64,000 nt of DNA from the NCBI GenBank assembly GCA_001803045.1, contig MHAR01000018.1:1-64000 (forward strand), in the 5' to 3' direction. The stretch comes from Ignavibacteria bacterium RIFOXYB12_FULL_35_14. GTDB lineage: Bacteria; Bacteroidota; Ignavibacteria; Ignavibacteriales; Ignavibacteriaceae. The translations under genes were made by a program, and so were the position numbers. The notes under the pieces are model-generated. The model had not been told where the DNA came from. It saw nothing but the letters and a program-made list of their open reading frames with translations, and ran no database searches. This document shows, in pieces, positions 1-64,000 of the stretch; within the stretch, counting starts at the first letter, position 1; each line of letters starts with the position of its first letter.

Positions 1-61
1 TTTAAATTCCATTTTGAGACTCTCATCCATTCACGCCCTTAAGTTGACAGCATTACTTGGC

Positions 62-88
62 AAGAGAAGGGGAGAGGGGATGAGTTCA
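62..88 (+). repeat. Small dispersed repeat, copy A, overlapping the hsdS stop codon
   Basis: This stretch reads AAGAGAAGGGG, then GAGAGGGGATGAGTTCA. The same string with small differences recurs in inverted orientation at 1221-1258 and in the same orientation at 2947-2993. Its last bases (86-88, TCA on the plus strand) are the TGA stop of hsdS, so the repeat supplies the end of that gene. Unlike the other copies it lacks the left palindrome arm. Bases 1-61 hold nothing else I can name. Confidence 0.6.
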
Positions 89-1207
89 GACTAATTCTCC
101 CTTAAATGCTCTTTGCATTAAGCTTTGAAAAAGTTTTTCCAACTCCTGCTTTGATTGTTTTTGTTTTTCTTTTAATGCTTCTGTTTTATTTACTATCTCT
201 GCAAATTGTTGTTGAAGTGACAAGGGTGGAAAAATAACTTTAAGATTTTTTATGAAACTTAAATTAAGATTTGGTTGATTCCCTCCACGAGATAAACTTC
301 GCAAATGATTATAAAAATGTAATAATTGCCGCCAAAGAAAAATAGAATTGATTTTTTTTGAAGGTAGAATTGCAGCAGAAGCTTGGTTAGTACAAGCTTC
401 TATTTCAAGAATAGATGTACGACCTCGTGTTAATCCTTGACCATAAAGAGCAATCAATACTGTAGCTTTCGGAAACTTTGTGCAGTTACTTTCATTCAAA
501 GCTTCTTCAGTTATCTTTTCTTCTGTTTCAAAAATTCTATTATTATCTACTTCCGTTGTCTTAACCCAAGGAATATTTCCAATGAAATATTCTGGATTTT
601 CTCTACTTGGCGTTCCTCCTGTTCCGACTTTAGAAATTTCCGAGATCATTTTTTTCTCCCATCCATTCGGATTCCTCACCGGATCACCAAACATTTCTAT
701 AAATACTGATTGGAGAAATTCATCTGTTAGCTTATTCGCATCTTTACGTTTTTGTTTTGCTTGGTCTGCTTTCTCAAGTATCTCCGCAATTTGTTTTTGG
801 ATTGGTAGAGGTGGAATTGGGATTTTATAGTTCGCAATATTATCAAATCTAATATAGTTTGTAGCTGAACCGTATTGTTTATTTTCTTGAGATATTTTCC
901 ATCTTTCTCTCAAATGGAAATAAACATACTTAACGTCCGTAGTAAAATTATTTAGAACATATGTCCTTTGATATGCTTCAAATTTACCATCATAATATAA
1001 AACCAATCCTACATTCGCACCATTCCCTGGTAATAAAATAGCTTTTCCTTCAAATGAATAGCTTGAACTTCTTAATGGCACTGCGGCACATGTAAAAAAG
1101 AAATATTCACCATTAACATTACCTTCATTAACATCTTTATCCCCGGTTGTGATCGAACAAATTTCACCCAAAGATTTAACTTGCCAGTTGGAAGGAAGTT
1201 TAAACAT
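86..1207 (-). CDS. hsdS: Type I restriction-modification specificity subunit HsdS
   Basis: This subunit chooses the DNA sequence that the type I complex methylates or cuts. The 373-residue protein shows the two-part HsdS plan: a target recognition domain at about residues 1-135, a helical spacer with PIPPLPIQKQIAEILEKAD near 130-150, a second recognition domain at about 180-325, and a second spacer (FPPLSLQQQFAEIVNK) near 330-350. The two spacers are the conserved coiled coils that set the distance between half sites. The start is the ATG at 1205-1207 with AAAGG upstream. It is the last gene of the leftward hsd cluster, separated from hsdM by fic. Repeat copies bracket it in inverted orientation. 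At 373 residues it is a little short for the family but intact. Confidence 0.93.
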   Translation of the reverse strand: MFKLPSNWQVKSLGEICSITTGDKDVNEGNVNGEYFFFTCAAVPLRSSSYSFEGKAILLPGNGANVGLVLYYDGKFEAYQRTYVLNNFTTDVKYVYFHLRERWKISQENKQYGSATNYIRFDNIANYKIPIPPLPIQKQIAEILEKADQAKQKRKDANKLTDEFLQSVFIEMFGDPVRNPNGWEKKMISEISKVGTGGTPSRENPEYFIGNIPWVKTTEVDNNRIFETEEKITEEALNESNCTKFPKATVLIALYGQGLTRGRTSILEIEACTNQASAAILPSKKINSIFLWRQLLHFYNHLRSLSRGGNQPNLNLSFIKNLKVIFPPLSLQQQFAEIVNKTEALKEKQKQSKQELEKLFQSLMQRAFKGELV

Positions 1208-1220
1208 AGCAACCTTTCTT

Positions 1221-1258
1221 TGAACTCATCCCTAGCCCTTCTCTTAAAAAGAGAAGGG
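1221..1258 (-). repeat. Small palindromic repeat, copy B, upstream of hsdS
   Basis: TGAACTCATCCC is followed by a perfect 10-bp stem, CCCTTCTCTT (1236-1245) and AAGAGAAGGG (1249-1258), with a 3-base loop. It is the inverse of copies A and C. It lies 13 bp before the hsdS start codon. Confidence 0.7.
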
Positions 1259-1333
1259 AGTAAAACAAGAACATAAAAGATTTAACCAGCCAACCGTTAT
1301 TGTTCATCTAAATGTAATCACATCCTGCTTATT

Positions 1334-1363
1334 TGATCAAGTTAATGTGTATATGATCATGTT
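1334..1363. repeat. 30-bp direct repeat with paired TGATCA palindromes, copy 1
   Basis: This segment matches 1615-1644 at 26 of 30 positions by eye. Each copy holds two TGATCA palindromes whose starts are 20 bp apart, joined by a GTTAATGT core. The regular spacing and the position upstream of hsdS suggest a protein-binding array, but no binding protein can be named from sequence alone. Confidence 0.6.
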
Positions 1364-1531
1364 TAATTAAGCTTTGAAATCTGCTTAAATTCAGCTTCAT
1401 CTATGTAATAAGTACCTTTCATTACCTAATTAACTAGGATAGTACGTAATTAAATTTCCTTGGAAATCCTACCAATGGCTTACAAAATAGCTTGAAATTG
1501 CACTTATATGAGAATGAACGGGGTTTCAATA

Positions 1532-1544
1532 CCTAATTATTAGG
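1532..1544. repeat. 13-bp perfect palindrome CCTAATTATTAGG
   Basis: The palindrome is perfect around a central T. The CCTAATTA half recurs at 1552-1559 (20 bp on) and at 1425-1432 inside a near-palindrome (1425-1438). It is a candidate operator or recombination site of unknown role. Confidence 0.4.
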
Positions 1545-1614
1545 AATATAACCTAATTATAAAAGCTCATTTTTTTCTCATTTTCAAAACTAATATGATC
1601 ATATGTGTAGTTCG

Positions 1615-1644
1615 TGATCATGTTAATGTATATGTGATCATATT
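1615..1644. repeat. 30-bp direct repeat with paired TGATCA palindromes, copy 2
   Basis: This is the second copy of the 1334-1363 repeat. It overlaps the last codons of fic: the fic stop TGA is part of a TGATCA motif. A further TGATCA lies 19 bp to the left at 1596. Confidence 0.6.
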
Positions 1645-2681
1645 CTTTCCCAAACAGCATCCCTGCCCGGTTTAATGCACGTAATTTTACCTGCAACACG
1701 CAATTCAGCAAGTCCTCTGTTTATCGTTGGTCGGCTAACCCCAGGACAAGCTTTTTCAACATCGGCATAACTAAACTTTTTAGGCAAGTTTTCAATTGCA
1801 TCAAAAATCATCTTCCTTTTAGCTCCTCTGGCAGTGGTTATTAATCCAACTCTGTTTTCAAATTCTGTGTATGCTTTAATTAATATTCCCAGAAAATATT
1901 CCCACCACGGAATTAAATTATGTTTGCCTTCGTGCCAGTTTTTTGATGACTTATTTAGCGAATCATAATAGCTGTCTTTGTTGTCTTCAATTAATTTTTC
2001 GAGACTGATAAACCTTCCAGCTTCATAACCGGATTTGTATAATAACAAAAGTGAAAGTAAGCGGGACATTCTACCGTTGCCATCTTTAAAAGGATGAACG
2101 CAAAGAAAATCAAAAACATAAGTTGCAATTATTAATAATGGTTCAAGCTGGGATTTATCCATTTCAGATTTAAATAAAGTATGAAGCTTATCCATTGCTG
2201 CAGGAGTTTCAAATGCTGATAAGGGTTTGAATCTTACGATTTTACTTCCATCAGAATAAACTTCCGCAATTTCATTTTCAGTAGTTTTCCAACTGCCGCC
2301 GGGAATAGCTGAAAGTGCATAAATATCTCTGTGAAATTGTAAAACTATGTTTGATGTAACGGGTATGTGTTCATAACCGGAATGAATTGTATTAAGTACA
2401 TTTCTATAACCGGCAATTTCCTGTTCTGATCTGTTAGCAGGCGTTGTCTTTTCGGCGGCGATAGCTTTGATTCTTTCTAACGGTGCTGATATTCCTTCGA
2501 TTCTATTTGATGATTCAATGCTTTGAATAATTGCGGTCTGCTTTAGTGTTTCCAGCAACTGGGGTGATTGTTCCTTGAACAAGTCCTGCTTACCCTTATA
2601 TTCGCCAATCAATCTGATTGTCTGTAAAACATTATGAGTAATTGGGATTGATTCTATATAGTTATTTAAGAATGACTTCAT
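1638..2681 (-). CDS. Fic-domain protein (class II) with C-terminal winged helix
   Basis: Fic proteins transfer AMP (sometimes another phosphate-containing group) to target proteins. This 347-residue protein carries the complete active-site motif HPFKDGNGRMSR at 196-207, with catalytic His196. It also has an N-terminal inhibitory helix SSNRIEG (57-63), whose Glu62 would block ATP placement; that order makes it a class II Fic. Residues 285-347 look like a winged-helix domain. The gene begins 2 bp after the stop of an hsdM remnant, and no separate antitoxin gene is visible. Fic genes are often found inside type I restriction operons. The target is unknown: it may be a host protein, a restriction subunit or an autoregulator. 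Confidence 0.92.
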   Translation of the reverse strand: MKSFLNNYIESIPITHNVLQTIRLIGEYKGKQDLFKEQSPQLLETLKQTAIIQSIESSNRIEGISAPLERIKAIAAEKTTPANRSEQEIAGYRNVLNTIHSGYEHIPVTSNIVLQFHRDIYALSAIPGGSWKTTENEIAEVYSDGSKIVRFKPLSAFETPAAMDKLHTLFKSEMDKSQLEPLLIIATYVFDFLCVHPFKDGNGRMSRLLSLLLLYKSGYEAGRFISLEKLIEDNKDSYYDSLNKSSKNWHEGKHNLIPWWEYFLGILIKAYTEFENRVGLITTARGAKRKMIFDAIENLPKKFSYADVEKACPGVSRPTINRGLAELRVAGKITCIKPGRDAVWERI

Positions 2682-2683
2682 GT

Positions 2684-2788
2684 TTATGACAGCAGTTTTT
2701 TGATTGTATTAATATCAACGGCGATTTCTTTTTCCAAACTTAATACTTTATTCATAATAACCTCTGGTATTTCATATTCAGCTTGTTT
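2684..2788 (-). pseudogene. Remnant of a second hsdM (last 34 codons)
   Basis: On the minus strand a frame closed upstream by TAG (2789-2791) encodes a 34-residue tail containing YEIPEVIMNKVLSLEKEI and ending TIKKLLS before TAA (2684-2686). It lines up with the last residues of the intact hsdM (YEKPDVIMEKVLELEKEI and then AIKKFLGT), though clearly diverged. It is therefore the 3' end of another HsdM-type gene whose body is gone. Its stop lies 2 bp before the fic start, so fic was probably once directly coupled to that hsdM. Confidence 0.85.
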
Positions 2789-2993
2789 CTATTAAAAATA
2801 TATCTAACTCACTCTGCCGAAGGCATCCCTTCGGGATAATCTCTCTCTTATAAAGAGAGAGACTTATTATCAATAAACAGCAAATTTTTATTTTCTGTCA
2901 CAATGATTATCATATGTAATCTCAACCAATAAGCCCTTCTCTTCTTAAGAGAAGGGTTGGGCCTGTCCCGAACTTGTTTCGGGAATGAGTTCA
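2789..2993. other. Repeat-filled spacer between hsdM and its remnant
   Basis: The spacer holds four palindromes in a row. CCGAAGG/CCTTCGG spans 2817-2834 and overlaps ATCCC/GGGAT at 2825-2837. CTCTCTCTT/AAGAGAGAG spans 2841-2861. CCCTTCTCTT/AAGAGAAGGG spans 2934-2956. TCCCGAA/TTCGGGA spans 2966-2984. No gene is seen. Some may act as terminators for hsdM, but none has a convincing T tract. Confidence 0.65.
2934..2993 (+). repeat. Small palindromic repeat, copy C, split by a second palindrome
   Basis: The element begins with the 10-bp stem CCCTTCTCTT (2934-2943) and AAGAGAAGGG (2947-2956) and ends with ATGAGTTCA (2985-2993), like copies A and B. Between the two ends sits an extra hairpin, TCCCGAA (2966-2972) and TTCGGGA (2978-2984), absent from A and B. 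This looks like one small repeat inserted in another. The right end abuts the hsdM stop codon. Confidence 0.65.
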
Positions 2994-4502
2994 TTATGTA
3001 CCCAAAAATTTTTTTATAGCAGAAATTTCGCTCTCAATTTCTTTTTCAAGTTCCAAGACTTTTTCCATTATCACATCCGGCTTTTCATATTTAACTTCTT
3101 CATACTCGACAGGTTTGTAACGAGAGATTGAAAGATCGTATTTATTCTCTCGTATTTCTTTAACATCAACCTCTACCACTTTTTTACTCCCCTCTTTGGA
3201 GGGGCTGGGGGTGGGTCTTGAAGCCCATTGTTCGATGATATCCGGTATATCATTCTTATCTGTTTTATTTCGCTTATCATCAAGAGTAAAACCATCTGCT
3301 TCCATATCGTAAAACCAAACTTTATCTGTAATTCCGCCTTTTTGAAAAACTACAACAGCAGTTGAAACACCTGCATAAGGTTTGAATACGCCGGAAGGCA
3401 TCGAAATAATTCCTTCAAGCTTGCAATTATCAATAAGAATTTTTCTTAGATCTATATGGGCATTACTTGTTCCAAACAAAACACCATCGGGAACAATTAC
3501 CGCAGCTCTCCCTCCGGTGACAAGTAGATCATAAATTAGTTCAACAAAAAGAAGTTCTGTCTTTTTAGTTTTTGTTTTGAATCTTGCATTAACATCTGTT
3601 TCATCTATCGAGCCCTTGAACGGTGGATTAGCAAGGACAATATCATATAATTCTTTTTCGTTAAATGCTTTGGAAAGTGTATCGGTATAACGGATATTCG
3701 GATTATCTATTCCATGCAGCATTAAGTTCATCGCGCCAATTCGTGTCATCGTTGAATCAAAATCATATCCGGTCAATGCATGAGTTTTTAGAAACTTAAA
3801 AAGTTTTTTATCTGTAATCTTATCCCCAATTAAATGATGAGGAATACCTTCTTCGTCATAATCAAGTACATCTTTGCTAGTGTTCTGTTCAAGTATGTGT
3901 GTGTAAGCATTAAATAAAAATCCGGATGTTCCGCAAGCCGGATCGCATATTCTGTCACCAATTTTCGGATCAACAAGTTTTACCATCATTCTAATTATGT
4001 GGCGGGGAGTTCTGAACTGTCCGTTCTTTCCTGCAGTAGTTAGCTGCATAAGTAAATATTCATAAAGATCGCCTTGTACATCAACATTCTGTTCTGTTAT
4101 ATGAAGATCTTCAATAATGTTGACTGCTTCTTGTAATAATGTTGTTTTGGGGATATTGAAGTAAGCATCCTGCATATGCTGCGTGAATGAGCTTGTCTCC
4201 CCACCAAGGTTACGAAGGAATTCAAATACTTTATCACGTACAATCTTTATCATCTGATCACCGGGAAGCTGCGACCAATAAGACCATCGGCAATCCTCAT
4301 TTCCCTTAAATACAGAAGTGAATTTTTCGTTTCGTCTTTTAGCGCCGACAGCATTCGAGTTATCCATATCCTCAAGCCGCTTAAGGAAAATTAGATAAGA
4401 CATTTGTTCAATTGCCGTAAGCGGATTTGATATTCCACCGGACCAGAACTTATCCCAAAGGGAATCTATTTTTTGTTTGAGTGTTGTAGAGTTGGTGAGC
4501 AT
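2994..4502 (-). CDS. hsdM: Type I restriction-modification DNA methyltransferase HsdM
   Basis: This is the modification subunit; it methylates adenine using S-adenosylmethionine. The protein (502 residues) has an N-terminal helical HsdM_N region (about 8-130), an AdoMet-binding motif DPACGTSGF (187-195) and the catalytic NPPF at 292-295, as expected for N6-adenine methyltransferases. The C-terminal coiled tail (about 465-502) should contact HsdS. Near residues 431-439 it carries TPSPSKEGS, encoded by a palindromic repeat lying in frame. The gene starts 9 bp after the SIR2-kinase gene, so the two are very likely cotranscribed. Length is normal for the family. Confidence 0.95.
   Translation of the reverse strand: MLTNSTTLKQKIDSLWDKFWSGGISNPLTAIEQMSYLIFLKRLEDMDNSNAVGAKRRNEKFTSVFKGNEDCRWSYWSQLPGDQMIKIVRDKVFEFLRNLGGETSSFTQHMQDAYFNIPKTTLLQEAVNIIEDLHITEQNVDVQGDLYEYLLMQLTTAGKNGQFRTPRHIIRMMVKLVDPKIGDRICDPACGTSGFLFNAYTHILEQNTSKDVLDYDEEGIPHHLIGDKITDKKLFKFLKTHALTGYDFDSTMTRIGAMNLMLHGIDNPNIRYTDTLSKAFNEKELYDIVLANPPFKGSIDETDVNARFKTKTKKTELLFVELIYDLLVTGGRAAVIVPDGVLFGTSNAHIDLRKILIDNCKLEGIISMPSGVFKPYAGVSTAVVVFQKGGITDKVWFYDMEADGFTLDDKRNKTDKNDIPDIIEQWASRPTPSPSKEGSKKVVEVDVKEIRENKYDLSISRYKPVEYEEVKYEKPDVIMEKVLELEKEIESEISAIKKFLGT
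3186..3216 (-). repeat. Palindromic repeat inserted in frame within hsdM
   Basis: The plus strand reads CCCCTC TTTG GAGGGG at 3189-3204, followed by CTGGGGGTGGGT. This G/C-rich palindrome is unlike the AT-rich sequence around it and encodes RPTPSPSKEGS on the hsdM strand without breaking the frame. From memory, similar G/C palindromes occur as dispersed repeats in Bacteroidota genomes. It sits in the linker before the C-terminal tail, where an insertion should be tolerated. Confidence 0.65.
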
Positions 4503-4511
4503 TTCACTTTT

Positions 4512-6866
4512 CTAAAAATTAATTGTATAAATTATATTGTCGATACATTTGGCTAGTACATCGATTCTACCACTTGTGTTTTCTACATCGATGAATCCAC
4601 TTATGTTTAGAGATTGCCCAGATTTAGAATTCGTCTCAATTACCCATTTTGATTCTTTTAAAAGACGATATGCTTTATTCGAGGTCCTCTCAAGCCATTT
4701 GAGAATATTTCTTTGGCTATCACCACCCTTATTTACCCAGTTAATCTGAATAAGAATCCTATTTCTTGATTCATCCCCAATAAGACATATTCTAAGTCCG
4801 TTTGCCAGATCCATACTTGCGCTGAGTTTATCGCTATTCCACTTGTATTGAGAAGCATATTTTGAACGAGAAAATATTTCTTCCGCTAATAATTCTGCAG
4901 ATTCAATTTTCTCGGGCTTCTGATTTGCATCAAGTAATCGCAGTAGTTCTGATTTTATTTGGGTAACGTCCCACCGTTCAGATTGGTTATACTTAGTTGC
5001 ATTGATTATCAATCGCGAAAATCTGTTTGGGATTGAGTGCCATTTTGTTGTTTTTATTTGTCTTGCAAGGTCTGATACATTCATTTCCCAATCCCTATGC
5101 AAACTTTCGGCAGGCAGGGGATCTCTTGAGGAAATTATGAAGAAAAAAGTCATCCCCAGTCCGTATGAGTCCACAGCTGAATGGCGGGTTGAAAATTTAC
5201 TTTTTTGGATTTGTTCGGGAGCTAAATACCCAGCAGTAGAACTGGAATGTAATACCGATTGCTCAGAAGCCCCAAGATGCCAGGACAAATCAAAGTCCAG
5301 AACGACAACATTCCATGATTCACTCCTGTTAAAAAAATTTTGAAGCATGATGTTAGGAGGTCTCAAGTCGCGGTGTAATACTCTCTCCGGTACCCTATGC
5401 GCATTTTCAATTATTTCCGTAAGCTGTGATGTAACCTTCAAAATCATGTTCCAATTGTTGATCTGTTTTGATTTGACTGCCATATCTAGATTGGGGCCGT
5501 CAACCCATTCCATCACCACAAAAGCTGGAATTTCGGTGGCATCCTTGTACTCAACTATCCCTCGTATTTGATGATTGGATAAAATGCGCATTGAACGAAC
5601 CCCCCTTCGAAATGATTGTAAAAAATTCTCACTTCTTCTTTCTTCCTCAAGCAGAATTTTCACCGCTACAGTCTGCCCATTTGGTGAAGTTGCTTTATAC
5701 ACTCTTCCAAAAGCACCCCTTGCGTGTAATTTATTCAAGGTAAATCCAAGCATAGTATTTTGTCCTTCAATATCGCTATTGTACCAAGCACGATGAATTG
5801 CCTGATCATATTCTTCAAAGAATTTTTCATATTTTTTATATTTATCAGGTGATTGATCTTCGAGTATAGATTTAGCTTTTTTATTTAAAATAATTCTAAT
5901 TTTCTCGCTTTCGAGTTTTATTAAATCATTTGGACCTTCATCTCCCACTTCCCTTAAATTAGTTCGAAAGGGTTCTATAGGTGGGGCTTCATCATCCTTG
6001 GGAACAAACGTTAACAAATCATTAAAAAGTTCGGACAAGGCAGAGTGGTCATTTAGTTTAGATTCATATCTTATAAGTCGAACACCAAACTTTTCTGCCC
6101 AACCATCGGTTACCAAATCGTTTCTATTTGTAATCCAATAATGTGTACTTACATCACTTGCGAATTTATTTACTTGTTCTATATGCCCACCAACAGCTTC
6201 ATCATCTGCACTAATACCAATGAATACAACCGTACATGTCAATAATATTGCACGTATAAATTCTTTGTAACTATGATGACTTTTTAATTCGTCCAATTCG
6301 TCCCTTGTAAAAACCCAAGATTCGAAATCGTCATAATCTCCATGCAGGTTAACAATAAATGGTTGAGGAGAATTAAGTGTATGCAAATAATTTGAGATGC
6401 GTTTTCCTGAAAACTCAGTTATATTCGAGTTCGATGCATACATTTGTCTGGCTCTGGTTGCCAAGCGATCAATATTAAGATTAAGTAGCCCAGCAATTCT
6501 CAGTTTCCAAATCATAGTATACATCTCCGGCACTTCTATGCTAGCCGCAGGTCTTAACATTTCCCTAATAGAATCTCTATATGATGTGTCGCCAAGGCTT
6601 TTTCTAATTCGCTGAAACGCCAGCCAATTATTTTTAATTTTGCAAATGTCATCATGAATACCCAACAATTTCTTCGAATCTTCACTTGATAGTGTATTTG
6701 CTTTATTTATTAATACTTTGAGTAAATCTTCCTTAAGTTTTTGCCATCCTGGAAGTTTAGCATCAGCACTTAACCCAGAACCAACCCAAAACACTATTTT
6801 ATTGGTTCTCTCAGCAATTATATTTCTTAAACTTAAATATGCATCTTGTTCCGTATTGAAATTCAT
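4512..6866 (-). CDS. SIR2-like NADase / Hanks-type protein kinase fusion, defence effector candidate
   Basis: The 784-residue protein joins two enzymes. Residues 1-285 are a SIR2-family domain: VGSGLSADAKLPGW (28-41), NLNID (129-133), VNLHG with His175, and FIGISADD (215-222). In phage defence proteins this fold usually degrades NAD+. Residues 372-640 are a protein kinase with a glycine loop GAFGRV (384-389), VAVK with Lys403, HRDLRPPN (498-505) and APE (549-551). The DFG motif reads DFD (524-526). The last 130 residues are unassigned. No signal peptide or membrane segment is seen. It lies between hsdR (21 bp) and hsdM (9 bp), in the same operon. I infer a guard-type defence role in which the kinase senses or controls and the SIR2 domain kills or arrests the cell; neither activity is shown. 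Confidence 0.85.
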   Translation of the reverse strand: MNFNTEQDAYLSLRNIIAERTNKIVFWVGSGLSADAKLPGWQKLKEDLLKVLINKANTLSSEDSKKLLGIHDDICKIKNNWLAFQRIRKSLGDTSYRDSIREMLRPAASIEVPEMYTMIWKLRIAGLLNLNIDRLATRARQMYASNSNITEFSGKRISNYLHTLNSPQPFIVNLHGDYDDFESWVFTRDELDELKSHHSYKEFIRAILLTCTVVFIGISADDEAVGGHIEQVNKFASDVSTHYWITNRNDLVTDGWAEKFGVRLIRYESKLNDHSALSELFNDLLTFVPKDDEAPPIEPFRTNLREVGDEGPNDLIKLESEKIRIILNKKAKSILEDQSPDKYKKYEKFFEEYDQAIHRAWYNSDIEGQNTMLGFTLNKLHARGAFGRVYKATSPNGQTVAVKILLEEERRSENFLQSFRRGVRSMRILSNHQIRGIVEYKDATEIPAFVVMEWVDGPNLDMAVKSKQINNWNMILKVTSQLTEIIENAHRVPERVLHRDLRPPNIMLQNFFNRSESWNVVVLDFDLSWHLGASEQSVLHSSSTAGYLAPEQIQKSKFSTRHSAVDSYGLGMTFFFIISSRDPLPAESLHRDWEMNVSDLARQIKTTKWHSIPNRFSRLIINATKYNQSERWDVTQIKSELLRLLDANQKPEKIESAELLAEEIFSRSKYASQYKWNSDKLSASMDLANGLRICLIGDESRNRILIQINWVNKGGDSQRNILKWLERTSNKAYRLLKESKWVIETNSKSGQSLNISGFIDVENTSGRIDVLAKCIDNIIYTINF

Positions 6867-6887
6867 TGAAACAACTATTATTTAATT

Positions 6888-9632
6888 TTAATGAATTAAT
6901 TTCTTAGTCAGTTCCACCAACTCATTCACATCTTCTTCGGTAAACAGCTTATCAACTGCATTACTTCCAAAGTTTGTGAATGGTTCTTCGTAGAGATCAG
7001 CCGGTTCAAGTTTTCTTCTCTGCACAAATACATTTTGCACTGCCCTTAAGAAGCGGGATTGATCAGCATTGTAATTATGTTCAAGTATAAATGCATCAAA
7101 AGATTTTTTTACAATGTCTTCATAGCTTGGTATTTTTTCAATGTTCAATGCGTGCTTAAGGAAATCCACAAAGCTGCCGACTTTGACTCCGTAAGCTTTA
7201 AGCATATTTTCTTCGTCAAGTGAAATATCCTCAGCTTTCAATTCTTTACTCAGTGTAAGTTCAAGATCGAGTAAATCATCTATGTTTAGTTCTTCCCCGG
7301 CTTTCAGTTTAATTATAGCTGGATGCTTATCAGCAAGCTTAAGTATCTTTGCCTCAACTCGTTTTCTATATTCTTCAATGTAAACCTTTTGGTTGTCTTT
7401 CCTCAATATTACCCAGCGACGAGATTCTATAATGTCATTAAGTCCAAGCTCAATAACTAACGACGGTCTCGGCTGCTTGTATTTCATTACCGGTGCAAGC
7501 GTTTCTTTGGTTTCATCAATTAAAGCAAGATTTGCCTCTTTCCAGAATTCGTTGGAAAGCACATTATTTATAACACGAATATGAACAGCAACTTGCGCAA
7601 GGTTCGTAGGCAGAAGAGAAACATCTTCTTTTATAGATCCAATAACAGTTGCGAGGTCTTTTCTTTGCAAGAAGTGCAAACCTAATTTCTCCATCTTATT
7701 AATAAAGAATGCTTCCTCATTGTTTATTCCGGGTACAAATCTTAGCAAAGGCGCTACTTTTAATTTTAGAAATTCAATTTTATCGCGAGTAATGTAATTC
7801 CAAAAATCATTTTGCCATGCATCTTGAACTTCATGATAGACTCTGTGCACTGAAAAAGAATCAAGCGGAATATCAGCAATATCGGAACGGAGATCTTTGA
7901 TTATCCGTCGTGCATCAATAGAGTTTTGATCACCTAAAAAATGCTGAAGCTTTGCTAAACGTGTGTTGAAAATTATAACACGTATTGGTATCTGCCTGTT
8001 TGTGTCATCAATTTTTACTTTTTCAAAATTTTCCCAGTAATCAATAATCAAAAAGTTTTCTTTCTTACCATTGGGAAGCCAATCATATACTTTACAAGCT
8101 TCGTGATTTCTTGTTCCTCTCCCTATCATCTGCCAGAATTTAATCTGCGATCCAACCGGTTTCATAAAAGCAAGATTAACAACTTCAGGTATATCAACGC
8201 CGGTATCGAGCATATCAACAGATATTGCAATACGGGGCATATTTTCTTTTTTGAATTTATCAAGCAATATATCCGCTCTTTCCATTTTTGAATCAATTAC
8301 TTGAACAAGGTTCGGATATTGCGGATACATTTCATTGAAAGTCTCTGCCAATCGCATTGCATGTTTATGTGTAACCGCAAAGATTATTGATTTTCCCGGA
8401 TATTGCCCTGTTTTATCTTTTAAGCAGTAATCCATGAATTCTTCCCATTGTGCACGAAGCGTATCCTTGTTCGTCACTTTCTTTTCAAGATCGGTTCCTT
8501 CAAAGTTTAATTCATCGGGATCAATTCCATTGGAACGAAGAATAGATTTGTCTTCTTCGGATAAATCAATTCCTTTAATTCCTTTTCTTTGAAATTTTGT
8601 TTGAGCTGCATAAACATTGAAGTCAACCAAATATTCTTCTTTAACAGCATCATCAAAGGGATAAAGGAATGTTGGAGTTTTTCCATCGCAGTCAAAAAAT
8701 TTAAACGTATCACGATCAATAAATTCGGCAGGGGTTGCAGTCAGTCCAATCTGAATAGCATCAAAGTAAGCGAGCACATCCGTAAACTTATTATAGATTG
8801 AACGATGACATTCATCAGAAATTATAACGTAAAAATCAGCCGGAGTAAATTTGTTGTAGCAAAGCTCAAGCGTTTGAAGTGTTGATACATAAACTCTTGC
8901 ATCTTTAGAAATATCATAAGTTCTAATCCTTGATCTTGATTCGTGTGGAAGATGCTGCTTAAATCCATCTGTTAATGCCTGGTTAACCAAGCTGTCTCTA
9001 TCGGCAAGGAATAAAATTTTTTGTGCAGCATTCGCTCGGAGGAGCACATCAATCATCGCCATTATTGTTCGTGTCTTACCTGTACCGGTAGCCATTACAA
9101 GAAGTGCTTTACGCTTCTTCTGTATTTCAATTGCTGCAATAATTCGTCTGATTGCTTCAACCTGATAAGAACGATTTATTATAGATTCTTTTATTTGGAT
9201 AGCGTTCAACGGCTTTTGGTTTTGTTTAAGATGAAGCAGCCGTTCTAAATTTTTAGGTGAGAAAAATCCCGCAACGTGTCGTTCAGAAGAATTTTCAGAA
9301 TCCCAGAAAAAAGTATCATCACCATTGCTCATAAATGCAAATGGTCTAAATGATTGCTTCTTTTTAAGTTCGGTTATGTATTGAAAGACTTGTTCTTTAC
9401 CAACTCGAGGATCGCGGCTCGTTTTTTTAGCTTCAACAACTGCAAGAACATCACCATTGGCTTTATACAAACAATAATCAGTAAACCCGGTTACACATGT
9501 CTTATCATAATTCTGAACAGGGATTTCAAATCCAACTTGAGTATGATCGGCGAGATTCCACACGGCTTTTGTAAGAAGCGGATCAATAATAGAATACCGA
9601 GTTTCTTGTTCACTGATATGAAGTGGTGACAA
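6888..9632 (-). CDS. hsdR: Type I restriction endonuclease subunit HsdR
   Basis: This is the DNA-translocating and cutting subunit. Residues 1-130 form the nuclease domain, with TDYCLY (Asp52) and VEAKK (Glu67, Lys69) as the PD-ExK site. A superfamily 2 helicase motor follows, with Walker A ATGTGKT (181-187), DECH (273-276) and a GLTATP motif near 295-300. The RGT-type motif VI is within GRGTRNHE near 500. The rest matches the HsdR C-terminal region that binds the methylase core. At 914 residues it is of usual size and intact. It is the first gene of the leftward operon, so the promoter should lie in the 363-bp spacer to its right. Confidence 0.95.
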   Translation of the reverse strand: MSPLHISEQETRYSIIDPLLTKAVWNLADHTQVGFEIPVQNYDKTCVTGFTDYCLYKANGDVLAVVEAKKTSRDPRVGKEQVFQYITELKKKQSFRPFAFMSNGDDTFFWDSENSSERHVAGFFSPKNLERLLHLKQNQKPLNAIQIKESIINRSYQVEAIRRIIAAIEIQKKRKALLVMATGTGKTRTIMAMIDVLLRANAAQKILFLADRDSLVNQALTDGFKQHLPHESRSRIRTYDISKDARVYVSTLQTLELCYNKFTPADFYVIISDECHRSIYNKFTDVLAYFDAIQIGLTATPAEFIDRDTFKFFDCDGKTPTFLYPFDDAVKEEYLVDFNVYAAQTKFQRKGIKGIDLSEEDKSILRSNGIDPDELNFEGTDLEKKVTNKDTLRAQWEEFMDYCLKDKTGQYPGKSIIFAVTHKHAMRLAETFNEMYPQYPNLVQVIDSKMERADILLDKFKKENMPRIAISVDMLDTGVDIPEVVNLAFMKPVGSQIKFWQMIGRGTRNHEACKVYDWLPNGKKENFLIIDYWENFEKVKIDDTNRQIPIRVIIFNTRLAKLQHFLGDQNSIDARRIIKDLRSDIADIPLDSFSVHRVYHEVQDAWQNDFWNYITRDKIEFLKLKVAPLLRFVPGINNEEAFFINKMEKLGLHFLQRKDLATVIGSIKEDVSLLPTNLAQVAVHIRVINNVLSNEFWKEANLALIDETKETLAPVMKYKQPRPSLVIELGLNDIIESRRWVILRKDNQKVYIEEYRKRVEAKILKLADKHPAIIKLKAGEELNIDDLLDLELTLSKELKAEDISLDEENMLKAYGVKVGSFVDFLKHALNIEKIPSYEDIVKKSFDAFILEHNYNADQSRFLRAVQNVFVQRRKLEPADLYEEPFTNFGSNAVDKLFTEEDVNELVELTKKLIH

Positions 9633-9995
9633 AATAGAATTCCTGTTTAATTGTTTGTTTCACTCTTCATCTTAAAATTTTTCTTAACTGCCGGCTCAAC
9701 CTAAAGGGAAATATTTATCGCAACATATATATGCGTAACTGAAATTTTATGAACAAAAATAGTGATAAGAATTGTTGAAGTCTAACTTTCATTTCTTGAT
9801 TATAATGATGGAGGGATTTTAAAATAATTAACGATTTAGGGCCAAGTGTTTTACTATTTATCTATTTCAACTTTTTTAAGACGATATACAGACGAAAGTA
9901 GCAACGGTTTTCGAAATGTCCCCTTCAATTTTTTGCGCTTAGATTGATTTGAGAATTGAAATAAAGTAATTTTCAACCAGCTATTAGGAGATCAT
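9633..9995. other. Divergent spacer between hsdR and the DUF1207 gene
   Basis: The spacer holds no gene. It must carry the hsdR promoter (leftward) and one for the rightward gene. TATAAT at 9801-9806 is a possible -10 box but has no good -35 partner. AGGAG (9986-9990) is the ribosome binding site of the gene starting at 9996. Confidence 0.4.
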
Positions 9996-10796
9996 ATTAA
10001 AACCCTATTCATACTTTTTCTAACTTTACATTTCTTCAGCGCTTATGCTCAGGAAAACGCAAGTGAGTTTTTTCCAAGACAAAGCTTATTCCCGAAATTA
10101 TATGCAGACGGAACAGCGCAGCAGTTTTCACTTAGCAAGGATCTTTTAACAAGAAGATTCATCGGAGCAATCGGCGGCTTACAGCGAATTATTCAGTTTA
10201 GATTTTATGAGTATCCTATCCAAACTAGTTTAGGTGCTACAGTATACGCAACTCTTTACAGAAAAGCGGATGTGGTGGAAGTTCATACAGCATGTTTTTT
10301 TGTCGATCTTTTTTTCGATATTCAATTTTCTGAAAATTTTATTCTTCGCACGGGATACGGCCACTATAGCGCTCACCTTGTAGATGATGGAGTTGATAAA
10401 TTACAGATTAAGGCAATCAATTATGCAAAGGATTATATCCCATTAATTACGGCATATCGAATGGGCAATCCGGGCTTATGGTTATATGGAGGATTTAGGT
10501 TCGATACGTACACCATTCCTGAAAAAAACAAAAGATGGAATTTACAATTTGGAATTGAAGGAGCAGATTTCCTGTTATCAGAAAATATAAAATTATACGG
10601 CGCAGTAGATTTCAAATTCAAATCGGAGGCGTCATGGGGTTCAACACAAAGTTATCAGATCGGGCTAAAATTTTTTGAATCTTTTTCCAATTCTCTAAGA
10701 TTTGCGTATACATATCGAACTGGTTTGGATGACCGGGGTCAATTTTACAAAGCACATGTTAAATTGAGTACTTTGGGGTTATACTTTGATTTCTAA
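9996..10796 (+). CDS. Exported DUF1207-like protein, apparent ATT start
   Basis: The frame extends upstream of the first ATG at 10272. It reads from ATT (9996) as KTLFILFLTLHFFSAYAQ, a clear signal peptide, followed by FFPRQSLFPKLYADGTAQQF, the usual N-terminal motif of DUF1207 proteins. AGGAG lies 5 bp before the ATT, which fits initiation there. No ATG, GTG or TTG near the signal peptide is in frame. About 266 residues result. The body alternates aromatic and polar residues like a beta barrel (VDLFFDIQFSENFILRTGYGH) and ends in Phe, as outer-membrane barrels do. The function is unknown. It overlaps the next gene by 11 bp. Confidence 0.75.
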   Translation: MKTLFILFLTLHFFSAYAQENASEFFPRQSLFPKLYADGTAQQFSLSKDLLTRRFIGAIGGLQRIIQFRFYEYPIQTSLGATVYATLYRKADVVEVHTACFFVDLFFDIQFSENFILRTGYGHYSAHLVDDGVDKLQIKAINYAKDYIPLITAYRMGNPGLWLYGGFRFDTYTIPEKNKRWNLQFGIEGADFLLSENIKLYGAVDFKFKSEASWGSTQSYQIGLKFFESFSNSLRFAYTYRTGLDDRGQFYKAHVKLSTLGLYFDF

Positions 10797-11670
10797 AAAA
10801 CTTCGGAAATACACCGCTCGCAAATTGTTCTTGCTTTATTTTAGTTTGTTAAGTATTCAAGCCGGTTTTGCACAAGACTCGACGACGGTTGTCCAAGACA
10901 ACACAGTAACGTCAACATTCTGGTCTAAACAAACCATTTCTCGATTAGCTGCTGGTGGATTTTCGCTTGGCATCTTAGGATATGCCTATGGAGTCTGGTG
11001 GAAAAATGATTACCGGTCATTTCACCTGTTTAACGAACCGCAGGGAGTTTTTGATGCTCATCTTGGAATAGACAAAGTTGGGCATTTTTACACATCGTAT
11101 GTAATGTTCCATTCTATTTATGAAATGCTGCATTGGGGCGAACATTCTGATGAGGACACATTTTGGTGGACCGCTGGAATTTCGGCTTTTCATGCTTTGG
11201 CTATTGAAGTGGGAGACGGTTTGAGTCAGTATGGTTTTGATTATGAGGATCTAATTGCAAATTGGTCTGGAGTTGCATACGGTATGCTTCAAAAGGAAGT
11301 TCCGTATTTTGAAAACTTTCAGTTTAAGTGGAGTCTCTATTATCCTTTGAAAAAGCATGCATTTAAAGTGAATGATCTTTACGATTACCACATTTATTTC
11401 ATCTCCGCAAAAGTGAATAATCTTCTTCCTGGTAAGTTGGAAAAATATTGGCCCGATTTTCTTCAGCTTGCCCTTGGATACAGCGGAAGGAATAATGTTA
11501 CACAAAGAGAATTTATTCTTAGTCTTGATTACGATCTCGAACTTATTCCTATTGAAGGTGATTTTGCCAAAATGCTGAAGTCATTATTGAATATGATTCA
11601 TCTCCCCGCACCCGGTGTAAAATTTTCGCCATCAAACAAGCCGGAATTTCATTTGTTGCTTTTAAATTAG
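10786..11670 (+). CDS. DUF2279-like exported protein
   Basis: The 294-residue protein starts at TTG (10786) inside the end of the previous gene. It has a signal peptide (about residues 12-30, ending GFAQ) and the DUF2279 core: DKVGHFYTSYVMFH, then WTAGISAFHALAIEVGDGLS and DLIANWSGVAYG. Conserved His, Glu and Asp sit in predicted helices. Family members are predicted periplasmic or lipoprotein components of unknown role. The overlap with the DUF1207-like gene suggests the two act together in the envelope. A downstream start is possible because an overlapping TTG start is weak evidence. Confidence 0.75.
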   Translation: MISKKLRKYTARKLFLLYFSLLSIQAGFAQDSTTVVQDNTVTSTFWSKQTISRLAAGGFSLGILGYAYGVWWKNDYRSFHLFNEPQGVFDAHLGIDKVGHFYTSYVMFHSIYEMLHWGEHSDEDTFWWTAGISAFHALAIEVGDGLSQYGFDYEDLIANWSGVAYGMLQKEVPYFENFQFKWSLYYPLKKHAFKVNDLYDYHIYFISAKVNNLLPGKLEKYWPDFLQLALGYSGRNNVTQREFILSLDYDLELIPIEGDFAKMLKSLLNMIHLPAPGVKFSPSNKPEFHLLLLN

Positions 11671-11937
11671 ACGAAGACATTTTTTTATTTGACTTTTCTT
11701 TTAGTAGCGGAGTAACATGATCACAATTTTCATTTGGATTTCGTCGTTTCGCTCCTCAATTTAAATCAATTCGCAATCCGGTTACTATCAAACAGAAAAC
11801 CCTTACCATGCCAAGGCTTTTCTTGCTTAGTAGCGGGTTTACCAACCAAAACGAAGTGTCGGTTGGGGCAGTGAGGGAGACCAAAAAGTAATATTTATCA
11901 GTAAATGGAACCACATAGTGGCAGGCACTGATGACGC

Positions 11938-11964
11938 TGATTTTAAATGATTTTCGCAGATTTT
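11938..11964. repeat. Short 10-bp periodic repeat
   Basis: GATTTT occurs at 11939, 11949 and 11959, and CGC(T/A)GATTTT at 11935 and 11955. The exact 10-bp period places each copy on the same helix face. The run resembles dispersed intergenic repeats I recall from Bacteroidota genomes, but copy number cannot be judged from one window. Confidence 0.4.
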
Positions 11965-12003
11965 TTAATTGAATAATTACTTATTGGTCACCCTTTTGAA
12001 CAT

Positions 12004-12026
12004 ATATCCCGATTTCATCGGGATAT
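12004..12026. repeat. Perfect 10-bp stem palindrome
   Basis: ATATCCCGAT (12004-12013) and ATCGGGATAT (12017-12026) pair perfectly around a 3-base loop. No T tract follows, so it is more likely a dispersed palindromic repeat than a terminator. Confidence 0.55.
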
Positions 12027-12487
12027 GAGCCCGACGAGCAACTCCCCATCTGTCGAGACTCAACCACGCGCTATAATTTGCGAAGCAAATATAACTCTAT
12101 CTTTTATTCTCCCAATTACTTAATACTTAACATTTGCTCTTCTGTCTTCCGTAAAACTTAACATTTATGGAAAAGTGGAAACTTTAAAATGGTAAAGTGA
12201 AGCAAATAAACTTTAATATGTTGCTATGTTCCATGCATAAACGGGAGTAAATGAATGAACTTTGCCCGCACACAATCGTTTTAGAAATGTTCATTTTTAT
12301 TTTAAATTCAATAAAAGCAATTATTATCAATAGGAGGTTCGATTTAAATTAACGGTGAGATTCTTAGTACGAAATGATTCTTCTGCAGTTGAGCATAACT
12401 TTAAGAAACAGTACTATTAAAAACTGATAATACTCTTTAGAAATAGACATTTTAGTAAACAGATTTTTAATTTAAAGGAGGTTTGAT

Positions 12488-12523
12488 ATGATTGATATAC
12501 TAAAGTTTCGGTTTTGTTTATAG
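12488..12523 (+). CDS. Tiny open frame with a strong ribosome binding site
   Basis: AAAGGAGG (12474-12481) stands 6 bp before ATG (12488), which opens an 11-codon frame, MIDILKFRFCL, ended by TAG. A similar GGAGGTT(C/T)GAT string at 12333 lacks an ATG. It could be a leader peptide or the stub of a lost gene. No family can be named, and expression is unproven. Confidence 0.25.
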   Translation: MIDILKFRFCL

Positions 12524-12586
12524 ATTTGAACGGCGCCATTCGGTTAAAGAGTGTCTTTATCTAATTCGACATTATTGTTAATTTTC

Positions 12587-12600
12587 CACAATCGTTTGTG
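12587..12600. promoter_or_regulatory. LacI-family operator O1 upstream of the regulator
   Basis: CACAATCGTTTGTG is a near-perfect palindrome centred on CG, the hallmark of LacI-family operators. Its centre is 115 bp from the centre of the next site (12703-12714). That is close to 11 helical turns, so both sites face the same side, which would allow DNA looping. Confidence 0.7.
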
Positions 12601-12669
12601 CAAAATTATCTCCTATTATTCCAAATTATTTGTGATTTTTTAAATATTTCATGGTATCTATTTTTTTTC

Positions 12670-12698
12670 TTGACAATCCATTTTTGATATTGTAAATT
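12670..12698 (+). promoter_or_regulatory. Promoter of the LacI-family regulator
   Basis: TTGACA (12670-12675) is followed after 17 bp by TAAATT (12693-12698), a fair -10 box. Operator O2 lies immediately downstream and would cover the transcription start, which fits self-repression. Confidence 0.6.
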
Positions 12699-12702
12699 TA
12701 GA

Positions 12703-12714
12703 ACAAACGTTTGT
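12703..12714. promoter_or_regulatory. LacI-family operator O2 (perfect palindrome)
   Basis: ACAAACGTTTGT is a perfect 12-bp palindrome centred on CG and placed just downstream of the -10 box. It is the best match to the shared motif in this locus and probably the main autoregulatory site. Confidence 0.78.
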
Positions 12715-12768
12715 GCAATTATAAAACTATCATCTTTCCATCATATTTAGTAAGTAACTGCTGAACAT

Positions 12769-13818
12769 ATGAAAAGTAACAATCCAACTTTGAAGAGTAT
12801 TGCATCTAAACTTGGACTTTCGGTCTCAACGGTTTCACGCGTATTAAATGGTAAATCAAGCCGTTACCGGATAAGTAAAGAAACAGAAGAATTAATTCTG
12901 AAAGCCACCAAAGATCTCAACTACATGCCAAATCAATTAGCCAGGGGACTCAGGCTTAAAAGAACGAATACTATTGGCTACGTAATTCCGGATATTTCTA
13001 ATCCCTTTTTTGCTAGTATCGCAAAAAGTGTTGAGAAGTCTGCAAGAAAATTAGGTTATTCAATTCTCTTGTGTGATAGTGAAGAGAATACTGAAATTGA
13101 GCGTACTTCATTGCAATTAATGCTTAATAGAAAAGTTGATGGATTGATAATCTCTCCTGTAGGATTAGAAGTCTCTCATTTGAAAACCATCGTACAAACT
13201 AATATTCCAATGGTTTTATTGGATAGGTATTTTCCCGACCTTAACATTCCATTCGTTACTTCAGATAATTATCAAGGTGCGTTAGATGCCGTTAATTTGT
13301 TGATAGAAAATGGTCATACTACAATTGCATGCATTCAAGGACTACGAAATACATCCCCCAATAATGATCGTGTAAAAGGATATCGGGATGCCCATATTAG
13401 ACATGAATTATTTATTGATGAATCACTCATCGTTGGAGATAGTTTTGGCGAAGAAAACGGATATATAGAAACAAAATTGTTGTTGAGAAAGAAGATTATT
13501 CCAACTGCAATTTTTTCAGTTAGTAATTTAATATCACTTGGGGCTATTCGTGCTATTTCGGAAGAGGGATTAAAAATACCTAATGATATCTCAATGATCT
13601 CGTTTGATGATCAGCCCTATTCTCGATTTCTCGCTACACCAATGACAACAGTTGCTCAGCAAAACTCTCAAATTGGGCAGATCGCAACTAAACTTCTTAT
13701 TGATCAGATTGAGTCCAACAGACGAATTGAACCCAGAGGCATTTTCCTCCCCACGAGAATTATCGTCCGTGATTCAATTAAAAGAATTTTTAAGCTTGAT
13801 TTAAAAGCTCTTGGATAA
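12769..13818 (+). CDS. LacI-family transcriptional regulator
   Basis: This is a sugar-responsive repressor of the LacI/GalR family. Residues 7-28 form the helix-turn-helix (TLKSIASKLGLSVSTVSRVL), followed by the hinge near NQLARGLRLKRT (55-66). A periplasmic-binding-protein-like effector domain fills the rest (TIGYVIPDISNPFFASI onward). The 349-residue length is normal for the family. ATG at 12769 is the only sensible start. Matching operators occur upstream of its own gene, upstream of the ABC importer operon, and at 36.77 and 36.89 kb, so it likely controls itself and the sugar locus. The effector sugar is not readable from sequence; a pentose or xylo-oligosaccharide is a guess from neighbours. 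Confidence 0.93.
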   Translation: MKSNNPTLKSIASKLGLSVSTVSRVLNGKSSRYRISKETEELILKATKDLNYMPNQLARGLRLKRTNTIGYVIPDISNPFFASIAKSVEKSARKLGYSILLCDSEENTEIERTSLQLMLNRKVDGLIISPVGLEVSHLKTIVQTNIPMVLLDRYFPDLNIPFVTSDNYQGALDAVNLLIENGHTTIACIQGLRNTSPNNDRVKGYRDAHIRHELFIDESLIVGDSFGEENGYIETKLLLRKKIIPTAIFSVSNLISLGAIRAISEEGLKIPNDISMISFDDQPYSRFLATPMTTVAQQNSQIGQIATKLLIDQIESNRRIEPRGIFLPTRIIVRDSIKRIFKLDLKALG

Positions 13819-13857
13819 TTTTTCCAGGACAATTTGGCTGAATTATGAAAATTTTGC

Positions 13858-13869
13858 GCAATCGTTTGT
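13858..13869. promoter_or_regulatory. LacI-family operator upstream of the ABC importer operon
   Basis: GCAATCGTTTGT matches the ACAAACGTTTGT consensus at 10 of 12 positions and keeps the CG centre and TTGT half. It lies 64 bp before the binding-protein start, in a short intergenic region, as expected for a controlled promoter. Confidence 0.7.
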
Positions 13870-13932
13870 TTATCTGTTTTCAGGCTATTTATTCATTAAT
13901 TATAGTTCAATTTAATTCCTGAAGGAGAATGT

Positions 13933-15255
13933 TTGAAAAATAAAAAGATTCTTTTAATCGTATTAATAATTATTTCTTTAGGCTTCGGCTGCGGTGAACG
14001 AAACAACAAAACAGCCGATGCTAAGATTAAGTTAGTATTCTGGCACAGTTTTGTTGCATCTACAATTCCTGCCTTAAATGAACTCATCGATAAGTTCGAA
14101 ACTGAACACCCTAATATTCAAATTGAAGCTCAATACATCCCAAGCGGAGATGCTTTAATTCAGAAATTGATAACTGCAATTAGAAGCAAAACAGCACCGG
14201 ATATCTCATGGCTTCATTCAGATTTTCTGGAAGATTTGGTGGAGGCAGATGCAATCTACAAAATGGAAGATTTTATCAATGGATCGAATGGATTAGCAGA
14301 AGGGGAAATTGAGGACATTTACCCCGCACTTATTCAGTTTTCATCCTGGCGCGGAACATTGTACAGCTTACCAATGGAAGCTACAAATCTTGCTTTAATA
14401 TACAATAAGGAAATGTTTAGAAAAGCAGGCTTAGATCCTGAGCAGCCGCCCAAAACATGGGATGAGCTTCATGAATTTTCAAAAAAGCTTACGTTCGATA
14501 AAGATAAGAATGGAAAAGATGATCAGACCGGAATGTTCATCCCTATTTATCCGGCTGCCGGACCATTGGGTTCCTGGATGGTATGGCAGTGGGAACCATT
14601 TCTTTGGCAAGCAGGTGGAGATATTATCAATGAAGAACAAACAAAGGTACTCTATGATGGCGAAGGTGGTGTGAAGGCCTTAGAGCTTTGGCAAAAAATT
14701 TATAGGGATTTAAGACTTAGAACTTTTACCTCTGATTTTGATGTGGCGTTTGCATCGAAGCGACTAGCAATGTCAATGGATGGTCCCTGGAACTTACCTC
14801 GATATAAAGATCTTTTAAAAAATCTTGATTGGGCATTTGCACCCTTACCTACAGGCCCTGTTAAACAGGCAACTGTTGTTGGAGGTGAATATCTTGCAAT
14901 CTTTAAGCAAAGCAAACACCCTGATGTAGCCTGGCAATTTTTAAAGTGGATAATCGAACCTGAAATACAGGCTTTCTGGGCAATGAGATCAGGTTATTTA
15001 CCAATCAGACATGCTGTATTAAAAGTACCTGAATTCCAAAAGTACCTAGAGGATAATCCAAACTTTAAGGTATTTGTAGAGCAGATGGAAGTTGGACAGG
15101 CGCAAAGACCAATTGATTATGGAGGATTGGAAATTACCAGGCATATGGCACAAGCAATTGAAAATGCTACAATCGGAAATCAAGATGTAAGAAAAGCGCT
15201 AAAAGAAGCAGCAGAGAATTCAAATAGATTATTAAACTCAGTGAAAAAAAAGTAG
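13933..15255 (+). CDS. Sugar ABC transporter substrate-binding lipoprotein
   Basis: This is an extracytoplasmic receptor that delivers a sugar to the two permeases that follow. The 440-residue protein starts at TTG (13933) after GAAGGAG. Its signal peptide ends in LGFGC, giving lipid attachment at Cys20. The body is a family 1 binding protein, with KLVFWHSF near 34, a GDALIQKLITAIRSKTAPDI segment, and KHPDVAWQFLKWIIEPEIQ near the C-terminus. The gene is directly joined to the first permease (the next ATG follows the stop). The LacI-type operator upstream suggests sugar induction. Ligand specificity is unknown. Confidence 0.93.
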   Translation: MKNKKILLIVLIIISLGFGCGERNNKTADAKIKLVFWHSFVASTIPALNELIDKFETEHPNIQIEAQYIPSGDALIQKLITAIRSKTAPDISWLHSDFLEDLVEADAIYKMEDFINGSNGLAEGEIEDIYPALIQFSSWRGTLYSLPMEATNLALIYNKEMFRKAGLDPEQPPKTWDELHEFSKKLTFDKDKNGKDDQTGMFIPIYPAAGPLGSWMVWQWEPFLWQAGGDIINEEQTKVLYDGEGGVKALELWQKIYRDLRLRTFTSDFDVAFASKRLAMSMDGPWNLPRYKDLLKNLDWAFAPLPTGPVKQATVVGGEYLAIFKQSKHPDVAWQFLKWIIEPEIQAFWAMRSGYLPIRHAVLKVPEFQKYLEDNPNFKVFVEQMEVGQAQRPIDYGGLEITRHMAQAIENATIGNQDVRKALKEAAENSNRLLNSVKKK

Positions 15256-16167
15256 ATGTTCCAAACCGGAAGAAATATTAATAAGAAGAGTTACAAGAGA
15301 GGTGATTTCTTAAGTGCATTTTTATTTTTATCACCCACGCTTGTAATCTTCACTACTTTCATATTATTTCCGGTTTTTTTCTCATTCTATCTTAGTTTCC
15401 ATTCATGGAACATGTTTAGCGGAGCTACAACTTTCATCGGGCTTGAAAATTATACTCGAATGTTTCAGAGTAGTGAATTCTGGCAGGTATTGGGAAACAC
15501 TGCGGTCTACACAATTGGTACAATTCCTATAAATATGGCATTGTCTCTTTGGGTTGCGCACATTCTTAATAAAAAATTAGTGGGACGAAAATTTTTAAGA
15601 ACGGCTTTTTTTGCACCGGTTATTATTTCTCCAGTTGCGGCTGCAGTTATTTGGCGTTGGATGTACGATCCAAATTTTGGTTTAATAAATTACTCGATAA
15701 GCTTTTTAGGAATAGACGCAGTCAATTGGTTGAATGAACCAACAGCAGCAATGTTTGCTTTAATTATTATGGGAGTTTGGAAAACTTTCGGAATAAATAT
15801 GGTGTTGTTCTCGGCTGGTTTACAAGGAATACCGGACAATTATTTTGAAGCCGCTGAGCTTGATGGCGCAGGGAAATGGGCAAAGTTTTGGCACATTACT
15901 ATCCCAATGTTAGCGCCAACAACATTCTTTATATTAATTATGTCCATGATCTCATCTTTCCAGGTTTTTGATATTGTTTATGTTCTTACTTCCGGTGGAC
16001 CAATGGGATCTACGAAAGTGCTGGTATTTTATGTTTATGAATATGCGTTCAAATTTTTCGAGATGGGATACGCTTCGGCAATTTCATATTTCCTATTCGC
16101 AGTTTTATTCGTTCTAACAATGGCTCAAGTGAAGTATTTGAAATCAAAAGTATATGGAGCTGCTTGA
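15256..16167 (+). CDS. Sugar ABC transporter permease (MalF/UgpA-like)
   Basis: This 303-residue inner-membrane protein has six predicted membrane helices. It carries the EAA loop YFEAAELDGAGKWAKFWHIT near residue 195-215, which docks on the ATPase. It begins immediately after the binding-protein stop codon and ends overlapping the second permease. The family imports oligosaccharides or glycerol-phosphate-like substrates. No ATPase gene follows. Confidence 0.93.
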   Translation: MFQTGRNINKKSYKRGDFLSAFLFLSPTLVIFTTFILFPVFFSFYLSFHSWNMFSGATTFIGLENYTRMFQSSEFWQVLGNTAVYTIGTIPINMALSLWVAHILNKKLVGRKFLRTAFFAPVIISPVAAAVIWRWMYDPNFGLINYSISFLGIDAVNWLNEPTAAMFALIIMGVWKTFGINMVLFSAGLQGIPDNYFEAAELDGAGKWAKFWHITIPMLAPTTFFILIMSMISSFQVFDIVYVLTSGGPMGSTKVLVFYVYEYAFKFFEMGYASAISYFLFAVLFVLTMAQVKYLKSKVYGAA

Positions 16168-17015
16168 TGAAGAAGAAGCTGTCAAGCATAAGAATAGTCA
16201 GATTTCTAAAAACTGCATCGTTGTATATAATTATTTATGCATTTGCATCAGCTGTACTAGCTCCTTTCATTTGGATGATACTCACATCATTTAAAGATAT
16301 GAGCGAGATATATGTTTATCCGCCAAAATGGTTTCCATCAAAATTTAATCTTGAAAATTATATCAATGCATTTAGTGCTGCTCCTTTTGGAAGATATTAT
16401 TTCAATAGTGTATTTGTTGCGGCTGCCGTAACATTAGGTCAGCTCATAACGTGCTCGATGGCTGCTTTTGCATTTGCGCGGTTGAAATTTTGGGGAAGAG
16501 ATGTGCTGTTCTTCATTTTTTTAGGAACCATGATGATTCCATATAATGTCACTATGATTCCAAGCTTTATGGTTTTGTACTGGTTAGGGTGGATCGATTC
16601 GTACGCTGCGTTGATTGTACCGGGATTGGCATCTGCATTCGGCACATTCTTGCTGCGCCAATTTTTCATGACTATCCCCAAAGAGCTTGAAGAAGCGGCT
16701 TACATTGATGGTGCTACAAAACTTCAGGTACTTAAGAAAGTTATTGTCCCGCTTTCCAAACCGGCGCTTGCTACGCTTTCCATTTTTACTTTCATGGGAG
16801 TATTCAATGATTTTATTTGGGCTTTGATTGTAATTAATTCAGAAACTATGAATACAGTTCAACTCGGTTTAGCAATTTTTAGAGATAGATATATAACTCA
16901 GTGGGATTTATTAATGGCAGGATCTGTTACGGCTGTTCTTCCTATTCTAATCGTTTTCTTTTTTGCTCAAAAATACTTTATAAAAGGTATAACGTTAAGT
17001 GGACTTAAGGAATAA
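16167..17015 (+). CDS. Sugar ABC transporter permease (MalG/UgpE-like)
   Basis: This is the partner permease, with six predicted membrane helices. The EAA loop is ELEEAAYIDGATKLQVLKKV near residues 173-192. I place the start at ATG 16167, which overlaps the previous stop as TGATG; a TTG one codon earlier is also in frame. Together with the two preceding genes it makes an importer lacking its own ATP-binding subunit, so a shared MsmX/UgpC-type ATPase elsewhere in the genome is expected. Confidence 0.93.
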   Translation: MKKKLSSIRIVRFLKTASLYIIIYAFASAVLAPFIWMILTSFKDMSEIYVYPPKWFPSKFNLENYINAFSAAPFGRYYFNSVFVAAAVTLGQLITCSMAAFAFARLKFWGRDVLFFIFLGTMMIPYNVTMIPSFMVLYWLGWIDSYAALIVPGLASAFGTFLLRQFFMTIPKELEEAAYIDGATKLQVLKKVIVPLSKPALATLSIFTFMGVFNDFIWALIVINSETMNTVQLGLAIFRDRYITQWDLLMAGSVTAVLPILIVFFFAQKYFIKGITLSGLKE

Positions 17016-17025
17016 TCAAGCAGCG

Positions 17026-18366
17026 GTGTTTTTGAAACGTTTTTCTCTGATTCTGATTGTGCTTGGTCAATCAATGCAGAATTATGCTCAGGACAAACCG
17101 TCCGTTAGTACTGGCAATCTAACTTTTTATTTAGATCAAGCATCTTTTGTCGGGAATGAGGGTAAGACTTATGTTGAGCTCTATCTACTATTTTATGCCG
17201 ACCAATTGATTGATTTTTCTTCTGCCGAATTGCAAAAGAGTGAGATCAAAATATCTTCAATCGTTAAAGACAGCGATGGAAATCAAATTTCGAAATCTGA
17301 TTGGGTAACTGAAGTAAAGCTTGAAAAAGATGAAGAACGCTCATTCGGTAAAGTGATATATGATCAATGGTCCGAAGAAATTCCGCCGGGAAGTTATGAA
17401 GTAATAGTTGAAGCTTCCGATTTAAAAAGTGTTACAAAAGGTAAATTGAGAAAAAATATTATCGTTCCGAAAATTGAAAACAATACCTGGAGCAGCAGCG
17501 AGATAGAATTTGTAGCATATGCCGACAATACTACTAAAGAAAATCATTTCAAGAAAGGGAATCTTAATATAATTCCTAATCCTTCCAGGCGATATGGAAT
17601 ATTGATTCCTAAACTTTACTTCCACTACGAAATTTACGGCATAGCGCAGAATGAGCAAGATTTGATTGTTGACTATTCAATAGTTGATGGAGCCGATAAT
17701 AAAATTAAAGAACTAAAAAATGTAACTATTAAAAAACCTGGGGCTTCGGCTTCTGTGTTACATGGAATGGATGTTTCAAGTTTGAAATCCGGAGTTTATG
17801 AACTTGTTGGACTAATTAAAGACTCTGAGCTTAATTCTGCAATTAAAATATCAAGACAGTTTGAAATAATTCAAGCTGATTTTTTCCAGAGTTCATTGGC
17901 AGTAACCAAAGAGCAAGATGATATGTTTGAAACAATATTATCATACCTTGGAACATCACAGCAAATGGATTTTTATAAGTCTTTAAATGCGACAGGAAAA
18001 ACTGAGTATATGATTCAATACTGGAAAAATCTTGATCTGGATCCCAATACAATTGAGAATAAATACCTTGAAACGATACAAAAAAAATTTGCTTATGCAA
18101 GTAAGAATTTTGGTTGGGGCAGAAATTTAGGTTGGAAAACTGAGCGTGCGAGAGTATTGATTAAATATGGTATGCCCGATGAAATAGATCAGCATTATTC
18201 TGAACCTGATAGTAAACCCTACGAAATTTGGATATACGGATTTGATAAGAAATACATTTTTGTTTTTGGAGACTTACAAGGCAACGGAAAATTTATTTTA
18301 CTTCATTCCGATAAGCAAGGAGAAGTATACAATAATACTTGGGCTGAATACCTAAAGAAGATATAA
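17026..18366 (+). CDS. GWxTD-domain exported protein
   Basis: I choose GTG 17026, which gives VFLKRFSLILIVLG and a signal peptide ending NYAQ; an upstream GTG at 16999 would lie inside the permease gene. About 446 residues follow. The C-terminal quarter is the GWxTD domain: FGWGRNLGWKTERARVLIKY, then GMPDEID, here with Glu in place of the last Asp of the name motif. The central part looks like repeated beta-sandwich segments. These proteins are typical of Bacteroidota relatives and their function is not established. Its place between an importer and outer-membrane genes suggests an envelope role in glycan handling. Confidence 0.82.
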   Translation: MFLKRFSLILIVLGQSMQNYAQDKPSVSTGNLTFYLDQASFVGNEGKTYVELYLLFYADQLIDFSSAELQKSEIKISSIVKDSDGNQISKSDWVTEVKLEKDEERSFGKVIYDQWSEEIPPGSYEVIVEASDLKSVTKGKLRKNIIVPKIENNTWSSSEIEFVAYADNTTKENHFKKGNLNIIPNPSRRYGILIPKLYFHYEIYGIAQNEQDLIVDYSIVDGADNKIKELKNVTIKKPGASASVLHGMDVSSLKSGVYELVGLIKDSELNSAIKISRQFEIIQADFFQSSLAVTKEQDDMFETILSYLGTSQQMDFYKSLNATGKTEYMIQYWKNLDLDPNTIENKYLETIQKKFAYASKNFGWGRNLGWKTERARVLIKYGMPDEIDQHYSEPDSKPYEIWIYGFDKKYIFVFGDLQGNGKFILLHSDKQGEVYNNTWAEYLKKI

Positions 18367-18404
18367 GTTATTTCAAAAGAAAATTTTTATTTAAAGGTTT
18401 TTCT

Positions 18405-19355
18405 ATGATCACGAATATTTTTTATCATCGTCACTTAATGCTGATTATAGTCTGGTCTATAATTTTTTATTCCTGTAATAAAGAAGACAATTCACTTGCA
18501 CCATATGCAGGAACCCCGGCATTATCGAATCTGGTAGTTGAGGAAGGTTCGTTTAATCCAAAAGTAACATGGGTTGGCGGTGAAGTATCGGTTTTGGGTG
18601 TGAACAAAGGCAGTAAAGCAGCACTCGATTCCTCTCTGGTTTGGCTAATTCATTCTAGTTCGAATAATATTTTATATCCTGTAAAGTTTGGTAAAATTCC
18701 TTCAGGTGCTCAAGATATTACTTCCCAGTTTGGCGGTGTATTAAAAGACTCGCTTGATGAAGATGAAGAATATACATTTTGGGTAATGAAAGCTGAAGTT
18801 TGGAATCAAGCAGCAGCAAATCCGAATAAAGAAATTTTATCTGATTCTGTTGCAGGATCTGCGGTTGTAGTCTCGGGCGATACCATAATGATTACGCCTT
18901 TCAGCTTTACCAGAGCAAGTAAAAAATTGAATGTATACATAAATATTTTGAGTCCGAGATCCTTAGGTCCTCTCGCAGATCTGACCGTTGAAACAACTAC
19001 TTTAAATATACCCCGCATAAGATGGAAGATTAAAGCTGCTGGTGTTACTGACACACTTATTGCTGCAATCGGTTTGGCGAAGGGATCAATTTATGATTTT
19101 TCTGGTGCTGTATGGGAAGTTTATTCGGTTAGAGATAGCTCAGGTACAAGCATTTATGCGAGAGATAATGTTATTAGCGGTCCGGTACTTGTTGGTGAAA
19201 GTTTTCCGAATACTAAAACATTTGTAGAGTTTAAAATGGAAAATTTTGAAAGAAATAATGATTATCACATTTGGATTGCAGATAAAACTTGGGATAAAGT
19301 AAACAGACAACGCTTTACTCGTGGTTATGCTTACATAACATTTCGTGTGGAATAA
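18405..19355 (+). CDS. Predicted lipoprotein of unknown function
   Basis: The 316-residue protein begins with a hydrophobic segment (LMLIIVWSIIFYSC) that gives lipid attachment at Cys24. The rest is beta-rich, with two similar-looking halves containing (A/P)LSNLVVEEG-type and ADLTVETTTLN-type strands, perhaps two fibronectin-like domains. I do not recognise a family. It lies in the envelope module between a GWxTD protein and a FadL-like barrel, with gaps under 40 bp, so it probably works at the cell surface with them. Confidence 0.7.
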   Translation: MITNIFYHRHLMLIIVWSIIFYSCNKEDNSLAPYAGTPALSNLVVEEGSFNPKVTWVGGEVSVLGVNKGSKAALDSSLVWLIHSSSNNILYPVKFGKIPSGAQDITSQFGGVLKDSLDEDEEYTFWVMKAEVWNQAAANPNKEILSDSVAGSAVVVSGDTIMITPFSFTRASKKLNVYINILSPRSLGPLADLTVETTTLNIPRIRWKIKAAGVTDTLIAAIGLAKGSIYDFSGAVWEVYSVRDSSGTSIYARDNVISGPVLVGESFPNTKTFVEFKMENFERNNDYHIWIADKTWDKVNRQRFTRGYAYITFRVE

Positions 19356-19384
19356 AATAATAATCCATTTTGCGGAGAAGTAAA

Positions 19385-20677
19385 ATGATCTTTAAATTAA
19401 AAATTTTTTTGGCATTAATAATTCTTTTCTCACATCTTTTATTTGCAGGTGGTTTGGATAATAATAATGCTTATGGTACTAAAACTTTTACTCTCGATGG
19501 TTTGTATTTTGCAGGCAGCCCGGGGTTAGGTTCCATATTTTCAAATCCTGCCGGATTGAATTTTCTTAACGGTAAAGCTTTTGAATTATCTTTATTAGAT
19601 GAGATTGAAGAGAATAATTTTAAGAGTGATTCGCGTGGAATCTATAAATCGTTTAGAGAAGAAAATTTTAGTATCGGCGGTGGGTTATATTGGAGTGTAG
19701 GTGAAGAGCTAACGTTAGGACTTGGCTACTTTCCGATAGTTGATTATCGAATCGATTGGCCGTTTGTTGTTTTAAGAACCACCGACACCTCATCTGCTGT
19801 TTTGCCTTTCAGCATGACAAACAATTTGGAAATTATTTCTATCGTTCCTTCTGCTGCATTTAAGCTTGGATCATTTTACCTTGGAGTATCGGCAAATATT
19901 TATCAAATAAATCATCAAATTTCTTTTCCGATCAACAATGAAAATTGGGGACAAAATCCAGGCTTAGCCGCGTATCAGTTTAAATATAACCTTGATACGT
20001 GGACATTCGGTGGCACTATAGGCGTAATGTACGATATTAAGGAAAATTTGAGAGTAGGATTTATTGTAAAAAGTGGTATTAACGCTGAGATAAAAGGTGA
20101 TGCTGAAAGCAAAATATTTTCAGATTTGGATTCCGCCTCTTCCAAGACCAACACGACATCCAATATCTCAATTCCCTGGAAATTCGGTTTGGGTTTTTTA
20201 TATGAAATTAATGATGGCACATTTCTCAATTTAGATGCAGCTTATAGTCTATATGGCAGTGAGAATAAAAAGTTATACTTTACTTATGATGATCCTCGAT
20301 GGGTAAATAGAACAGCAAAGCTTGATAGCCTAACGGGATTTTCTGCAAACTCAATACCGATTGGTTCAAGAAATACAATTGACCTGGGTATCGGTGTTGA
20401 ACATATATCTGATGGTGGATTGATATATCGCGCCGGTTATAGATTCTCGCAAAGCTCTAATTCTTCAGCATCTTATAGTTTTTTATTTCCAACAGTTGAT
20501 CAAAATACTTTTACAATCGGATTAGGTTATAAAGACGAAAACTTAACTATTGATGCCGGTATTGCGTATACATTTGGCTTTACTAAAAAAGTTGGCATCG
20601 ATGAAAATAAATTTCTTTTTGGCGAATATTCAGCAGACGGTTATATACCGTCATTAACATTGAGGTACAACTTCTAG
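19385..20677 (+). CDS. OmpP1/FadL-like outer-membrane barrel protein
   Basis: ATG 19385 follows GGAGAAG and is preferred over an upstream in-frame start. The signal peptide (MIFKLKIFLALIILFSHLLF) ends near AGG. The mature part has the FadL-like opening AGSPGLGSIFSNPAGLNFL, then many amphipathic strands, ending in LRYNF with a terminal Phe, as barrels do. The family moves hydrophobic compounds or acts as a structural barrel. In this context a role in uptake of aromatic or acylated glycan pieces is possible but inferred. Confidence 0.8.
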   Translation: MIFKLKIFLALIILFSHLLFAGGLDNNNAYGTKTFTLDGLYFAGSPGLGSIFSNPAGLNFLNGKAFELSLLDEIEENNFKSDSRGIYKSFREENFSIGGGLYWSVGEELTLGLGYFPIVDYRIDWPFVVLRTTDTSSAVLPFSMTNNLEIISIVPSAAFKLGSFYLGVSANIYQINHQISFPINNENWGQNPGLAAYQFKYNLDTWTFGGTIGVMYDIKENLRVGFIVKSGINAEIKGDAESKIFSDLDSASSKTNTTSNISIPWKFGLGFLYEINDGTFLNLDAAYSLYGSENKKLYFTYDDPRWVNRTAKLDSLTGFSANSIPIGSRNTIDLGIGVEHISDGGLIYRAGYRFSQSSNSSASYSFLFPTVDQNTFTIGLGYKDENLTIDAGIAYTFGFTKKVGIDENKFLFGEYSADGYIPSLTLRYNF

Positions 20678-20728
20678 TTCTTTTTTTAATAATAAAATAC
20701 ATTCCTGCGAGAAAGGAGGTACTGCAGG

Positions 20729-20770
20729 ATGAGATTTAATAAGAGTGTTTTACAACAATTTAATAATTAA
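20729..20770 (+). CDS. Tiny open frame between barrel and CBM9 genes
   Basis: AAAGGAGG (20712-20719) precedes ATG 20729, opening a 13-codon frame, MRFNKSVLQQFNN, that stops 14 bp before the next gene. The strong ribosome site suggests translation, perhaps as a leader peptide or for coupling. No family is recognised. Confidence 0.3.
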   Translation: MRFNKSVLQQFNN

Positions 20771-20784
20771 AGAAGGAGATCATA

Positions 20785-21945
20785 ATGGACAAATTCAACA
20801 AACTTCTTGTTGGGGTTTTCATTCTAATACTTGCATCCGGTTTGTTTGCTCAGGATATCACTAAAAAGGTTGTAGAAGTCCCGAAAGTAGATACTTCAGT
20901 AATCAACGTCGATGGAGTAATGGATGAAACAGCATGGCAAACAGCAGCAGAAGCGAACCTGATAACATCAACTGGTTTTAACATATGGACGAACAAATAT
21001 TACCGAGAGGCATTGACCGAACCGGATTATGATGAATTATATGGAAGGATGCTATGGACAAAAGACACATTGTATGTTTTCATACATATTGATGAGTTTG
21101 TAAATGATTCAACTAACCTATTCTGGAATGGAAAGTGGACTGGCGATCAATTATTCATAAGTCTATCAAACAGGATGGGAGTAAATATGAAGGGATGGTA
21201 TGATGGTAATGTATACGCAGCACCGAACGGGCCATATCATTTCTTAGTATTGGGAGAAGATTTTACGTTGAATAACGGAGAGCATTCGTGGATACCGGAT
21301 GAGTACAAAGGATGTCCGGAAGACACATCAAAGATATTCAATGCATCGGATATAGCACGCTGGGGAATAACGGTTGATACATTGACTGGTGTATGGAATA
21401 TAGAAGCGGCTATATATAATCCAAACGTAACATCCCAATCATCAATAGGTTTTAATATTGGTGGAAGTACTGGGTCAACAAAATCGCATGCAGATTTTGG
21501 GGATGCATATGCATATTTCACATGGCAGCCAAATGTAGAGAACGAGCCATATTCGAACCCAACGGGAGAGAATGATCCCGGGTTCTACAACTTAGCTAAT
21601 TCTGATTACTGGGCTGTACTAAATTTCGCAAGTGGTCCAACTGGTGTTGAAGATTATCCGGTTGAAGCTTCATTGCCAGGAAAATTTTCCTTGCGCCAGA
21701 ATTATCCGAATCCATTTAATCCTTCTACAAAAATAAGATTCGATGTTTCGGATAATAGCCCTGTCACTCTCAGTATCTATAATGCAGTTGGGCAGTTGGT
21801 AACTAAACTTATCGATGCTCGTTCATTCGCTCCCGGTACTTACTCAGTATCATGGGACGCAGGAAAATTCTCATCGGGTGTTTACTTCTATGAATTAAAG
21901 ACGAATAGTTTTCGCCAAACGATGAAAATGTTATTAGTGAAGTAA
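20785..21945 (+). CDS. Secreted CBM9-like sugar-binding protein with type IX sorting domain
   Basis: This 386-residue exported protein has a signal peptide ending FAQD (residue 23). Residues 28-270 resemble the CBM9/DOMON-like fold (INVDGVMDETAWQTA, then LYGRMLWTKDTLYVFIHIDE and DQLFISLSN), which binds sugars or sits in oxidoreductases. The C-terminus (about 300-386) is a type IX sorting domain: LRQNYPNPFNPSTKI, then GVYFYELKT. It should cross the outer membrane and be anchored or released outside. AGAAGGAGA precedes the ATG. A strong hairpin terminator follows the gene, making it the end of a transcription unit. Confidence 0.85.
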   Translation: MDKFNKLLVGVFILILASGLFAQDITKKVVEVPKVDTSVINVDGVMDETAWQTAAEANLITSTGFNIWTNKYYREALTEPDYDELYGRMLWTKDTLYVFIHIDEFVNDSTNLFWNGKWTGDQLFISLSNRMGVNMKGWYDGNVYAAPNGPYHFLVLGEDFTLNNGEHSWIPDEYKGCPEDTSKIFNASDIARWGITVDTLTGVWNIEAAIYNPNVTSQSSIGFNIGGSTGSTKSHADFGDAYAYFTWQPNVENEPYSNPTGENDPGFYNLANSDYWAVLNFASGPTGVEDYPVEASLPGKFSLRQNYPNPFNPSTKIRFDVSDNSPVTLSIYNAVGQLVTKLIDARSFAPGTYSVSWDAGKFSSGVYFYELKTNSFRQTMKMLLVK

Positions 21946-21957
21946 TAATTATTTTGG

Positions 21958-21992
21958 CTGTGCAGCATTCAGCTGCACAGTCAATTATTTTT
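21958..21992 (+). terminator. Rho-independent terminator after the CBM9 gene
   Basis: CTGTGCAGC (21958-21966) and GCTGCACAG (21972-21980) form a perfect 9-bp G/C-rich stem with a 5-base loop, followed by TCAATTATTTTTC. It lies 12 bp after the stop codon. It is the clearest terminator in the 51-kb rightward block. Confidence 0.85.
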
Positions 21993-22013
21993 CTAACAAG
22001 CAAAAATAATTAC

Positions 22014-22967
22014 ATGAAAGCTGCAGTTCTCTACGGAGCACATGATTGGAAAATAGAAGATAGAAGGACTCCGCTATTTGGCGATAATGAATGCCTAATA
22101 AAAATTAAAGCTTGCGGCGTTTGCCATTCTGAAATTCATCAATGGGAAACGAGAGTCGAGGGTCTTGAGTATCCAAGATACATTGGACATGAAGTGGCGG
22201 GAGAAATTCTCAAAGTGGGTTCGCATGTTAAACAGTTTAAAGTAGGGGATCGAGTAGCAGCCTGGGCAGACGGCAGAGGTTACGCTGAAGAAATCGCTGT
22301 TAGTACAGAGTTTCTATCTTTGATCTCTGATGAAATACCGTACGAACATGCACTCTCTGAACCAATTGCTTGCACAACAAATGCAGTTCTAAGGACGAAC
22401 GTTCAGCTTGGGGACACTATCGCACTTGTTGGAATGGGTTTTATGGGATTAATTATGCTGCAAGAGTTAAGATTAATAGGTGCTAAAAAAATTATTGCTG
22501 TCGATGTTCGTAAAGAAATGCTGGAATTATCTGCTAAGCTGGGTGCCGATATTCAGCTTAATCCTGACGAGCATGATATTGATCTAGAGATTAAAAAACT
22601 TACTGGAGAGAAAGGAGTTGATATTTCATTTGAAATTGGAGGCAATCAATCAACTTTGGATTTAGCATCTCAAATTTGCCGAATGGAAGGAAAGTTAGTG
22701 ATTTTCGGTTACCATCCAGGTTCAAGAATAATTAAAGATTTAGGATATTGGAACTGGATGGCATTCGATATAATCAATGCGCACTTTCGAGATATGAAGA
22801 CAATTTTGAACGGAATGAAGAGGGGGATGGATTTATTTAATGCCGGCAAAATTAAAATGGATAAACTAATAACCCATAAATTCAGGCTTGATAAGATAGA
22901 AGATGCTTTTACCTCTGCCAAGAATAAACCCATTGGTTTTGTGAAATCGGTTATTGTGTTCGATTAA
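22014..22967 (+). CDS. Zinc-dependent medium-chain alcohol/polyol dehydrogenase
   Basis: This NAD(P)-dependent oxidoreductase starts at ATG 22014; the open frame extends into the terminator but has no sensible earlier start. The 317 residues carry the catalytic zinc site (CGVCHSE at 34-40, GHE at 58-60, and Cys in EPIACTT) and a GMGFMG dinucleotide motif near 140-146. The loop with four cysteines that holds the structural zinc in classical members is absent. The substrate is unknown; sugar alcohols or sugar-derived aldehydes would fit the locus. It is the first gene after the terminator, so it needs its own promoter or read-through. Confidence 0.85.
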   Translation: MKAAVLYGAHDWKIEDRRTPLFGDNECLIKIKACGVCHSEIHQWETRVEGLEYPRYIGHEVAGEILKVGSHVKQFKVGDRVAAWADGRGYAEEIAVSTEFLSLISDEIPYEHALSEPIACTTNAVLRTNVQLGDTIALVGMGFMGLIMLQELRLIGAKKIIAVDVRKEMLELSAKLGADIQLNPDEHDIDLEIKKLTGEKGVDISFEIGGNQSTLDLASQICRMEGKLVIFGYHPGSRIIKDLGYWNWMAFDIINAHFRDMKTILNGMKRGMDLFNAGKIKMDKLITHKFRLDKIEDAFTSAKNKPIGFVKSVIVFD

Positions 22968-23000
22968 AAAAATTATAACTGCCTATAATAAAGGTGAGAT

Positions 23001-25847
23001 ATGAGTAATAAATATTCCCTGTTTAAAAATTTGTTGAAGATTATTTTTTGTTTTCAACTTTTTACAAACATAGTTATGGCATCCGGCGGAAAGATTGCCG
23101 GTAAAATTATTGATGCTTCTTCGGGAGAGCCATTACCGGGTGTAAATGTTGTAGTCGTAGAATTAGCAACTGGTGGTGCTACAGATATTGACGGTGATTA
23201 CTTCATCCTAAATATTCCTCCCGGTATTTACAGCATTAAAGCTTCCATAATTGGATATAAGAGTGTAACAAAGACAAATGTAGAAGTAAAAACTAATCAT
23301 ACAACAAACATTAATTTTGAGCTTGATGAAACGGTTTTACAAATCGGTGAAGATATCGTTGTCATCGCAGAACGTCCACTCGTTGAAAGGGATCAAACTT
23401 CTACACGACATTTTGTATCTGTTGAAGAAATTTCAACAAGGCCCGCTACACAGCTAAGTCAAATCTTACAGACCTTACCTGGAATTGATAATTATCAAGG
23501 ACAATTGACCGTTCGTCGAAGTTCATTAGATCAAGTAGCTTTTTTAATTGATGGAATGCGGGCAAGCAATCCGCTCAACTACTCACCATACACTAATATT
23601 AATCTTTCTTCAATTCAGGAGCTCGAAATTATAACAGGAGGATTTAATGCTGAATATGGTCAGGCACAATCCGGTGTATTCAACATTGTTTCTAAAGATG
23701 GTTCCGACAACATAACGTTTTCAAGTGAATTTAGATACACACCGCCTCGTAAACCTCATTGGGGTACAGCACTTTATGATTATTCAACCGATCGTTATTG
23801 GGAGAATGCACATGCACGTCATCTTCAGTGGTGGATTGATAATCCCAATCAATGGGTTGACCCGAACGGCACACCAGGCAATGATCCCAACAGCATGTGG
23901 ACTCCTGATCAAGCATATCAGTATTATATGGATACTCATCAGCCTCTGACTGACTATACAAATGAAGATACATACCAAAGCGAATTATCTCTTGGCGGAC
24001 CTCTTCCTATTGACAATTTATATTTTTTTGTGACGGGTAAACAGCGCTCTATGCCGCCGGTGACCGGCAACAGCTATAGAAAGCGCGGTACCTGGTATGA
24101 TGCGACTGCCAAACTTACTTATAGACCAACTAGCAGCATTAAGCTTAATTTTTCAGCGTTCTATGGTCAGGCAAATATAATATCAGGTATGGAATATGTT
24201 TTTACGGATTGGATTTCAGCTAACGGAATACAAAGCAAATATGCATATTATGATTTCATCGGTTACCCCGAAAATAGTAATGATGGTCAGACGTTGCAAT
24301 TCACACATGTGCTATCACCAAATACTTTTTACACATTACAGCTTAGCCGGGTTTTCAGATATCAAAGCCAATCAACATTTCCCGGAGATGAGGACGGCTG
24401 GGCGCTTGGTGTACCGGTTTTTGATTATCTAAGAGCTGTGGATGAGTTTGGATTTTCCATTCCTGAAGGTAATAACAATTTATTCGGTCTACACTCTTCA
24501 GGATATTATTATCGGGGAGAGGATAAGAATTCTGAATACACACTTTCCGGGGATTACATTTCACAGATCAACAAAAATTTTCAGTTAAAAGCCGGTGCAG
24601 ATTTTAGTTATTATATTCTTGATAGATTTCAAGAATCAAAAGCATATTCTGCTACAGAGGATGAAATATATCATCCGTATGAAGGCAATCTTTATGTTCA
24701 AAGTAAACTGGAATTCGAAGGTTTAATAATGAACATCGGGTTACGATATGATTTTTATAACCCCAATGATAAAAAATATTTAGATCCGTTCGATCCATTT
24801 GATTTGTACCTTGCATTTCTTGAAGGAAGAGCACCTAACCCCAGAACAGAACCAACTTCTACCTATAATCAACTATCACCAAGGATTGGTATATCTCATC
24901 CCATATCTGAAAATACAGTTCTTCATTTTTCTTATGGGCATTTTTTCCAAAGGGCACACTTTGGGACTTATGGTGAGGGACGAGATGAAGTACCGGGTCT
25001 TCTCAATACTTATGTAGCTGGACAGGTTCCCTTTGTACTTGGGAATAGAGATTTAAAACCCAGAAAAACAGTTGCATATGAGATTGGATTCGAACACAAC
25101 ATTGCTGGAATAGTTGCAGATGTTACTGCATTTTATAAGGACAACACAAATAATGTGAAACAGATCAGGATAATAACCGAAAGTGGGGGCAGCTATTTTA
25201 CTTCTGGCAATAGCGATTATAGTGATGATAAAGGAGTCGAAATTTCTCTTCGCAAACCGTTATCTGATAATTGGGGAGGGTATTTAAATTATACATGGAG
25301 TACAGGTATATATGGCCGGTCAGGAGATCCAGATATTATCGTGCCCCCGGGATCAGAAGTTCAAATCGGTCAACCCGCCAACATTGGCGATGTTATCTAC
25401 TATGATCCTGCACGGCTAAAATTTGGAATTACATATCTCTCACCTAAGAGTCTTACTTTTTTAGGCGGAATATTTTCGGATATCCAATTTTCAATGGATT
25501 ATAGAGTTTTCTATCCAAACGAGAAAGATCCGGGACATGTATTTACTATTGGAACGCAATCTTATATACGACCACCCGATGTAACTGCCGATATTCGAAT
25601 AAGAAAAGAATTTACCTTAGGTCCATTTAAACCTGCTATCTTTTTAGAAGTGCTTAATGCATTTAATAATAAATGGGTTGATGTTAATGTTGTGAAATCA
25701 TCTTCTGCTGAAAACAGAGTAAAATTTGTGAACTCGGGTTTTACAGAGTTTCCTGCTAAAAGCAATAGTGGAGCTCCGTTCCCTGATCTTACTAGCTATC
25801 GAAATTTACCGAGGCAAATAATTTTCGGCTTTGGTTTAGGATTTTGA
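23001..25847 (+). CDS. TonB-dependent outer-membrane receptor
   Basis: This 948-residue receptor should import a glycan fragment using TonB energy. After a signal peptide (about residues 1-28) comes a carboxypeptidase-like regulatory domain (about 30-115: GKIIDASSGEPLPGVNVVV, IPPGIYSIKASIIGY). The plug domain follows (about 130-240: LSQILQTLPGI, VAFLIDGMRASNP), then a long beta barrel ending FGFGLGF with terminal Phe. This is the SusC-like layout, yet no SusD gene lies next to it. Instead a large secreted protein and a PorV-like barrel follow. The next gene's hydrophobic N-terminus starts 29 bp after this stop. Confidence 0.92.
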   Translation: MSNKYSLFKNLLKIIFCFQLFTNIVMASGGKIAGKIIDASSGEPLPGVNVVVVELATGGATDIDGDYFILNIPPGIYSIKASIIGYKSVTKTNVEVKTNHTTNINFELDETVLQIGEDIVVIAERPLVERDQTSTRHFVSVEEISTRPATQLSQILQTLPGIDNYQGQLTVRRSSLDQVAFLIDGMRASNPLNYSPYTNINLSSIQELEIITGGFNAEYGQAQSGVFNIVSKDGSDNITFSSEFRYTPPRKPHWGTALYDYSTDRYWENAHARHLQWWIDNPNQWVDPNGTPGNDPNSMWTPDQAYQYYMDTHQPLTDYTNEDTYQSELSLGGPLPIDNLYFFVTGKQRSMPPVTGNSYRKRGTWYDATAKLTYRPTSSIKLNFSAFYGQANIISGMEYVFTDWISANGIQSKYAYYDFIGYPENSNDGQTLQFTHVLSPNTFYTLQLSRVFRYQSQSTFPGDEDGWALGVPVFDYLRAVDEFGFSIPEGNNNLFGLHSSGYYYRGEDKNSEYTLSGDYISQINKNFQLKAGADFSYYILDRFQESKAYSATEDEIYHPYEGNLYVQSKLEFEGLIMNIGLRYDFYNPNDKKYLDPFDPFDLYLAFLEGRAPNPRTEPTSTYNQLSPRIGISHPISENTVLHFSYGHFFQRAHFGTYGEGRDEVPGLLNTYVAGQVPFVLGNRDLKPRKTVAYEIGFEHNIAGIVADVTAFYKDNTNNVKQIRIITESGGSYFTSGNSDYSDDKGVEISLRKPLSDNWGGYLNYTWSTGIYGRSGDPDIIVPPGSEVQIGQPANIGDVIYYDPARLKFGITYLSPKSLTFLGGIFSDIQFSMDYRVFYPNEKDPGHVFTIGTQSYIRPPDVTADIRIRKEFTLGPFKPAIFLEVLNAFNNKWVDVNVVKSSSAENRVKFVNSGFTEFPAKSNSGAPFPDLTSYRNLPRQIIFGFGLGF

Positions 25848-25876
25848 TTTATTTTCTTTTAAGGAGAATATTAAGA

Positions 25877-28108
25877 ATGAAAAAATTTAATGAACGGTTT
25901 TTAATCAGTTCGCTTTTTACTTTTATAATTATTACAGATACTGTTTATCCTCAGCAGAATTTCGCTACTCATACCAGAGGGAAGTTATGGGAAACTCTTT
26001 ATAACTGGGGATTCATTGGAGATCCTGGAGCATGGGATTATAATCAGACAACTGGTATCGGATTTTATCCCGGTTTTTCCGGGTTCGATTTCCCTCGAAA
26101 TGAAATTGATGCAAATGGTTATATAACCGACGCGAACTTACATAATTTTCGAAGCGGACCCTGGATAATTGCTAAAGGTGGGAAGACTCTAATTCCTCCC
26201 GATTGGTCACCTGAAAACAGAGATTATTTACTCTATCATTCCTCACTTGCAACCGGAATTGAAGGAGTCGTTGAAGGCAGCATTAGTCCTTTTATTAAAA
26301 TGCGCAACTTTGTTGAATCCGATAACTTTGATCCCCGGTTACCTGAAGAAATGAATTATGCGGAATTTCACACCTCTGCAGGAGTAACTGTTAAACAAAG
26401 ATCGATGACCTGGAGTTTTCCTGGCTATGATGATTTTATAATCTACGATTATACTTTTACAAACCAGGGCATGATTGCAATTCCGGCAGCTAATCAAGTT
26501 TTTCCATTGCAGCAGTCGTTAAACGAAGTTTGGATTGTTTTTCACAGCGGTCTTCAAGTATCTACAAAAGGAAGACTTAATTTCTTTTATGACGAGAACT
26601 TCTTAACATCTACCGCTCCAGCAGGAGGTTTCGGTTGGAAAGATGAGGGCGGATTGTACGATGATTATTATGCTGTCGAAAATGATGTTACTGATGGAAA
26701 GGGTCTTCTCTATTACAGCAGAGATTACAATGGGGGAAGAGAACCATCTCCATGGAATGGTTATAAACAAAAACCAAATTGGATAAATGACCTTAAAGTT
26801 AAACCTGAATGGTTACCTGAACTTCAAGATCCTTCGGCGTTTGGTTTTGTGTTTTTATATCGAACCCTGCATCCGGGAAGTAATGGAAACCCTTTCGATG
26901 CTGATCCTGCCTTCTTCAATATTTATTCAGATGGGGCGGATAAATTTAAAGGAAAAACTGTGGATTCTGAAACTTTTGGATTAGATGTATATAAACCATT
27001 TGAAATGTATGATTTTGCAAGACACAATAAAAGAGCTGCTAATAATGGTCATTTGTACTGCTGGTATTCAAGCTCTTTTGGACCTTATAGCTTAGCTCCC
27101 GGTGAATCTGTTAGATTAATAGTTGCAGAAGTCGCAGGTGTAATGGATTTGAATCAAGTTCAGAAGGGAGATCCGAATCATTGGTTAAAAACATTTGATG
27201 AAGACTGGCAGAATGATAGTACTAATGCAGATTTACGGAGAAATGTAGATGCAGTAAGGAATGCCGTCCTTTGGGGATTCGGAGCAAATATTGATGGAAT
27301 TGATATCGCAGCGGATGTTCCGGAATCACCACCAGCACCAAAATGTTATGCAATCAATTCTTCTTCCGGTGCAGATACAGCTATCATTGCTGTTAGCTGG
27401 GATAAGATTGCTGAACAAACTAAAATTGATAATGGCGCCGGACAGATATTCTATGATGGTGCTGCTGACTTAGATGGATATAGAATCTTTCGAGGTACCG
27501 ATAAAAGAGGAATCTGGCAGTTGATTAAGGAAATTCCTTTTTCCGAGTTTGATCTGTACTGGAATGAAGAAGAAAACTTATATGAATACTTTGATAACAC
27601 CGTTCAATTCGGATTTCAATACAATTATTATGTACAGGCATTCAATTCCACACCGCGATCATGGACGTCAATTAATGGAACTGTAGTAAATAATTTAGGA
27701 GAGCTTGTCAGTTCAGATATCAATAGATCGACTAGGGTAAGTGCAAAACCGGGTCCCGTTTCTGTCGCCGGGGGCTGGGATGTTTTCGTTGCACCAAATC
27801 CTTATGTGGAAGGTGATCCTCAGAGAAGTTTCGGTGGAGCCAGCCAGGGTGAGCTTCAATATAAAATTGAATTTAGAAATCTGCCCGAGAAAGCAACGAT
27901 AAAAATTTTCAACATAGCAGGTGATTTAATTAAAACACTTAAACATGGTCCGGATGCCCAGGGAAATCTTTATGGAACAATTGAATGGTATCAGAGATCT
28001 GAATCGGGATTGCTCGTTGCACCCGGAATGTACATTTATGTTATCGAATCTGAAGCGGAAGAATCAATCGGTTCGAGGACTACCGGCAAACTTATGATTA
28101 TAAGATAA
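25877..28108 (+). CDS. Large exported protein with C-terminal sorting-like domain
   Basis: ATG 25877 follows AAGGAGAAT; an upstream start inside the receptor gene is less likely. The 743-residue protein has a signal peptide (ends TVYPQQ). It opens with THTRGKLWETLYNWGFIGDP, a motif I associate with large secreted proteins of this lineage. A fibronectin-like segment spans about 480-610. The C-terminus (VFVAPNPYVEGDPQ, then KIEFRNLPEKATIKIFNIAGD and KLMIIR) resembles a type IX sorting domain. It lies between the TonB receptor and a PorV-like barrel, so it may be the surface binding partner that SusD provides elsewhere. No enzymatic motif is seen. Confidence 0.72.
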   Translation: MKKFNERFLISSLFTFIIITDTVYPQQNFATHTRGKLWETLYNWGFIGDPGAWDYNQTTGIGFYPGFSGFDFPRNEIDANGYITDANLHNFRSGPWIIAKGGKTLIPPDWSPENRDYLLYHSSLATGIEGVVEGSISPFIKMRNFVESDNFDPRLPEEMNYAEFHTSAGVTVKQRSMTWSFPGYDDFIIYDYTFTNQGMIAIPAANQVFPLQQSLNEVWIVFHSGLQVSTKGRLNFFYDENFLTSTAPAGGFGWKDEGGLYDDYYAVENDVTDGKGLLYYSRDYNGGREPSPWNGYKQKPNWINDLKVKPEWLPELQDPSAFGFVFLYRTLHPGSNGNPFDADPAFFNIYSDGADKFKGKTVDSETFGLDVYKPFEMYDFARHNKRAANNGHLYCWYSSSFGPYSLAPGESVRLIVAEVAGVMDLNQVQKGDPNHWLKTFDEDWQNDSTNADLRRNVDAVRNAVLWGFGANIDGIDIAADVPESPPAPKCYAINSSSGADTAIIAVSWDKIAEQTKIDNGAGQIFYDGAADLDGYRIFRGTDKRGIWQLIKEIPFSEFDLYWNEEENLYEYFDNTVQFGFQYNYYVQAFNSTPRSWTSINGTVVNNLGELVSSDINRSTRVSAKPGPVSVAGGWDVFVAPNPYVEGDPQRSFGGASQGELQYKIEFRNLPEKATIKIFNIAGDLIKTLKHGPDAQGNLYGTIEWYQRSESGLLVAPGMYIYVIESEAEESIGSRTTGKLMIIR

Positions 28109-28149
28109 AAAATAGTTTAACTATTTGGTTAACATCTGGAGATAAGAAA

Positions 28150-29136
28150 TTGAAAAAGCAAATAATCTTTCTGTTTACGCTGTCGTCATTAATGGGCAGT
28201 ATATCATTTGGTCAATTCAATAAAGCTGGCCGAACATCATTTCAGTTTTTAAAGATAGGTATAGGTGCTAGACAATCAGCTCTAAGTGAGGCAAGCATCG
28301 CAGGTGTGGCTGATATCAATTCCGTCTTTTGGAATCCGGCGTCGATTACAGGCATTAACGGTATCGAAGCCGGATTTAGTTACACGAGATGGATAGGCGA
28401 TTTGAATGTTATGGCAGGTGCTGTTGGTATCAACCTTGGAAGCGTTGGAACATTTGCTTTGAATTATGCTTCATTAAATTATGGAGACATCGAGGAAGCA
28501 CTTGTCACAAGTCCAACAGGTAGAAACGATACGCGTACGGGCAGTACTTTTACGGGTAATGATTTACTTGTAGGGCTTGCATACTCACGCTCATTTACCG
28601 ATAAATTATCGATTGGGATAAACATAAAATATATCCAGGAAAAGCTTTTCATTTATACATCATCCCTTTGGGCTTTTGATGTTGGCAGTTTGTATGATAT
28701 AGGTTGGCGTGGAATTAAACTTGCCATGAGCGCACAAAATTTTTCCAGCCAGGCAAGATGGCTTAATACTAAAGCCGAAGAGCAGCAGAGTTATGAGATT
28801 CCGCTAATCTATCGTATTGGCAGTTCAATTGATCTTTTGGGCGGGGAACATTTATTCTTCGGCGGAGACCCCGGTCAACACAGGCTAACATTAAATGTTG
28901 ATGCAATTCATACCAATGACTATGCTGAAAGACTTCATGTTGGAGTTGAATATTGGGCATTCAACCTTCTTGCTTTACGTGGAGGATATAGAATGAATTA
29001 TGATGAAGGTAATTTCAGTGCTGGTATTGGACTTAACTACGAAACTGAATTTGTTCATTTGAAAATTGATTATGCATATGTGGGCTATGACTTTCTACAG
29101 TCACCACATCGGTTTTCGATTTTGATGTCGTTTTAG
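28150..29136 (+). CDS. PorV/PorQ-family outer-membrane protein
   Basis: This 328-residue barrel protein (TTG start after GGAGATAAG) has a signal peptide ending SFGQ. It then shows the family opening GRTSFQFLKIGIGARQSALSEAS, followed by DINSVFWNPASITGI. PorV shuttles type IX secretion substrates to the attachment machinery. This copy, far from other secretion genes but next to type IX cargo, may serve that cargo or simply be one of several paralogues. It ends in Phe, as barrel proteins do. Confidence 0.85.
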   Translation: MKKQIIFLFTLSSLMGSISFGQFNKAGRTSFQFLKIGIGARQSALSEASIAGVADINSVFWNPASITGINGIEAGFSYTRWIGDLNVMAGAVGINLGSVGTFALNYASLNYGDIEEALVTSPTGRNDTRTGSTFTGNDLLVGLAYSRSFTDKLSIGINIKYIQEKLFIYTSSLWAFDVGSLYDIGWRGIKLAMSAQNFSSQARWLNTKAEEQQSYEIPLIYRIGSSIDLLGGEHLFFGGDPGQHRLTLNVDAIHTNDYAERLHVGVEYWAFNLLALRGGYRMNYDEGNFSAGIGLNYETEFVHLKIDYAYVGYDFLQSPHRFSILMSF

Positions 29137-29166
29137 AAAAATATATAAGCAAAGGATTCTTCAAGT

Positions 29167-32100
29167 ATGGCATTTTCTTCCAAGTTTATTCACGGTGAAG
29201 TTCTTACAAAAGAAAATTTTAAAAATCCTCCTCACGAGTTAGGTATACTGCCCTTTTGGTTTTGGAATGGTGAGATGGATGAAAAGGAAATGGAATGGCA
29301 GTTAAAAGAATATAAATCCAAAAACATTTTAGGAACATTTATTCATGGCAGGTTTGGTGAAAAGATCGGCTACCTTTCCGATACCTGGATGGAAAGAGTA
29401 AAATATGCTGTAGAGAAAGCAAAGGAGATTGGAATCGATCTTTGGGTTTATGATGAAATGAATTGGCCAAGCGGTACTGCTGAAAGACACGTTCCAAAAG
29501 TTTTTCCGCATCTCAGGCAAAAATATCTTGAGTTAGTACCTTTGATGGTCGATGGACCGCTTTTCACTTTTCTTGAAGCAACTGATGATAGATATGTCAA
29601 TACAGGGAATTCTAAACCTATTGCCGCTTTTGCATGCAGTGACGAAGAATATCAAAAAGGAATTACCAATCTTATTGATCTTACTCCCAACCTATCCTTT
29701 AATGCAGTAATTCCATGGGAGGCACCTGCCGGTAAATGGAGATTACTTTATTTCCTTGAGAAAGAAATAGATTACTATATAGATGCATTAAACCCAGAAT
29801 CAACTGCAAAATTTATTGAAGTAACTCACGAGAAATATAAAAAAGCAGTGGGAAAAGATTTCGGCACAATCGTTCCGGGTTTTTACACCGATGAACCCGC
29901 CATGCATTATTATCACATGGGACTTGATAATCTTGTTATCCCCTGGACGACTAAAATGTTTAAAATATTTAGGCAACGAAGAGGTTACGATCTTAAACCA
30001 TATCTCCCCGCACTGTACACATCGATGGGTGATATTACTTCAAAAATACGATATGACTTTTGGAGAACATTGACTGAGCAGTACTCTGAGTCATATTACA
30101 AGCAGATTCGAGACTGGTGCGATGAAAACGGAGTTTTGTTTACAGGTCATCTTCTTGGAGAAGAATGGCTACGCGTTCATGCACGGTGCGAAGGAAATAT
30201 ATTTAAGCATCTCAAACATTTTCATATCACAGGTGTCGATCATCTATATCCCAAAATCGGTACGGAAAGCGAGCCTGATCAGCACGTTGCATTAAAATTA
30301 GCAAGTTCGGCAGCTCACCATTATGGCATCACAAGGTTATTATGTGAATCTATGGGTGGAACATATTGGGATTGCTCACTCGAAAGAATGAAATGGATTG
30401 CTAACTGGGAATATGTGCTTGGTGTAACAATTTTTAACAATCATGGTTATCATTATTCTATTGAAGGTGAAAGAAAACGTGATTGGCCACCATCCCAGTT
30501 TTATCATCACACATGGTGGAAGTATTACGATAGATTCACAATATATATGTCACGGCTGGGGCATATACTTTCTGGCGGAAAACATATAGCAAAAATTTTG
30601 GTGTTATATCCTATCAATAGCATTTGGACGAACTATGTGCCGCAATCAAGAAACGATATAGGAAACGTTATTGAATTCGATTTTAACTATCTCACCGATG
30701 TTTTATTGCGTCTGCATTTTGATTTTGATTATACTGATGAGGACATACTCTCTGAAGCAAAAGTTCGCGATGGCAAAATCATAATTCGTGATGAGGAATT
30801 TGAACTGTTGATTCTTCCACCTTTGACTCACATCAAGTCATCAGCGTTTGATAAGATAAAAGAGTTTGTTAACAATGGCGGTAAAGTTATTGCTGACACT
30901 TTGATTCCCACTGAGTTTCTTGAGTATGAAAAAAGTGATGCACAAAAGAAACTTTCTGAACTTTTTGGAGTCGATCCACAAAAAATTCTTCATAACTTTG
31001 GAAACGGTGCAGTATTCGGAGTAACACACAAAAATTCAAATGGCGATGTTTATGTTATCGAGGGAAGAGGTTTAAACATTGAAAGGGAAAAAGAAAAGCT
31101 TAATGAGATAATACTTAAGTGCATCAATCCTGATGTAAGTATAAGTGACGAGAATATCTTCTATCTGCATCGTAAGAAAGACGGATTTGATATTTATTTT
31201 TTTGCAAACGTATTACAGGAACATAAAGGTAAAGTCGAAATTTCTTTTGAGAAAGTTGGCAAACCGGAAATTTGGAATCCGAATACAGGGGAAATTGAAC
31301 CGCTCTTTGTTTATCATATCAAGGAAGATAGATTATACATAACTCTTGAGTTTCCTCCGAGTGAATCTCATATTGTCGTCATAAAGAATGAAATGCCCAA
31401 ATCTTTTATTTCTCATACAAATCTTTCTATAGAAAAAATAGATGAGAAGATTGTTCATGCTTATGGAAATCCTGTCGATCATCATGTCTTTATCGATCTT
31501 GTTGAAGCTGATAAGCTGCGTAATATCAAATCACCGGCTAAGAAAAATCTTCCTGAAATAAAGCTTGATGGTAATTTTGATTTTCACATCGAAGATGACA
31601 ATGTATTATGTATTTCTAAGTGGAAGATGAAAATGATTGAAACTTCTGATAGAGAGATCGTTTACTCAAAAGCTGATTATAATGATAACGCCTGGCTAAA
31701 CGTAACACTTGGTTCGTGGGAATTACAGCTTCCACAAGAAAGGGATGAGGAAGTTTACCCGGTTGCTTTGTGGTACCGAACAACATTTAAAGTTGAACAT
31801 ATTCCTTCTGACATGCGAGTGCTAATTGATGGATTCAGTGCAAAGAATTATCAATTATTTATTAATGGTATAGAAGTAACTGATAAAGGTAGAAGAAGCA
31901 AACTCGATGCTGAAATAAAAGAGGTGGATATAAATAAATTTTTAACAAGAGGTACTAATCTGGTTGCAGTAAGATTACTTGTTTCCAGAAGAACAGATGG
32001 AATTCTTGATTTGCTGAAAATTGTCGGGGATTTTTCTCTAAAGCAAAAAGATGAACAGTATGTTATTGCAGCTAAAAAATCTGATATTAAAATTGGTGAC

Positions 32101-32433
32101 TGGACAAAACAAGGCTACCCTTTCTTCTCAGGAACTGGAGTATATGAAACGGAAATCGATTTAACCAAAGAATGTCTTGAGGGAAAACTTTTTCTAAATT
32201 TAATTTGCGGCGAGGATGTTGCAGAAGTTTTGGTGAATAATTCTGAACCAATTGTTATCCCTTGGAATCCATATAAAACTGAAATAACAAAGTTGGTTAA
32301 ACCGGGTAAAAATAAAATCATGATCAAAATAACTAATACCTTAATTAATATTCTAGAAGGTGTTCAAAAGGAATCCGGATTGCTGAAAGTGCCGGTTATC
32401 GAACATCTGAATGTTTACACTTTTCCTCTTTAA
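29167..32433 (+). CDS. GH106-like glycoside hydrolase, no signal peptide
   Basis: This 1088-residue enzyme resembles the GH106 alpha-L-rhamnosidase superfamily: LPFWFWNGEMDEKEMEWQL at 36-54, LWVYDEMNWPSGTAE near 95-110, and GFYTDEPAMHYY near 240. A beta-galactosidase-like trimer domain spans about 480-620, and galactose-binding-like jelly rolls occur near 860-950 and 970-1080. No signal peptide is present, so it acts on imported oligosaccharides in the cytoplasm. Rhamnose removal from pectin or xylan side chains is the family precedent, but this branch is divergent and another substrate is possible. The ribokinase gene follows 18 bp later. Confidence 0.75.
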   Translation: MAFSSKFIHGEVLTKENFKNPPHELGILPFWFWNGEMDEKEMEWQLKEYKSKNILGTFIHGRFGEKIGYLSDTWMERVKYAVEKAKEIGIDLWVYDEMNWPSGTAERHVPKVFPHLRQKYLELVPLMVDGPLFTFLEATDDRYVNTGNSKPIAAFACSDEEYQKGITNLIDLTPNLSFNAVIPWEAPAGKWRLLYFLEKEIDYYIDALNPESTAKFIEVTHEKYKKAVGKDFGTIVPGFYTDEPAMHYYHMGLDNLVIPWTTKMFKIFRQRRGYDLKPYLPALYTSMGDITSKIRYDFWRTLTEQYSESYYKQIRDWCDENGVLFTGHLLGEEWLRVHARCEGNIFKHLKHFHITGVDHLYPKIGTESEPDQHVALKLASSAAHHYGITRLLCESMGGTYWDCSLERMKWIANWEYVLGVTIFNNHGYHYSIEGERKRDWPPSQFYHHTWWKYYDRFTIYMSRLGHILSGGKHIAKILVLYPINSIWTNYVPQSRNDIGNVIEFDFNYLTDVLLRLHFDFDYTDEDILSEAKVRDGKIIIRDEEFELLILPPLTHIKSSAFDKIKEFVNNGGKVIADTLIPTEFLEYEKSDAQKKLSELFGVDPQKILHNFGNGAVFGVTHKNSNGDVYVIEGRGLNIEREKEKLNEIILKCINPDVSISDENIFYLHRKKDGFDIYFFANVLQEHKGKVEISFEKVGKPEIWNPNTGEIEPLFVYHIKEDRLYITLEFPPSESHIVVIKNEMPKSFISHTNLSIEKIDEKIVHAYGNPVDHHVFIDLVEADKLRNIKSPAKKNLPEIKLDGNFDFHIEDDNVLCISKWKMKMIETSDREIVYSKADYNDNAWLNVTLGSWELQLPQERDEEVYPVALWYRTTFKVEHIPSDMRVLIDGFSAKNYQLFINGIEVTDKGRRSKLDAEIKEVDINKFLTRGTNLVAVRLLVSRRTDGILDLLKIVGDFSLKQKDEQYVIAAKKSDIKIGDWTKQGYPFFSGTGVYETEIDLTKECLEGKLFLNLICGEDVAEVLVNNSEPIVIPWNPYKTEITKLVKPGKNKIMIKITNTLINILEGVQKESGLLKVPVIEHLNVYTFPL

Positions 32434-32451
32434 CTAATTCAGGCTACAAAA

Positions 32452-33372
32452 ATGAACAAGCAGGGCGTTTTAGTTGTAGGAAGTTCCAATATTGATCTTG
32501 TTGTGACTGCCCCGAGATTTCCAAATCCCGGTGAAACAATTTTTGGAAAAAAATTTGAGATGTTTCCCGGTGGTAAAGGTGCAAACCAGGCGGTATGTGC
32601 TGCCCGTTTGGGATGCAAGACAATTTTTATCGGTAAAATGGGCAACGATGAATTTCGCGAAAAACTATTGCAGATATTGATCAACGATGGGATTGATATT
32701 CGAAATATTTTCGTCGATGAGAACGAACATACCGGAACGGCATTCATTACAGTTGATGATAACGGTCAGAATCAGATCATCGTGATTTCAGGAAGCAACA
32801 TGAGACTTACGCCGGAAGATATCGATTCAAAGTCACACCTTCTTTCAGATGTTGCAGTTGTATTAACTCAGCTTGAAACTCCTATTAGCACAGTCATCAG
32901 GTCAGCAGAATTAGCCAAAGAAAACGGTGCAGTCTTCATTTTGAATCCAGCTCCGGTTACAAAACTACCAGAATCTTTATTCCAATTAGTTGATTATTTA
33001 ATTCCAAATGAAAATGAACTTGAATTAATTTCCGGGCTTAAAATTACCGATGAGCGTTCAATTACATATGCATCAGAGCGAATGCTGAATAAAGGCATAA
33101 AAAATATCATTGTAACTTTAGGCGATATGGGAGCGATGTTATTTAACCAAGAGAAGGTTAAGCGGTTCCCCACTAAACAAGTGAAAGTAGTTGATACAAC
33201 GGCTGCTGGTGATGCATTCAATGGTGCATTAGCATACCGGCTTTCGGAAGGTGATTCTGTAGAAGAGGCAATCGAATTTGCAAATAATATTGCTTCAATA
33301 GTTGTAACCAGAATGGGTGCGCAGAGCTCTATGCCGTATTTAGATGAAGTTAAAAATTTACTACCACATTAA
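32452..33372 (+). CDS. rbsK: Ribokinase
   Basis: This PfkB-family kinase phosphorylates D-ribose at O5. The 306-residue protein has the N-terminal GSSNIDLVV, substrate loop FPGGKGANQAVCAARLG (about 40-56) and the C-terminal PfkB signature DTTAAGDAFNGALA (about 246-259) with catalytic Asp. NPAPV (about 165) is typical of ribokinases. Ribose pyranase follows after 23 bp, which supports ribose as the substrate. Confidence 0.92.
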   Translation: MNKQGVLVVGSSNIDLVVTAPRFPNPGETIFGKKFEMFPGGKGANQAVCAARLGCKTIFIGKMGNDEFREKLLQILINDGIDIRNIFVDENEHTGTAFITVDDNGQNQIIVISGSNMRLTPEDIDSKSHLLSDVAVVLTQLETPISTVIRSAELAKENGAVFILNPAPVTKLPESLFQLVDYLIPNENELELISGLKITDERSITYASERMLNKGIKNIIVTLGDMGAMLFNQEKVKRFPTKQVKVVDTTAAGDAFNGALAYRLSEGDSVEEAIEFANNIASIVVTRMGAQSSMPYLDEVKNLLPH

Positions 33373-33395
33373 ATTATTCGGTTAGGAGAATTACA

Positions 33396-33797
33396 ATGAA
33401 ACGCAGCGGCGTGCTGAATTCTAATTTATCATTTATCATAGCTTCTATGGGTCATAAAGATAAGCTTGTTATATGTGACAGTGGACTTCCAATTCCAAAA
33501 CATTCGGATGTCGTTGATCTCGCTTTAACTAAAAATATACCCCGATTTCTTGATACTTTGAAAGTTGTGCTTGAGGAGCTAAGAGTTGAAGAGGCAATAG
33601 TTACAACCGAGCTTGTAAAAAGTAATAAAAAATATTTCGATGAAGTGTACACACTCCTCGATGGTGCTAATATTAAGAAGGTAACACATAAAAAATTTAA
33701 AGAGCTTACCCAAAATGGAGGTAATATAACATTTGTTAGAACCGGCGAGGCAACCCCATATGCGAACATAATTCTCATTTCGGGTGTAACATTTTAA
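33396..33797 (+). CDS. rbsD: D-ribose pyranase
   Basis: This 133-residue enzyme converts the beta-pyranose to the furanose form of D-ribose so that ribokinase can use it. His20 (MGHKDK) and Asp28 (ICDSGLPIP) match the catalytic pair of E. coli RbsD, and the C-terminal TGEATPYANIILISGV matches the sugar-binding end. Length and start (ATG after TTAGGAGAA) are normal. No ribose ABC genes accompany the pair. Confidence 0.95.
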   Translation: MKRSGVLNSNLSFIIASMGHKDKLVICDSGLPIPKHSDVVDLALTKNIPRFLDTLKVVLEELRVEEAIVTTELVKSNKKYFDEVYTLLDGANIKKVTHKKFKELTQNGGNITFVRTGEATPYANIILISGVTF

Positions 33798-33808
33798 TGG
33801 GAGCGTTT

Positions 33809-34807
33809 ATGAAGTATAGAAAGTTTAGAAAATTAAATTGGAATGTTTCGGAAATTGGATTTGGTGCCTGGGCAATTGGCGGAGATATGTGGGGTCCGCA
33901 AAGCGATGACGAATCCATAAAAGCACTACATAGAGCAATTGATCTTGGGGTAAACTTTATTGATACAGCACAAGGATACGGAGGCGGCCATAGTGAAGAA
34001 ATTATTGGTAAAGTGCTAAAAGAGAGAAGTGAAGAAATTTACATTGCCACAAAGGTTCCGCCAAAAGGATATGCACCATGGCCTCCACCAGATAATTATG
34101 ATTCCCGCATTTCTTTCCCAGGTGATTATATAATTGAGGAGTGTGAAAAATCGCTTAAAAGGTTCCAGCGTGACTACATCGATATTTACCAATTCCACAC
34201 ATGGGCATCTGCATTTAACGTACGTGATGAATGGTTTGAAGCAATGAGCAGATTAAAAGAACAAGGTAAGATAAGAGCAATCGGAGTTTCAGTACCTGAT
34301 ACGACACCGGATGCAGTATTAGCATCTTTAGTTAACGGCAGAGTTGATGCAGTGCAGGTCATCTACAATATTTTTGAACAATATCCTCAGTTTAATCTTC
34401 TTCCTATTGCTGAACAGACAGGTACAGGAATAATTGTACGAGTTCCCTTTGATGAAGGATCGCTGACCGGAAAATTTACTTTGCAAACAACCTTCCATGA
34501 AAGGGATGTACGAAAAAATTATTTCCGTGGAAATAATCTTCCTGCAGTAATTAAAAAAGTTAAGGAAATTGAGAAGTTCAAAAACAGTAAAAGTCACATT
34601 GACTGGTCGATGCCGGAATATGCATTACGATTTTGCTTGAGTCATTCTGCTGTAAGCACCGTTATCCCTGGAATTAGAACTGTAAAGCAAGCTGAAATGA
34701 ATACTCAAGTCAGTGATGGAATTCTTCTCGGCTCGGATGAGATTGACGAACTGAAGAGATTCTACTGGCGAAAAGATTTTTGGCATGAAGAAGTTGCTCC
34801 CGAATAA
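33809..34807 (+). CDS. Aldo/keto reductase
   Basis: This NADPH-dependent oxidoreductase is about 332 residues long. I choose ATG 33809 (with TGGGAG 5 bp upstream) over ATG 33797, which overlaps the ribose pyranase stop. It has the (beta/alpha)8 motifs NFIDTAQGYGGGHSEE (catalytic Asp and Tyr), ATKVPPKG (Lys) and YQFHTW (His), and a C-terminal STVIPGIRTVKQAE cofactor site. Its position in a sugar locus suggests a sugar or sugar-derived carbonyl substrate. A second, different aldo/keto reductase lies at 60.3 kb. Confidence 0.88.
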   Translation: MKYRKFRKLNWNVSEIGFGAWAIGGDMWGPQSDDESIKALHRAIDLGVNFIDTAQGYGGGHSEEIIGKVLKERSEEIYIATKVPPKGYAPWPPPDNYDSRISFPGDYIIEECEKSLKRFQRDYIDIYQFHTWASAFNVRDEWFEAMSRLKEQGKIRAIGVSVPDTTPDAVLASLVNGRVDAVQVIYNIFEQYPQFNLLPIAEQTGTGIIVRVPFDEGSLTGKFTLQTTFHERDVRKNYFRGNNLPAVIKKVKEIEKFKNSKSHIDWSMPEYALRFCLSHSAVSTVIPGIRTVKQAEMNTQVSDGILLGSDEIDELKRFYWRKDFWHEEVAPE

Positions 34808-34824
34808 AACAATCCCAAATAATT

Positions 34825-34838
34825 CTTAAACGTTTAAG
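34825..34838. promoter_or_regulatory. CG-centred palindrome overlapping a ribosome binding site
   Basis: CTTAAACGTTTAAG is a perfect 14-bp palindrome with the CG centre of LacI-family sites. It ends in the AAGG of the ribosome site for the GH39-like gene at 34847. Its half sites differ from ACAAACG, so another regulator or a weak site is possible. Confidence 0.45.
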
Positions 34839-34846
34839 GAGTTTAT

Positions 34847-36289
34847 ATGAATAGAAAAATTTTATTAATCATAGTTATAGTTTTTGCTTGCTTAATTTAT
34901 AGTTCAGCACAAACCGAAAAGCTGATGTATGATAAGCTAGAAAGACCGCAAGGAATAACTTTTTACAAAATGCCCGTCGGCTTGTGCGAGGATTATCCCG
35001 AAGAAACTACGACTATGGAAATTATCAGAAATGATTTTGAATTTCTGAAGAAGCATGACATTAAATTTATGCGTATCTCATTCGGCTGGGATGCAATTGA
35101 ATCGGAGGAAGGAAAATATAATTGGCTTTTCTGGGACGAATTTGTTCGCATGGCTGTAGATGATTACGGCATTACTTTACTTCCCTACATTTGTTACGTA
35201 CCTCAATGGATATCAACCGGTGCTAAGGATACAATGTACTTTTGGAATTATCCTCCAAAGGATAATAAACCTTGGGGCGAATTTGTAAAGTCGCTTGTAA
35301 ACAGGTATAAAAATAGAATTAAGACCTGGGAATTGTGGAATGAACCGGACATCTGGATTTACTGGCAGGGTACAAGAAAGCAATTCGTAGATTTTATGAA
35401 AGCCGGAGCAGAAGCAGTTCGTGAAGCTGATCCCACAGCAAAAATTGTTTTTCCTGGCATTGCTTACGATCCTGAATTTGTGAAAGATCTTTTTAAAAAT
35501 TGGGGTATGGGTAAATACTTCGACATTGTGAATATGCATAACTATTATGAAACCTGGCATCGTCATCCAATTGAAGAAATAACGAATTATGTAAATGAAG
35601 TTCACGATGTAGTATGGAGATACGGAAAAAATCAACCGTTATGGATGGCAGAGGTTGGCTACAGCACATTCCGTAAAGGTGCAAGAGTTTCCGATTCATT
35701 CAATGCGTATTATGATTATGAACATTCGCCAGAGTATCAGGCAGTTCATCTTTTCAAAACACTAGCTCTTGTCGCATCGACAGAAAAAGTTTCAGCAGTA
35801 GCCTGGTATGAAATTAAAGATCTACCTCCAAGTGAAAATGTAATTGGTGATAATGATAACAACCGTTACCTCGGTGTTGCATATCCCGATCATAAACCAA
35901 AGCCATCTGCTAGAGCGTTACAATTTTTCAATGAACTCTTCTCAAAAAAATACCGCAATGGAAATGACAAGTTAAAAGTTGATAGAACTGTTGGTTCAGA
36001 AACAGTGGTCAATGCTTTTGAAAATGAGGATGGGAGTTTCATTGTAACTGCTTGGATTCAGACGACTATTCCCGGTAGAACCGGCGATGACAAAAGTGGA
36101 ATGGCTAAAGATACAAGAAAAGAAACCATAGGCATTCAGCTTCTTTCGGACTTAAAAGGTGATGTAACTCTTTATGATGAATTAGGCAAAAATAAAGAAT
36201 TCAGTTTTGTCGAGAAAAAAGGTGATACATTAGTCCTAAAGGATGTAAAACTTGAAGGTGGCAAAATCGTTGTCTTTGAAATTAAATGA
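34847..36289 (+). CDS. GH39-like exported glycoside hydrolase
   Basis: This clan GH-A enzyme is exported by a signal peptide ending YSSAQ (22). Its barrel carries the acid/base Glu166 in WELWNEPD and the nucleophile Glu269 in WMAEVGYST. The layout (RISFGWDAIESEEGKYNW near 76-93, then DYGITLLPYICYVPQW) fits beta-xylosidase-like GH39 and its relatives. A small beta domain closes the 480 residues. In this locus a xylosidase or arabinosidase is plausible, but the exact bond is not determined. A CG-centred palindrome overlaps its ribosome site. Confidence 0.82.
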   Translation: MNRKILLIIVIVFACLIYSSAQTEKLMYDKLERPQGITFYKMPVGLCEDYPEETTTMEIIRNDFEFLKKHDIKFMRISFGWDAIESEEGKYNWLFWDEFVRMAVDDYGITLLPYICYVPQWISTGAKDTMYFWNYPPKDNKPWGEFVKSLVNRYKNRIKTWELWNEPDIWIYWQGTRKQFVDFMKAGAEAVREADPTAKIVFPGIAYDPEFVKDLFKNWGMGKYFDIVNMHNYYETWHRHPIEEITNYVNEVHDVVWRYGKNQPLWMAEVGYSTFRKGARVSDSFNAYYDYEHSPEYQAVHLFKTLALVASTEKVSAVAWYEIKDLPPSENVIGDNDNNRYLGVAYPDHKPKPSARALQFFNELFSKKYRNGNDKLKVDRTVGSETVVNAFENEDGSFIVTAWIQTTIPGRTGDDKSGMAKDTRKETIGIQLLSDLKGDVTLYDELGKNKEFSFVEKKGDTLVLKDVKLEGGKIVVFEIK

Positions 36290-36304
36290 CAAGATATTTA
36301 AGCA

Positions 36305-36772
36305 ATGATAATTAAAGCAAAAAATATAACTCCCGAAAACTTTTTATCTTTCGGGAAAATTGTGATCGGTGCTTTCGGAAAACCAACATTACAAGCTGCA
36401 GATTATAAATTCTGGTCTGATATTATTAATTATAAAATTGATGGTGACACCGAAATTGGTATTTGTACAGTTTATAAAAAGGCGACAAATTCTATTAACG
36501 GAATGGAACGACACCTCAATACTCCGGAAATATTAATCCCGATTGAAGCTCCGTTCATACTCCCATTATTAACTGATAGAGATAAACCCGAACAAGCGGA
36601 AGCATTCATAGTTGATATTGGTCAGGCAATTGCAATCGATGAGAAAGTATGGCATGGTGCGTGCATTCCTCTCAATAAAAGTGAATGCTCATACTTTGTA
36701 ATTTTTAAGAAGGGAACACCATTTAGCGATGTTGAAAAAACCAATTTACCTGAAATAACCATTGAACCATAA
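36305..36772 (+). CDS. Ureidoglycolate lyase-like cupin protein
   Basis: The 155-residue protein matches the ureidoglycolate lyase family: NGMERHLNTPEILIPIEAP near 64-82 and DIGQAIAIDEKVWHGACIP near 105-123, including the conserved Glu, His and Trp-His. The classical role is purine nitrogen recovery, but no allantoin genes are nearby. Sandwiched among glycoside hydrolases, it may instead act on a sugar acid or keto-acid. Start ATG 36305 lies 15 bp after the GH39-like stop. Confidence 0.7.
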   Translation: MIIKAKNITPENFLSFGKIVIGAFGKPTLQAADYKFWSDIINYKIDGDTEIGICTVYKKATNSINGMERHLNTPEILIPIEAPFILPLLTDRDKPEQAEAFIVDIGQAIAIDEKVWHGACIPLNKSECSYFVIFKKGTPFSDVEKTNLPEITIEP

Positions 36773-36783
36773 CAAACGTTAAT
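36772..36783. promoter_or_regulatory. LacI-family operator-like site before the 36.8-kb gene
   Basis: ACAAACGTTAAT matches the consensus at 10 of 12 positions. It overlaps the previous stop codon and ends 14 bp before the next start. A perfect copy lies 119 bp downstream, inside the coding region. Confidence 0.55.
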
Positions 36784-36797
36784 CATTTAGTGCAAGT

Positions 36798-38483
36798 ATG
36801 GAAGGTTTTAAGATTAAATTTAAGAAAAACATTTTTCAGCTTGGTATAAATCCTTTCGATGTTGAAAGCATTTTTTATTTTTCAAAACGCACAAACGTTT
36901 GTCCCCAGGGTAAGATGAGTTTGCTGCTTCGAACACCTGATGCAGTTAGTCATCCTGTTCTATTAACAAAAATAAAAAGAGTTATATCCAATGGAAATTC
37001 AATTTCAATTATTGCTGAGGGTTTATCATCAAAATATAAAGCTAAACTAAAAATCTCCGCTGCTGGTGATGAAATAAAATTTAATTGCTATGTTAATTCG
37101 CCAAAACCAATTTGGTTACTGGAATGGAAGCTATCTGGATTGAAGTTGAACGAGGTTTTAGTTCCAGCCCTTGGCGGACAATCAATAAAAAGTAATGCAC
37201 CCGAAGGAACTCAATTATCGTACAAATATCCTTTTTGGTGGAATGCACAATTTGTCCTTGGCTCAACAGATTTTGGCGGGATTATACTTCGATCTGAAGA
37301 TAAGAAACCCGAATTGAAATTGTTGCGAGTTTTAAAGGAGAAAGACTCGTTCGAAATAACTTATGGGTTTGAAGTTCCTGCGCCTCTCGATAAAAAATTA
37401 TTTAAAGCTGAATGGCATTTAGGTTTTTACGAAGGTAATTGGAAGGAGGGGGTTGAAATTCATAGAAAGTGGCTTGAGAAAGCATTTGATTTAAGGCCAT
37501 TTAGTCAGCATTCAAATTTTCCCAAATGGGCAGGTGACATAAATTTTATTTTGGAGGTGTGGGGAGCGCGGCGAGATAGAATAAATCCAGCACATTCATT
37601 TGATGAAATGCGGGAGCGAATTAATGATTTTTCAAAAATATGTGATCCTCAGAAAACACTTTTATATCTTGCAGGATTTGCTGAGCATGGAATTGATTCT
37701 AATGCTCCTGATTATAATCCAAGTCCACAATGTGGCGGGGAATCAAAATTTAAGTTGTTAATAGATGAAGCGCATTCGTTGGGTTACAAAGTAATGATTC
37801 ATACGAATGTGTTAGCCATGACTTTCAATCATAGATTGTATTCCAAGTTTAAAAAATTTCAAGTTGTTGATTGCTTTGGAAAAGAGCAAACCTGGGGATT
37901 GGATATGGATGGGGATTGGCTAGCCGAACCTTATTTTGCATATATCAATCCTGCTAATAAAGAATGGGGACGGCTGATTGTGAAAACCTTTGGTAAACTA
38001 ATAAACCAATTTAAACTTGATGCAGTGTTTCTTGATCAAACTTTACTTGCATTTAATGTAAGTAAAGGAAATAATTTTTTAAGAGGAATGAGAGAACACA
38101 TTCAGCGACTGCAAAAAGCTTTTCCGAATATTCTTTTTGCAGGCGAAGGTATAAATGAACAAGTTCTTCCTGCCTTGCCAATGGCTCAGATTCATGGAAT
38201 TGATAGCATTACAGAAGTTCACGGAATGGAAGGTCAAGTTGCATGGCGTGAAGTTCATCCGGTATCATCTTACTTGTTTGGAAAATATACTCGACTAACT
38301 GCACATCTTCTAACAAAGCATCCTTCGCATCCAATGTTTGCTTTCCAGGAAAAATCCTATGATAAATTAGGTGTAATTCCAGCCCTTGTTCTTTATACAT
38401 CGGATCAGCAATTAAATATATCAGAAACTAAAAATATGATCACTCGTGCTTCAACACTAAAACCATATAAGGATTTATCATGA
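36798..38483 (+). CDS. DUF6259-like TIM-barrel glycoside hydrolase candidate
   Basis: This 561-residue cytoplasmic protein (no signal peptide) has an N-terminal beta-sandwich (1-230) and a TIM barrel (about 240-540). Likely active-site strands are DAVFLDQT near 412 and ILFAGEGINEQ near 446-456; WGLDMDGDW lies near 370. It resembles DUF6259 proteins, which are related to GH36/GH101-type hydrolases. Which residues act is not certain. A perfect LacI-family palindrome is inside codons 32-35. The gene overlaps the following oxidoreductase by 4 bp (ATGA). Confidence 0.65.
   Translation: MEGFKIKFKKNIFQLGINPFDVESIFYFSKRTNVCPQGKMSLLLRTPDAVSHPVLLTKIKRVISNGNSISIIAEGLSSKYKAKLKISAAGDEIKFNCYVNSPKPIWLLEWKLSGLKLNEVLVPALGGQSIKSNAPEGTQLSYKYPFWWNAQFVLGSTDFGGIILRSEDKKPELKLLRVLKEKDSFEITYGFEVPAPLDKKLFKAEWHLGFYEGNWKEGVEIHRKWLEKAFDLRPFSQHSNFPKWAGDINFILEVWGARRDRINPAHSFDEMRERINDFSKICDPQKTLLYLAGFAEHGIDSNAPDYNPSPQCGGESKFKLLIDEAHSLGYKVMIHTNVLAMTFNHRLYSKFKKFQVVDCFGKEQTWGLDMDGDWLAEPYFAYINPANKEWGRLIVKTFGKLINQFKLDAVFLDQTLLAFNVSKGNNFLRGMREHIQRLQKAFPNILFAGEGINEQVLPALPMAQIHGIDSITEVHGMEGQVAWREVHPVSSYLFGKYTRLTAHLLTKHPSHPMFAFQEKSYDKLGVIPALVLYTSDQQLNISETKNMITRASTLKPYKDLS
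36891..36902. promoter_or_regulatory. Perfect LacI-family operator inside a coding region
   Basis: ACAAACGTTTGT is identical to operator O2 at 12703-12714. It lies 94 bp into the 36798 gene and 119 bp (centre to centre) from the weaker site at 36772. It may work as a roadblock or as a loop partner. Confidence 0.65.
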
Positions 38484-39634
38484 GAAAAATTAAAACTGCT
38501 ATTATAGGCAGTGGATTTATGGGAAGTACGCACCTAGAAGCCCTTCAACGTATCGGCGGTGTTGAGGTTATTGCTCTTTCATCTGACGATCGAAAAAATG
38601 GGAAAGCCTTAGCCGATAAGTTCTCTATCAAATCTTTTACTGAGAATTGGAAAGAGGTTATCGCAAATCCCGTTGTCGAAGTAATCCATAATTGTACACC
38701 AAATCATCTGCATTTTGAGATCAATTTAGCCGCAATCAAAAATAATAAACACATCATTTCTGAAAAGCCATTGACTAATAATTCCAAGCAGTCGGTTGAG
38801 CTTCTTGAACTACTAAAAAAACATAAAGTTGTGAATGCTATTAATTTTAACTACAGATTTTACCCGCTCATCCAGCATGCAAAATCTATGGTCGAGACAG
38901 GACAAGTCGGAGATATATTTCTTGTGCATGGGAATTATTTGCAGGATTGGCTTTACTACAAAACCGATTACAACTGGAGATTAGAAAATGATTTAGGCGG
39001 TGAGTCAAGAGCCATTGCAGATATTGGTTCCCATTGGTGCGATATGGTTCAGTTTTTAATCGGTTCAAAGATCAAAAAAGTATTTGCCGATCTAGTTACC
39101 ATTCACAAACAAAGAATTAAACCTGCTGAAGCTGTTCAAACATTTAAAGGGAAAGAAGCTCGTGGGGGTATTGGAAGCGAAGTAAATATAAAAACCGAAG
39201 ATGCAGGAACAGTCCTGCTGCATTTTGAAAATGGTGCAAGGGGTGTGTTCACCGTATCGCAGGTGAGTGCAGGGAGAAAAAATCATTTTTGGTTTGAAAT
39301 TGATGGAAGCAAAAAATCATTTTCGTGGAATCAGGAAAATCCGAATGAGCTTTGGATTGGATACAGAGAAAAACCAAATGAAATTTTAATAAAAGACCCA
39401 TCACTATTAAATGAAGATGCGAGAAAATATGCCGGGTATCCCGGCGGCCATCCTGAAGGATATCCAGATGGACCCAAAAATCTTTTTACATCTGTCTATA
39501 ATTTTATTCGTGAAGGTAAGGATTCTAATAAAGACAAACCTGACTTCCCAACTTTTGAAGATGGGCATTTAGAAAATAAAATTGTTGAGGCAATACTTAA
39601 AAGTAATTACCAACAAAAGTGGATTAGTATTTAA
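38480..39634 (+). CDS. Gfo/Idh/MocA-family oxidoreductase
   Basis: This NAD(P)-dependent sugar dehydrogenase is 384 residues long. It has the N-terminal Rossmann motif AIIGSGFMGSTH (7-18), the conserved SEKPLTNN (about 94-101) and a C-terminal alpha/beta domain with ADIGSHWCDMVQFL (about 180-193). Family members oxidise or epimerise sugars, inositols or glucosides. The start overlaps the previous stop, and a sugar-phosphate-isomerase-like gene follows, a pairing common in polyol or keto-sugar pathways. The substrate is unknown. Confidence 0.9.
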   Translation: MRKIKTAIIGSGFMGSTHLEALQRIGGVEVIALSSDDRKNGKALADKFSIKSFTENWKEVIANPVVEVIHNCTPNHLHFEINLAAIKNNKHIISEKPLTNNSKQSVELLELLKKHKVVNAINFNYRFYPLIQHAKSMVETGQVGDIFLVHGNYLQDWLYYKTDYNWRLENDLGGESRAIADIGSHWCDMVQFLIGSKIKKVFADLVTIHKQRIKPAEAVQTFKGKEARGGIGSEVNIKTEDAGTVLLHFENGARGVFTVSQVSAGRKNHFWFEIDGSKKSFSWNQENPNELWIGYREKPNEILIKDPSLLNEDARKYAGYPGGHPEGYPDGPKNLFTSVYNFIREGKDSNKDKPDFPTFEDGHLENKIVEAILKSNYQQKWISI

Positions 39635-39720
39635 TTATGGGAGCCATTAACTCAATCTTAGTGAAATAATAAAATCAGCCTCCTTATATTGAGTTCTATA
39701 ACGCCAGGCTCCCATAATTA
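39632..39720 (+). repeat. 89-bp nested inverted repeat between two genes
   Basis: TAATTATGGGAGCC (39632-39645) and GGCTCCCATAATTA (39707-39720) are perfect 14-bp inverted arms. Inside, ACTCAAT (39650-39656) and ATTGAGT (39688-39694) pair again. The left arm contains the stop codon of the oxidoreductase. No T tract follows, so it may be an mRNA stem, an RNA element or a tiny mobile repeat rather than a plain terminator. Confidence 0.7.
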
Positions 39721-39735
39721 TTCAAAGGAGATAAA

Positions 39736-40662
39736 ATGAAAATAGGATTTCTAACAGCTTGCCTTCCAAATATTGAATTCGAAAAATTAGTATCCTGGTC
39801 TTCTAAGCAAGGATTCAAAACTCTTGAGCTTGCTGCCTGGCCGGTAGAATCTGATCGTGACTATCAAGCCCGGCAAATAGATGCAGCAGACTTTTCAAAG
39901 GACGATGCTTCCCGAATTAGAGATTTATTTTCCATGTATAACATGGAAATTTCTGCGATGGCATATTATGATAATAATCTCCACCCAGATTTATCGAAAA
40001 GGAATTGTTATTTAGACCACCTTAAAAAAGTAATAACTGCTGCATCATTACTCGAAGTAAAATTAGTCGGAACTTTTGTCGGCAGTAATCCCGAGCTTTC
40101 GCCAAAAGAAAATATTAGTGAGATAAAAAAAGTCTTTAGTGAACTCTTAGAATTTGCCGCTGATAGAAATATAAGTTTAATGATAGAGAATTGTCCAATG
40201 GAAAACTGGATGAGATTTGGCTTGTTGGGGAATTATGCATACTCGCCTGAACTTTGGGATGCACTTTTCAATGAATTACCAAATGCTAATTTCGGGTTGA
40301 ATCTTGATCCTTCACATCTCTACTGGCTGGGAATAGATTACATTCGCGCTGCAAAAGATTATGCTTCAAAAGTATTTCATGCCCATGCAAAAGACACGGA
40401 AATTCTAATTGAAGGAAAATATAATTATGGAATATTCGGAAGACAAGTTGATCCTGTGCCTTGGAAATCTGGCTGGTGGAGATATCGTATGCCAGGCCTT
40501 GGAGAGATAGATTGGTCTAAATTCATTTCAACGCTTCAAGAAAATGGTTATGATAATGTATTATCAATCGAGCATGAAGATCCAGTTTGGGAAGGCAGCG
40601 AGGAAAAAATAAAAACCGGTTTAGCACTCGGATTAAAGCATCTTTCACAATTTGTCGTTTGA
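39736..40662 (+). CDS. Sugar phosphate isomerase/epimerase-family TIM-barrel protein
   Basis: This 308-residue protein belongs to the AP endonuclease 2/xylose isomerase-like fold. Metal-ligand candidates are Glu in LMIENCPMENW (about 155), the Asp-His pair in NLDPSHLYW (about 196-201), FHAHAKD (about 217) and LSIEHEDP near the C-terminus. It likely isomerises or epimerises a sugar or keto-sugar together with the preceding oxidoreductase. AAAGGAGAT precedes the ATG. No signal peptide. Confidence 0.88.
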   Translation: MKIGFLTACLPNIEFEKLVSWSSKQGFKTLELAAWPVESDRDYQARQIDAADFSKDDASRIRDLFSMYNMEISAMAYYDNNLHPDLSKRNCYLDHLKKVITAASLLEVKLVGTFVGSNPELSPKENISEIKKVFSELLEFAADRNISLMIENCPMENWMRFGLLGNYAYSPELWDALFNELPNANFGLNLDPSHLYWLGIDYIRAAKDYASKVFHAHAKDTEILIEGKYNYGIFGRQVDPVPWKSGWWRYRMPGLGEIDWSKFISTLQENGYDNVLSIEHEDPVWEGSEEKIKTGLALGLKHLSQFVV

Positions 40663-40683
40663 GAACAAAAATATAAAATAACT

Positions 40684-42816
40684 ATGCAAAGCTTGCTTAA
40701 AGAAACATACATACCATTCGGCACACAATATTACAGAGCTCCTTCTCCGCATAAAAGCGATTGGAAGAAAGATCTCCGCAAAATGTCTGAACTGGGTTTT
40801 AACACAATTAAGTTCTGGGTTCAGTGGAGATGGAATAATCCTGAAGAAGGAGTTTATTACTGGAATGATATTGATGAACTGATGAATCTTGCGCAGAAGT
40901 TCAAACTTAAAGTTATGCTCAACACTATCTTTGATGTTGCACCAGCATGGATTTATAAAAAATTTTCCGATGCTTCGATGATCACATTGTCAGGTATGAA
41001 GATCGGTCCACAAACTCAGCCACACAGGCAAATCGGCGGACTTGGACATTGCTTCAATCACGATGGAGTAACTGAACATTTATTTTTTTTCTTAAGCGAA
41101 ACTGTTAATCGATACAAAGATCATCCAGCACTTGAAATATGGAACGTTGGTAGTGAACCTGAGATTACAAGCAGCATGGCTGAAATGCGCGCTTATGCTG
41201 ACGATGCTTCCAAAATTAATGATATGCTTTGTTATTGCGGCAATTGTGAAAGGAAGTTCAAATTCTGGCTCAAAGAAAAATATAATCTAATTGAGAAACT
41301 AAACATTTGCTGGAGCAGAAATTACAAATCTTTCGATGAAGTTGAACTGCCTAAAACGCGAAACACTTTTAACGATATGATCGATTGGCGGATGTTTTTT
41401 GTTCATACCCTTGGAGAGAATGTTAAAAGAAGATTTGATGTTGCTGAAGCTTTAGACAAAGGAAAACATCCTCTAATGTGCCATCATGTTTTCATTCAAG
41501 GATTTCCTGTTACTTCTAGTGCAAATGACCCATGGAATGTTGGAAGATTTGGTGACCTTCATGGATTTACGCAAATGGATGATATGGCAATGATTGACAT
41601 TTTACGTTCGTGTGCAAAAGATAAGCCTGTCGTCTCTGCCGAAATGTTGATGCTCCCTGGTTACACCCTTGATCTTCCTAAAACAATTGATAGTTATGAT
41701 ATTAAAAAATTTATTTTCTCTGGTGTAGCAGGAAATCTGAAAGGATTTATTAATTGGCAGTACCGTCCGGAAATTTTAGGTCGAGAAGCTCCAACTTGGG
41801 GTTTGACCTTTCTTGACGGCACAGAAACCTCGTGGTTAAAAGCTTTTGCTGAATGCGGAAGTATCTTACAGAAAAATGCAGATTTCATTTTAGATGCCAA
41901 GCCAAGAAAAGCAGAAGTCGCAATTCTTTATAATCCGGAAAATCAAATTTTCGCATGGGTGTCTACAGGAAATGAAAAGACAGCGACCGATTCATTGCTT
42001 GGTTTTCACCACGCATTGTATGAAAGGAATTTTATTATTGATTTTATTCATCCCATCGAGTTTGAAAAAAATATTCTCGATAATTATAAAGTTCTGGTCA
42101 TTCCATTTCCTTACCTCATAAATCGCAAGATCGCAGATAAGATAATCGAATGGGTTGAAAATGGCGGAGTACTGCTCTGCGAAAGCTATACAGCCGGTTG
42201 GAATATCGAAAACGGTCATCATGAAAAAGTGGTGCCAGGTTATGGTTTGGATAAAATATTTAAAGTGAAGCAATCAGTAGTTGAATCTGCTGCTAACGGA
42301 GAAACTCACATAATTTTAGATATTGATCTGCCATACCTGATAAAAAATCAGTCAGTAAAGTGTTTGCTCGTAAAAGAAACCTTTTTTAATAATGGAGCTG
42401 AAGTTCTCGCAACATTTGATTCGGGAGAGCCGGCAGTATTTCTTTCACATTATGGCAAAGGAAAAGCAATTCAGATCGGTTCCTACGTTGCAATGACTTA
42501 CCACCGAAACAAAGAATCAAATAATGGAAATTTTCTTGCCGGATTAGTTGAATATGTTGCCGGTATTTCAAAACCGACCATTTCTGAAGATAAAAAAGTG
42601 AGAGTTGACATACTCAAAAAGTATGAGGAGAAAATGTTAATTATCCAGAATCTTGAGCATGAAATTGTTGATGTTGAAATAAAAATTCCCAATGAAAAAA
42701 TAGAATCATTGAGTGAACAGTTTTCAAATGAACAATTTAAATGCAAAACATTTGATTCAAGCACAGTCTTTCGAATGGATCTTAAGCCAAGAGAAGTAAG
42801 AGTGTATCGTGGGTAG
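40684..42816 (+). CDS. GH42-like beta-galactosidase, cytoplasmic
   Basis: This 710-residue enzyme shows the GH42 plan: TIM barrel (1-390), trimerisation domain (about 410-630) and a C-terminal beta domain. The predicted acid/base is Glu158 in IWNVGSEPE; the residue before it is Ser where the family normally has Asn. The nucleophile candidate is Glu320 in VVSAEMLM. Cys183, Cys185 and Cys188 (CYCGNC) match the zinc site of some family members. No signal peptide is present, so it acts on imported beta-galactosides or related arabinosides. The next gene, an MFS importer, overlaps it by 8 bp. Confidence 0.87.
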   Translation: MQSLLKETYIPFGTQYYRAPSPHKSDWKKDLRKMSELGFNTIKFWVQWRWNNPEEGVYYWNDIDELMNLAQKFKLKVMLNTIFDVAPAWIYKKFSDASMITLSGMKIGPQTQPHRQIGGLGHCFNHDGVTEHLFFFLSETVNRYKDHPALEIWNVGSEPEITSSMAEMRAYADDASKINDMLCYCGNCERKFKFWLKEKYNLIEKLNICWSRNYKSFDEVELPKTRNTFNDMIDWRMFFVHTLGENVKRRFDVAEALDKGKHPLMCHHVFIQGFPVTSSANDPWNVGRFGDLHGFTQMDDMAMIDILRSCAKDKPVVSAEMLMLPGYTLDLPKTIDSYDIKKFIFSGVAGNLKGFINWQYRPEILGREAPTWGLTFLDGTETSWLKAFAECGSILQKNADFILDAKPRKAEVAILYNPENQIFAWVSTGNEKTATDSLLGFHHALYERNFIIDFIHPIEFEKNILDNYKVLVIPFPYLINRKIADKIIEWVENGGVLLCESYTAGWNIENGHHEKVVPGYGLDKIFKVKQSVVESAANGETHIILDIDLPYLIKNQSVKCLLVKETFFNNGAEVLATFDSGEPAVFLSHYGKGKAIQIGSYVAMTYHRNKESNNGNFLAGLVEYVAGISKPTISEDKKVRVDILKKYEEKMLIIQNLEHEIVDVEIKIPNEKIESLSEQFSNEQFKCKTFDSSTVFRMDLKPREVRVYRG

Positions 42817-44086
42817 GTTTTTGCATTCAAAACATTTTGATGATATAGTTGTTAAAAGAAATTTTTACTTGAATCTTTTTGATGGAGCACTATTCTCGCT
42901 TGCAATGAGTTTTGTATCTCTCCAAACGGTATTCCCGGTACTCATAAAAAAAATTTCTGAAAGCGATTTTGCAATAGGGCTTATCCCTGTGATTTGGGCT
43001 GGCGGATTTAATTTCCCCCAAATTCTAATAGCTAATTATGTTAGAAAAATTGGGTATAAAAAATCCTTTATGCTGAAAACTGCATTAGGACAACGACTGC
43101 CGTGGTTGTTCATAGCAGTTTTAGTTTATTTTTTCATCGAGCGACTAAATCCGAATATTGCGTCAGTGCTAATTTTATCAAGCCTCGGATTTGCAGCAAT
43201 TGGAGGGAGCTTAAACCTCCCGGGATGGTTTGATCTTATTTCAAAATTAACGCATGTTAATTTACGGGGAAGGCTGTTTGCTTATCGTTCCGTTGTTGGT
43301 GCAATTTTAGGTGTAATAGGTGGTACGATCGTGATAATTATATTGAACACATTTCCTTATCCCAAGAATTTTGGAATTTTATTTTTCCTTACGTTCATTG
43401 TAATGATGATGTCTTATGTGTTTTTACTATTCTTAAAAGAGGAAACGCCAAATCCTTCACCGCTGTTGTTTGGTCATAAAGAATATGTTAAGCGATTGTT
43501 TTCAATTCTTAAAAAGGAAAAGAATTTTAGAAATTTTCTTGTATCCGATTCATTAATGATTCTTGCAAATATCTGCAGTGCATTTTTTGCCGTTTATGCA
43601 ATCGAAAAATTTTCGCTGGCGGATAGTTATGCCGGAACTTTTACCATAGTAATGATGATAAGCATGATTATTGGAAGCATCTATTTCGGCTACATCGCTG
43701 ATAGATATGGACACAAGATAAACCTTGTGTGGGCTTCGGCTTTTACAGGGATTGCATGTTTGATTGCACTGGTATCTCCAATTGTTGAATTGTTTTATTT
43801 TGTGTTCGTTGGTTCTGCATTGAATTTATCTTTACAGATGGTATCGCGCTTGACAATAGTTGCGGAAATATGTTCCGAAGAAGACAGACCAACCTATGTT
43901 GCTTTGACCAACCTTGTCACCGCTCCATTTGTCTTGTCTGGAATTTTCGGAGGAATCATTGTTCATAACTTCGGTTTTGAAACTTTGTTCATCGTGTCAT
44001 TTCTTTTTTCGCTTTCAACATTTTTGTGGCTGCTTTTTAAAGTCGATGAACCTCGAAAATTTTCTTTCATGGCTCAATCAAAATAA
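42809..44086 (+). CDS. Major facilitator superfamily transporter
   Basis: This inner-membrane transporter has 425 residues and about 12 hydrophobic segments. It starts at GTG 42809 inside the end of the GH42 gene, which indicates translational coupling. The cytoplasmic loop motif YIADRYGHKINLVWA (about 295-309) is the MFS signature of the second half. I infer that it imports the disaccharide split by the GH42 enzyme. Sugar specificity is not evident. Confidence 0.87.
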   Translation: MGRFLHSKHFDDIVVKRNFYLNLFDGALFSLAMSFVSLQTVFPVLIKKISESDFAIGLIPVIWAGGFNFPQILIANYVRKIGYKKSFMLKTALGQRLPWLFIAVLVYFFIERLNPNIASVLILSSLGFAAIGGSLNLPGWFDLISKLTHVNLRGRLFAYRSVVGAILGVIGGTIVIIILNTFPYPKNFGILFFLTFIVMMMSYVFLLFLKEETPNPSPLLFGHKEYVKRLFSILKKEKNFRNFLVSDSLMILANICSAFFAVYAIEKFSLADSYAGTFTIVMMISMIIGSIYFGYIADRYGHKINLVWASAFTGIACLIALVSPIVELFYFVFVGSALNLSLQMVSRLTIVAEICSEEDRPTYVALTNLVTAPFVLSGIFGGIIVHNFGFETLFIVSFLFSLSTFLWLLFKVDEPRKFSFMAQSK

Positions 44087-44103
44087 AGAGAGGAAAGTTA
44101 ACT

Positions 44104-45789
44104 ATGAGTTTGATATCAAGAAGAAGCTTTCTAAAAAATACTGCGATAGTTGGTACCGGCAGTATTTTAGCATCAAATTCCTTTCTTACCTTACCTGAGC
44201 TTCTCCTTAAAAAAAGCGTAAATAAAAATACAGCTAAGGGAGAATTACTTTTTATTCCGCATTATGTTCAAAAAGGCAGAGGTCCTCATTTATACGAACT
44301 AGCATGGGCGACAGATAACGAGTGGGAACCGTTTTATTCCGATATCAAGATTGAAGAAAGGGGAGTAAGGATATCCGACTCTAAAAATGTTGAAAGATTC
44401 GGTATCAACGCTAGATGGAATGTTGAAGGATTTGGCTGGACAAATATTACGGCTGATAACGGCGGTGAATTTTATTCCCTTCCCTCCTCCGGTAAAACTA
44501 AATCCTTAAATCTAAATTATGAGTTATGCAAAAGTCGAGTGCTGAGAAACAGAAATCGTTTGAAAAATCTGCAAAAAAATGGCTGGCTTCCCTCATCAGA
44601 AGTTAAAATGTTTGTAAACCTTTCCGAACAATTTCTTGAAGACGCGGCGAAAATAAAGAATGATGATGTGAACTGCGCTAACTTTGCACAGAGTGGTCTT
44701 AATTATGCACTGTGGGCGAGTGAAAAAATGGAGCTTGAAAAAGCGAAGCATGATATTACACTCAAAGGAAAACGTGATGATTTTTTCTTTGGTTGCGATG
44801 CCAGAAGTTTTTATCAAATGTATCAGGATACTTTTTTGGAATTGTTCAGTGAGCTGTTTGACTATGCCAACATCACGTTTGTTGTCAAAGGCGATGGTAT
44901 GATGTCGGATTATCAAAAATCTCCAGGAGTCATACAACCTGAAACAAGAGAATTGCTTATAAGAAAACTTAATGAACGTGGAATAAAATGTCAGGAGCGT
45001 TTACTTTTCTGGTTTCATGATTGCTGTATTCCCAATTGGCTTCGGGATATGAAATACGATGATCTTCTCAAGTATGCAGAAAAGTTAACTTATGATACAA
45101 TGAAGCATTTTGGCGATTTGCTTTATGCGATGGAAGTTGTAAATGAACTTCACGATTGGGCTAATGAGCTTCAGCTAAGTCCCGATCAAATAACCGAACT
45201 TACAAGGCTTATAAATGATGTTGCAAAATCTGTTGCTCCTAACGTAAAAAGAACAATAAACAATTGTTGTCCTTTTGCTGAATATGTGCAGCTAAATTCT
45301 TATTCTAAACGAAAAGCAATTTTCCCGCAGAGAAGTCCGTTCAAGTTTACTAAAAATCTTATAGAAGCAGGAATAGATTTCGATATTCTTGAACAGCAAA
45401 TGTATTTTCCGTATAGGGATTTACAAGATTCTGTGCTGCTACTTGAGAAATTATCAACACTTGGTAAACCGATGCAGCTTTCTGAAGTTGGAGTGCCCGG
45501 TGGTCCCTCAAATTACTCTGTGAAAAATAATACCATCCCGATTTCGAAAGAACCTTACTTGTGGCATCAACCATGGAATGAGCACACGCAGGCAGATTGG
45601 CTTGAAGATATTTACACATTGGCTTACAGCAAATCGTTTATTCACGCAGGTAACTGGTTCGATTTTGTTGATCCATATTATTTTATGGAAAACGGCGGAC
45701 TGCTTCGCTCTCCGAAAGGTGAAAAGAAAGAAACATTTCATCGATTAAAAAAAATTCAGAAAAACTGGAACATGCTTTCCCCAAAATAA
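44104..45789 (+). CDS. GH10-like xylanase paralogue 1, Tat signal
   Basis: This is the first of five tandem divergent GH10 genes. The N-terminus SRRSFLKN (5-12) plus a hydrophobic stretch is a twin-arginine signal, so the folded enzyme is exported. Residues 45-225 are a shared N-terminal region with a conserved DNGGEFYSLP patch and a long helical part. The GH10 barrel (about 228-560) has acid/base Glu348 (VVNELHDW) and nucleophile Glu461 (LSEVGV). The GH motif histidine is replaced (QERLLFW at 297-303) and the usual His after strand 6 is Tyr (QQMYF, 431-435). Endo-xylanase is the family default; the substrate may differ. Confidence 0.87.
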   Translation: MSLISRRSFLKNTAIVGTGSILASNSFLTLPELLLKKSVNKNTAKGELLFIPHYVQKGRGPHLYELAWATDNEWEPFYSDIKIEERGVRISDSKNVERFGINARWNVEGFGWTNITADNGGEFYSLPSSGKTKSLNLNYELCKSRVLRNRNRLKNLQKNGWLPSSEVKMFVNLSEQFLEDAAKIKNDDVNCANFAQSGLNYALWASEKMELEKAKHDITLKGKRDDFFFGCDARSFYQMYQDTFLELFSELFDYANITFVVKGDGMMSDYQKSPGVIQPETRELLIRKLNERGIKCQERLLFWFHDCCIPNWLRDMKYDDLLKYAEKLTYDTMKHFGDLLYAMEVVNELHDWANELQLSPDQITELTRLINDVAKSVAPNVKRTINNCCPFAEYVQLNSYSKRKAIFPQRSPFKFTKNLIEAGIDFDILEQQMYFPYRDLQDSVLLLEKLSTLGKPMQLSEVGVPGGPSNYSVKNNTIPISKEPYLWHQPWNEHTQADWLEDIYTLAYSKSFIHAGNWFDFVDPYYFMENGGLLRSPKGEKKETFHRLKKIQKNWNMLSPK

Positions 45790-45799
45790 GACTAGATTC

Positions 45800-47512
45800 A
45801 TGAAAAGAAGAGATTTTATAATTAAATCATCGTTGGCTGGAGCGGGAGTCGCATTAGCTGCAAATTCTGTTTTTGCAGCACCTACAATTTTTACAAAGCG
45901 CAAAACTTTTTTGAACACCGAAAAGGGCGAACTCATTTTTAAACCTTACTTTGTTCAAAAAGGTAGTGGTCCTCATCTCGGATCAATCAAATCATTCGAA
46001 ACGATCGGTCCTGCAGAATGGGATTTTCCAAGCTGGGCATTTGCAAGTGATACCGATTGGGATGCTTTTTATTCAAACATTTTTGCCACACAAGATGGAA
46101 TCAAAATTTCAGATACGAATTGTAAAGAAAAGTTTGGAATAAATGTAAGGTGGAACGTTGAAGGATTTGGTTACATATACATGACTGCGGATAATGCTGG
46201 CGAATTTTATGAACTGCCCGCTGCTGGAAAGCAGAAAATCCTAAATCTGAATTTTGAACTCGCCAAATCAAGAGTTGCAAAAAACCGTGAAAGAATAAAT
46301 CAGTTTAGTAATGAAGGGTGGGAACCCTCCAGAGATCTTAAGCCGTTTCTCGATCTTTCTGAAGAATATCTGTTTGATGCTGTGAAAGCCGAAAGTGACG
46401 TAGATAAATGTGCAAGATTGTCGCAAAGTTCTCTTTACTATTCGATGTGGGCAGGTGAAAAAATGGAACTCGAAAAAGCTTGGTTTGATAATGCAAAGAA
46501 TGAATTCAGAGAAAAATTTTTTATCGGATGCGACACGAAATGTTTTGGCAGAATGGATACAAATGTGTTTATGGATTTATTTACTGAAATTTTTAACTAC
46601 GCAACAATTATACACTACTTGCCGACTTTTCAGAAAGAAGAAAATGTTTACACTTATGGTAACCGTGATGAACAAATTCAGTTGTTAAGAAAAAAAGAGG
46701 TCACGGTCGAAGGCAGACCAATCTTTTGGGCTGATGAATGCTGTACTCCGGATTGGTTGATTAATAAAAGTTTTTCGGAAATTTTAAAATATGTCGAACG
46801 CCATACACGAGAAGTAGTCAGTCACTACGGCGATGAAATGTATGCTTGGGAGATTATAAATGAAGCACATGATTTTGGAAATGTTCAGAAACTGCTTCCC
46901 GAACAGTTGGTAGAAATCGCAAAATTAATTGCCGATGTTGCAAAGGATACAAATCCTAAAGTACATCGCTTAATAAACAACTGCTGCATCAATGCAGATT
47001 ATGTTCAGATATGGATGCCCAAGGAATCTTATAAAAGCACACAAATTGTAACTCCCCATCAATTCATTAAAATGTGTTATGAAGCCGGAGTAGACTTTAC
47101 AATCACTGGGCAGCAGCTTTATTATCAATATACGAACAGAGATATTGCTGATACTATTCGAATGATTGAGCGGCTAAAGAAATTTGGAAAACCTGTGCAG
47201 ATAACTGAGATTGGCACAACATCCGGACCCACGAAAGAAACTGTTGAATCGGGTAAGTATGAATTACCCAGCCGTCCTTATAGCTGGCATAGAGAATGGG
47301 ATCAGGATCTTCAGGCAGAATGGCTTGAACAAATTTATACAGTTTTATACAGCAAACCATGGATTGAAGCGATAAATTGGTATGATTTTGTTGATCCGTA
47401 TTCATTCATCCAGAACGGTGGTTTGTTAGCAAATCCCGAAGGTGAAAAAAAGGAAGCATATCATCGTTTGAAAAAGTTAAAAGAAAATTGGAAACAAAAT
47501 TCTAAAAAATAA
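45800..47512 (+). CDS. GH10-like xylanase paralogue 2, Tat signal
   Basis: This second paralogue (570 residues) begins 10 bp after the first. KRRDFIIKSS gives a twin-arginine signal with likely cleavage after FAA (27). The N-terminal region includes a small insertion near 61-78 absent from the other copies. Catalytic residues are Glu355 (EIINEAHDF) and Glu470 (QITEIGT). EGRPIFW (304-310) replaces the GH motif, and GQQLYY (437-442) lacks the usual His. A cysteine pair NNCC (393-396) is shared by all five copies. Confidence 0.87.
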   Translation: MKRRDFIIKSSLAGAGVALAANSVFAAPTIFTKRKTFLNTEKGELIFKPYFVQKGSGPHLGSIKSFETIGPAEWDFPSWAFASDTDWDAFYSNIFATQDGIKISDTNCKEKFGINVRWNVEGFGYIYMTADNAGEFYELPAAGKQKILNLNFELAKSRVAKNRERINQFSNEGWEPSRDLKPFLDLSEEYLFDAVKAESDVDKCARLSQSSLYYSMWAGEKMELEKAWFDNAKNEFREKFFIGCDTKCFGRMDTNVFMDLFTEIFNYATIIHYLPTFQKEENVYTYGNRDEQIQLLRKKEVTVEGRPIFWADECCTPDWLINKSFSEILKYVERHTREVVSHYGDEMYAWEIINEAHDFGNVQKLLPEQLVEIAKLIADVAKDTNPKVHRLINNCCINADYVQIWMPKESYKSTQIVTPHQFIKMCYEAGVDFTITGQQLYYQYTNRDIADTIRMIERLKKFGKPVQITEIGTTSGPTKETVESGKYELPSRPYSWHREWDQDLQAEWLEQIYTVLYSKPWIEAINWYDFVDPYSFIQNGGLLANPEGEKKEAYHRLKKLKENWKQNSKK

Positions 47513-47550
47513 TATATCAGAAATTTAATCATGTAATCAGCGGAGATAAG

Positions 47551-49104
47551 ATGTCAACCGAAAAAGGCACCTTGATATTCAAACCATATTTTATTCAACG
47601 CGGAGTTGGTCCAAATCTTTTGAATTGGGCTTATGCTTGCGATGCGAACTGGGATGCATTCTTTTCAAACATCACTTCTAACAATGATGGAGTAGTTATT
47701 TCGGATGCATTCGATATTGAAAAATTTTCAATTGAAGTGAGATGGAACGTTGAAGATTTCGGATACATTTTCATTTCTGCCGATAACGGTGGAGAATATT
47801 ATCAGCTTCCACCTTCAGGTAAAACAGAGATTTTGAATTTGAATTTTGAACTCGCTAAGAGCCGTGTCTACCGTAACAGAAGACGAATTGAAAAACATAA
47901 ATCCGGTGGATGGATTCCTTCCTATGAAGTTATGTCATTCGTTCATCTTTCGGAAGAATTGTTCTCTGATGCCGAAAGAATGCAGAATACAAAAGAGAAA
48001 TGTGCTGAGCTTTCTCAAAAAAGTTTATTGTACGCCATGCATGCAAGTGAGAAGATAGAACTTGAGAAAGCAAAGCACGATATATTAAAAAATCAAACTA
48101 GAAAAGATTTCTTCATCGGCTGCGATGCCCGCGGATTTTATCAAATGGATCCGGAATTGTTTTTAGATCTTTTCACTAAACAATTTAATTATGCTACTAT
48201 CACATATTACCAAATAAGCGGAAACTACAGAGACTTTGAAGCTGTTGAAGGTGATCTTCAGTTTGCAACAAGAGATGTTGTATTTAATGAATTGAAAAAG
48301 AATAATATCACAGTGGAAGGTCGACCTTTGTACTGGCCTTACAAAACAGTTACGCCCGATTGGATGAGAAACAAGACTTATGATCAATTATTAAAATACA
48401 TTGAAAAACATAGTCGTGAAGTTGTTAGCCATTACGGTGATGGAATGTATGCTTGGGAGATAGTAAACGAATCGCATGATTGGGCAAATGAGACTCAGTT
48501 AACACCTGAACAGATAACTAATATTACAAAACTTGCCTGCCAGGTTGCAAAAGATACAAATCCAAAAGTTCATCGATTAATTAATAACTGCTGTCCTTTT
48601 GCAGAATATGTTCAGCTTAAAAAGTGGGGTGAACTTGATGCAAAATATCCCCAGCGAACACCTATAAAGTTTATGCAGGACTTAGTCGATCACGATGTAG
48701 ACTTTACAATATCCGGCCAGCAGATGTACTTTCCGTATCGAGATCTTGCCGATACAATAATTCACGTTGAACGTTATGAAAAATTTGGAAGACCTGTGCA
48801 GCTTACAGAAGTCGGTGCATCATCAGGTCCAAGCAAGGCATCAATTGATAATGGTTCACTTGAAATTTCAACTGAACCGTACATTTGGAGAAGAAATTGG
48901 GATCAGGAATTACAAGCTGACTGGCATGAAGAACTTTACACGATAGCATACAGCAAAAAATGGATTGAAGCTGTAAATTGGTATGATTTTGTTGATCCTC
49001 ATTCGTGGATTAAGAATGGCGGTTTGCTTGAATCTTCTAAAGGTGAAATAAAAGCTGCTTATGACAGACTGCTGAAACTTCAGCAAAGTTGGGGGCTGAA
49101 ATAA
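47551..49104 (+). CDS. GH10-like xylanase paralogue 3, no signal peptide
   Basis: This paralogue (517 residues) begins directly with the N-terminal region (MSTEKGTLIFKPYFIQRG), so it should stay in the cytoplasm. AGCGGAGAT precedes the ATG, which supports this start. Catalytic Glu307 (EIVNESHDW) and Glu420 (QLTEVGA) are kept. EGRPLYW (256-262) and GQQMYF (389-394) show the same loss of active-site histidines. Loss of the leader relative to paralogues 1 and 2 suggests a shift to imported oligosaccharides. Confidence 0.87.
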   Translation: MSTEKGTLIFKPYFIQRGVGPNLLNWAYACDANWDAFFSNITSNNDGVVISDAFDIEKFSIEVRWNVEDFGYIFISADNGGEYYQLPPSGKTEILNLNFELAKSRVYRNRRRIEKHKSGGWIPSYEVMSFVHLSEELFSDAERMQNTKEKCAELSQKSLLYAMHASEKIELEKAKHDILKNQTRKDFFIGCDARGFYQMDPELFLDLFTKQFNYATITYYQISGNYRDFEAVEGDLQFATRDVVFNELKKNNITVEGRPLYWPYKTVTPDWMRNKTYDQLLKYIEKHSREVVSHYGDGMYAWEIVNESHDWANETQLTPEQITNITKLACQVAKDTNPKVHRLINNCCPFAEYVQLKKWGELDAKYPQRTPIKFMQDLVDHDVDFTISGQQMYFPYRDLADTIIHVERYEKFGRPVQLTEVGASSGPSKASIDNGSLEISTEPYIWRRNWDQELQADWHEELYTIAYSKKWIEAVNWYDFVDPHSWIKNGGLLESSKGEIKAAYDRLLKLQQSWGLK

Positions 49105-49128
49105 TTTATAAAACGAAAGAGATAATAA

Positions 49129-50673
49129 GTGTCTAAAGGAAAAATATTATTCAAACCATACTTTGTTCAAAAAGGAAAAGGACCTCATCTTTTTGATTTT
49201 GTTATGACTCTTGATGAAAGTGGAGATGCATTTCATTCAGATATCATTGTTACCACTGAGGGAATAGTGATAGGCAATACGGAAGGTAAAGTTAAATTTT
49301 CAATAAGTGTTCGATGGAATGTTGAGGGATATGGATATTTGTTCATTCCTGCTGATAACAAGGGAAAGCATTATGAACTTCCAAAATCTGGCACACTTGA
49401 GTTCAGCCTTAACTATGAATTAGCTAAGACAAGAGTTTATCGCAACAAAAGGAGAAGAAACAAATTCGAAAAAGACGGTTGGAAGCCTTCAGTTGAATTG
49501 AAACATCATCTTGAATTATCGGAAGAGCTTCTCAACGACGCAAAGAAATTTGAACAATCGAAATATCAATGTGCAGAATATTCTCAAAAGTCATTGGTCT
49601 ATTCAACTATTGCAAGTGAGATGATGGAAATTGAAAAAGCCAGATTTGATATTTCAAAAAACGGAAAGCGACCTGGTTTTTATTTTGGATGTGATTCTCG
49701 AGGTTATTTTCAAATGGAATCACCAGAACTTTTTATGGAACGATTTACAGAAGCTTTCAACTATGCTACTGTAACCCATTATCTTAAAGGTGACTTCATT
49801 GATTTCGAACCTGAAGAAGGAAACAAAAAGTTCAGTGAGCGTTCGAAGATGATTAAGGAGTTGAGGCAAAATAGAATCACTGTTGAAGGAAGACCATTAT
49901 TCTGGACTCACACCTGGGTGACACCTGATTGGCTCAAGAAAAAATCATTTTCTGAACTCTTAAAATATGTTGAGAAGCATGTTCGCCAGGTTGTCGGCTT
50001 TTATAAGGATGAAATTGAAGTCTGGGAGGTAGTGAATGAAATGCATGATTGGGCAAATGAAGTTCAGTTAAACCACGAACAAACAATTGAGTTGACAAAA
50101 CTTGCCTGTGATGTTGCAAGAGATACAAATCCTAAAGTCAGATTGCTCATTAATAACTGTTGCCCTTTTGCAGACTATGTTCAAAAAGGAATGTGGTATG
50201 AAATTCCCGCAAAGTTTCCCCAGAGAACTCCACATCAATTCACAAAGCAGATAATTGAAGCCGGTGTTGATTTCGATATAATTGGTGTGCAGGTTTACTT
50301 TGTTCACAGAACTCTGACTGAAACTTTGCAATCAATTGAAAGATATGAAGGAATGGGTAAAGCTGTCCAACTCGCTGAAATTGGATCCACCTCTCACGGT
50401 ATCACTCAGGAATTTACAGAGCCGGATGAAGACTTTAGCACAAAGCCATATGAATGGAGAAGACACTGGGATGAAGAACTTCAGGCCGATTGGCTTGAAA
50501 GTATATTCACGTTCGCATATAGTAAAAGATTTATTGAAGCAGCAAATTGGTATGATTTTGTTGATCCATTTGGTTTTCTGAAAAAGGGAGGAATTTTAAG
50601 ATCGCCTAAGGGAGAAAAGAAAGCTGCATTTGATCGTTTGATAAGTTTAAAAGAAAAATGGAATTCACTTTAA
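49129..50673 (+). CDS. GH10-like xylanase paralogue 4, no signal peptide
   Basis: This paralogue (514 residues) uses GTG 49129 and also lacks a leader. Catalytic Glu304 (EVVNEMHDW) and Glu417 (LAEIGS) are present. EGRPLFW (253-259) and GVQVYF (386-391) lack the two usual histidines. The segment after the nucleophile (STSHGITQEF) differs from the SSGP(T/S) of copies 2, 3 and 5, so its substrate cleft may differ. Confidence 0.87.
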   Translation: MSKGKILFKPYFVQKGKGPHLFDFVMTLDESGDAFHSDIIVTTEGIVIGNTEGKVKFSISVRWNVEGYGYLFIPADNKGKHYELPKSGTLEFSLNYELAKTRVYRNKRRRNKFEKDGWKPSVELKHHLELSEELLNDAKKFEQSKYQCAEYSQKSLVYSTIASEMMEIEKARFDISKNGKRPGFYFGCDSRGYFQMESPELFMERFTEAFNYATVTHYLKGDFIDFEPEEGNKKFSERSKMIKELRQNRITVEGRPLFWTHTWVTPDWLKKKSFSELLKYVEKHVRQVVGFYKDEIEVWEVVNEMHDWANEVQLNHEQTIELTKLACDVARDTNPKVRLLINNCCPFADYVQKGMWYEIPAKFPQRTPHQFTKQIIEAGVDFDIIGVQVYFVHRTLTETLQSIERYEGMGKAVQLAEIGSTSHGITQEFTEPDEDFSTKPYEWRRHWDEELQADWLESIFTFAYSKRFIEAANWYDFVDPFGFLKKGGILRSPKGEKKAAFDRLISLKEKWNSL

Positions 50674-50691
50674 TTAGCACCGGAGGTATTG

Positions 50692-52344
50692 ATGAACGGT
50701 ATTGACAGAAGAAAATTTTTAAGAGCATCCGCACTCGGTGCAGTAGCAGTTGCCACGGCTCCAATAATGTCGAGGTTTGGAAACATTATTGCCTCGAGCA
50801 AAGGTGGTGGAATAATTCAGCCATATCCTCATCCATGGATGCCCAAGATTGAGTTTGTATATCTAACAGATCAAAATGAGGATCCGTTCAAGTCAGGTAT
50901 TCAAGTTACTCAAGAGGGAATTAAGCTTCCCGATGATCTTGGTGATAAAAAATTTGGAATTAACTCGCGCTGGTTTATTGAAGGATTTGGTTTTGTATAC
51001 TTGACTGCTGATAATGGCGGTGAACACTTTTCATTGAAAGAAGTTCAATCAAGAGAAAAACTAAATTTAAATTACGAATATGCTAAAAGCCGCGTAGTAC
51101 GAAATCGAAAAGTAAAAGAGAGATATTCAAAATCAGGAACTCTTTTTTCCCGCGAAGTAAATCATCTCATTAATTTATCTGAAGAATTATTTGATGATGC
51201 CGCTAAAAAGCAAAATGATACTGAACGCTGTGCTGATTATTCTGATAGAGCACTAAAGTATGCATTGATAGTCGGTGAAAAAATAGAACTTGAACATGCA
51301 AAAAGTGAAATTATAAGACAAAATAGAAAAGATAAAGTTCACTTCGGCTGTGAAAGCAGGCAATTAATTTGGGCCCAATCGGAAGGATTCACAAAGCGCT
51401 TTCCTGAATTATTTAATACGGCAACAGTTACACACTATGTTTGGGATTCCTGGTATCAGCTTTTCGAGCCGACAGAAGGAAATTATAATTGGGGCGTGAA
51501 GGATGATATTGTGAATTTTTTAATGAAACATAAAATCAGTATCGAAGGTCGTCCTTTATTTTGGTTTCACCCAACTGTCACACCGGACTGGTTAAAACAA
51601 AAAAGTTTTTCCCAATTAAAAAGTTATATGGAAAAGCATGTCTATGATCTTGTAAATCATTACGGTGATAAAGTGCTCGAATGGGAAGTGATGAATGAAT
51701 ATCATGATTGGGCAAACATTTTTAACCATTCTGTAGATGAAATAACAGAAATAACAAGATTGGCTTTTGAGAGGACAAAGGAAGTAAATCCTAATGTTAA
51801 GAGAATTTCAAATAACTGCTGTCTCTGGGGCGAATATGCTGCAAGAGGGAGAATGGCTAGGATGGATGCGACGCGTCCTCTTCGTACTGCGAGAAAATAT
51901 GTTGAAGATATTCTTAATGCTGGAGTTGAATTAGATATCGTAGGAATTCAAATCTATTTTCCTCAGAGGGAACTGTCGGATATCGTAAGAATGGTTGAGC
52001 GATTTGAAAAGTTTAGAAAACCAATTTACATTACAGAGATTGGTGCATCATCAGGACCAACTAACGAAACAGTTTTTAATGGATCACAAAAAATTCCAAC
52101 TAACCCATACGATTGGAGAAGACCTTGGGATGAAGAACTTCAAGCAGACTGGCTTGAGGAAGTTTATACCATTTATTACAGCAGACCGTTAATTAAAGCA
52201 ATCAACTGGTATGACTTTTCAGATTTCCGTCCGTTCATAGTCAATGGTGGAATTGTCAGAGAAGATACTTCACCTAAAATGTCATTTGACAGATTAAAAA
52301 ATTTATTGAACAATTGGAATAGATTACCGGGAAAGGAACTTTAA
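50692..52344 (+). CDS. GH10-like xylanase paralogue 5, Tat signal
   Basis: ATG 50692 has GGAGG 5 bp upstream; a TTG one codon earlier is unlikely. DRRKFLRAS (5-13) followed by a hydrophobic stretch is a twin-arginine signal. This copy (550 residues) is the closest of the five to textbook GH10: YQLFEPTEGNYNW (255-267) matches the helix that closes the substrate cleft. It has Glu336 (EVMNEYHDW) and Glu449 (YITEIGA), again with EGRPLFW and GIQIYF. It is the last of the tandem set. Confidence 0.88.
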   Translation: MNGIDRRKFLRASALGAVAVATAPIMSRFGNIIASSKGGGIIQPYPHPWMPKIEFVYLTDQNEDPFKSGIQVTQEGIKLPDDLGDKKFGINSRWFIEGFGFVYLTADNGGEHFSLKEVQSREKLNLNYEYAKSRVVRNRKVKERYSKSGTLFSREVNHLINLSEELFDDAAKKQNDTERCADYSDRALKYALIVGEKIELEHAKSEIIRQNRKDKVHFGCESRQLIWAQSEGFTKRFPELFNTATVTHYVWDSWYQLFEPTEGNYNWGVKDDIVNFLMKHKISIEGRPLFWFHPTVTPDWLKQKSFSQLKSYMEKHVYDLVNHYGDKVLEWEVMNEYHDWANIFNHSVDEITEITRLAFERTKEVNPNVKRISNNCCLWGEYAARGRMARMDATRPLRTARKYVEDILNAGVELDIVGIQIYFPQRELSDIVRMVERFEKFRKPIYITEIGASSGPTNETVFNGSQKIPTNPYDWRRPWDEELQADWLEEVYTIYYSRPLIKAINWYDFSDFRPFIVNGGIVREDTSPKMSFDRLKNLLNNWNRLPGKEL

Positions 52345-52356
52345 ACCGAGCTTTAT

Positions 52357-54693
52357 ATGATTCTTTATTTCAGAATATTTTTCCTATTTATTCTATTTGC
52401 AGCCAATCTGTTTGCGCAGAGCATTACAATAAATAAAAAAGATGCTGAAGTTTGGTCAACTTCTCAGGTTATAAAAGGAAGATTAAAGGATTTCTATTCA
52501 GCAACTGGAACGCTTTATCGGAATAACACACCTATTGACTTCAACATTTCGTCACAAGATAATTCATTTGCAGTTCCGATTATTGTAGATGAAGGAGCGA
52601 ACAGCATTCTTGTTGAAGTTGAATCTGTCCTTTCCGATACTTTGCATCTTCATCTTGCATATGACATTCATCCTGAAATTTATGCTTTTGCAGAAGTCAG
52701 TAGTTTTATTATAACCTTGAAAGCACAAACTATTGAAAATCCAAAATCCGAAAAGCTGAATTATTCATGGATTGCCGATGAAAATAATCCAGCGGTTGTA
52801 AGCATTGTGAACGGTAGCGATTCAATAGCTTCTGCATTGTTCAGTGTAGGTATACCGGAGGGTGAGTATTATTTTGATGTGCTTGTAACAACATCATCAA
52901 ACGATACAACTAAAGCAAGAACGTTTGTTACTTTAAAAAATGATGTTATCACTCCTTTTAAAATAACAACCGATTATGCAACATGGATTGATTCTGCAAT
53001 AATTTATGAGATCACTCCATACATATTTGTGAACAATGGAAAGTTTAATAACATCACAACAAAAATTCCTGACCTTGTAAGACTTGGTGTTAATTCTATC
53101 TGGATACAACCAATATACTCCACATATTATGGCGGGCAGGGATATGATATTGTTGATTACTTTAATGTTCGATCAGATTTAGGAACGGAGCAGGATCTTA
53201 GAAACCTGATTCAAACAGCAAAAGCTAATGGATTAAAAGTATTGTTTAACTTTGTTCCTAATCACTCATCAATTCAACATCCTTATGCTAAAAATTCTAC
53301 TCTGTATGGAACTAACTCTCACTACTGGGATTTCTATCAACGTGAAACTGATTCTGCTCCTTATTCCCAACATTATCATTTCTATCAAGGATTTATTAAC
53401 TATTTCTGGAATGATCTGCCAAATTTAAATTTCAATAATCCTGAAGTTCATAAATGGATAACTGAAGCAGCAAAATACTGGATTGAAAAATTTGATATTG
53501 ATGGGTATCGGTTTGATGCTGTATGGGGAGTAACAGCACGCAATTCTCAATTCACAAAAGATCTTCGACTTGCATTAAAGAGAATCAAACCGGAAATATT
53601 AATGCTTGCAGAAGATAAAGCTTCTCAAGAACAGGTGTTTGATGAGAGATTTGATGTGGCCTTTGACTGGGCTCCAAATGAAGTTTGGGTTTCGCAATGG
53701 ATGTGGCAGACAATTTATAATCCAAGCACCAATCCTACTATCTTTAATTTTAGTAACCAGAATCAAAGATCATCTCGGTTAAGAAATGCTTTAACCAATT
53801 ATGGGAATGGTTTTGCAGAGAATTCCAAAATCCTCCACTTTATGACCAACAACGACGTGTTTTATTTTGTAACTCACCACGGAGTTGAAAGAACTAAGAT
53901 GGTTAGTGCACTCATGTTCGCACTTAATGGAATTCCATTAATATATAATGGTCTTGAAATCGGGAAAAGCGGGCATCCCTATTCAACTGAATTTATTTTC
54001 TTTCCTGGCTTACCAATTGATTACGACGACCCGGACAAATTTTTTCCTTATTTCCAGTACCTGATCCACTTAAGAAAATCATATCCTGCACTCAGAAGTG
54101 ATAACTTTGCTGAAATCACAGTTAGTCCGTCTTCTTATGTATTTGGATTCAGAAGGTGGCTTGGGGAGCAGAACCTGTTTACTGTGCTAAATATGGGTGC
54201 CTCGGCAACAAACGTTACAATCAATCTTCCAATCAAAGATTTAAATTTTGATACCACAATTACTTATTATTTAACCGATTTGATCAGTGGTGAAGTTATC
54301 CCAGGAACTCTAAGCGAGCTGGAACAATTTTCAACCGTGATGAATCAACACAGCGCTAAAATTTATTCACTTGCGGATACGATTGTAGTAGTCGGGTTTC
54401 AGGATGAAATTGCACAAGATTTTCTTCCGGATGAATTCGAGCTTGAGCAAAACTTCCCCAATCCGTTTAACCCAATTACGAATATTTCCTATTCCATTTC
54501 TTCTCAAGGAAAAGTTGATCTGATAGTTTATGATATACTTGGAAGGGGAATTCAATCAATTGTTAGCGAAGTTCAAGCGCCTGGCAAACATCGGGTAACT
54601 TTTGATGGCAGTAAATTATCCAGCGGAATCTATTTCTATCGTTTAATTTTTAATGGAGGTTCAATAATTAAAAAAATGACGTTGATCAAATAA
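52357..54693 (+). CDS. Secreted GH13 alpha-amylase-family enzyme with type IX sorting domain
   Basis: This 778-residue exported enzyme has a signal peptide ending LFAQ (21), an N-terminal beta-sandwich (about 25-200) and the GH13 barrel. Catalytic residues are nucleophile Asp387 (DGYRFDAVW), acid/base Glu419 (MLAED) and Asp500 (TNND, where most members have NHD). The C-terminus (about 690-778) is a type IX sorting domain: LEQNFPNPFNPITNI, then GIYFYRL. It should act on alpha-glucans outside the cell. It is the only alpha-glucan enzyme in a locus otherwise aimed at beta-linked glycans. Confidence 0.9.
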   Translation: MILYFRIFFLFILFAANLFAQSITINKKDAEVWSTSQVIKGRLKDFYSATGTLYRNNTPIDFNISSQDNSFAVPIIVDEGANSILVEVESVLSDTLHLHLAYDIHPEIYAFAEVSSFIITLKAQTIENPKSEKLNYSWIADENNPAVVSIVNGSDSIASALFSVGIPEGEYYFDVLVTTSSNDTTKARTFVTLKNDVITPFKITTDYATWIDSAIIYEITPYIFVNNGKFNNITTKIPDLVRLGVNSIWIQPIYSTYYGGQGYDIVDYFNVRSDLGTEQDLRNLIQTAKANGLKVLFNFVPNHSSIQHPYAKNSTLYGTNSHYWDFYQRETDSAPYSQHYHFYQGFINYFWNDLPNLNFNNPEVHKWITEAAKYWIEKFDIDGYRFDAVWGVTARNSQFTKDLRLALKRIKPEILMLAEDKASQEQVFDERFDVAFDWAPNEVWVSQWMWQTIYNPSTNPTIFNFSNQNQRSSRLRNALTNYGNGFAENSKILHFMTNNDVFYFVTHHGVERTKMVSALMFALNGIPLIYNGLEIGKSGHPYSTEFIFFPGLPIDYDDPDKFFPYFQYLIHLRKSYPALRSDNFAEITVSPSSYVFGFRRWLGEQNLFTVLNMGASATNVTINLPIKDLNFDTTITYYLTDLISGEVIPGTLSELEQFSTVMNQHSAKIYSLADTIVVVGFQDEIAQDFLPDEFELEQNFPNPFNPITNISYSISSQGKVDLIVYDILGRGIQSIVSEVQAPGKHRVTFDGSKLSSGIYFYRLIFNGGSIIKKMTLIK

Positions 54694-54697
54694 GCCG

Positions 54698-55717
54698 ATG
54701 CATATCTTGATAATTGGCGGAACTGGATTTATAAGCAGCAGAATTGCTGAAAAGCTTTTAGCCAAAGGTTACAACCTTACTTTGCTCAATCGAGGTATTA
54801 CTAGAAGTACTTTGTTGCATAATAAAAATTTAAGTTTTGTACATGGTGATAGGAACGATAGAAGAATGTTGTCAGAGTTGGCTTCAAAGAATAAGTTTGA
54901 TGTTGTCTATGATATGATCGCATATAACGAGAATGATTCTCAAATGGCGGTCGATGCATTCAAAAATAAAATAGGGCGATTTATTCATTGCAGCACAATT
55001 TCTGTTTATATGCTGGCGAAAGAAGTAAGACTGCCAGTTACTGAAAATCAAATAAATCTTCCGCTGATGGAGCATTTTCCAAGAAGTCCATTTGGGTGGG
55101 ATTATGGAAGCAGCAAAATAAAATGTGAAAATATTTTATGGAAACATCACGATGATAAAAGTTTCCCGGTTAGTATGCTGAGACCGGCTTATGTTAGCGG
55201 ACCGAAAGATCCGGCATGGAGAGATTGGTTCTGGATTGAGAGAATCCTTGATGGGAATCCTTTGCTTGTTCCAGGCGATGGTAACTTTAAGTTTCAGCAG
55301 GTTTATATCGAAGATGCTGCGGAAGCTTTTTGTAAAGTAATTGAGACAGATAAATCAATGGGTGAAGCTTACAATGTTGCCGGCGAAGAAGTATTCACTC
55401 TTAATGGATATCTTGCCCGATTAATGAAACTGCTGAATAAATCTTCAGAAGTATTTCATATCGACCAGGAATCGTTTGATGGGTTAGAGATAAGCTATTC
55501 GGGAGAAGGCGATGTGTTTACATTCAACACGCAGCGAGATGCAGTGTTTAATCTCGATAAAATAAAATCTCATCTCGGTTTTTCAACTACTCCTTTTGAC
55601 GACTATATGAGAATTACAATCGATTGGTTTTCGAATAATCATAAAAAACATTCAATCGGTTATTCAAGAAGAGATGAGGAAATAAAAATCATTAAATCAC
55701 TAAAGGTTAATGCTTAA
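54698..55717 (+). CDS. NAD-dependent epimerase/dehydratase-family protein
   Basis: This extended short-chain dehydrogenase (339 residues) has the Rossmann motif GGTGFIS (7-13) and a YGSSK active site (about 131-135). Family members epimerise or dehydrate nucleotide sugars. It starts 4 bp after the amylase stop and its end overlaps the GH2 gene, so it is part of the same transcript. The substrate cannot be told. Confidence 0.87.
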   Translation: MHILIIGGTGFISSRIAEKLLAKGYNLTLLNRGITRSTLLHNKNLSFVHGDRNDRRMLSELASKNKFDVVYDMIAYNENDSQMAVDAFKNKIGRFIHCSTISVYMLAKEVRLPVTENQINLPLMEHFPRSPFGWDYGSSKIKCENILWKHHDDKSFPVSMLRPAYVSGPKDPAWRDWFWIERILDGNPLLVPGDGNFKFQQVYIEDAAEAFCKVIETDKSMGEAYNVAGEEVFTLNGYLARLMKLLNKSSEVFHIDQESFDGLEISYSGEGDVFTFNTQRDAVFNLDKIKSHLGFSTTPFDDYMRITIDWFSNNHKKHSIGYSRRDEEIKIIKSLKVNA

Positions 55718-58454
55718 GATGAGCGTAAAAATATTAATTGTATTGAGTTTGTTGATGATTCAAACAACATATTCGCAGACTGTTTCATTAAACGGTGAAT
55801 GGGATTTTATTACAGATCCTAACAGAAAGTTAACTGTTAATTCTTTAGAAAACATTAATTGGCGAATCGCAGTTGTCCCGCTTTCATGGCAAGCACAATT
55901 TACAGACTTAAGAGATTATCAAGGAATAGCGTGGTACAGAAAAATATTTAGTGTGGATGAAATTGATGACTCCAAAGTATTCCTGCTAAAATTTAATGCA
56001 GTCGATTATCTTTCAAAATTATATATCAATAAAAATTTTGTGGGTCAGAACGAAGGAGGTTACACACCATTCGAATTTGATATTACCCAGTTTTTACATT
56101 CCGGTGAAAACGAAATAGTTTTAAGAGTGATGGACCCGATGAAAGAAGAAAACCCGACCGAAGGAATCAGCTTCTGGCATATCCCGCATGGTAAACAAAC
56201 CTGGTACGTTCAGAACAGCGGTATCTGGCAAAACGTTTCACTCTCAATCAAACCGTTTCAGCATGTTAAACAATTGCATATCACTCCCACAAACAATGGC
56301 AATGTTGTTTTTGATGGTAATATAAGTAAAACAATAAACGAGGTTGAAGAAATACGAATACAAATTATTGATCCCAATGGTATTGAAGTTTTAAATGAGC
56401 GTAGGACTATAAGATTAATTGATAACACATTTCATTTTGAAGAGGTAATTAGTAATCCGTTGTTATGGAGTTTTGATTCACCAAATCTTTATACTATAAC
56501 GTTAATGTTAGGTGAAAATTCTATAGATGAAAAATTTGGCTTTAGAAGCATCGAGGCAAAGAATAGTAAATTATACCTTAATGGCAAGCCGCTTTACTTA
56601 ATTGCTGCGCTCGATCAGGACTATTATCCTGAAACAATTTACACAACTCCATCGGAAGAGTATTTGCACAATGAAATGATGAAAGCAAAACAGCTTGGAT
56701 TAAATATGCTGCGCTGCCATATAAAAGTTCCAGATCCTCTTTATTTAAAAGTTGCTGATGAGGTTGGTTTGCTTGTGTGGTATGAAGTTCCGAATTGGGG
56801 TCAGTTTACCAATGAAGCTGCGGCAAGAGGCTCACGATTATTAGATAAAATGCTCGAACGAGACTGGAATCATCCATCACTTGTTATTTTAAGCTTAATC
56901 AATGAAAGCTGGGGAATAGATCTTCAGAAAAAAGAACAGCGAGCTTGGCTGCTGAAGGAATTTGACCGTGTAAAACAAAAAGCAGTCGGCAGATTAGTAG
57001 TTGATAATAGTGTTTGCTGGGGAAATTTTCACCTTAAAACAGATATAAATGATTATCACACTTACTGGGCAATTCCTGAAAACAAAAATCAATTTGATAA
57101 AACGATTAAGGAGGTTGCTGCAAGACCCAAATGGTTATTCAGTGAATTCGGTGATTCACAGGAAAGCGGTGATGAACCATTACTTATTTCTGAATTTGGG
57201 AATTGGGGATTACCAAAACTGCCGGAGAGGCTTCCTTGGTGGTTTGAAAGACAATTCCTTGATATTGAAGTATCAATGCCTAAGGGAACTCATGATCGTT
57301 TTATAGAACATAATTTGGATAGAGTATTTGAAAATTATAATAAGCTTGCCGAAGAAAGCCAGCGTGCCCAGTTTCGGGCATTGAAATACGAAATAGAAAA
57401 ATTACGTATGACTCCAGAAATTCAAGGTTACGTGATCACTGAGTTTACGGATATCAACTGGGAGAGCAACGGATTGCTTGATATGTGGAGGAATTTTAAA
57501 ATCTATGCTGATGAACTTCAATTGATTCAGCAGCAGGATGTTATAATTCCTCGTCCGGTTAAATATAATTACTGGTCGGGTGAAGAGATTCAAATCGATT
57601 TATACATATCGCATTACAGTAATCGGGATTTAGCAGATCAAAAATTAGAGTGGAATCTAGGTGATGAAATTAACGGTTCAATTGATATTGGTGGATTAAT
57701 ATCAGCAGATGTTACAAAGGTTAATTCCCTAAAACTTACTTTGCCGGAGGTACTCAAATCAGAAAAAGTAAAAATTGATTTGAAGTTGATTGATAAAAAC
57801 GGAAATGAGATCGCAAAAAATTTTGTTGAGCTGTTTGTCTTCAAAAAACCGGAGGAACAGAAACGCGAAATCTCTGTTTATGATCCTGCTAATAATCTCA
57901 ATTCATTTTCAAACTCACTAAGTAATGATCATTATCTTTCGGAATCATCAGATATTGTCATCGCCATTATAATTGATTCAAAGGTTTTAGATATGCTGAA
58001 GAAAGGTAAATCAATCATCTGCTTGGTCGATTCAACAACAAAGCTTCCAGAATTCTTTACAGGCAAAATCATCAGCAGAAATGAGGAATGGCTTGATGGC
58101 AACTGGGCAACGAATTTGAATTGGTTGAGAGATGATAATCTTTTGTTTAACGATATCAGTTTCGAGAAAACTTTCGGATTTGAAATTTCTCAAACCATTC
58201 CTAAAATAGTTCTAACAGAAATTCCACCGGAAAATTTTGAAGATGTATTAGCAGGAATGTTTGTGGGTTGGCTTCACAAAAATTCCGCTTATGTTTTTCA
58301 AATAAAAGCTGGAAAGGGCAATCTAATATTTTGCACTTTCCCTCTCGCAGAAAACTATCCAACTGATCCGTTCGCAAAAAGATTCCTTCAAAATTTAATA
58401 AGCTATATTCAAAGTGATCAATTTAAGCCATCAACAATATGGACGTTAAACTAA
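55710..58454 (+). CDS. Exported GH2-family glycoside hydrolase
   Basis: This 914-residue enzyme has a signal peptide ending TTYSQ (23), so it works in the periplasm or outside. It shows the GH2 order: jelly-roll sugar-binding domain (about 25-180), immunoglobulin-like domain (185-285) and TIM barrel (290-600). Acid/base Glu399 (LINESWG) and the nucleophile in ITEFTD (about 574) are present. The remaining 300 residues form added beta domains. The family covers beta-galactosidases, glucuronidases and mannosidases; which one is open. The start overlaps the previous gene by 8 bp; ATG 55719 is an alternative. Confidence 0.87.
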   Translation: MLKMSVKILIVLSLLMIQTTYSQTVSLNGEWDFITDPNRKLTVNSLENINWRIAVVPLSWQAQFTDLRDYQGIAWYRKIFSVDEIDDSKVFLLKFNAVDYLSKLYINKNFVGQNEGGYTPFEFDITQFLHSGENEIVLRVMDPMKEENPTEGISFWHIPHGKQTWYVQNSGIWQNVSLSIKPFQHVKQLHITPTNNGNVVFDGNISKTINEVEEIRIQIIDPNGIEVLNERRTIRLIDNTFHFEEVISNPLLWSFDSPNLYTITLMLGENSIDEKFGFRSIEAKNSKLYLNGKPLYLIAALDQDYYPETIYTTPSEEYLHNEMMKAKQLGLNMLRCHIKVPDPLYLKVADEVGLLVWYEVPNWGQFTNEAAARGSRLLDKMLERDWNHPSLVILSLINESWGIDLQKKEQRAWLLKEFDRVKQKAVGRLVVDNSVCWGNFHLKTDINDYHTYWAIPENKNQFDKTIKEVAARPKWLFSEFGDSQESGDEPLLISEFGNWGLPKLPERLPWWFERQFLDIEVSMPKGTHDRFIEHNLDRVFENYNKLAEESQRAQFRALKYEIEKLRMTPEIQGYVITEFTDINWESNGLLDMWRNFKIYADELQLIQQQDVIIPRPVKYNYWSGEEIQIDLYISHYSNRDLADQKLEWNLGDEINGSIDIGGLISADVTKVNSLKLTLPEVLKSEKVKIDLKLIDKNGNEIAKNFVELFVFKKPEEQKREISVYDPANNLNSFSNSLSNDHYLSESSDIVIAIIIDSKVLDMLKKGKSIICLVDSTTKLPEFFTGKIISRNEEWLDGNWATNLNWLRDDNLLFNDISFEKTFGFEISQTIPKIVLTEIPPENFEDVLAGMFVGWLHKNSAYVFQIKAGKGNLIFCTFPLAENYPTDPFAKRFLQNLISYIQSDQFKPSTIWTLN

Positions 58455-58474
58455 AATTAGAAAAGAGTTAAATC

Positions 58475-59659
58475 GTGGAAAAAATAAAAACATTGCTTGA
58501 AGATGAAATAAAAAATTCGAATGGGATTTTAAAACTTAAGCCGGCGTGGGTTGCAAGAAACTTTATTGCACCTGGCAGAAGACTTGGATTGTCAGAATCA
58601 CAGTACAATCTTGATGATCGCGGAGGAATTTGTGAACGCTGGCTGGCATCAACAACCAAAGCAGACAACAAAGTATCTGTCCCCAATGAGGGGCTAAGCT
58701 CCTTAAAAGTTGAATACGAAAGAGAAATCACACTAAAAGAAACCGTCGATCTTCTGTCCGAAATAATTCTTGGAAGAGAATATTCTAAAACTCACAAAGG
58801 TTTGAGAAGATTAGCGAAGATTTTTGATTACGAAGACCGCATTCCATTCCATATTCATCAAATGCAAAAGCATGCGAAGCTTGTGGGAAGAAATTCCAAA
58901 GATGAAGCTTATTATTTTCCGGAAGGAGTTGACAAAGGAAAACATCCCGAAACTTTTTTTGGAGTTCATCCCTACATCGTGAAAAAAAAGAAATTCGATT
59001 TGCTTCTTCCTCACTTAATTGAATGGAAAGATGATGGAATTCTACAGCATGCATTTGCTTATAACCAAAATGAAGGTGATGGATTCCATGTTCCATCTGG
59101 AGTAACACATGGACCTGGTACAGCACTGACGATTGAGCTACAGGAAGATTCAGACGTTTTTGCAATGATGCAGGCGAAAGTTGGGGAAACATTTATATCA
59201 AAAGAACTCTTGTGGAAAGATGTGAGAGATGAAGACCGCCAAAAGTATGGTGAGAAAATCATTCTTGAAATGATTGACTGGGAAACCTGCGGCGATCCAG
59301 AGTTTTATGAAAAGCGGCACACTCCATCAATATTAATTAAGGATACCATTCAGGGTAGCAGTAAAGAATATTGGATATTCTATAACACAAAAAAATTCAG
59401 CGGAAAGAAAATTTACGTTAAGAAGGGCGAAAAATTTTTCACAAAAGATGACGGAGTTTATAATATACTTGTCTGGCGGGGTTCGGGCTTATTTGGCGGA
59501 ATTGAAATCCAAGGAGGAAATCCGGCGAAGGATGAATTGCTTGTTGTCCACAATCGCGCATTTCAAGGAGTTGAGATAATCAATACAGGAAATGAAGAGC
59601 TTGAGATAATAAAATTCTTCGGACCTGATGTAAACAAATATGTTCCATTTATTTCTTAG
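58475..59659 (+). CDS. Class I mannose-6-phosphate isomerase-like cupin
   Basis: This 394-residue cytoplasmic protein (GTG start) has a cupin core with metal-ligand candidates His, His and Glu in FHIHQMQKH (about 127-135) and His in HVPSGVTHGPG (about 200-210). It resembles phosphomannose-isomerase-like sugar isomerases, though the classical N-terminal signature is altered, so the substrate may be another aldose. A second, shorter cupin gene follows after 5 bp. Confidence 0.75.
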   Translation: MEKIKTLLEDEIKNSNGILKLKPAWVARNFIAPGRRLGLSESQYNLDDRGGICERWLASTTKADNKVSVPNEGLSSLKVEYEREITLKETVDLLSEIILGREYSKTHKGLRRLAKIFDYEDRIPFHIHQMQKHAKLVGRNSKDEAYYFPEGVDKGKHPETFFGVHPYIVKKKKFDLLLPHLIEWKDDGILQHAFAYNQNEGDGFHVPSGVTHGPGTALTIELQEDSDVFAMMQAKVGETFISKELLWKDVRDEDRQKYGEKIILEMIDWETCGDPEFYEKRHTPSILIKDTIQGSSKEYWIFYNTKKFSGKKIYVKKGEKFFTKDDGVYNILVWRGSGLFGGIEIQGGNPAKDELLVVHNRAFQGVEIINTGNEELEIIKFFGPDVNKYVPFIS

Positions 59660-59664
59660 ACAAT

Positions 59665-60300
59665 ATGCCGTTACTAAAAATTTCAGAAAATAAGTTTCCC
59701 GAGTGGAGTGAAGTAAAAAAGATATCTCGGTTTTATATAGAGCCAAACGGTTTTATGGAAATAACAAAATCATTTCCAAAGTATGCGTTGTTTGTGGTCT
59801 GCGGTGAATTCATTCTCAAAGTCAATGGATATGAAAAAACATTTTTGGAGAACGATTCGCTTTTTTCTGATAAGAAAAGTGTTTCAATCAAATCCTCAGA
59901 TAAAAAAACTGAGCTAGTGATGATTGAAGGAAATTGGAGTGATGAGCGTGGGGGTTCTGCAGTATTCAGAATGAGTAGTTGTTCAACTCCACGAAACATC
60001 GGCGATCCGGTTGATTACCCGAGGACAAATGATTTTGATAATCACTACCACGATTTTGATGAGTACTGGATAATACTAAAAGGCAGTGGACTCGCAGTTT
60101 CTGAAGGGATCAAATACACGTTTTCTGCTGGCGATATTATTGCTACAAGAATGGGCGACCACCACGATTTGCCTGATGTATATGAAGATATTCATGGAAT
60201 CTATTTTGAAACTTCGTTAAAAGGTAAAAAGCGTATCGGACATCTCTGGATACACACTCATGATGAACGGGATTTTTCGATAAGAGAGAAGATAATATGA
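59665..60300 (+). CDS. Two-domain cupin protein
   Basis: This 211-residue protein has a second-half cupin motif, NHYHDFDEYWIILKGSG (about 126-142), with a matching GDIIATRMGDHHDLPD (about 155-170). These give likely metal ligands His, His, Glu and His. The N-terminal half is a weaker cupin fold. Such proteins include sugar isomerases and dioxygenases. It overlaps the following aldo/keto reductase by 4 bp (ATGA). Confidence 0.75.
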   Translation: MPLLKISENKFPEWSEVKKISRFYIEPNGFMEITKSFPKYALFVVCGEFILKVNGYEKTFLENDSLFSDKKSVSIKSSDKKTELVMIEGNWSDERGGSAVFRMSSCSTPRNIGDPVDYPRTNDFDNHYHDFDEYWIILKGSGLAVSEGIKYTFSAGDIIATRMGDHHDLPDVYEDIHGIYFETSLKGKKRIGHLWIHTHDERDFSIREKII

Positions 60301-61355
60301 GATATCGTTTTCTTGGAAACTCCGGTTTACAGGTGTCCGAAATTTGTTTTGGCGTTATGACTTTCACGGGTAAAACTGGCTGGACTTATCTTGGAATCCA
60401 GGAACAAAAAGATGCTGACAGGTTAACATCAATTGCTACAGATAATGGAGTAAATTTCTTCGATACAGCAGATGTTTATTCGACTGGAATCTCGGAAACT
60501 ATACTTGGAAAAGCACTCGGTAAAAAAAGAAAAGATGTTGTCATCGCTACAAAGGGCGAAGGAAGAATGGGAACCGGGCTTAATGATGAAGGACATTCAC
60601 GGCAGCATTTAATTAGGGCTTGTAACGACAGCTTAAAACGATTGAATACAGATTACATCGATCTTTACCAGGTTCACGCATTTGATTTTATGACTCCGCT
60701 AGAAGAGATGATGATGACTCTTGATCAGCTTGTTAAAGATGGAAAAGTAAGATACATAGGCATCTCTAATTTTTTTGCCTGGCAGATAATGAAGCTGATG
60801 TCAATTTCAGAAAAACAAAATATTCAGAAGATAATCAGTCTTCAGGCATATTACTCTTTGGTTGGAAGAGATCTTGAATATGAAACAATACCAGTTTGTC
60901 TCGATCAGAGAATAGGGATTATTGTCTGGAGTCCACTGCATGGTGGAATTTTATCCGGGAAATATCGAAAGGGTAAAAAATGGCCAAAGGGAACAAGATT
61001 AAAAGGCGAAGGTCAGCATTTTCCTTATGATGTAGAAAAAGGTGAAAAAATATTATTAGTTGTGGATAAAATTTCAAAACAAAGAAATGTAGCGATGAGC
61101 CAGATCGCATTAAACTATGCTTTACAAAAGCCTGGAATAACTTCAGTGATCATAGGCGCAAGAAATGAAAAACAATTACTTGAAAACATTCGAACGCGCA
61201 GTTGGAAACTAACAGACGTAGAAATGAAAAGACTTGATGAGGTCAGCGAACCGCCAAGAATTTATCCTCACTGGTACTTTGATGTTTTTAAAAAGAAAAG
61301 AATGGAAAGATATTTTTCAATTCTCGCAAAGCAGGAGGTAAAGGATGGAGCCTAG
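60297..61355 (+). CDS. Aldo/keto reductase (second copy)
   Basis: This 352-residue oxidoreductase has NFFDTADVYSTG (catalytic Asp and Tyr near 53-60), IATKGEG (Lys near 84) and DLYQVHAFD (His near 126), with a C-terminal SVIIGARNEKQL cofactor site. It is close to the YghZ/YakC type and not a near copy of the enzyme at 33.8 kb. It is coupled to the cupin gene. Confidence 0.88.
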   Translation: MRYRFLGNSGLQVSEICFGVMTFTGKTGWTYLGIQEQKDADRLTSIATDNGVNFFDTADVYSTGISETILGKALGKKRKDVVIATKGEGRMGTGLNDEGHSRQHLIRACNDSLKRLNTDYIDLYQVHAFDFMTPLEEMMMTLDQLVKDGKVRYIGISNFFAWQIMKLMSISEKQNIQKIISLQAYYSLVGRDLEYETIPVCLDQRIGIIVWSPLHGGILSGKYRKGKKWPKGTRLKGEGQHFPYDVEKGEKILLVVDKISKQRNVAMSQIALNYALQKPGITSVIIGARNEKQLLENIRTRSWKLTDVEMKRLDEVSEPPRIYPHWYFDVFKKKRMERYFSILAKQEVKDGA

Positions 61356-61452
61356 AAATTCGGGAAGAAAATTTTCTTTTAAAAAATGCATGATTTGATA
61401 AATGCGTTAATCCGAATGAGCATAGGCAGTAAATACAAAAACGGAAAAAATT

Positions 61453-61959
61453 ATGGCAAATATTCTTGTACTTTATGATAGCCGCACCGGCAACACTAAG
61501 AAAATGGCTGAATTTGTTTTTGAAGGTGCTAATGCATCAGGTAAAAATGTAGTTAAACTTCTAAATGTTTATGAAACGACGGCAAAAGATATAAAATGGT
61601 GCGACGGAATTGCGGTTGGCTCACCGACGAATATGGGTTTAATGTCCTGGAAAATGAAAAAATTCTGGGATGATTCTGGCAAAGAACTTTGGGGAAAGAT
61701 TGATAGTAAAATTGGATGTGCATTTTCATCTGAAGGCGGATGGGGCGGAGGTGCTGAAGTAACCTGTATGTCAATCTTAACCGTTTTACTGAATTATGGT
61801 TTTCTTGTTTTTGGCGCAACTGATTACGTTGCCGAGAAATTTACTTTGCACTATGGTGCAACTAATCCTGGTGAACCGGATAGTCAAGCTGCAATTGATG
61901 CATGCAAAAGAATTGGAAAAAAGTTAGATGATTGGGTAGACAAGTACTTTAACAAATAA
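61453..61959 (+). CDS. Flavodoxin/NAD(P)H-quinone reductase-like protein
   Basis: This 168-residue flavodoxin-fold protein binds FMN through YDSRTGNTKKMA (8-19). It has the WrbA-like GSPTNMGLMSWKMKKFWD (about 55-72) and SSEGGWGGGAE (about 92-102). It probably carries out two-electron redox chemistry, perhaps for the dehydrogenases of the locus. It follows a 97-bp spacer in which I see nothing notable. Confidence 0.85.
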   Translation: MANILVLYDSRTGNTKKMAEFVFEGANASGKNVVKLLNVYETTAKDIKWCDGIAVGSPTNMGLMSWKMKKFWDDSGKELWGKIDSKIGCAFSSEGGWGGGAEVTCMSILTVLLNYGFLVFGATDYVAEKFTLHYGATNPGEPDSQAAIDACKRIGKKLDDWVDKYFNK

Positions 61960-61965
61960 ATTGTT

Positions 61966-63498
61966 ATGAAATACTTTATCGGAATTGACATAGGGACAAC
62001 CGGTGCAAAAGCACTGCTGATGAATGTAAATGGAGTTGTAATCACAACTTCAACGAACGAATATCCTATGCATAACCCACACCCGCTTTGGTCTGAGCAA
62101 AATCCCGAAGATTGGTGGAATGCGACGTGTAAAAGTATCCGAGAAGTTTTGTTGAATGGAAAAGTAAGTCCCGTTGATGTTAACGGAATCGGCTTAACCG
62201 GACAAATGCACGGACTTGTAACTCTCGATGCGGGTGGAAATATTGTATATCCGTGTATTATGTGGAATGATCAACGCACAGCAGCCGAATGTGAAGAGAT
62301 AACATCAATAGTTGGACATAAAAAATTATTGGCTGTAACCGGCAATCTTGTTCTGCCAGGATTTACCGCCCCCAAAATAATTTGGCTTAGGAAGAATAAA
62401 CCCGATGTTTATGAAAAAATTAAAAAAATAATTCTTCCAAAAGATTATATAAGATATAAGCTAACAAATGAGTTCTTCAGCGATGTATCCGATGCAAGCG
62501 GAACATCATTGTTGAACATAAGAGAAAGAAAGTGGTCGCATGAAATTTTAAATAAGCTTCAAATTCCTTTTGAGTGGCTTCCCGAAGTTGTTGAATCAGT
62601 TTCGCAAACAGGAAGCATAACGCAGCAAGCTGAAACGTTAACAGGATTAATTGAAGGAACATCTGTTTTTGCCGGTGGAGGAGATCAGGCTGCGGGGGCT
62701 GTTGGTTCTGGTGCAGTTAAAGAAGGAATTGTTTCAATTGTTCTCGGTACATCCGGCGTTGTATTTACACATTCCGACAATTTCAGAATAGAACCGGAAG
62801 GTAAGCTTCATGCTTTTTGCCATTCAGTTACAGGTAAATGGCATTTAATGGGAGTAACTTTATCTGCAGCGGGTTCGCTCAGATGGTATCGGGACACATT
62901 TTGTTATGAAGAAAAATTTGAAGCTGAGAAGTTGAACAAAGATGTATATGAGATTTTAACTAATAAAGCAGCTTCAGTTCCTGCCGGCAGTGAAGGATTA
63001 TTCTTCCTTCCATATTTGACCGGTGAGAGAACTCCACATCCGGATCCAAATGCAAGAGGAGCTTTTATAGGATTAAATATCCGCCACACAAAAGCACATT
63101 TAACAAGATCAGTTCTTGAAGGGGTTGCATACAGCTTAAGAGACTGTTATGAATTAATTTCAAATCTTGGAATTAAAGCTGACAACATTGTGATTTCTGG
63201 AGGCGGTGCTAAAAGCCAGCTTTGGCGAAGCATAATATCTGACTTGTTTAATGCCGAAATAAGCACACTCACCTGTACTGAAGGTGCATCATACGGAGCC
63301 GCTATTCTTGCGGCAGTGGGATCGGGAAATTTTAAGGATGTGATAGAAGCTTGCGATAAAATTTTAAAGAAGGAATCTTCAATTCAACCGAATGTCCAAC
63401 GAATAAAAATTTATGAGGATTACTATTTAATTTATAAAGAGCTTTACCCCCAGTTAAAAAATTCATTTAAAGAAATTTCTTTTAGAATTGATGAATAA
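61966..63498 (+). CDS. xylB: Xylulokinase
   Basis: This FGGY-family kinase phosphorylates D-xylulose to xylulose 5-phosphate. The 510-residue protein has the N-terminal phosphate motif [16 protein letters not shown] (5-20), [10 protein letters not shown] (about 76-85) with the MH pair typical of xylulokinase, catalytic Asp in [15 protein letters not shown], and the C-terminal [15 protein letters not shown]. Length is normal. It is the clearest pointer to xylose-containing substrates, although no xylA gene is in view. Confidence 0.93.
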
Positions 63499-63502
63499 TA
63501 AA

Positions 63503-64000
63503 ATGAAAACAAAAGTTTTGCTTGATACTGATATCGGAACGGATATCGATGATGCAATTTGCTTAACATATTTACTCGCTAATCCGGATTGCGATCTTCT
63601 TGGAATTACTACAGTAACTGGTGAACCAGAAAAACGCGCTATGCTTGCAAGTTCACTATGTATTCTGGCCGGGAAAGATATTCCGATTTATCCGGGAACA
63701 GCAGAGCCCTTGATTATTGAACAGCAGCAGAAGAATGCACAGCAGGCAAAATTGTTAGAGAACTGGAGTCATAAAAAGAGTTTTCCTAAAGGTGAAGCAA
63801 TTGAATTTATGAGACAAACCATAAGAAAAAACCCGGGGGAAGTAATTCTTTTAACAATCGGACCATTAACGAACGTCGGTTTGTTGTTTAAGGTTGATGA
63901 AGAAATACCTTCCTTGCTAAAAGGATTAGTGATGATGTGCGGTTATTTTGAACATAAAATTCATGGCTGGAGTAAGCTTGAATGGAATGCTAAAGGGGAT
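63503..64000 (+). CDS. Nucleoside hydrolase, cut by the window edge
   Basis: The frame opens at ATG 63503 and stays open for 166 codons to the window end. It begins [16 protein letters not shown], the calcium-binding Asp cluster of inosine-uridine nucleoside hydrolases, followed by GITTVTGE and a [11 protein letters not shown] motif near 117-127. It would release ribose from nucleosides, or a related N-glycosidic product, which ties in with the ribokinase and pyranase at 32-34 kb. The C-terminal half is outside the window. Confidence 0.88.

Follow-up and report, generated by a model that had tools for sequence, protein, structure and literature searches.

A conserved array of five GH10-like genes with mixed export signals in an Ignavibacteria genome, and its possible role in two compartments

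How did one genome come to carry five GH10-like genes in a row, some with an export signal and some without, and what might such a set of enzymes do? The question is raised by a stretch of 64,000 nucleotides (hereafter the window) from contig MHAR01000018.1 of Ignavibacteria bacterium RIFOXYB12_FULL_35_14, where five intact ORFs of this kind follow one another on the plus strand at 44104-52344, separated by gaps of 10, 38, 24 and 15 bases (Table 1).

Table 1. Features of the array and its surroundings in the window (counts of loci include the window itself)
Feature	Position	Strand	Remarks
GH39-like enzyme	34847..36289	+	Sec-type signal; nearest solved structure PslG; 10 loci
DUF6259 putative glycosidase	36798..38483	+	no signal; 11 loci
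Gfo/Idh/MocA-type dehydrogenase	38480..39634	+	nearest levoglucosan dehydrogenase, below cut-off; 9 loci
Xylose-isomerase-like TIM-barrel protein (sugar isomerase/epimerase type)	39736..40662	+	conserved in 17 loci
GH42-like enzyme	40684..42816	+	no signal; conserved in 17 loci
MFS transporter	42809..44086	+	directly upstream of array; conserved in 16 loci
GH10-like copy 1, class A	44104..45789	+	561 aa; Tat signal SRRSFLK
GH10-like copy 2, class B	45800..47512	+	570 aa; Tat signal KRRDFII
GH10-like copy 3, class C	47551..49104	+	517 aa; no signal
GH10-like copy 4, class D	49129..50673	+	514 aa; GTG start; no signal
N-terminal region of copy 4	49135..49662	+	beta-sandwich of about 90 residues and three helices
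GH10-like copy 5, class E	50689..52344	+	551 aa; TTG start, second codon ATG; Tat signal DRRKFLR; most divergent class
GH13 enzyme	52357..54693	+	Sec-type signal and T9SS sorting tail; conserved in 17 loci
NAD-dependent epimerase/dehydratase-family protein	54698..55717	+	conserved in 19 loci
Xylulokinase	61966-63498

Five ancient classes kept together in one array

The five copies are 40-55% identical to one another over about 510-550 residues and can be aligned end to end except for their signals, all having an N-terminal region of about 176 residues ahead of the GH10 barrel. ORFs, Pfam matches and alignment confirm in this respect the original prediction, which had described five intact genes of one architecture. 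It had also attributed them to expansion by tandem duplication, and here the phylogeny gives a different answer. Scanning contigs with a profile of the five copies gave 32 loci and, from these, 86 near-full-length relatives (the window's five included). Each window copy falls in a separate class of the 86-row tree, A to E, with strong support for B, D and E and, over eight core rows, for A, class C being a looser set defined as the remainder. Depending on the class, members come from Ignavibacteriota, KSB1, Neomarinimicrobiota/Fidelibacterota, Bacteroidota-labelled bins, Calditrichota, Rhodothermota or Acidobacteriota. The usual class order elsewhere is A-C-B-D-E, with B and C swapped in the window, and D stands before E.

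The five copies are thus ancient classes kept together rather than a recent local expansion. Homologues in tandem and in one orientation are what a recent, lineage-specific amplification would leave behind, with signals that drifted and carry no functional meaning, but such an origin is extremely improbable: forcing the five window copies into a clade of the 45-row tree lowers the log-likelihood by 1097 (p-AU 6e-6), the closest counterparts in other genomes have 65-79% identity as against the values given above for the window paralogues, and the catalytic residues are invariant (see below). A recent expansion by tandem duplication is therefore not borne out, the copies representing five old classes with cross-phylum orthologues. 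That they belong to distant classes had been foreseen as a sign of separate acquisitions; the distance is real, but separate acquisitions do not fit an array that behaves as a unit within a conserved locus. What seemed a local duplication is a conserved multi-phylum module.

This module is patchily distributed. In a sample of the phylum the family occurs in 6 of 296 genomes, each with five copies; in the order it occurs in 13 of 164, nine of these having five copies and the others two, three and, in two cases, partial sets. The N-terminal region was not found in a genome of the same genus. Such a distribution suggests that the locus is transferred or lost as a unit.

Fold, active site and N-terminal region

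As proteins, copies 2-5 score above the Pfam GH10 cut-off (E 2e-22 to 3e-17), copy 1 reaching 22.0 against a cut-off of 22.1 bits (E 1e-4); in the genome search all five lie above it, and the 4.1 Mb genome has no GH10 matches besides them. The model of copy 4 (pLDDT 93.8) consists of a beta-sandwich followed by three helices and a barrel, and its top 50 structure matches consist entirely of GH10-fold structures and of designs built on that fold. The barrel is closest to AcXyn10A (PDB 8b73; Z 30.5, rmsd 2.7 over 308 residues) and also matches Thermotoga maritima Xyn10B (1vbr; Z 28.1). Both catalytic glutamates, Glu348 and Glu461 in copy 1 numbering, are invariant in all 86 relatives, as is the N347-E348 pair that holds the acid/base after strand 4; the nucleophile E461 sits on strand 7. 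With the catalytic residues invariant throughout (86/86), the possibility that some copies are dead paralogues was ruled out. Two cysteines are likewise found in all 86 relatives, one at the end of barrel strand 1 (GC) and the other the first Cys of an NNCC motif on barrel strand 5.

The surroundings of the active site are less like those of a xylanase. Glu43, Asn44, Lys47, His80 and His205 are residues that we take to bind xylose in subsites -1/-2 or to tune the nucleophile, and the family does not retain this set. In the family profile, His80 is replaced by Arg relative to both T. maritima Xyn10B and AcXyn10A, and His205 by Tyr relative to Xyn10B (each in 86/86); Glu43-Asn44 of Xyn10B become Thr-His, and the Lys47 position varies among the five copies. 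R299 and Y434 (copy 1 numbering) are invariant in all 86; an Arg and a Tyr close to the nucleophile are common among other clan GH-A families. A literature search for papers naming GH10 His80/His205 gave no match. Since the xylan-binding residues are replaced, xylan is unproven as a substrate, and we therefore label the family GH10-like and assign it no substrate. Xylan and glucuronoxylan, earlier named as substrates to assay, are no more than suggested by the GH10 match.

The classes differ around a common catalytic centre. Class-specific positions are enriched in loops of the catalytic face (21 of the 35 top positions, compared with 87/214; p 0.014; Mann-Whitney p 3e-4), a clustering that favours differing specificities, with the caveat that greater variation in loops would be expected of any family.

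A separate model of the N-terminal region has a pLDDT of 95.2, and the region was seen in this GH10-like family only. For 69 family members Pfam gave no consistent match, and neither sequence nor Foldseek comparison with the PDB gave a significant one; the best VIA structure match has a Z of 6.9, but a weak or absent match does not prove a new fold. We also considered a known carbohydrate-binding module, for which these searches returned no matching family.

Export signals across the classes

Signals were called from a twin-arginine motif together with hydrophobicity. Copies 1, 2 and 5 have an RR motif followed by a hydrophobic stretch, with copy 5 alone matching the NCBIfam Tat model (19.4 vs 16.7 bits), and the genome encodes TatC. 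Copy 4 is directly preceded by in-frame TAA TAA before its GTG start, and copy 3 could be extended upstream by at most about 15 codons, none of which gives RR, so neither has space for a hidden signal. A frameshift or mis-called start was likewise rejected as the reason for the missing signals: besides the in-frame stops, orthologues of copy 4 are never tagged, and L002_11688, to which copy 3 is most closely related, is untagged as well. N-terminal motifs, upstream stops and orthologues together uphold the original prediction that copies 1, 2 and 5 have twin-arginine signals and copies 3 and 4 none.

The classes differ in how steadily they keep a signal. Class D lacks it in 17 of 17 members, which makes its untagged state ancient. 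Class B is tagged in all nine readable members, class A in all but three Neomarinimicrobiota, and class E in 21/21 if two rows (L024 and L028) that have the RR motif but fall below the hydrophobicity threshold are counted. Class C is mostly Tat-tagged, so that the loss in copy 3 is younger; copy 3 and L002_11688 are sisters in the 86-row tree, a pairing that the 45-row tree does not resolve. The distribution of signals requires at least five changes of export state. One gain seems to have left a trace in a KSB1 locus, where L005:9995-11692 is an apparent fusion of a class C Tat signal with the body of an untagged class C-type copy (83% identical to L004_11707 and 73.5% to L004_9995), an in-frame ATG and part of the former leader being retained inside the protein (GGAAATAATATGTCAAAATCAAC). 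Signals can thus move via fusion of neighbours, and the earlier idea that export signals were lost and gained holds on both counts, by the loss in the class of copy 3 and the gain in this fusion.

So does the idea of one family with mixed export state, as 15 of the 17 arrays visible from end to end combine tagged and untagged copies, contributed by different classes, a pattern suggesting that both states are selected for. The untagged copy belongs to class D in most arrays and to class C in L004, L014 and L019, where D is absent; the L005 and L008 arrays hold tagged copies only. Class D proteins are more charged and have fewer N/Q/S/T residues (p about 0.01), a small shift, with other classes differing in single measures, which may lean weakly towards a cytoplasmic location. 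Cysteine count, tried as a marker of compartment, showed no difference.

The locus and what it may do

Several neighbours of the array recur with it (Table 1). A URO-D-family gene, missing from the window, adjoins it in 14 loci, and a ureidoglycolate-lyase-like gene is a neighbour in nine. Downstream of class E in L019, L029 and L031, the URO-D-family gene adjoins one for a B12-binding corrinoid protein, L019 having an MtaB-type methanol methyltransferase as well; these genes may point to a substrate with methyl groups. Farther from the array are GH106, a TonB receptor, an ABC sugar transporter, ribokinase, ribose pyranase and xylulokinase. Ribokinase and D-ribose pyranase (32452-33797), a LacI/RbsR-like regulator (12769-13818) and a nucleoside-hydrolase-like gene found outside the window (L077:3489-4379) and again in other loci suggest that ribose takes part in the metabolism. 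A 394-aa protein (58475-59659), kept in four of these loci, has no Pfam, NCBIfam or PDB match, and long ORFs between transporter and receptor genes (16999-18366 and 25844-28108) have no Pfam match above cut-off, the former having a sub-threshold GWxTD match. GH13, GH39 and GH2 have export signals, the GH42-like and DUF6259 enzymes none, a mixture that, together with the MFS transporter, fits cutting both outside and inside the cytoplasm.

We give about an even chance to a reading, drawn from gene content and signals, in which the array serves the two-compartment hydrolysis of one non-standard glycan by specialised GH10-like enzymes. It would supply the endo-acting enzymes at the heart of an ancient glycan-utilisation locus of patchy distribution, namely five retaining hydrolases that share the two catalytic glutamates but differ in their cleft loops, each class acting on its own position or decoration of a single non-standard polysaccharide. 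Classes A, B and E (and C in most relatives) would be exported folded via Tat to the periplasm, while class D, and here also C, would be cytoplasmic and cut imported oligosaccharides, plausibly brought in by the adjoining MFS transporter; the products could then pass to the GH42-like and DUF6259 enzymes, the dehydrogenase and the isomerase. Counting against two compartments, a missing signal does not exclude Tat export within a complex, and in L005 and L008 every copy of the array is tagged.

The liveliest rival to the two-compartment reading is that untagged copies bind tagged paralogues through the N-terminal region and are co-exported as putative hetero-oligomers, all five enzymes being periplasmic. 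Folded complexes do pass Tat, with hydrogenase 2 and PaoABC as precedents (PMC4273604); arrays with an untagged copy and both ends in view always hold a tagged one, the family-specific N-terminal region could be an oligomerisation module, and the use of Tat by glycoside hydrolases without evident cofactor is suggestive. Yet we consider co-export unlikely, as class E occurs without D in L005, L008, L014 and L019 and D without E in L018, D is not bound to one partner class, its composition leans cytoplasmic, and the L005 fusion shows an untagged body able to acquire its own signal. A more elaborate version, with a new N-terminal module by which untagged C and D hitchhike with A, B or E in a multi-specific periplasmic complex acting on a substrate beyond known GH10, seems quite improbable. 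It is also rather unlikely that the array is simply a set of five endo-beta-1,4-xylanases in periplasmic and intracellular forms, as in bacteria that pair both GH10 types. The Pfam matches and fold, the xylulokinase and documented pairs such as Xyn10A/Xyn10B of Caldicellulosiruptor kronotskyensis (PMC4761950) speak for it; against it are the replacement of His80 and His205 and the loss of Glu43/Asn44 in every class, and a locus whose scanned genes have no Pfam match to alpha-glucuronidase or arabinofuranosidase and which has GH106, GH39 (PslG-like), GH13, GH2 and GH42 instead.

Annotation would name 'xylanase' five times here, probably wrongly. The arrays form a natural series for studying one enzyme family split between two compartments, a series that shows gain and loss of signals, among them the relic of a signal captured by fusion, and they allow Tat co-export to be tested directly for a non-redox enzyme.

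A search of the open-access literature for this combination found nothing on it; the exported GH10 described in the genome paper of Melioribacter roseus (PMC3534657) is a canonical one from a xylan cluster and does not correspond to this array. To the xylanases AcXyn10A and T. maritima Xyn10B the array proteins are alike in the barrel over about 300 residues, both catalytic glutamates, the Asn before the acid/base and the Gln203 and Trp84 positions; they differ in the extra 176-residue N-terminal region and in an identity of 20-25%. The Caldicellulosiruptor pair and the intracellular IXT6 (2q8x) offer the parallel of exported and intracellular GH10 enzymes in one organism acting on the same substrate, but the former are canonical xylanases, whereas the array has up to five co-linear classes of one architecture and uses Tat. 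In hydrogenase 2 (HybOC) and PaoABC, tagged and untagged proteins are encoded side by side, as in the array, and the untagged subunits ride Tat with tagged partners; those are cofactor-bearing redox enzymes whose complexes have been shown, whereas in the array the untagged proteins are paralogues of the tagged ones.
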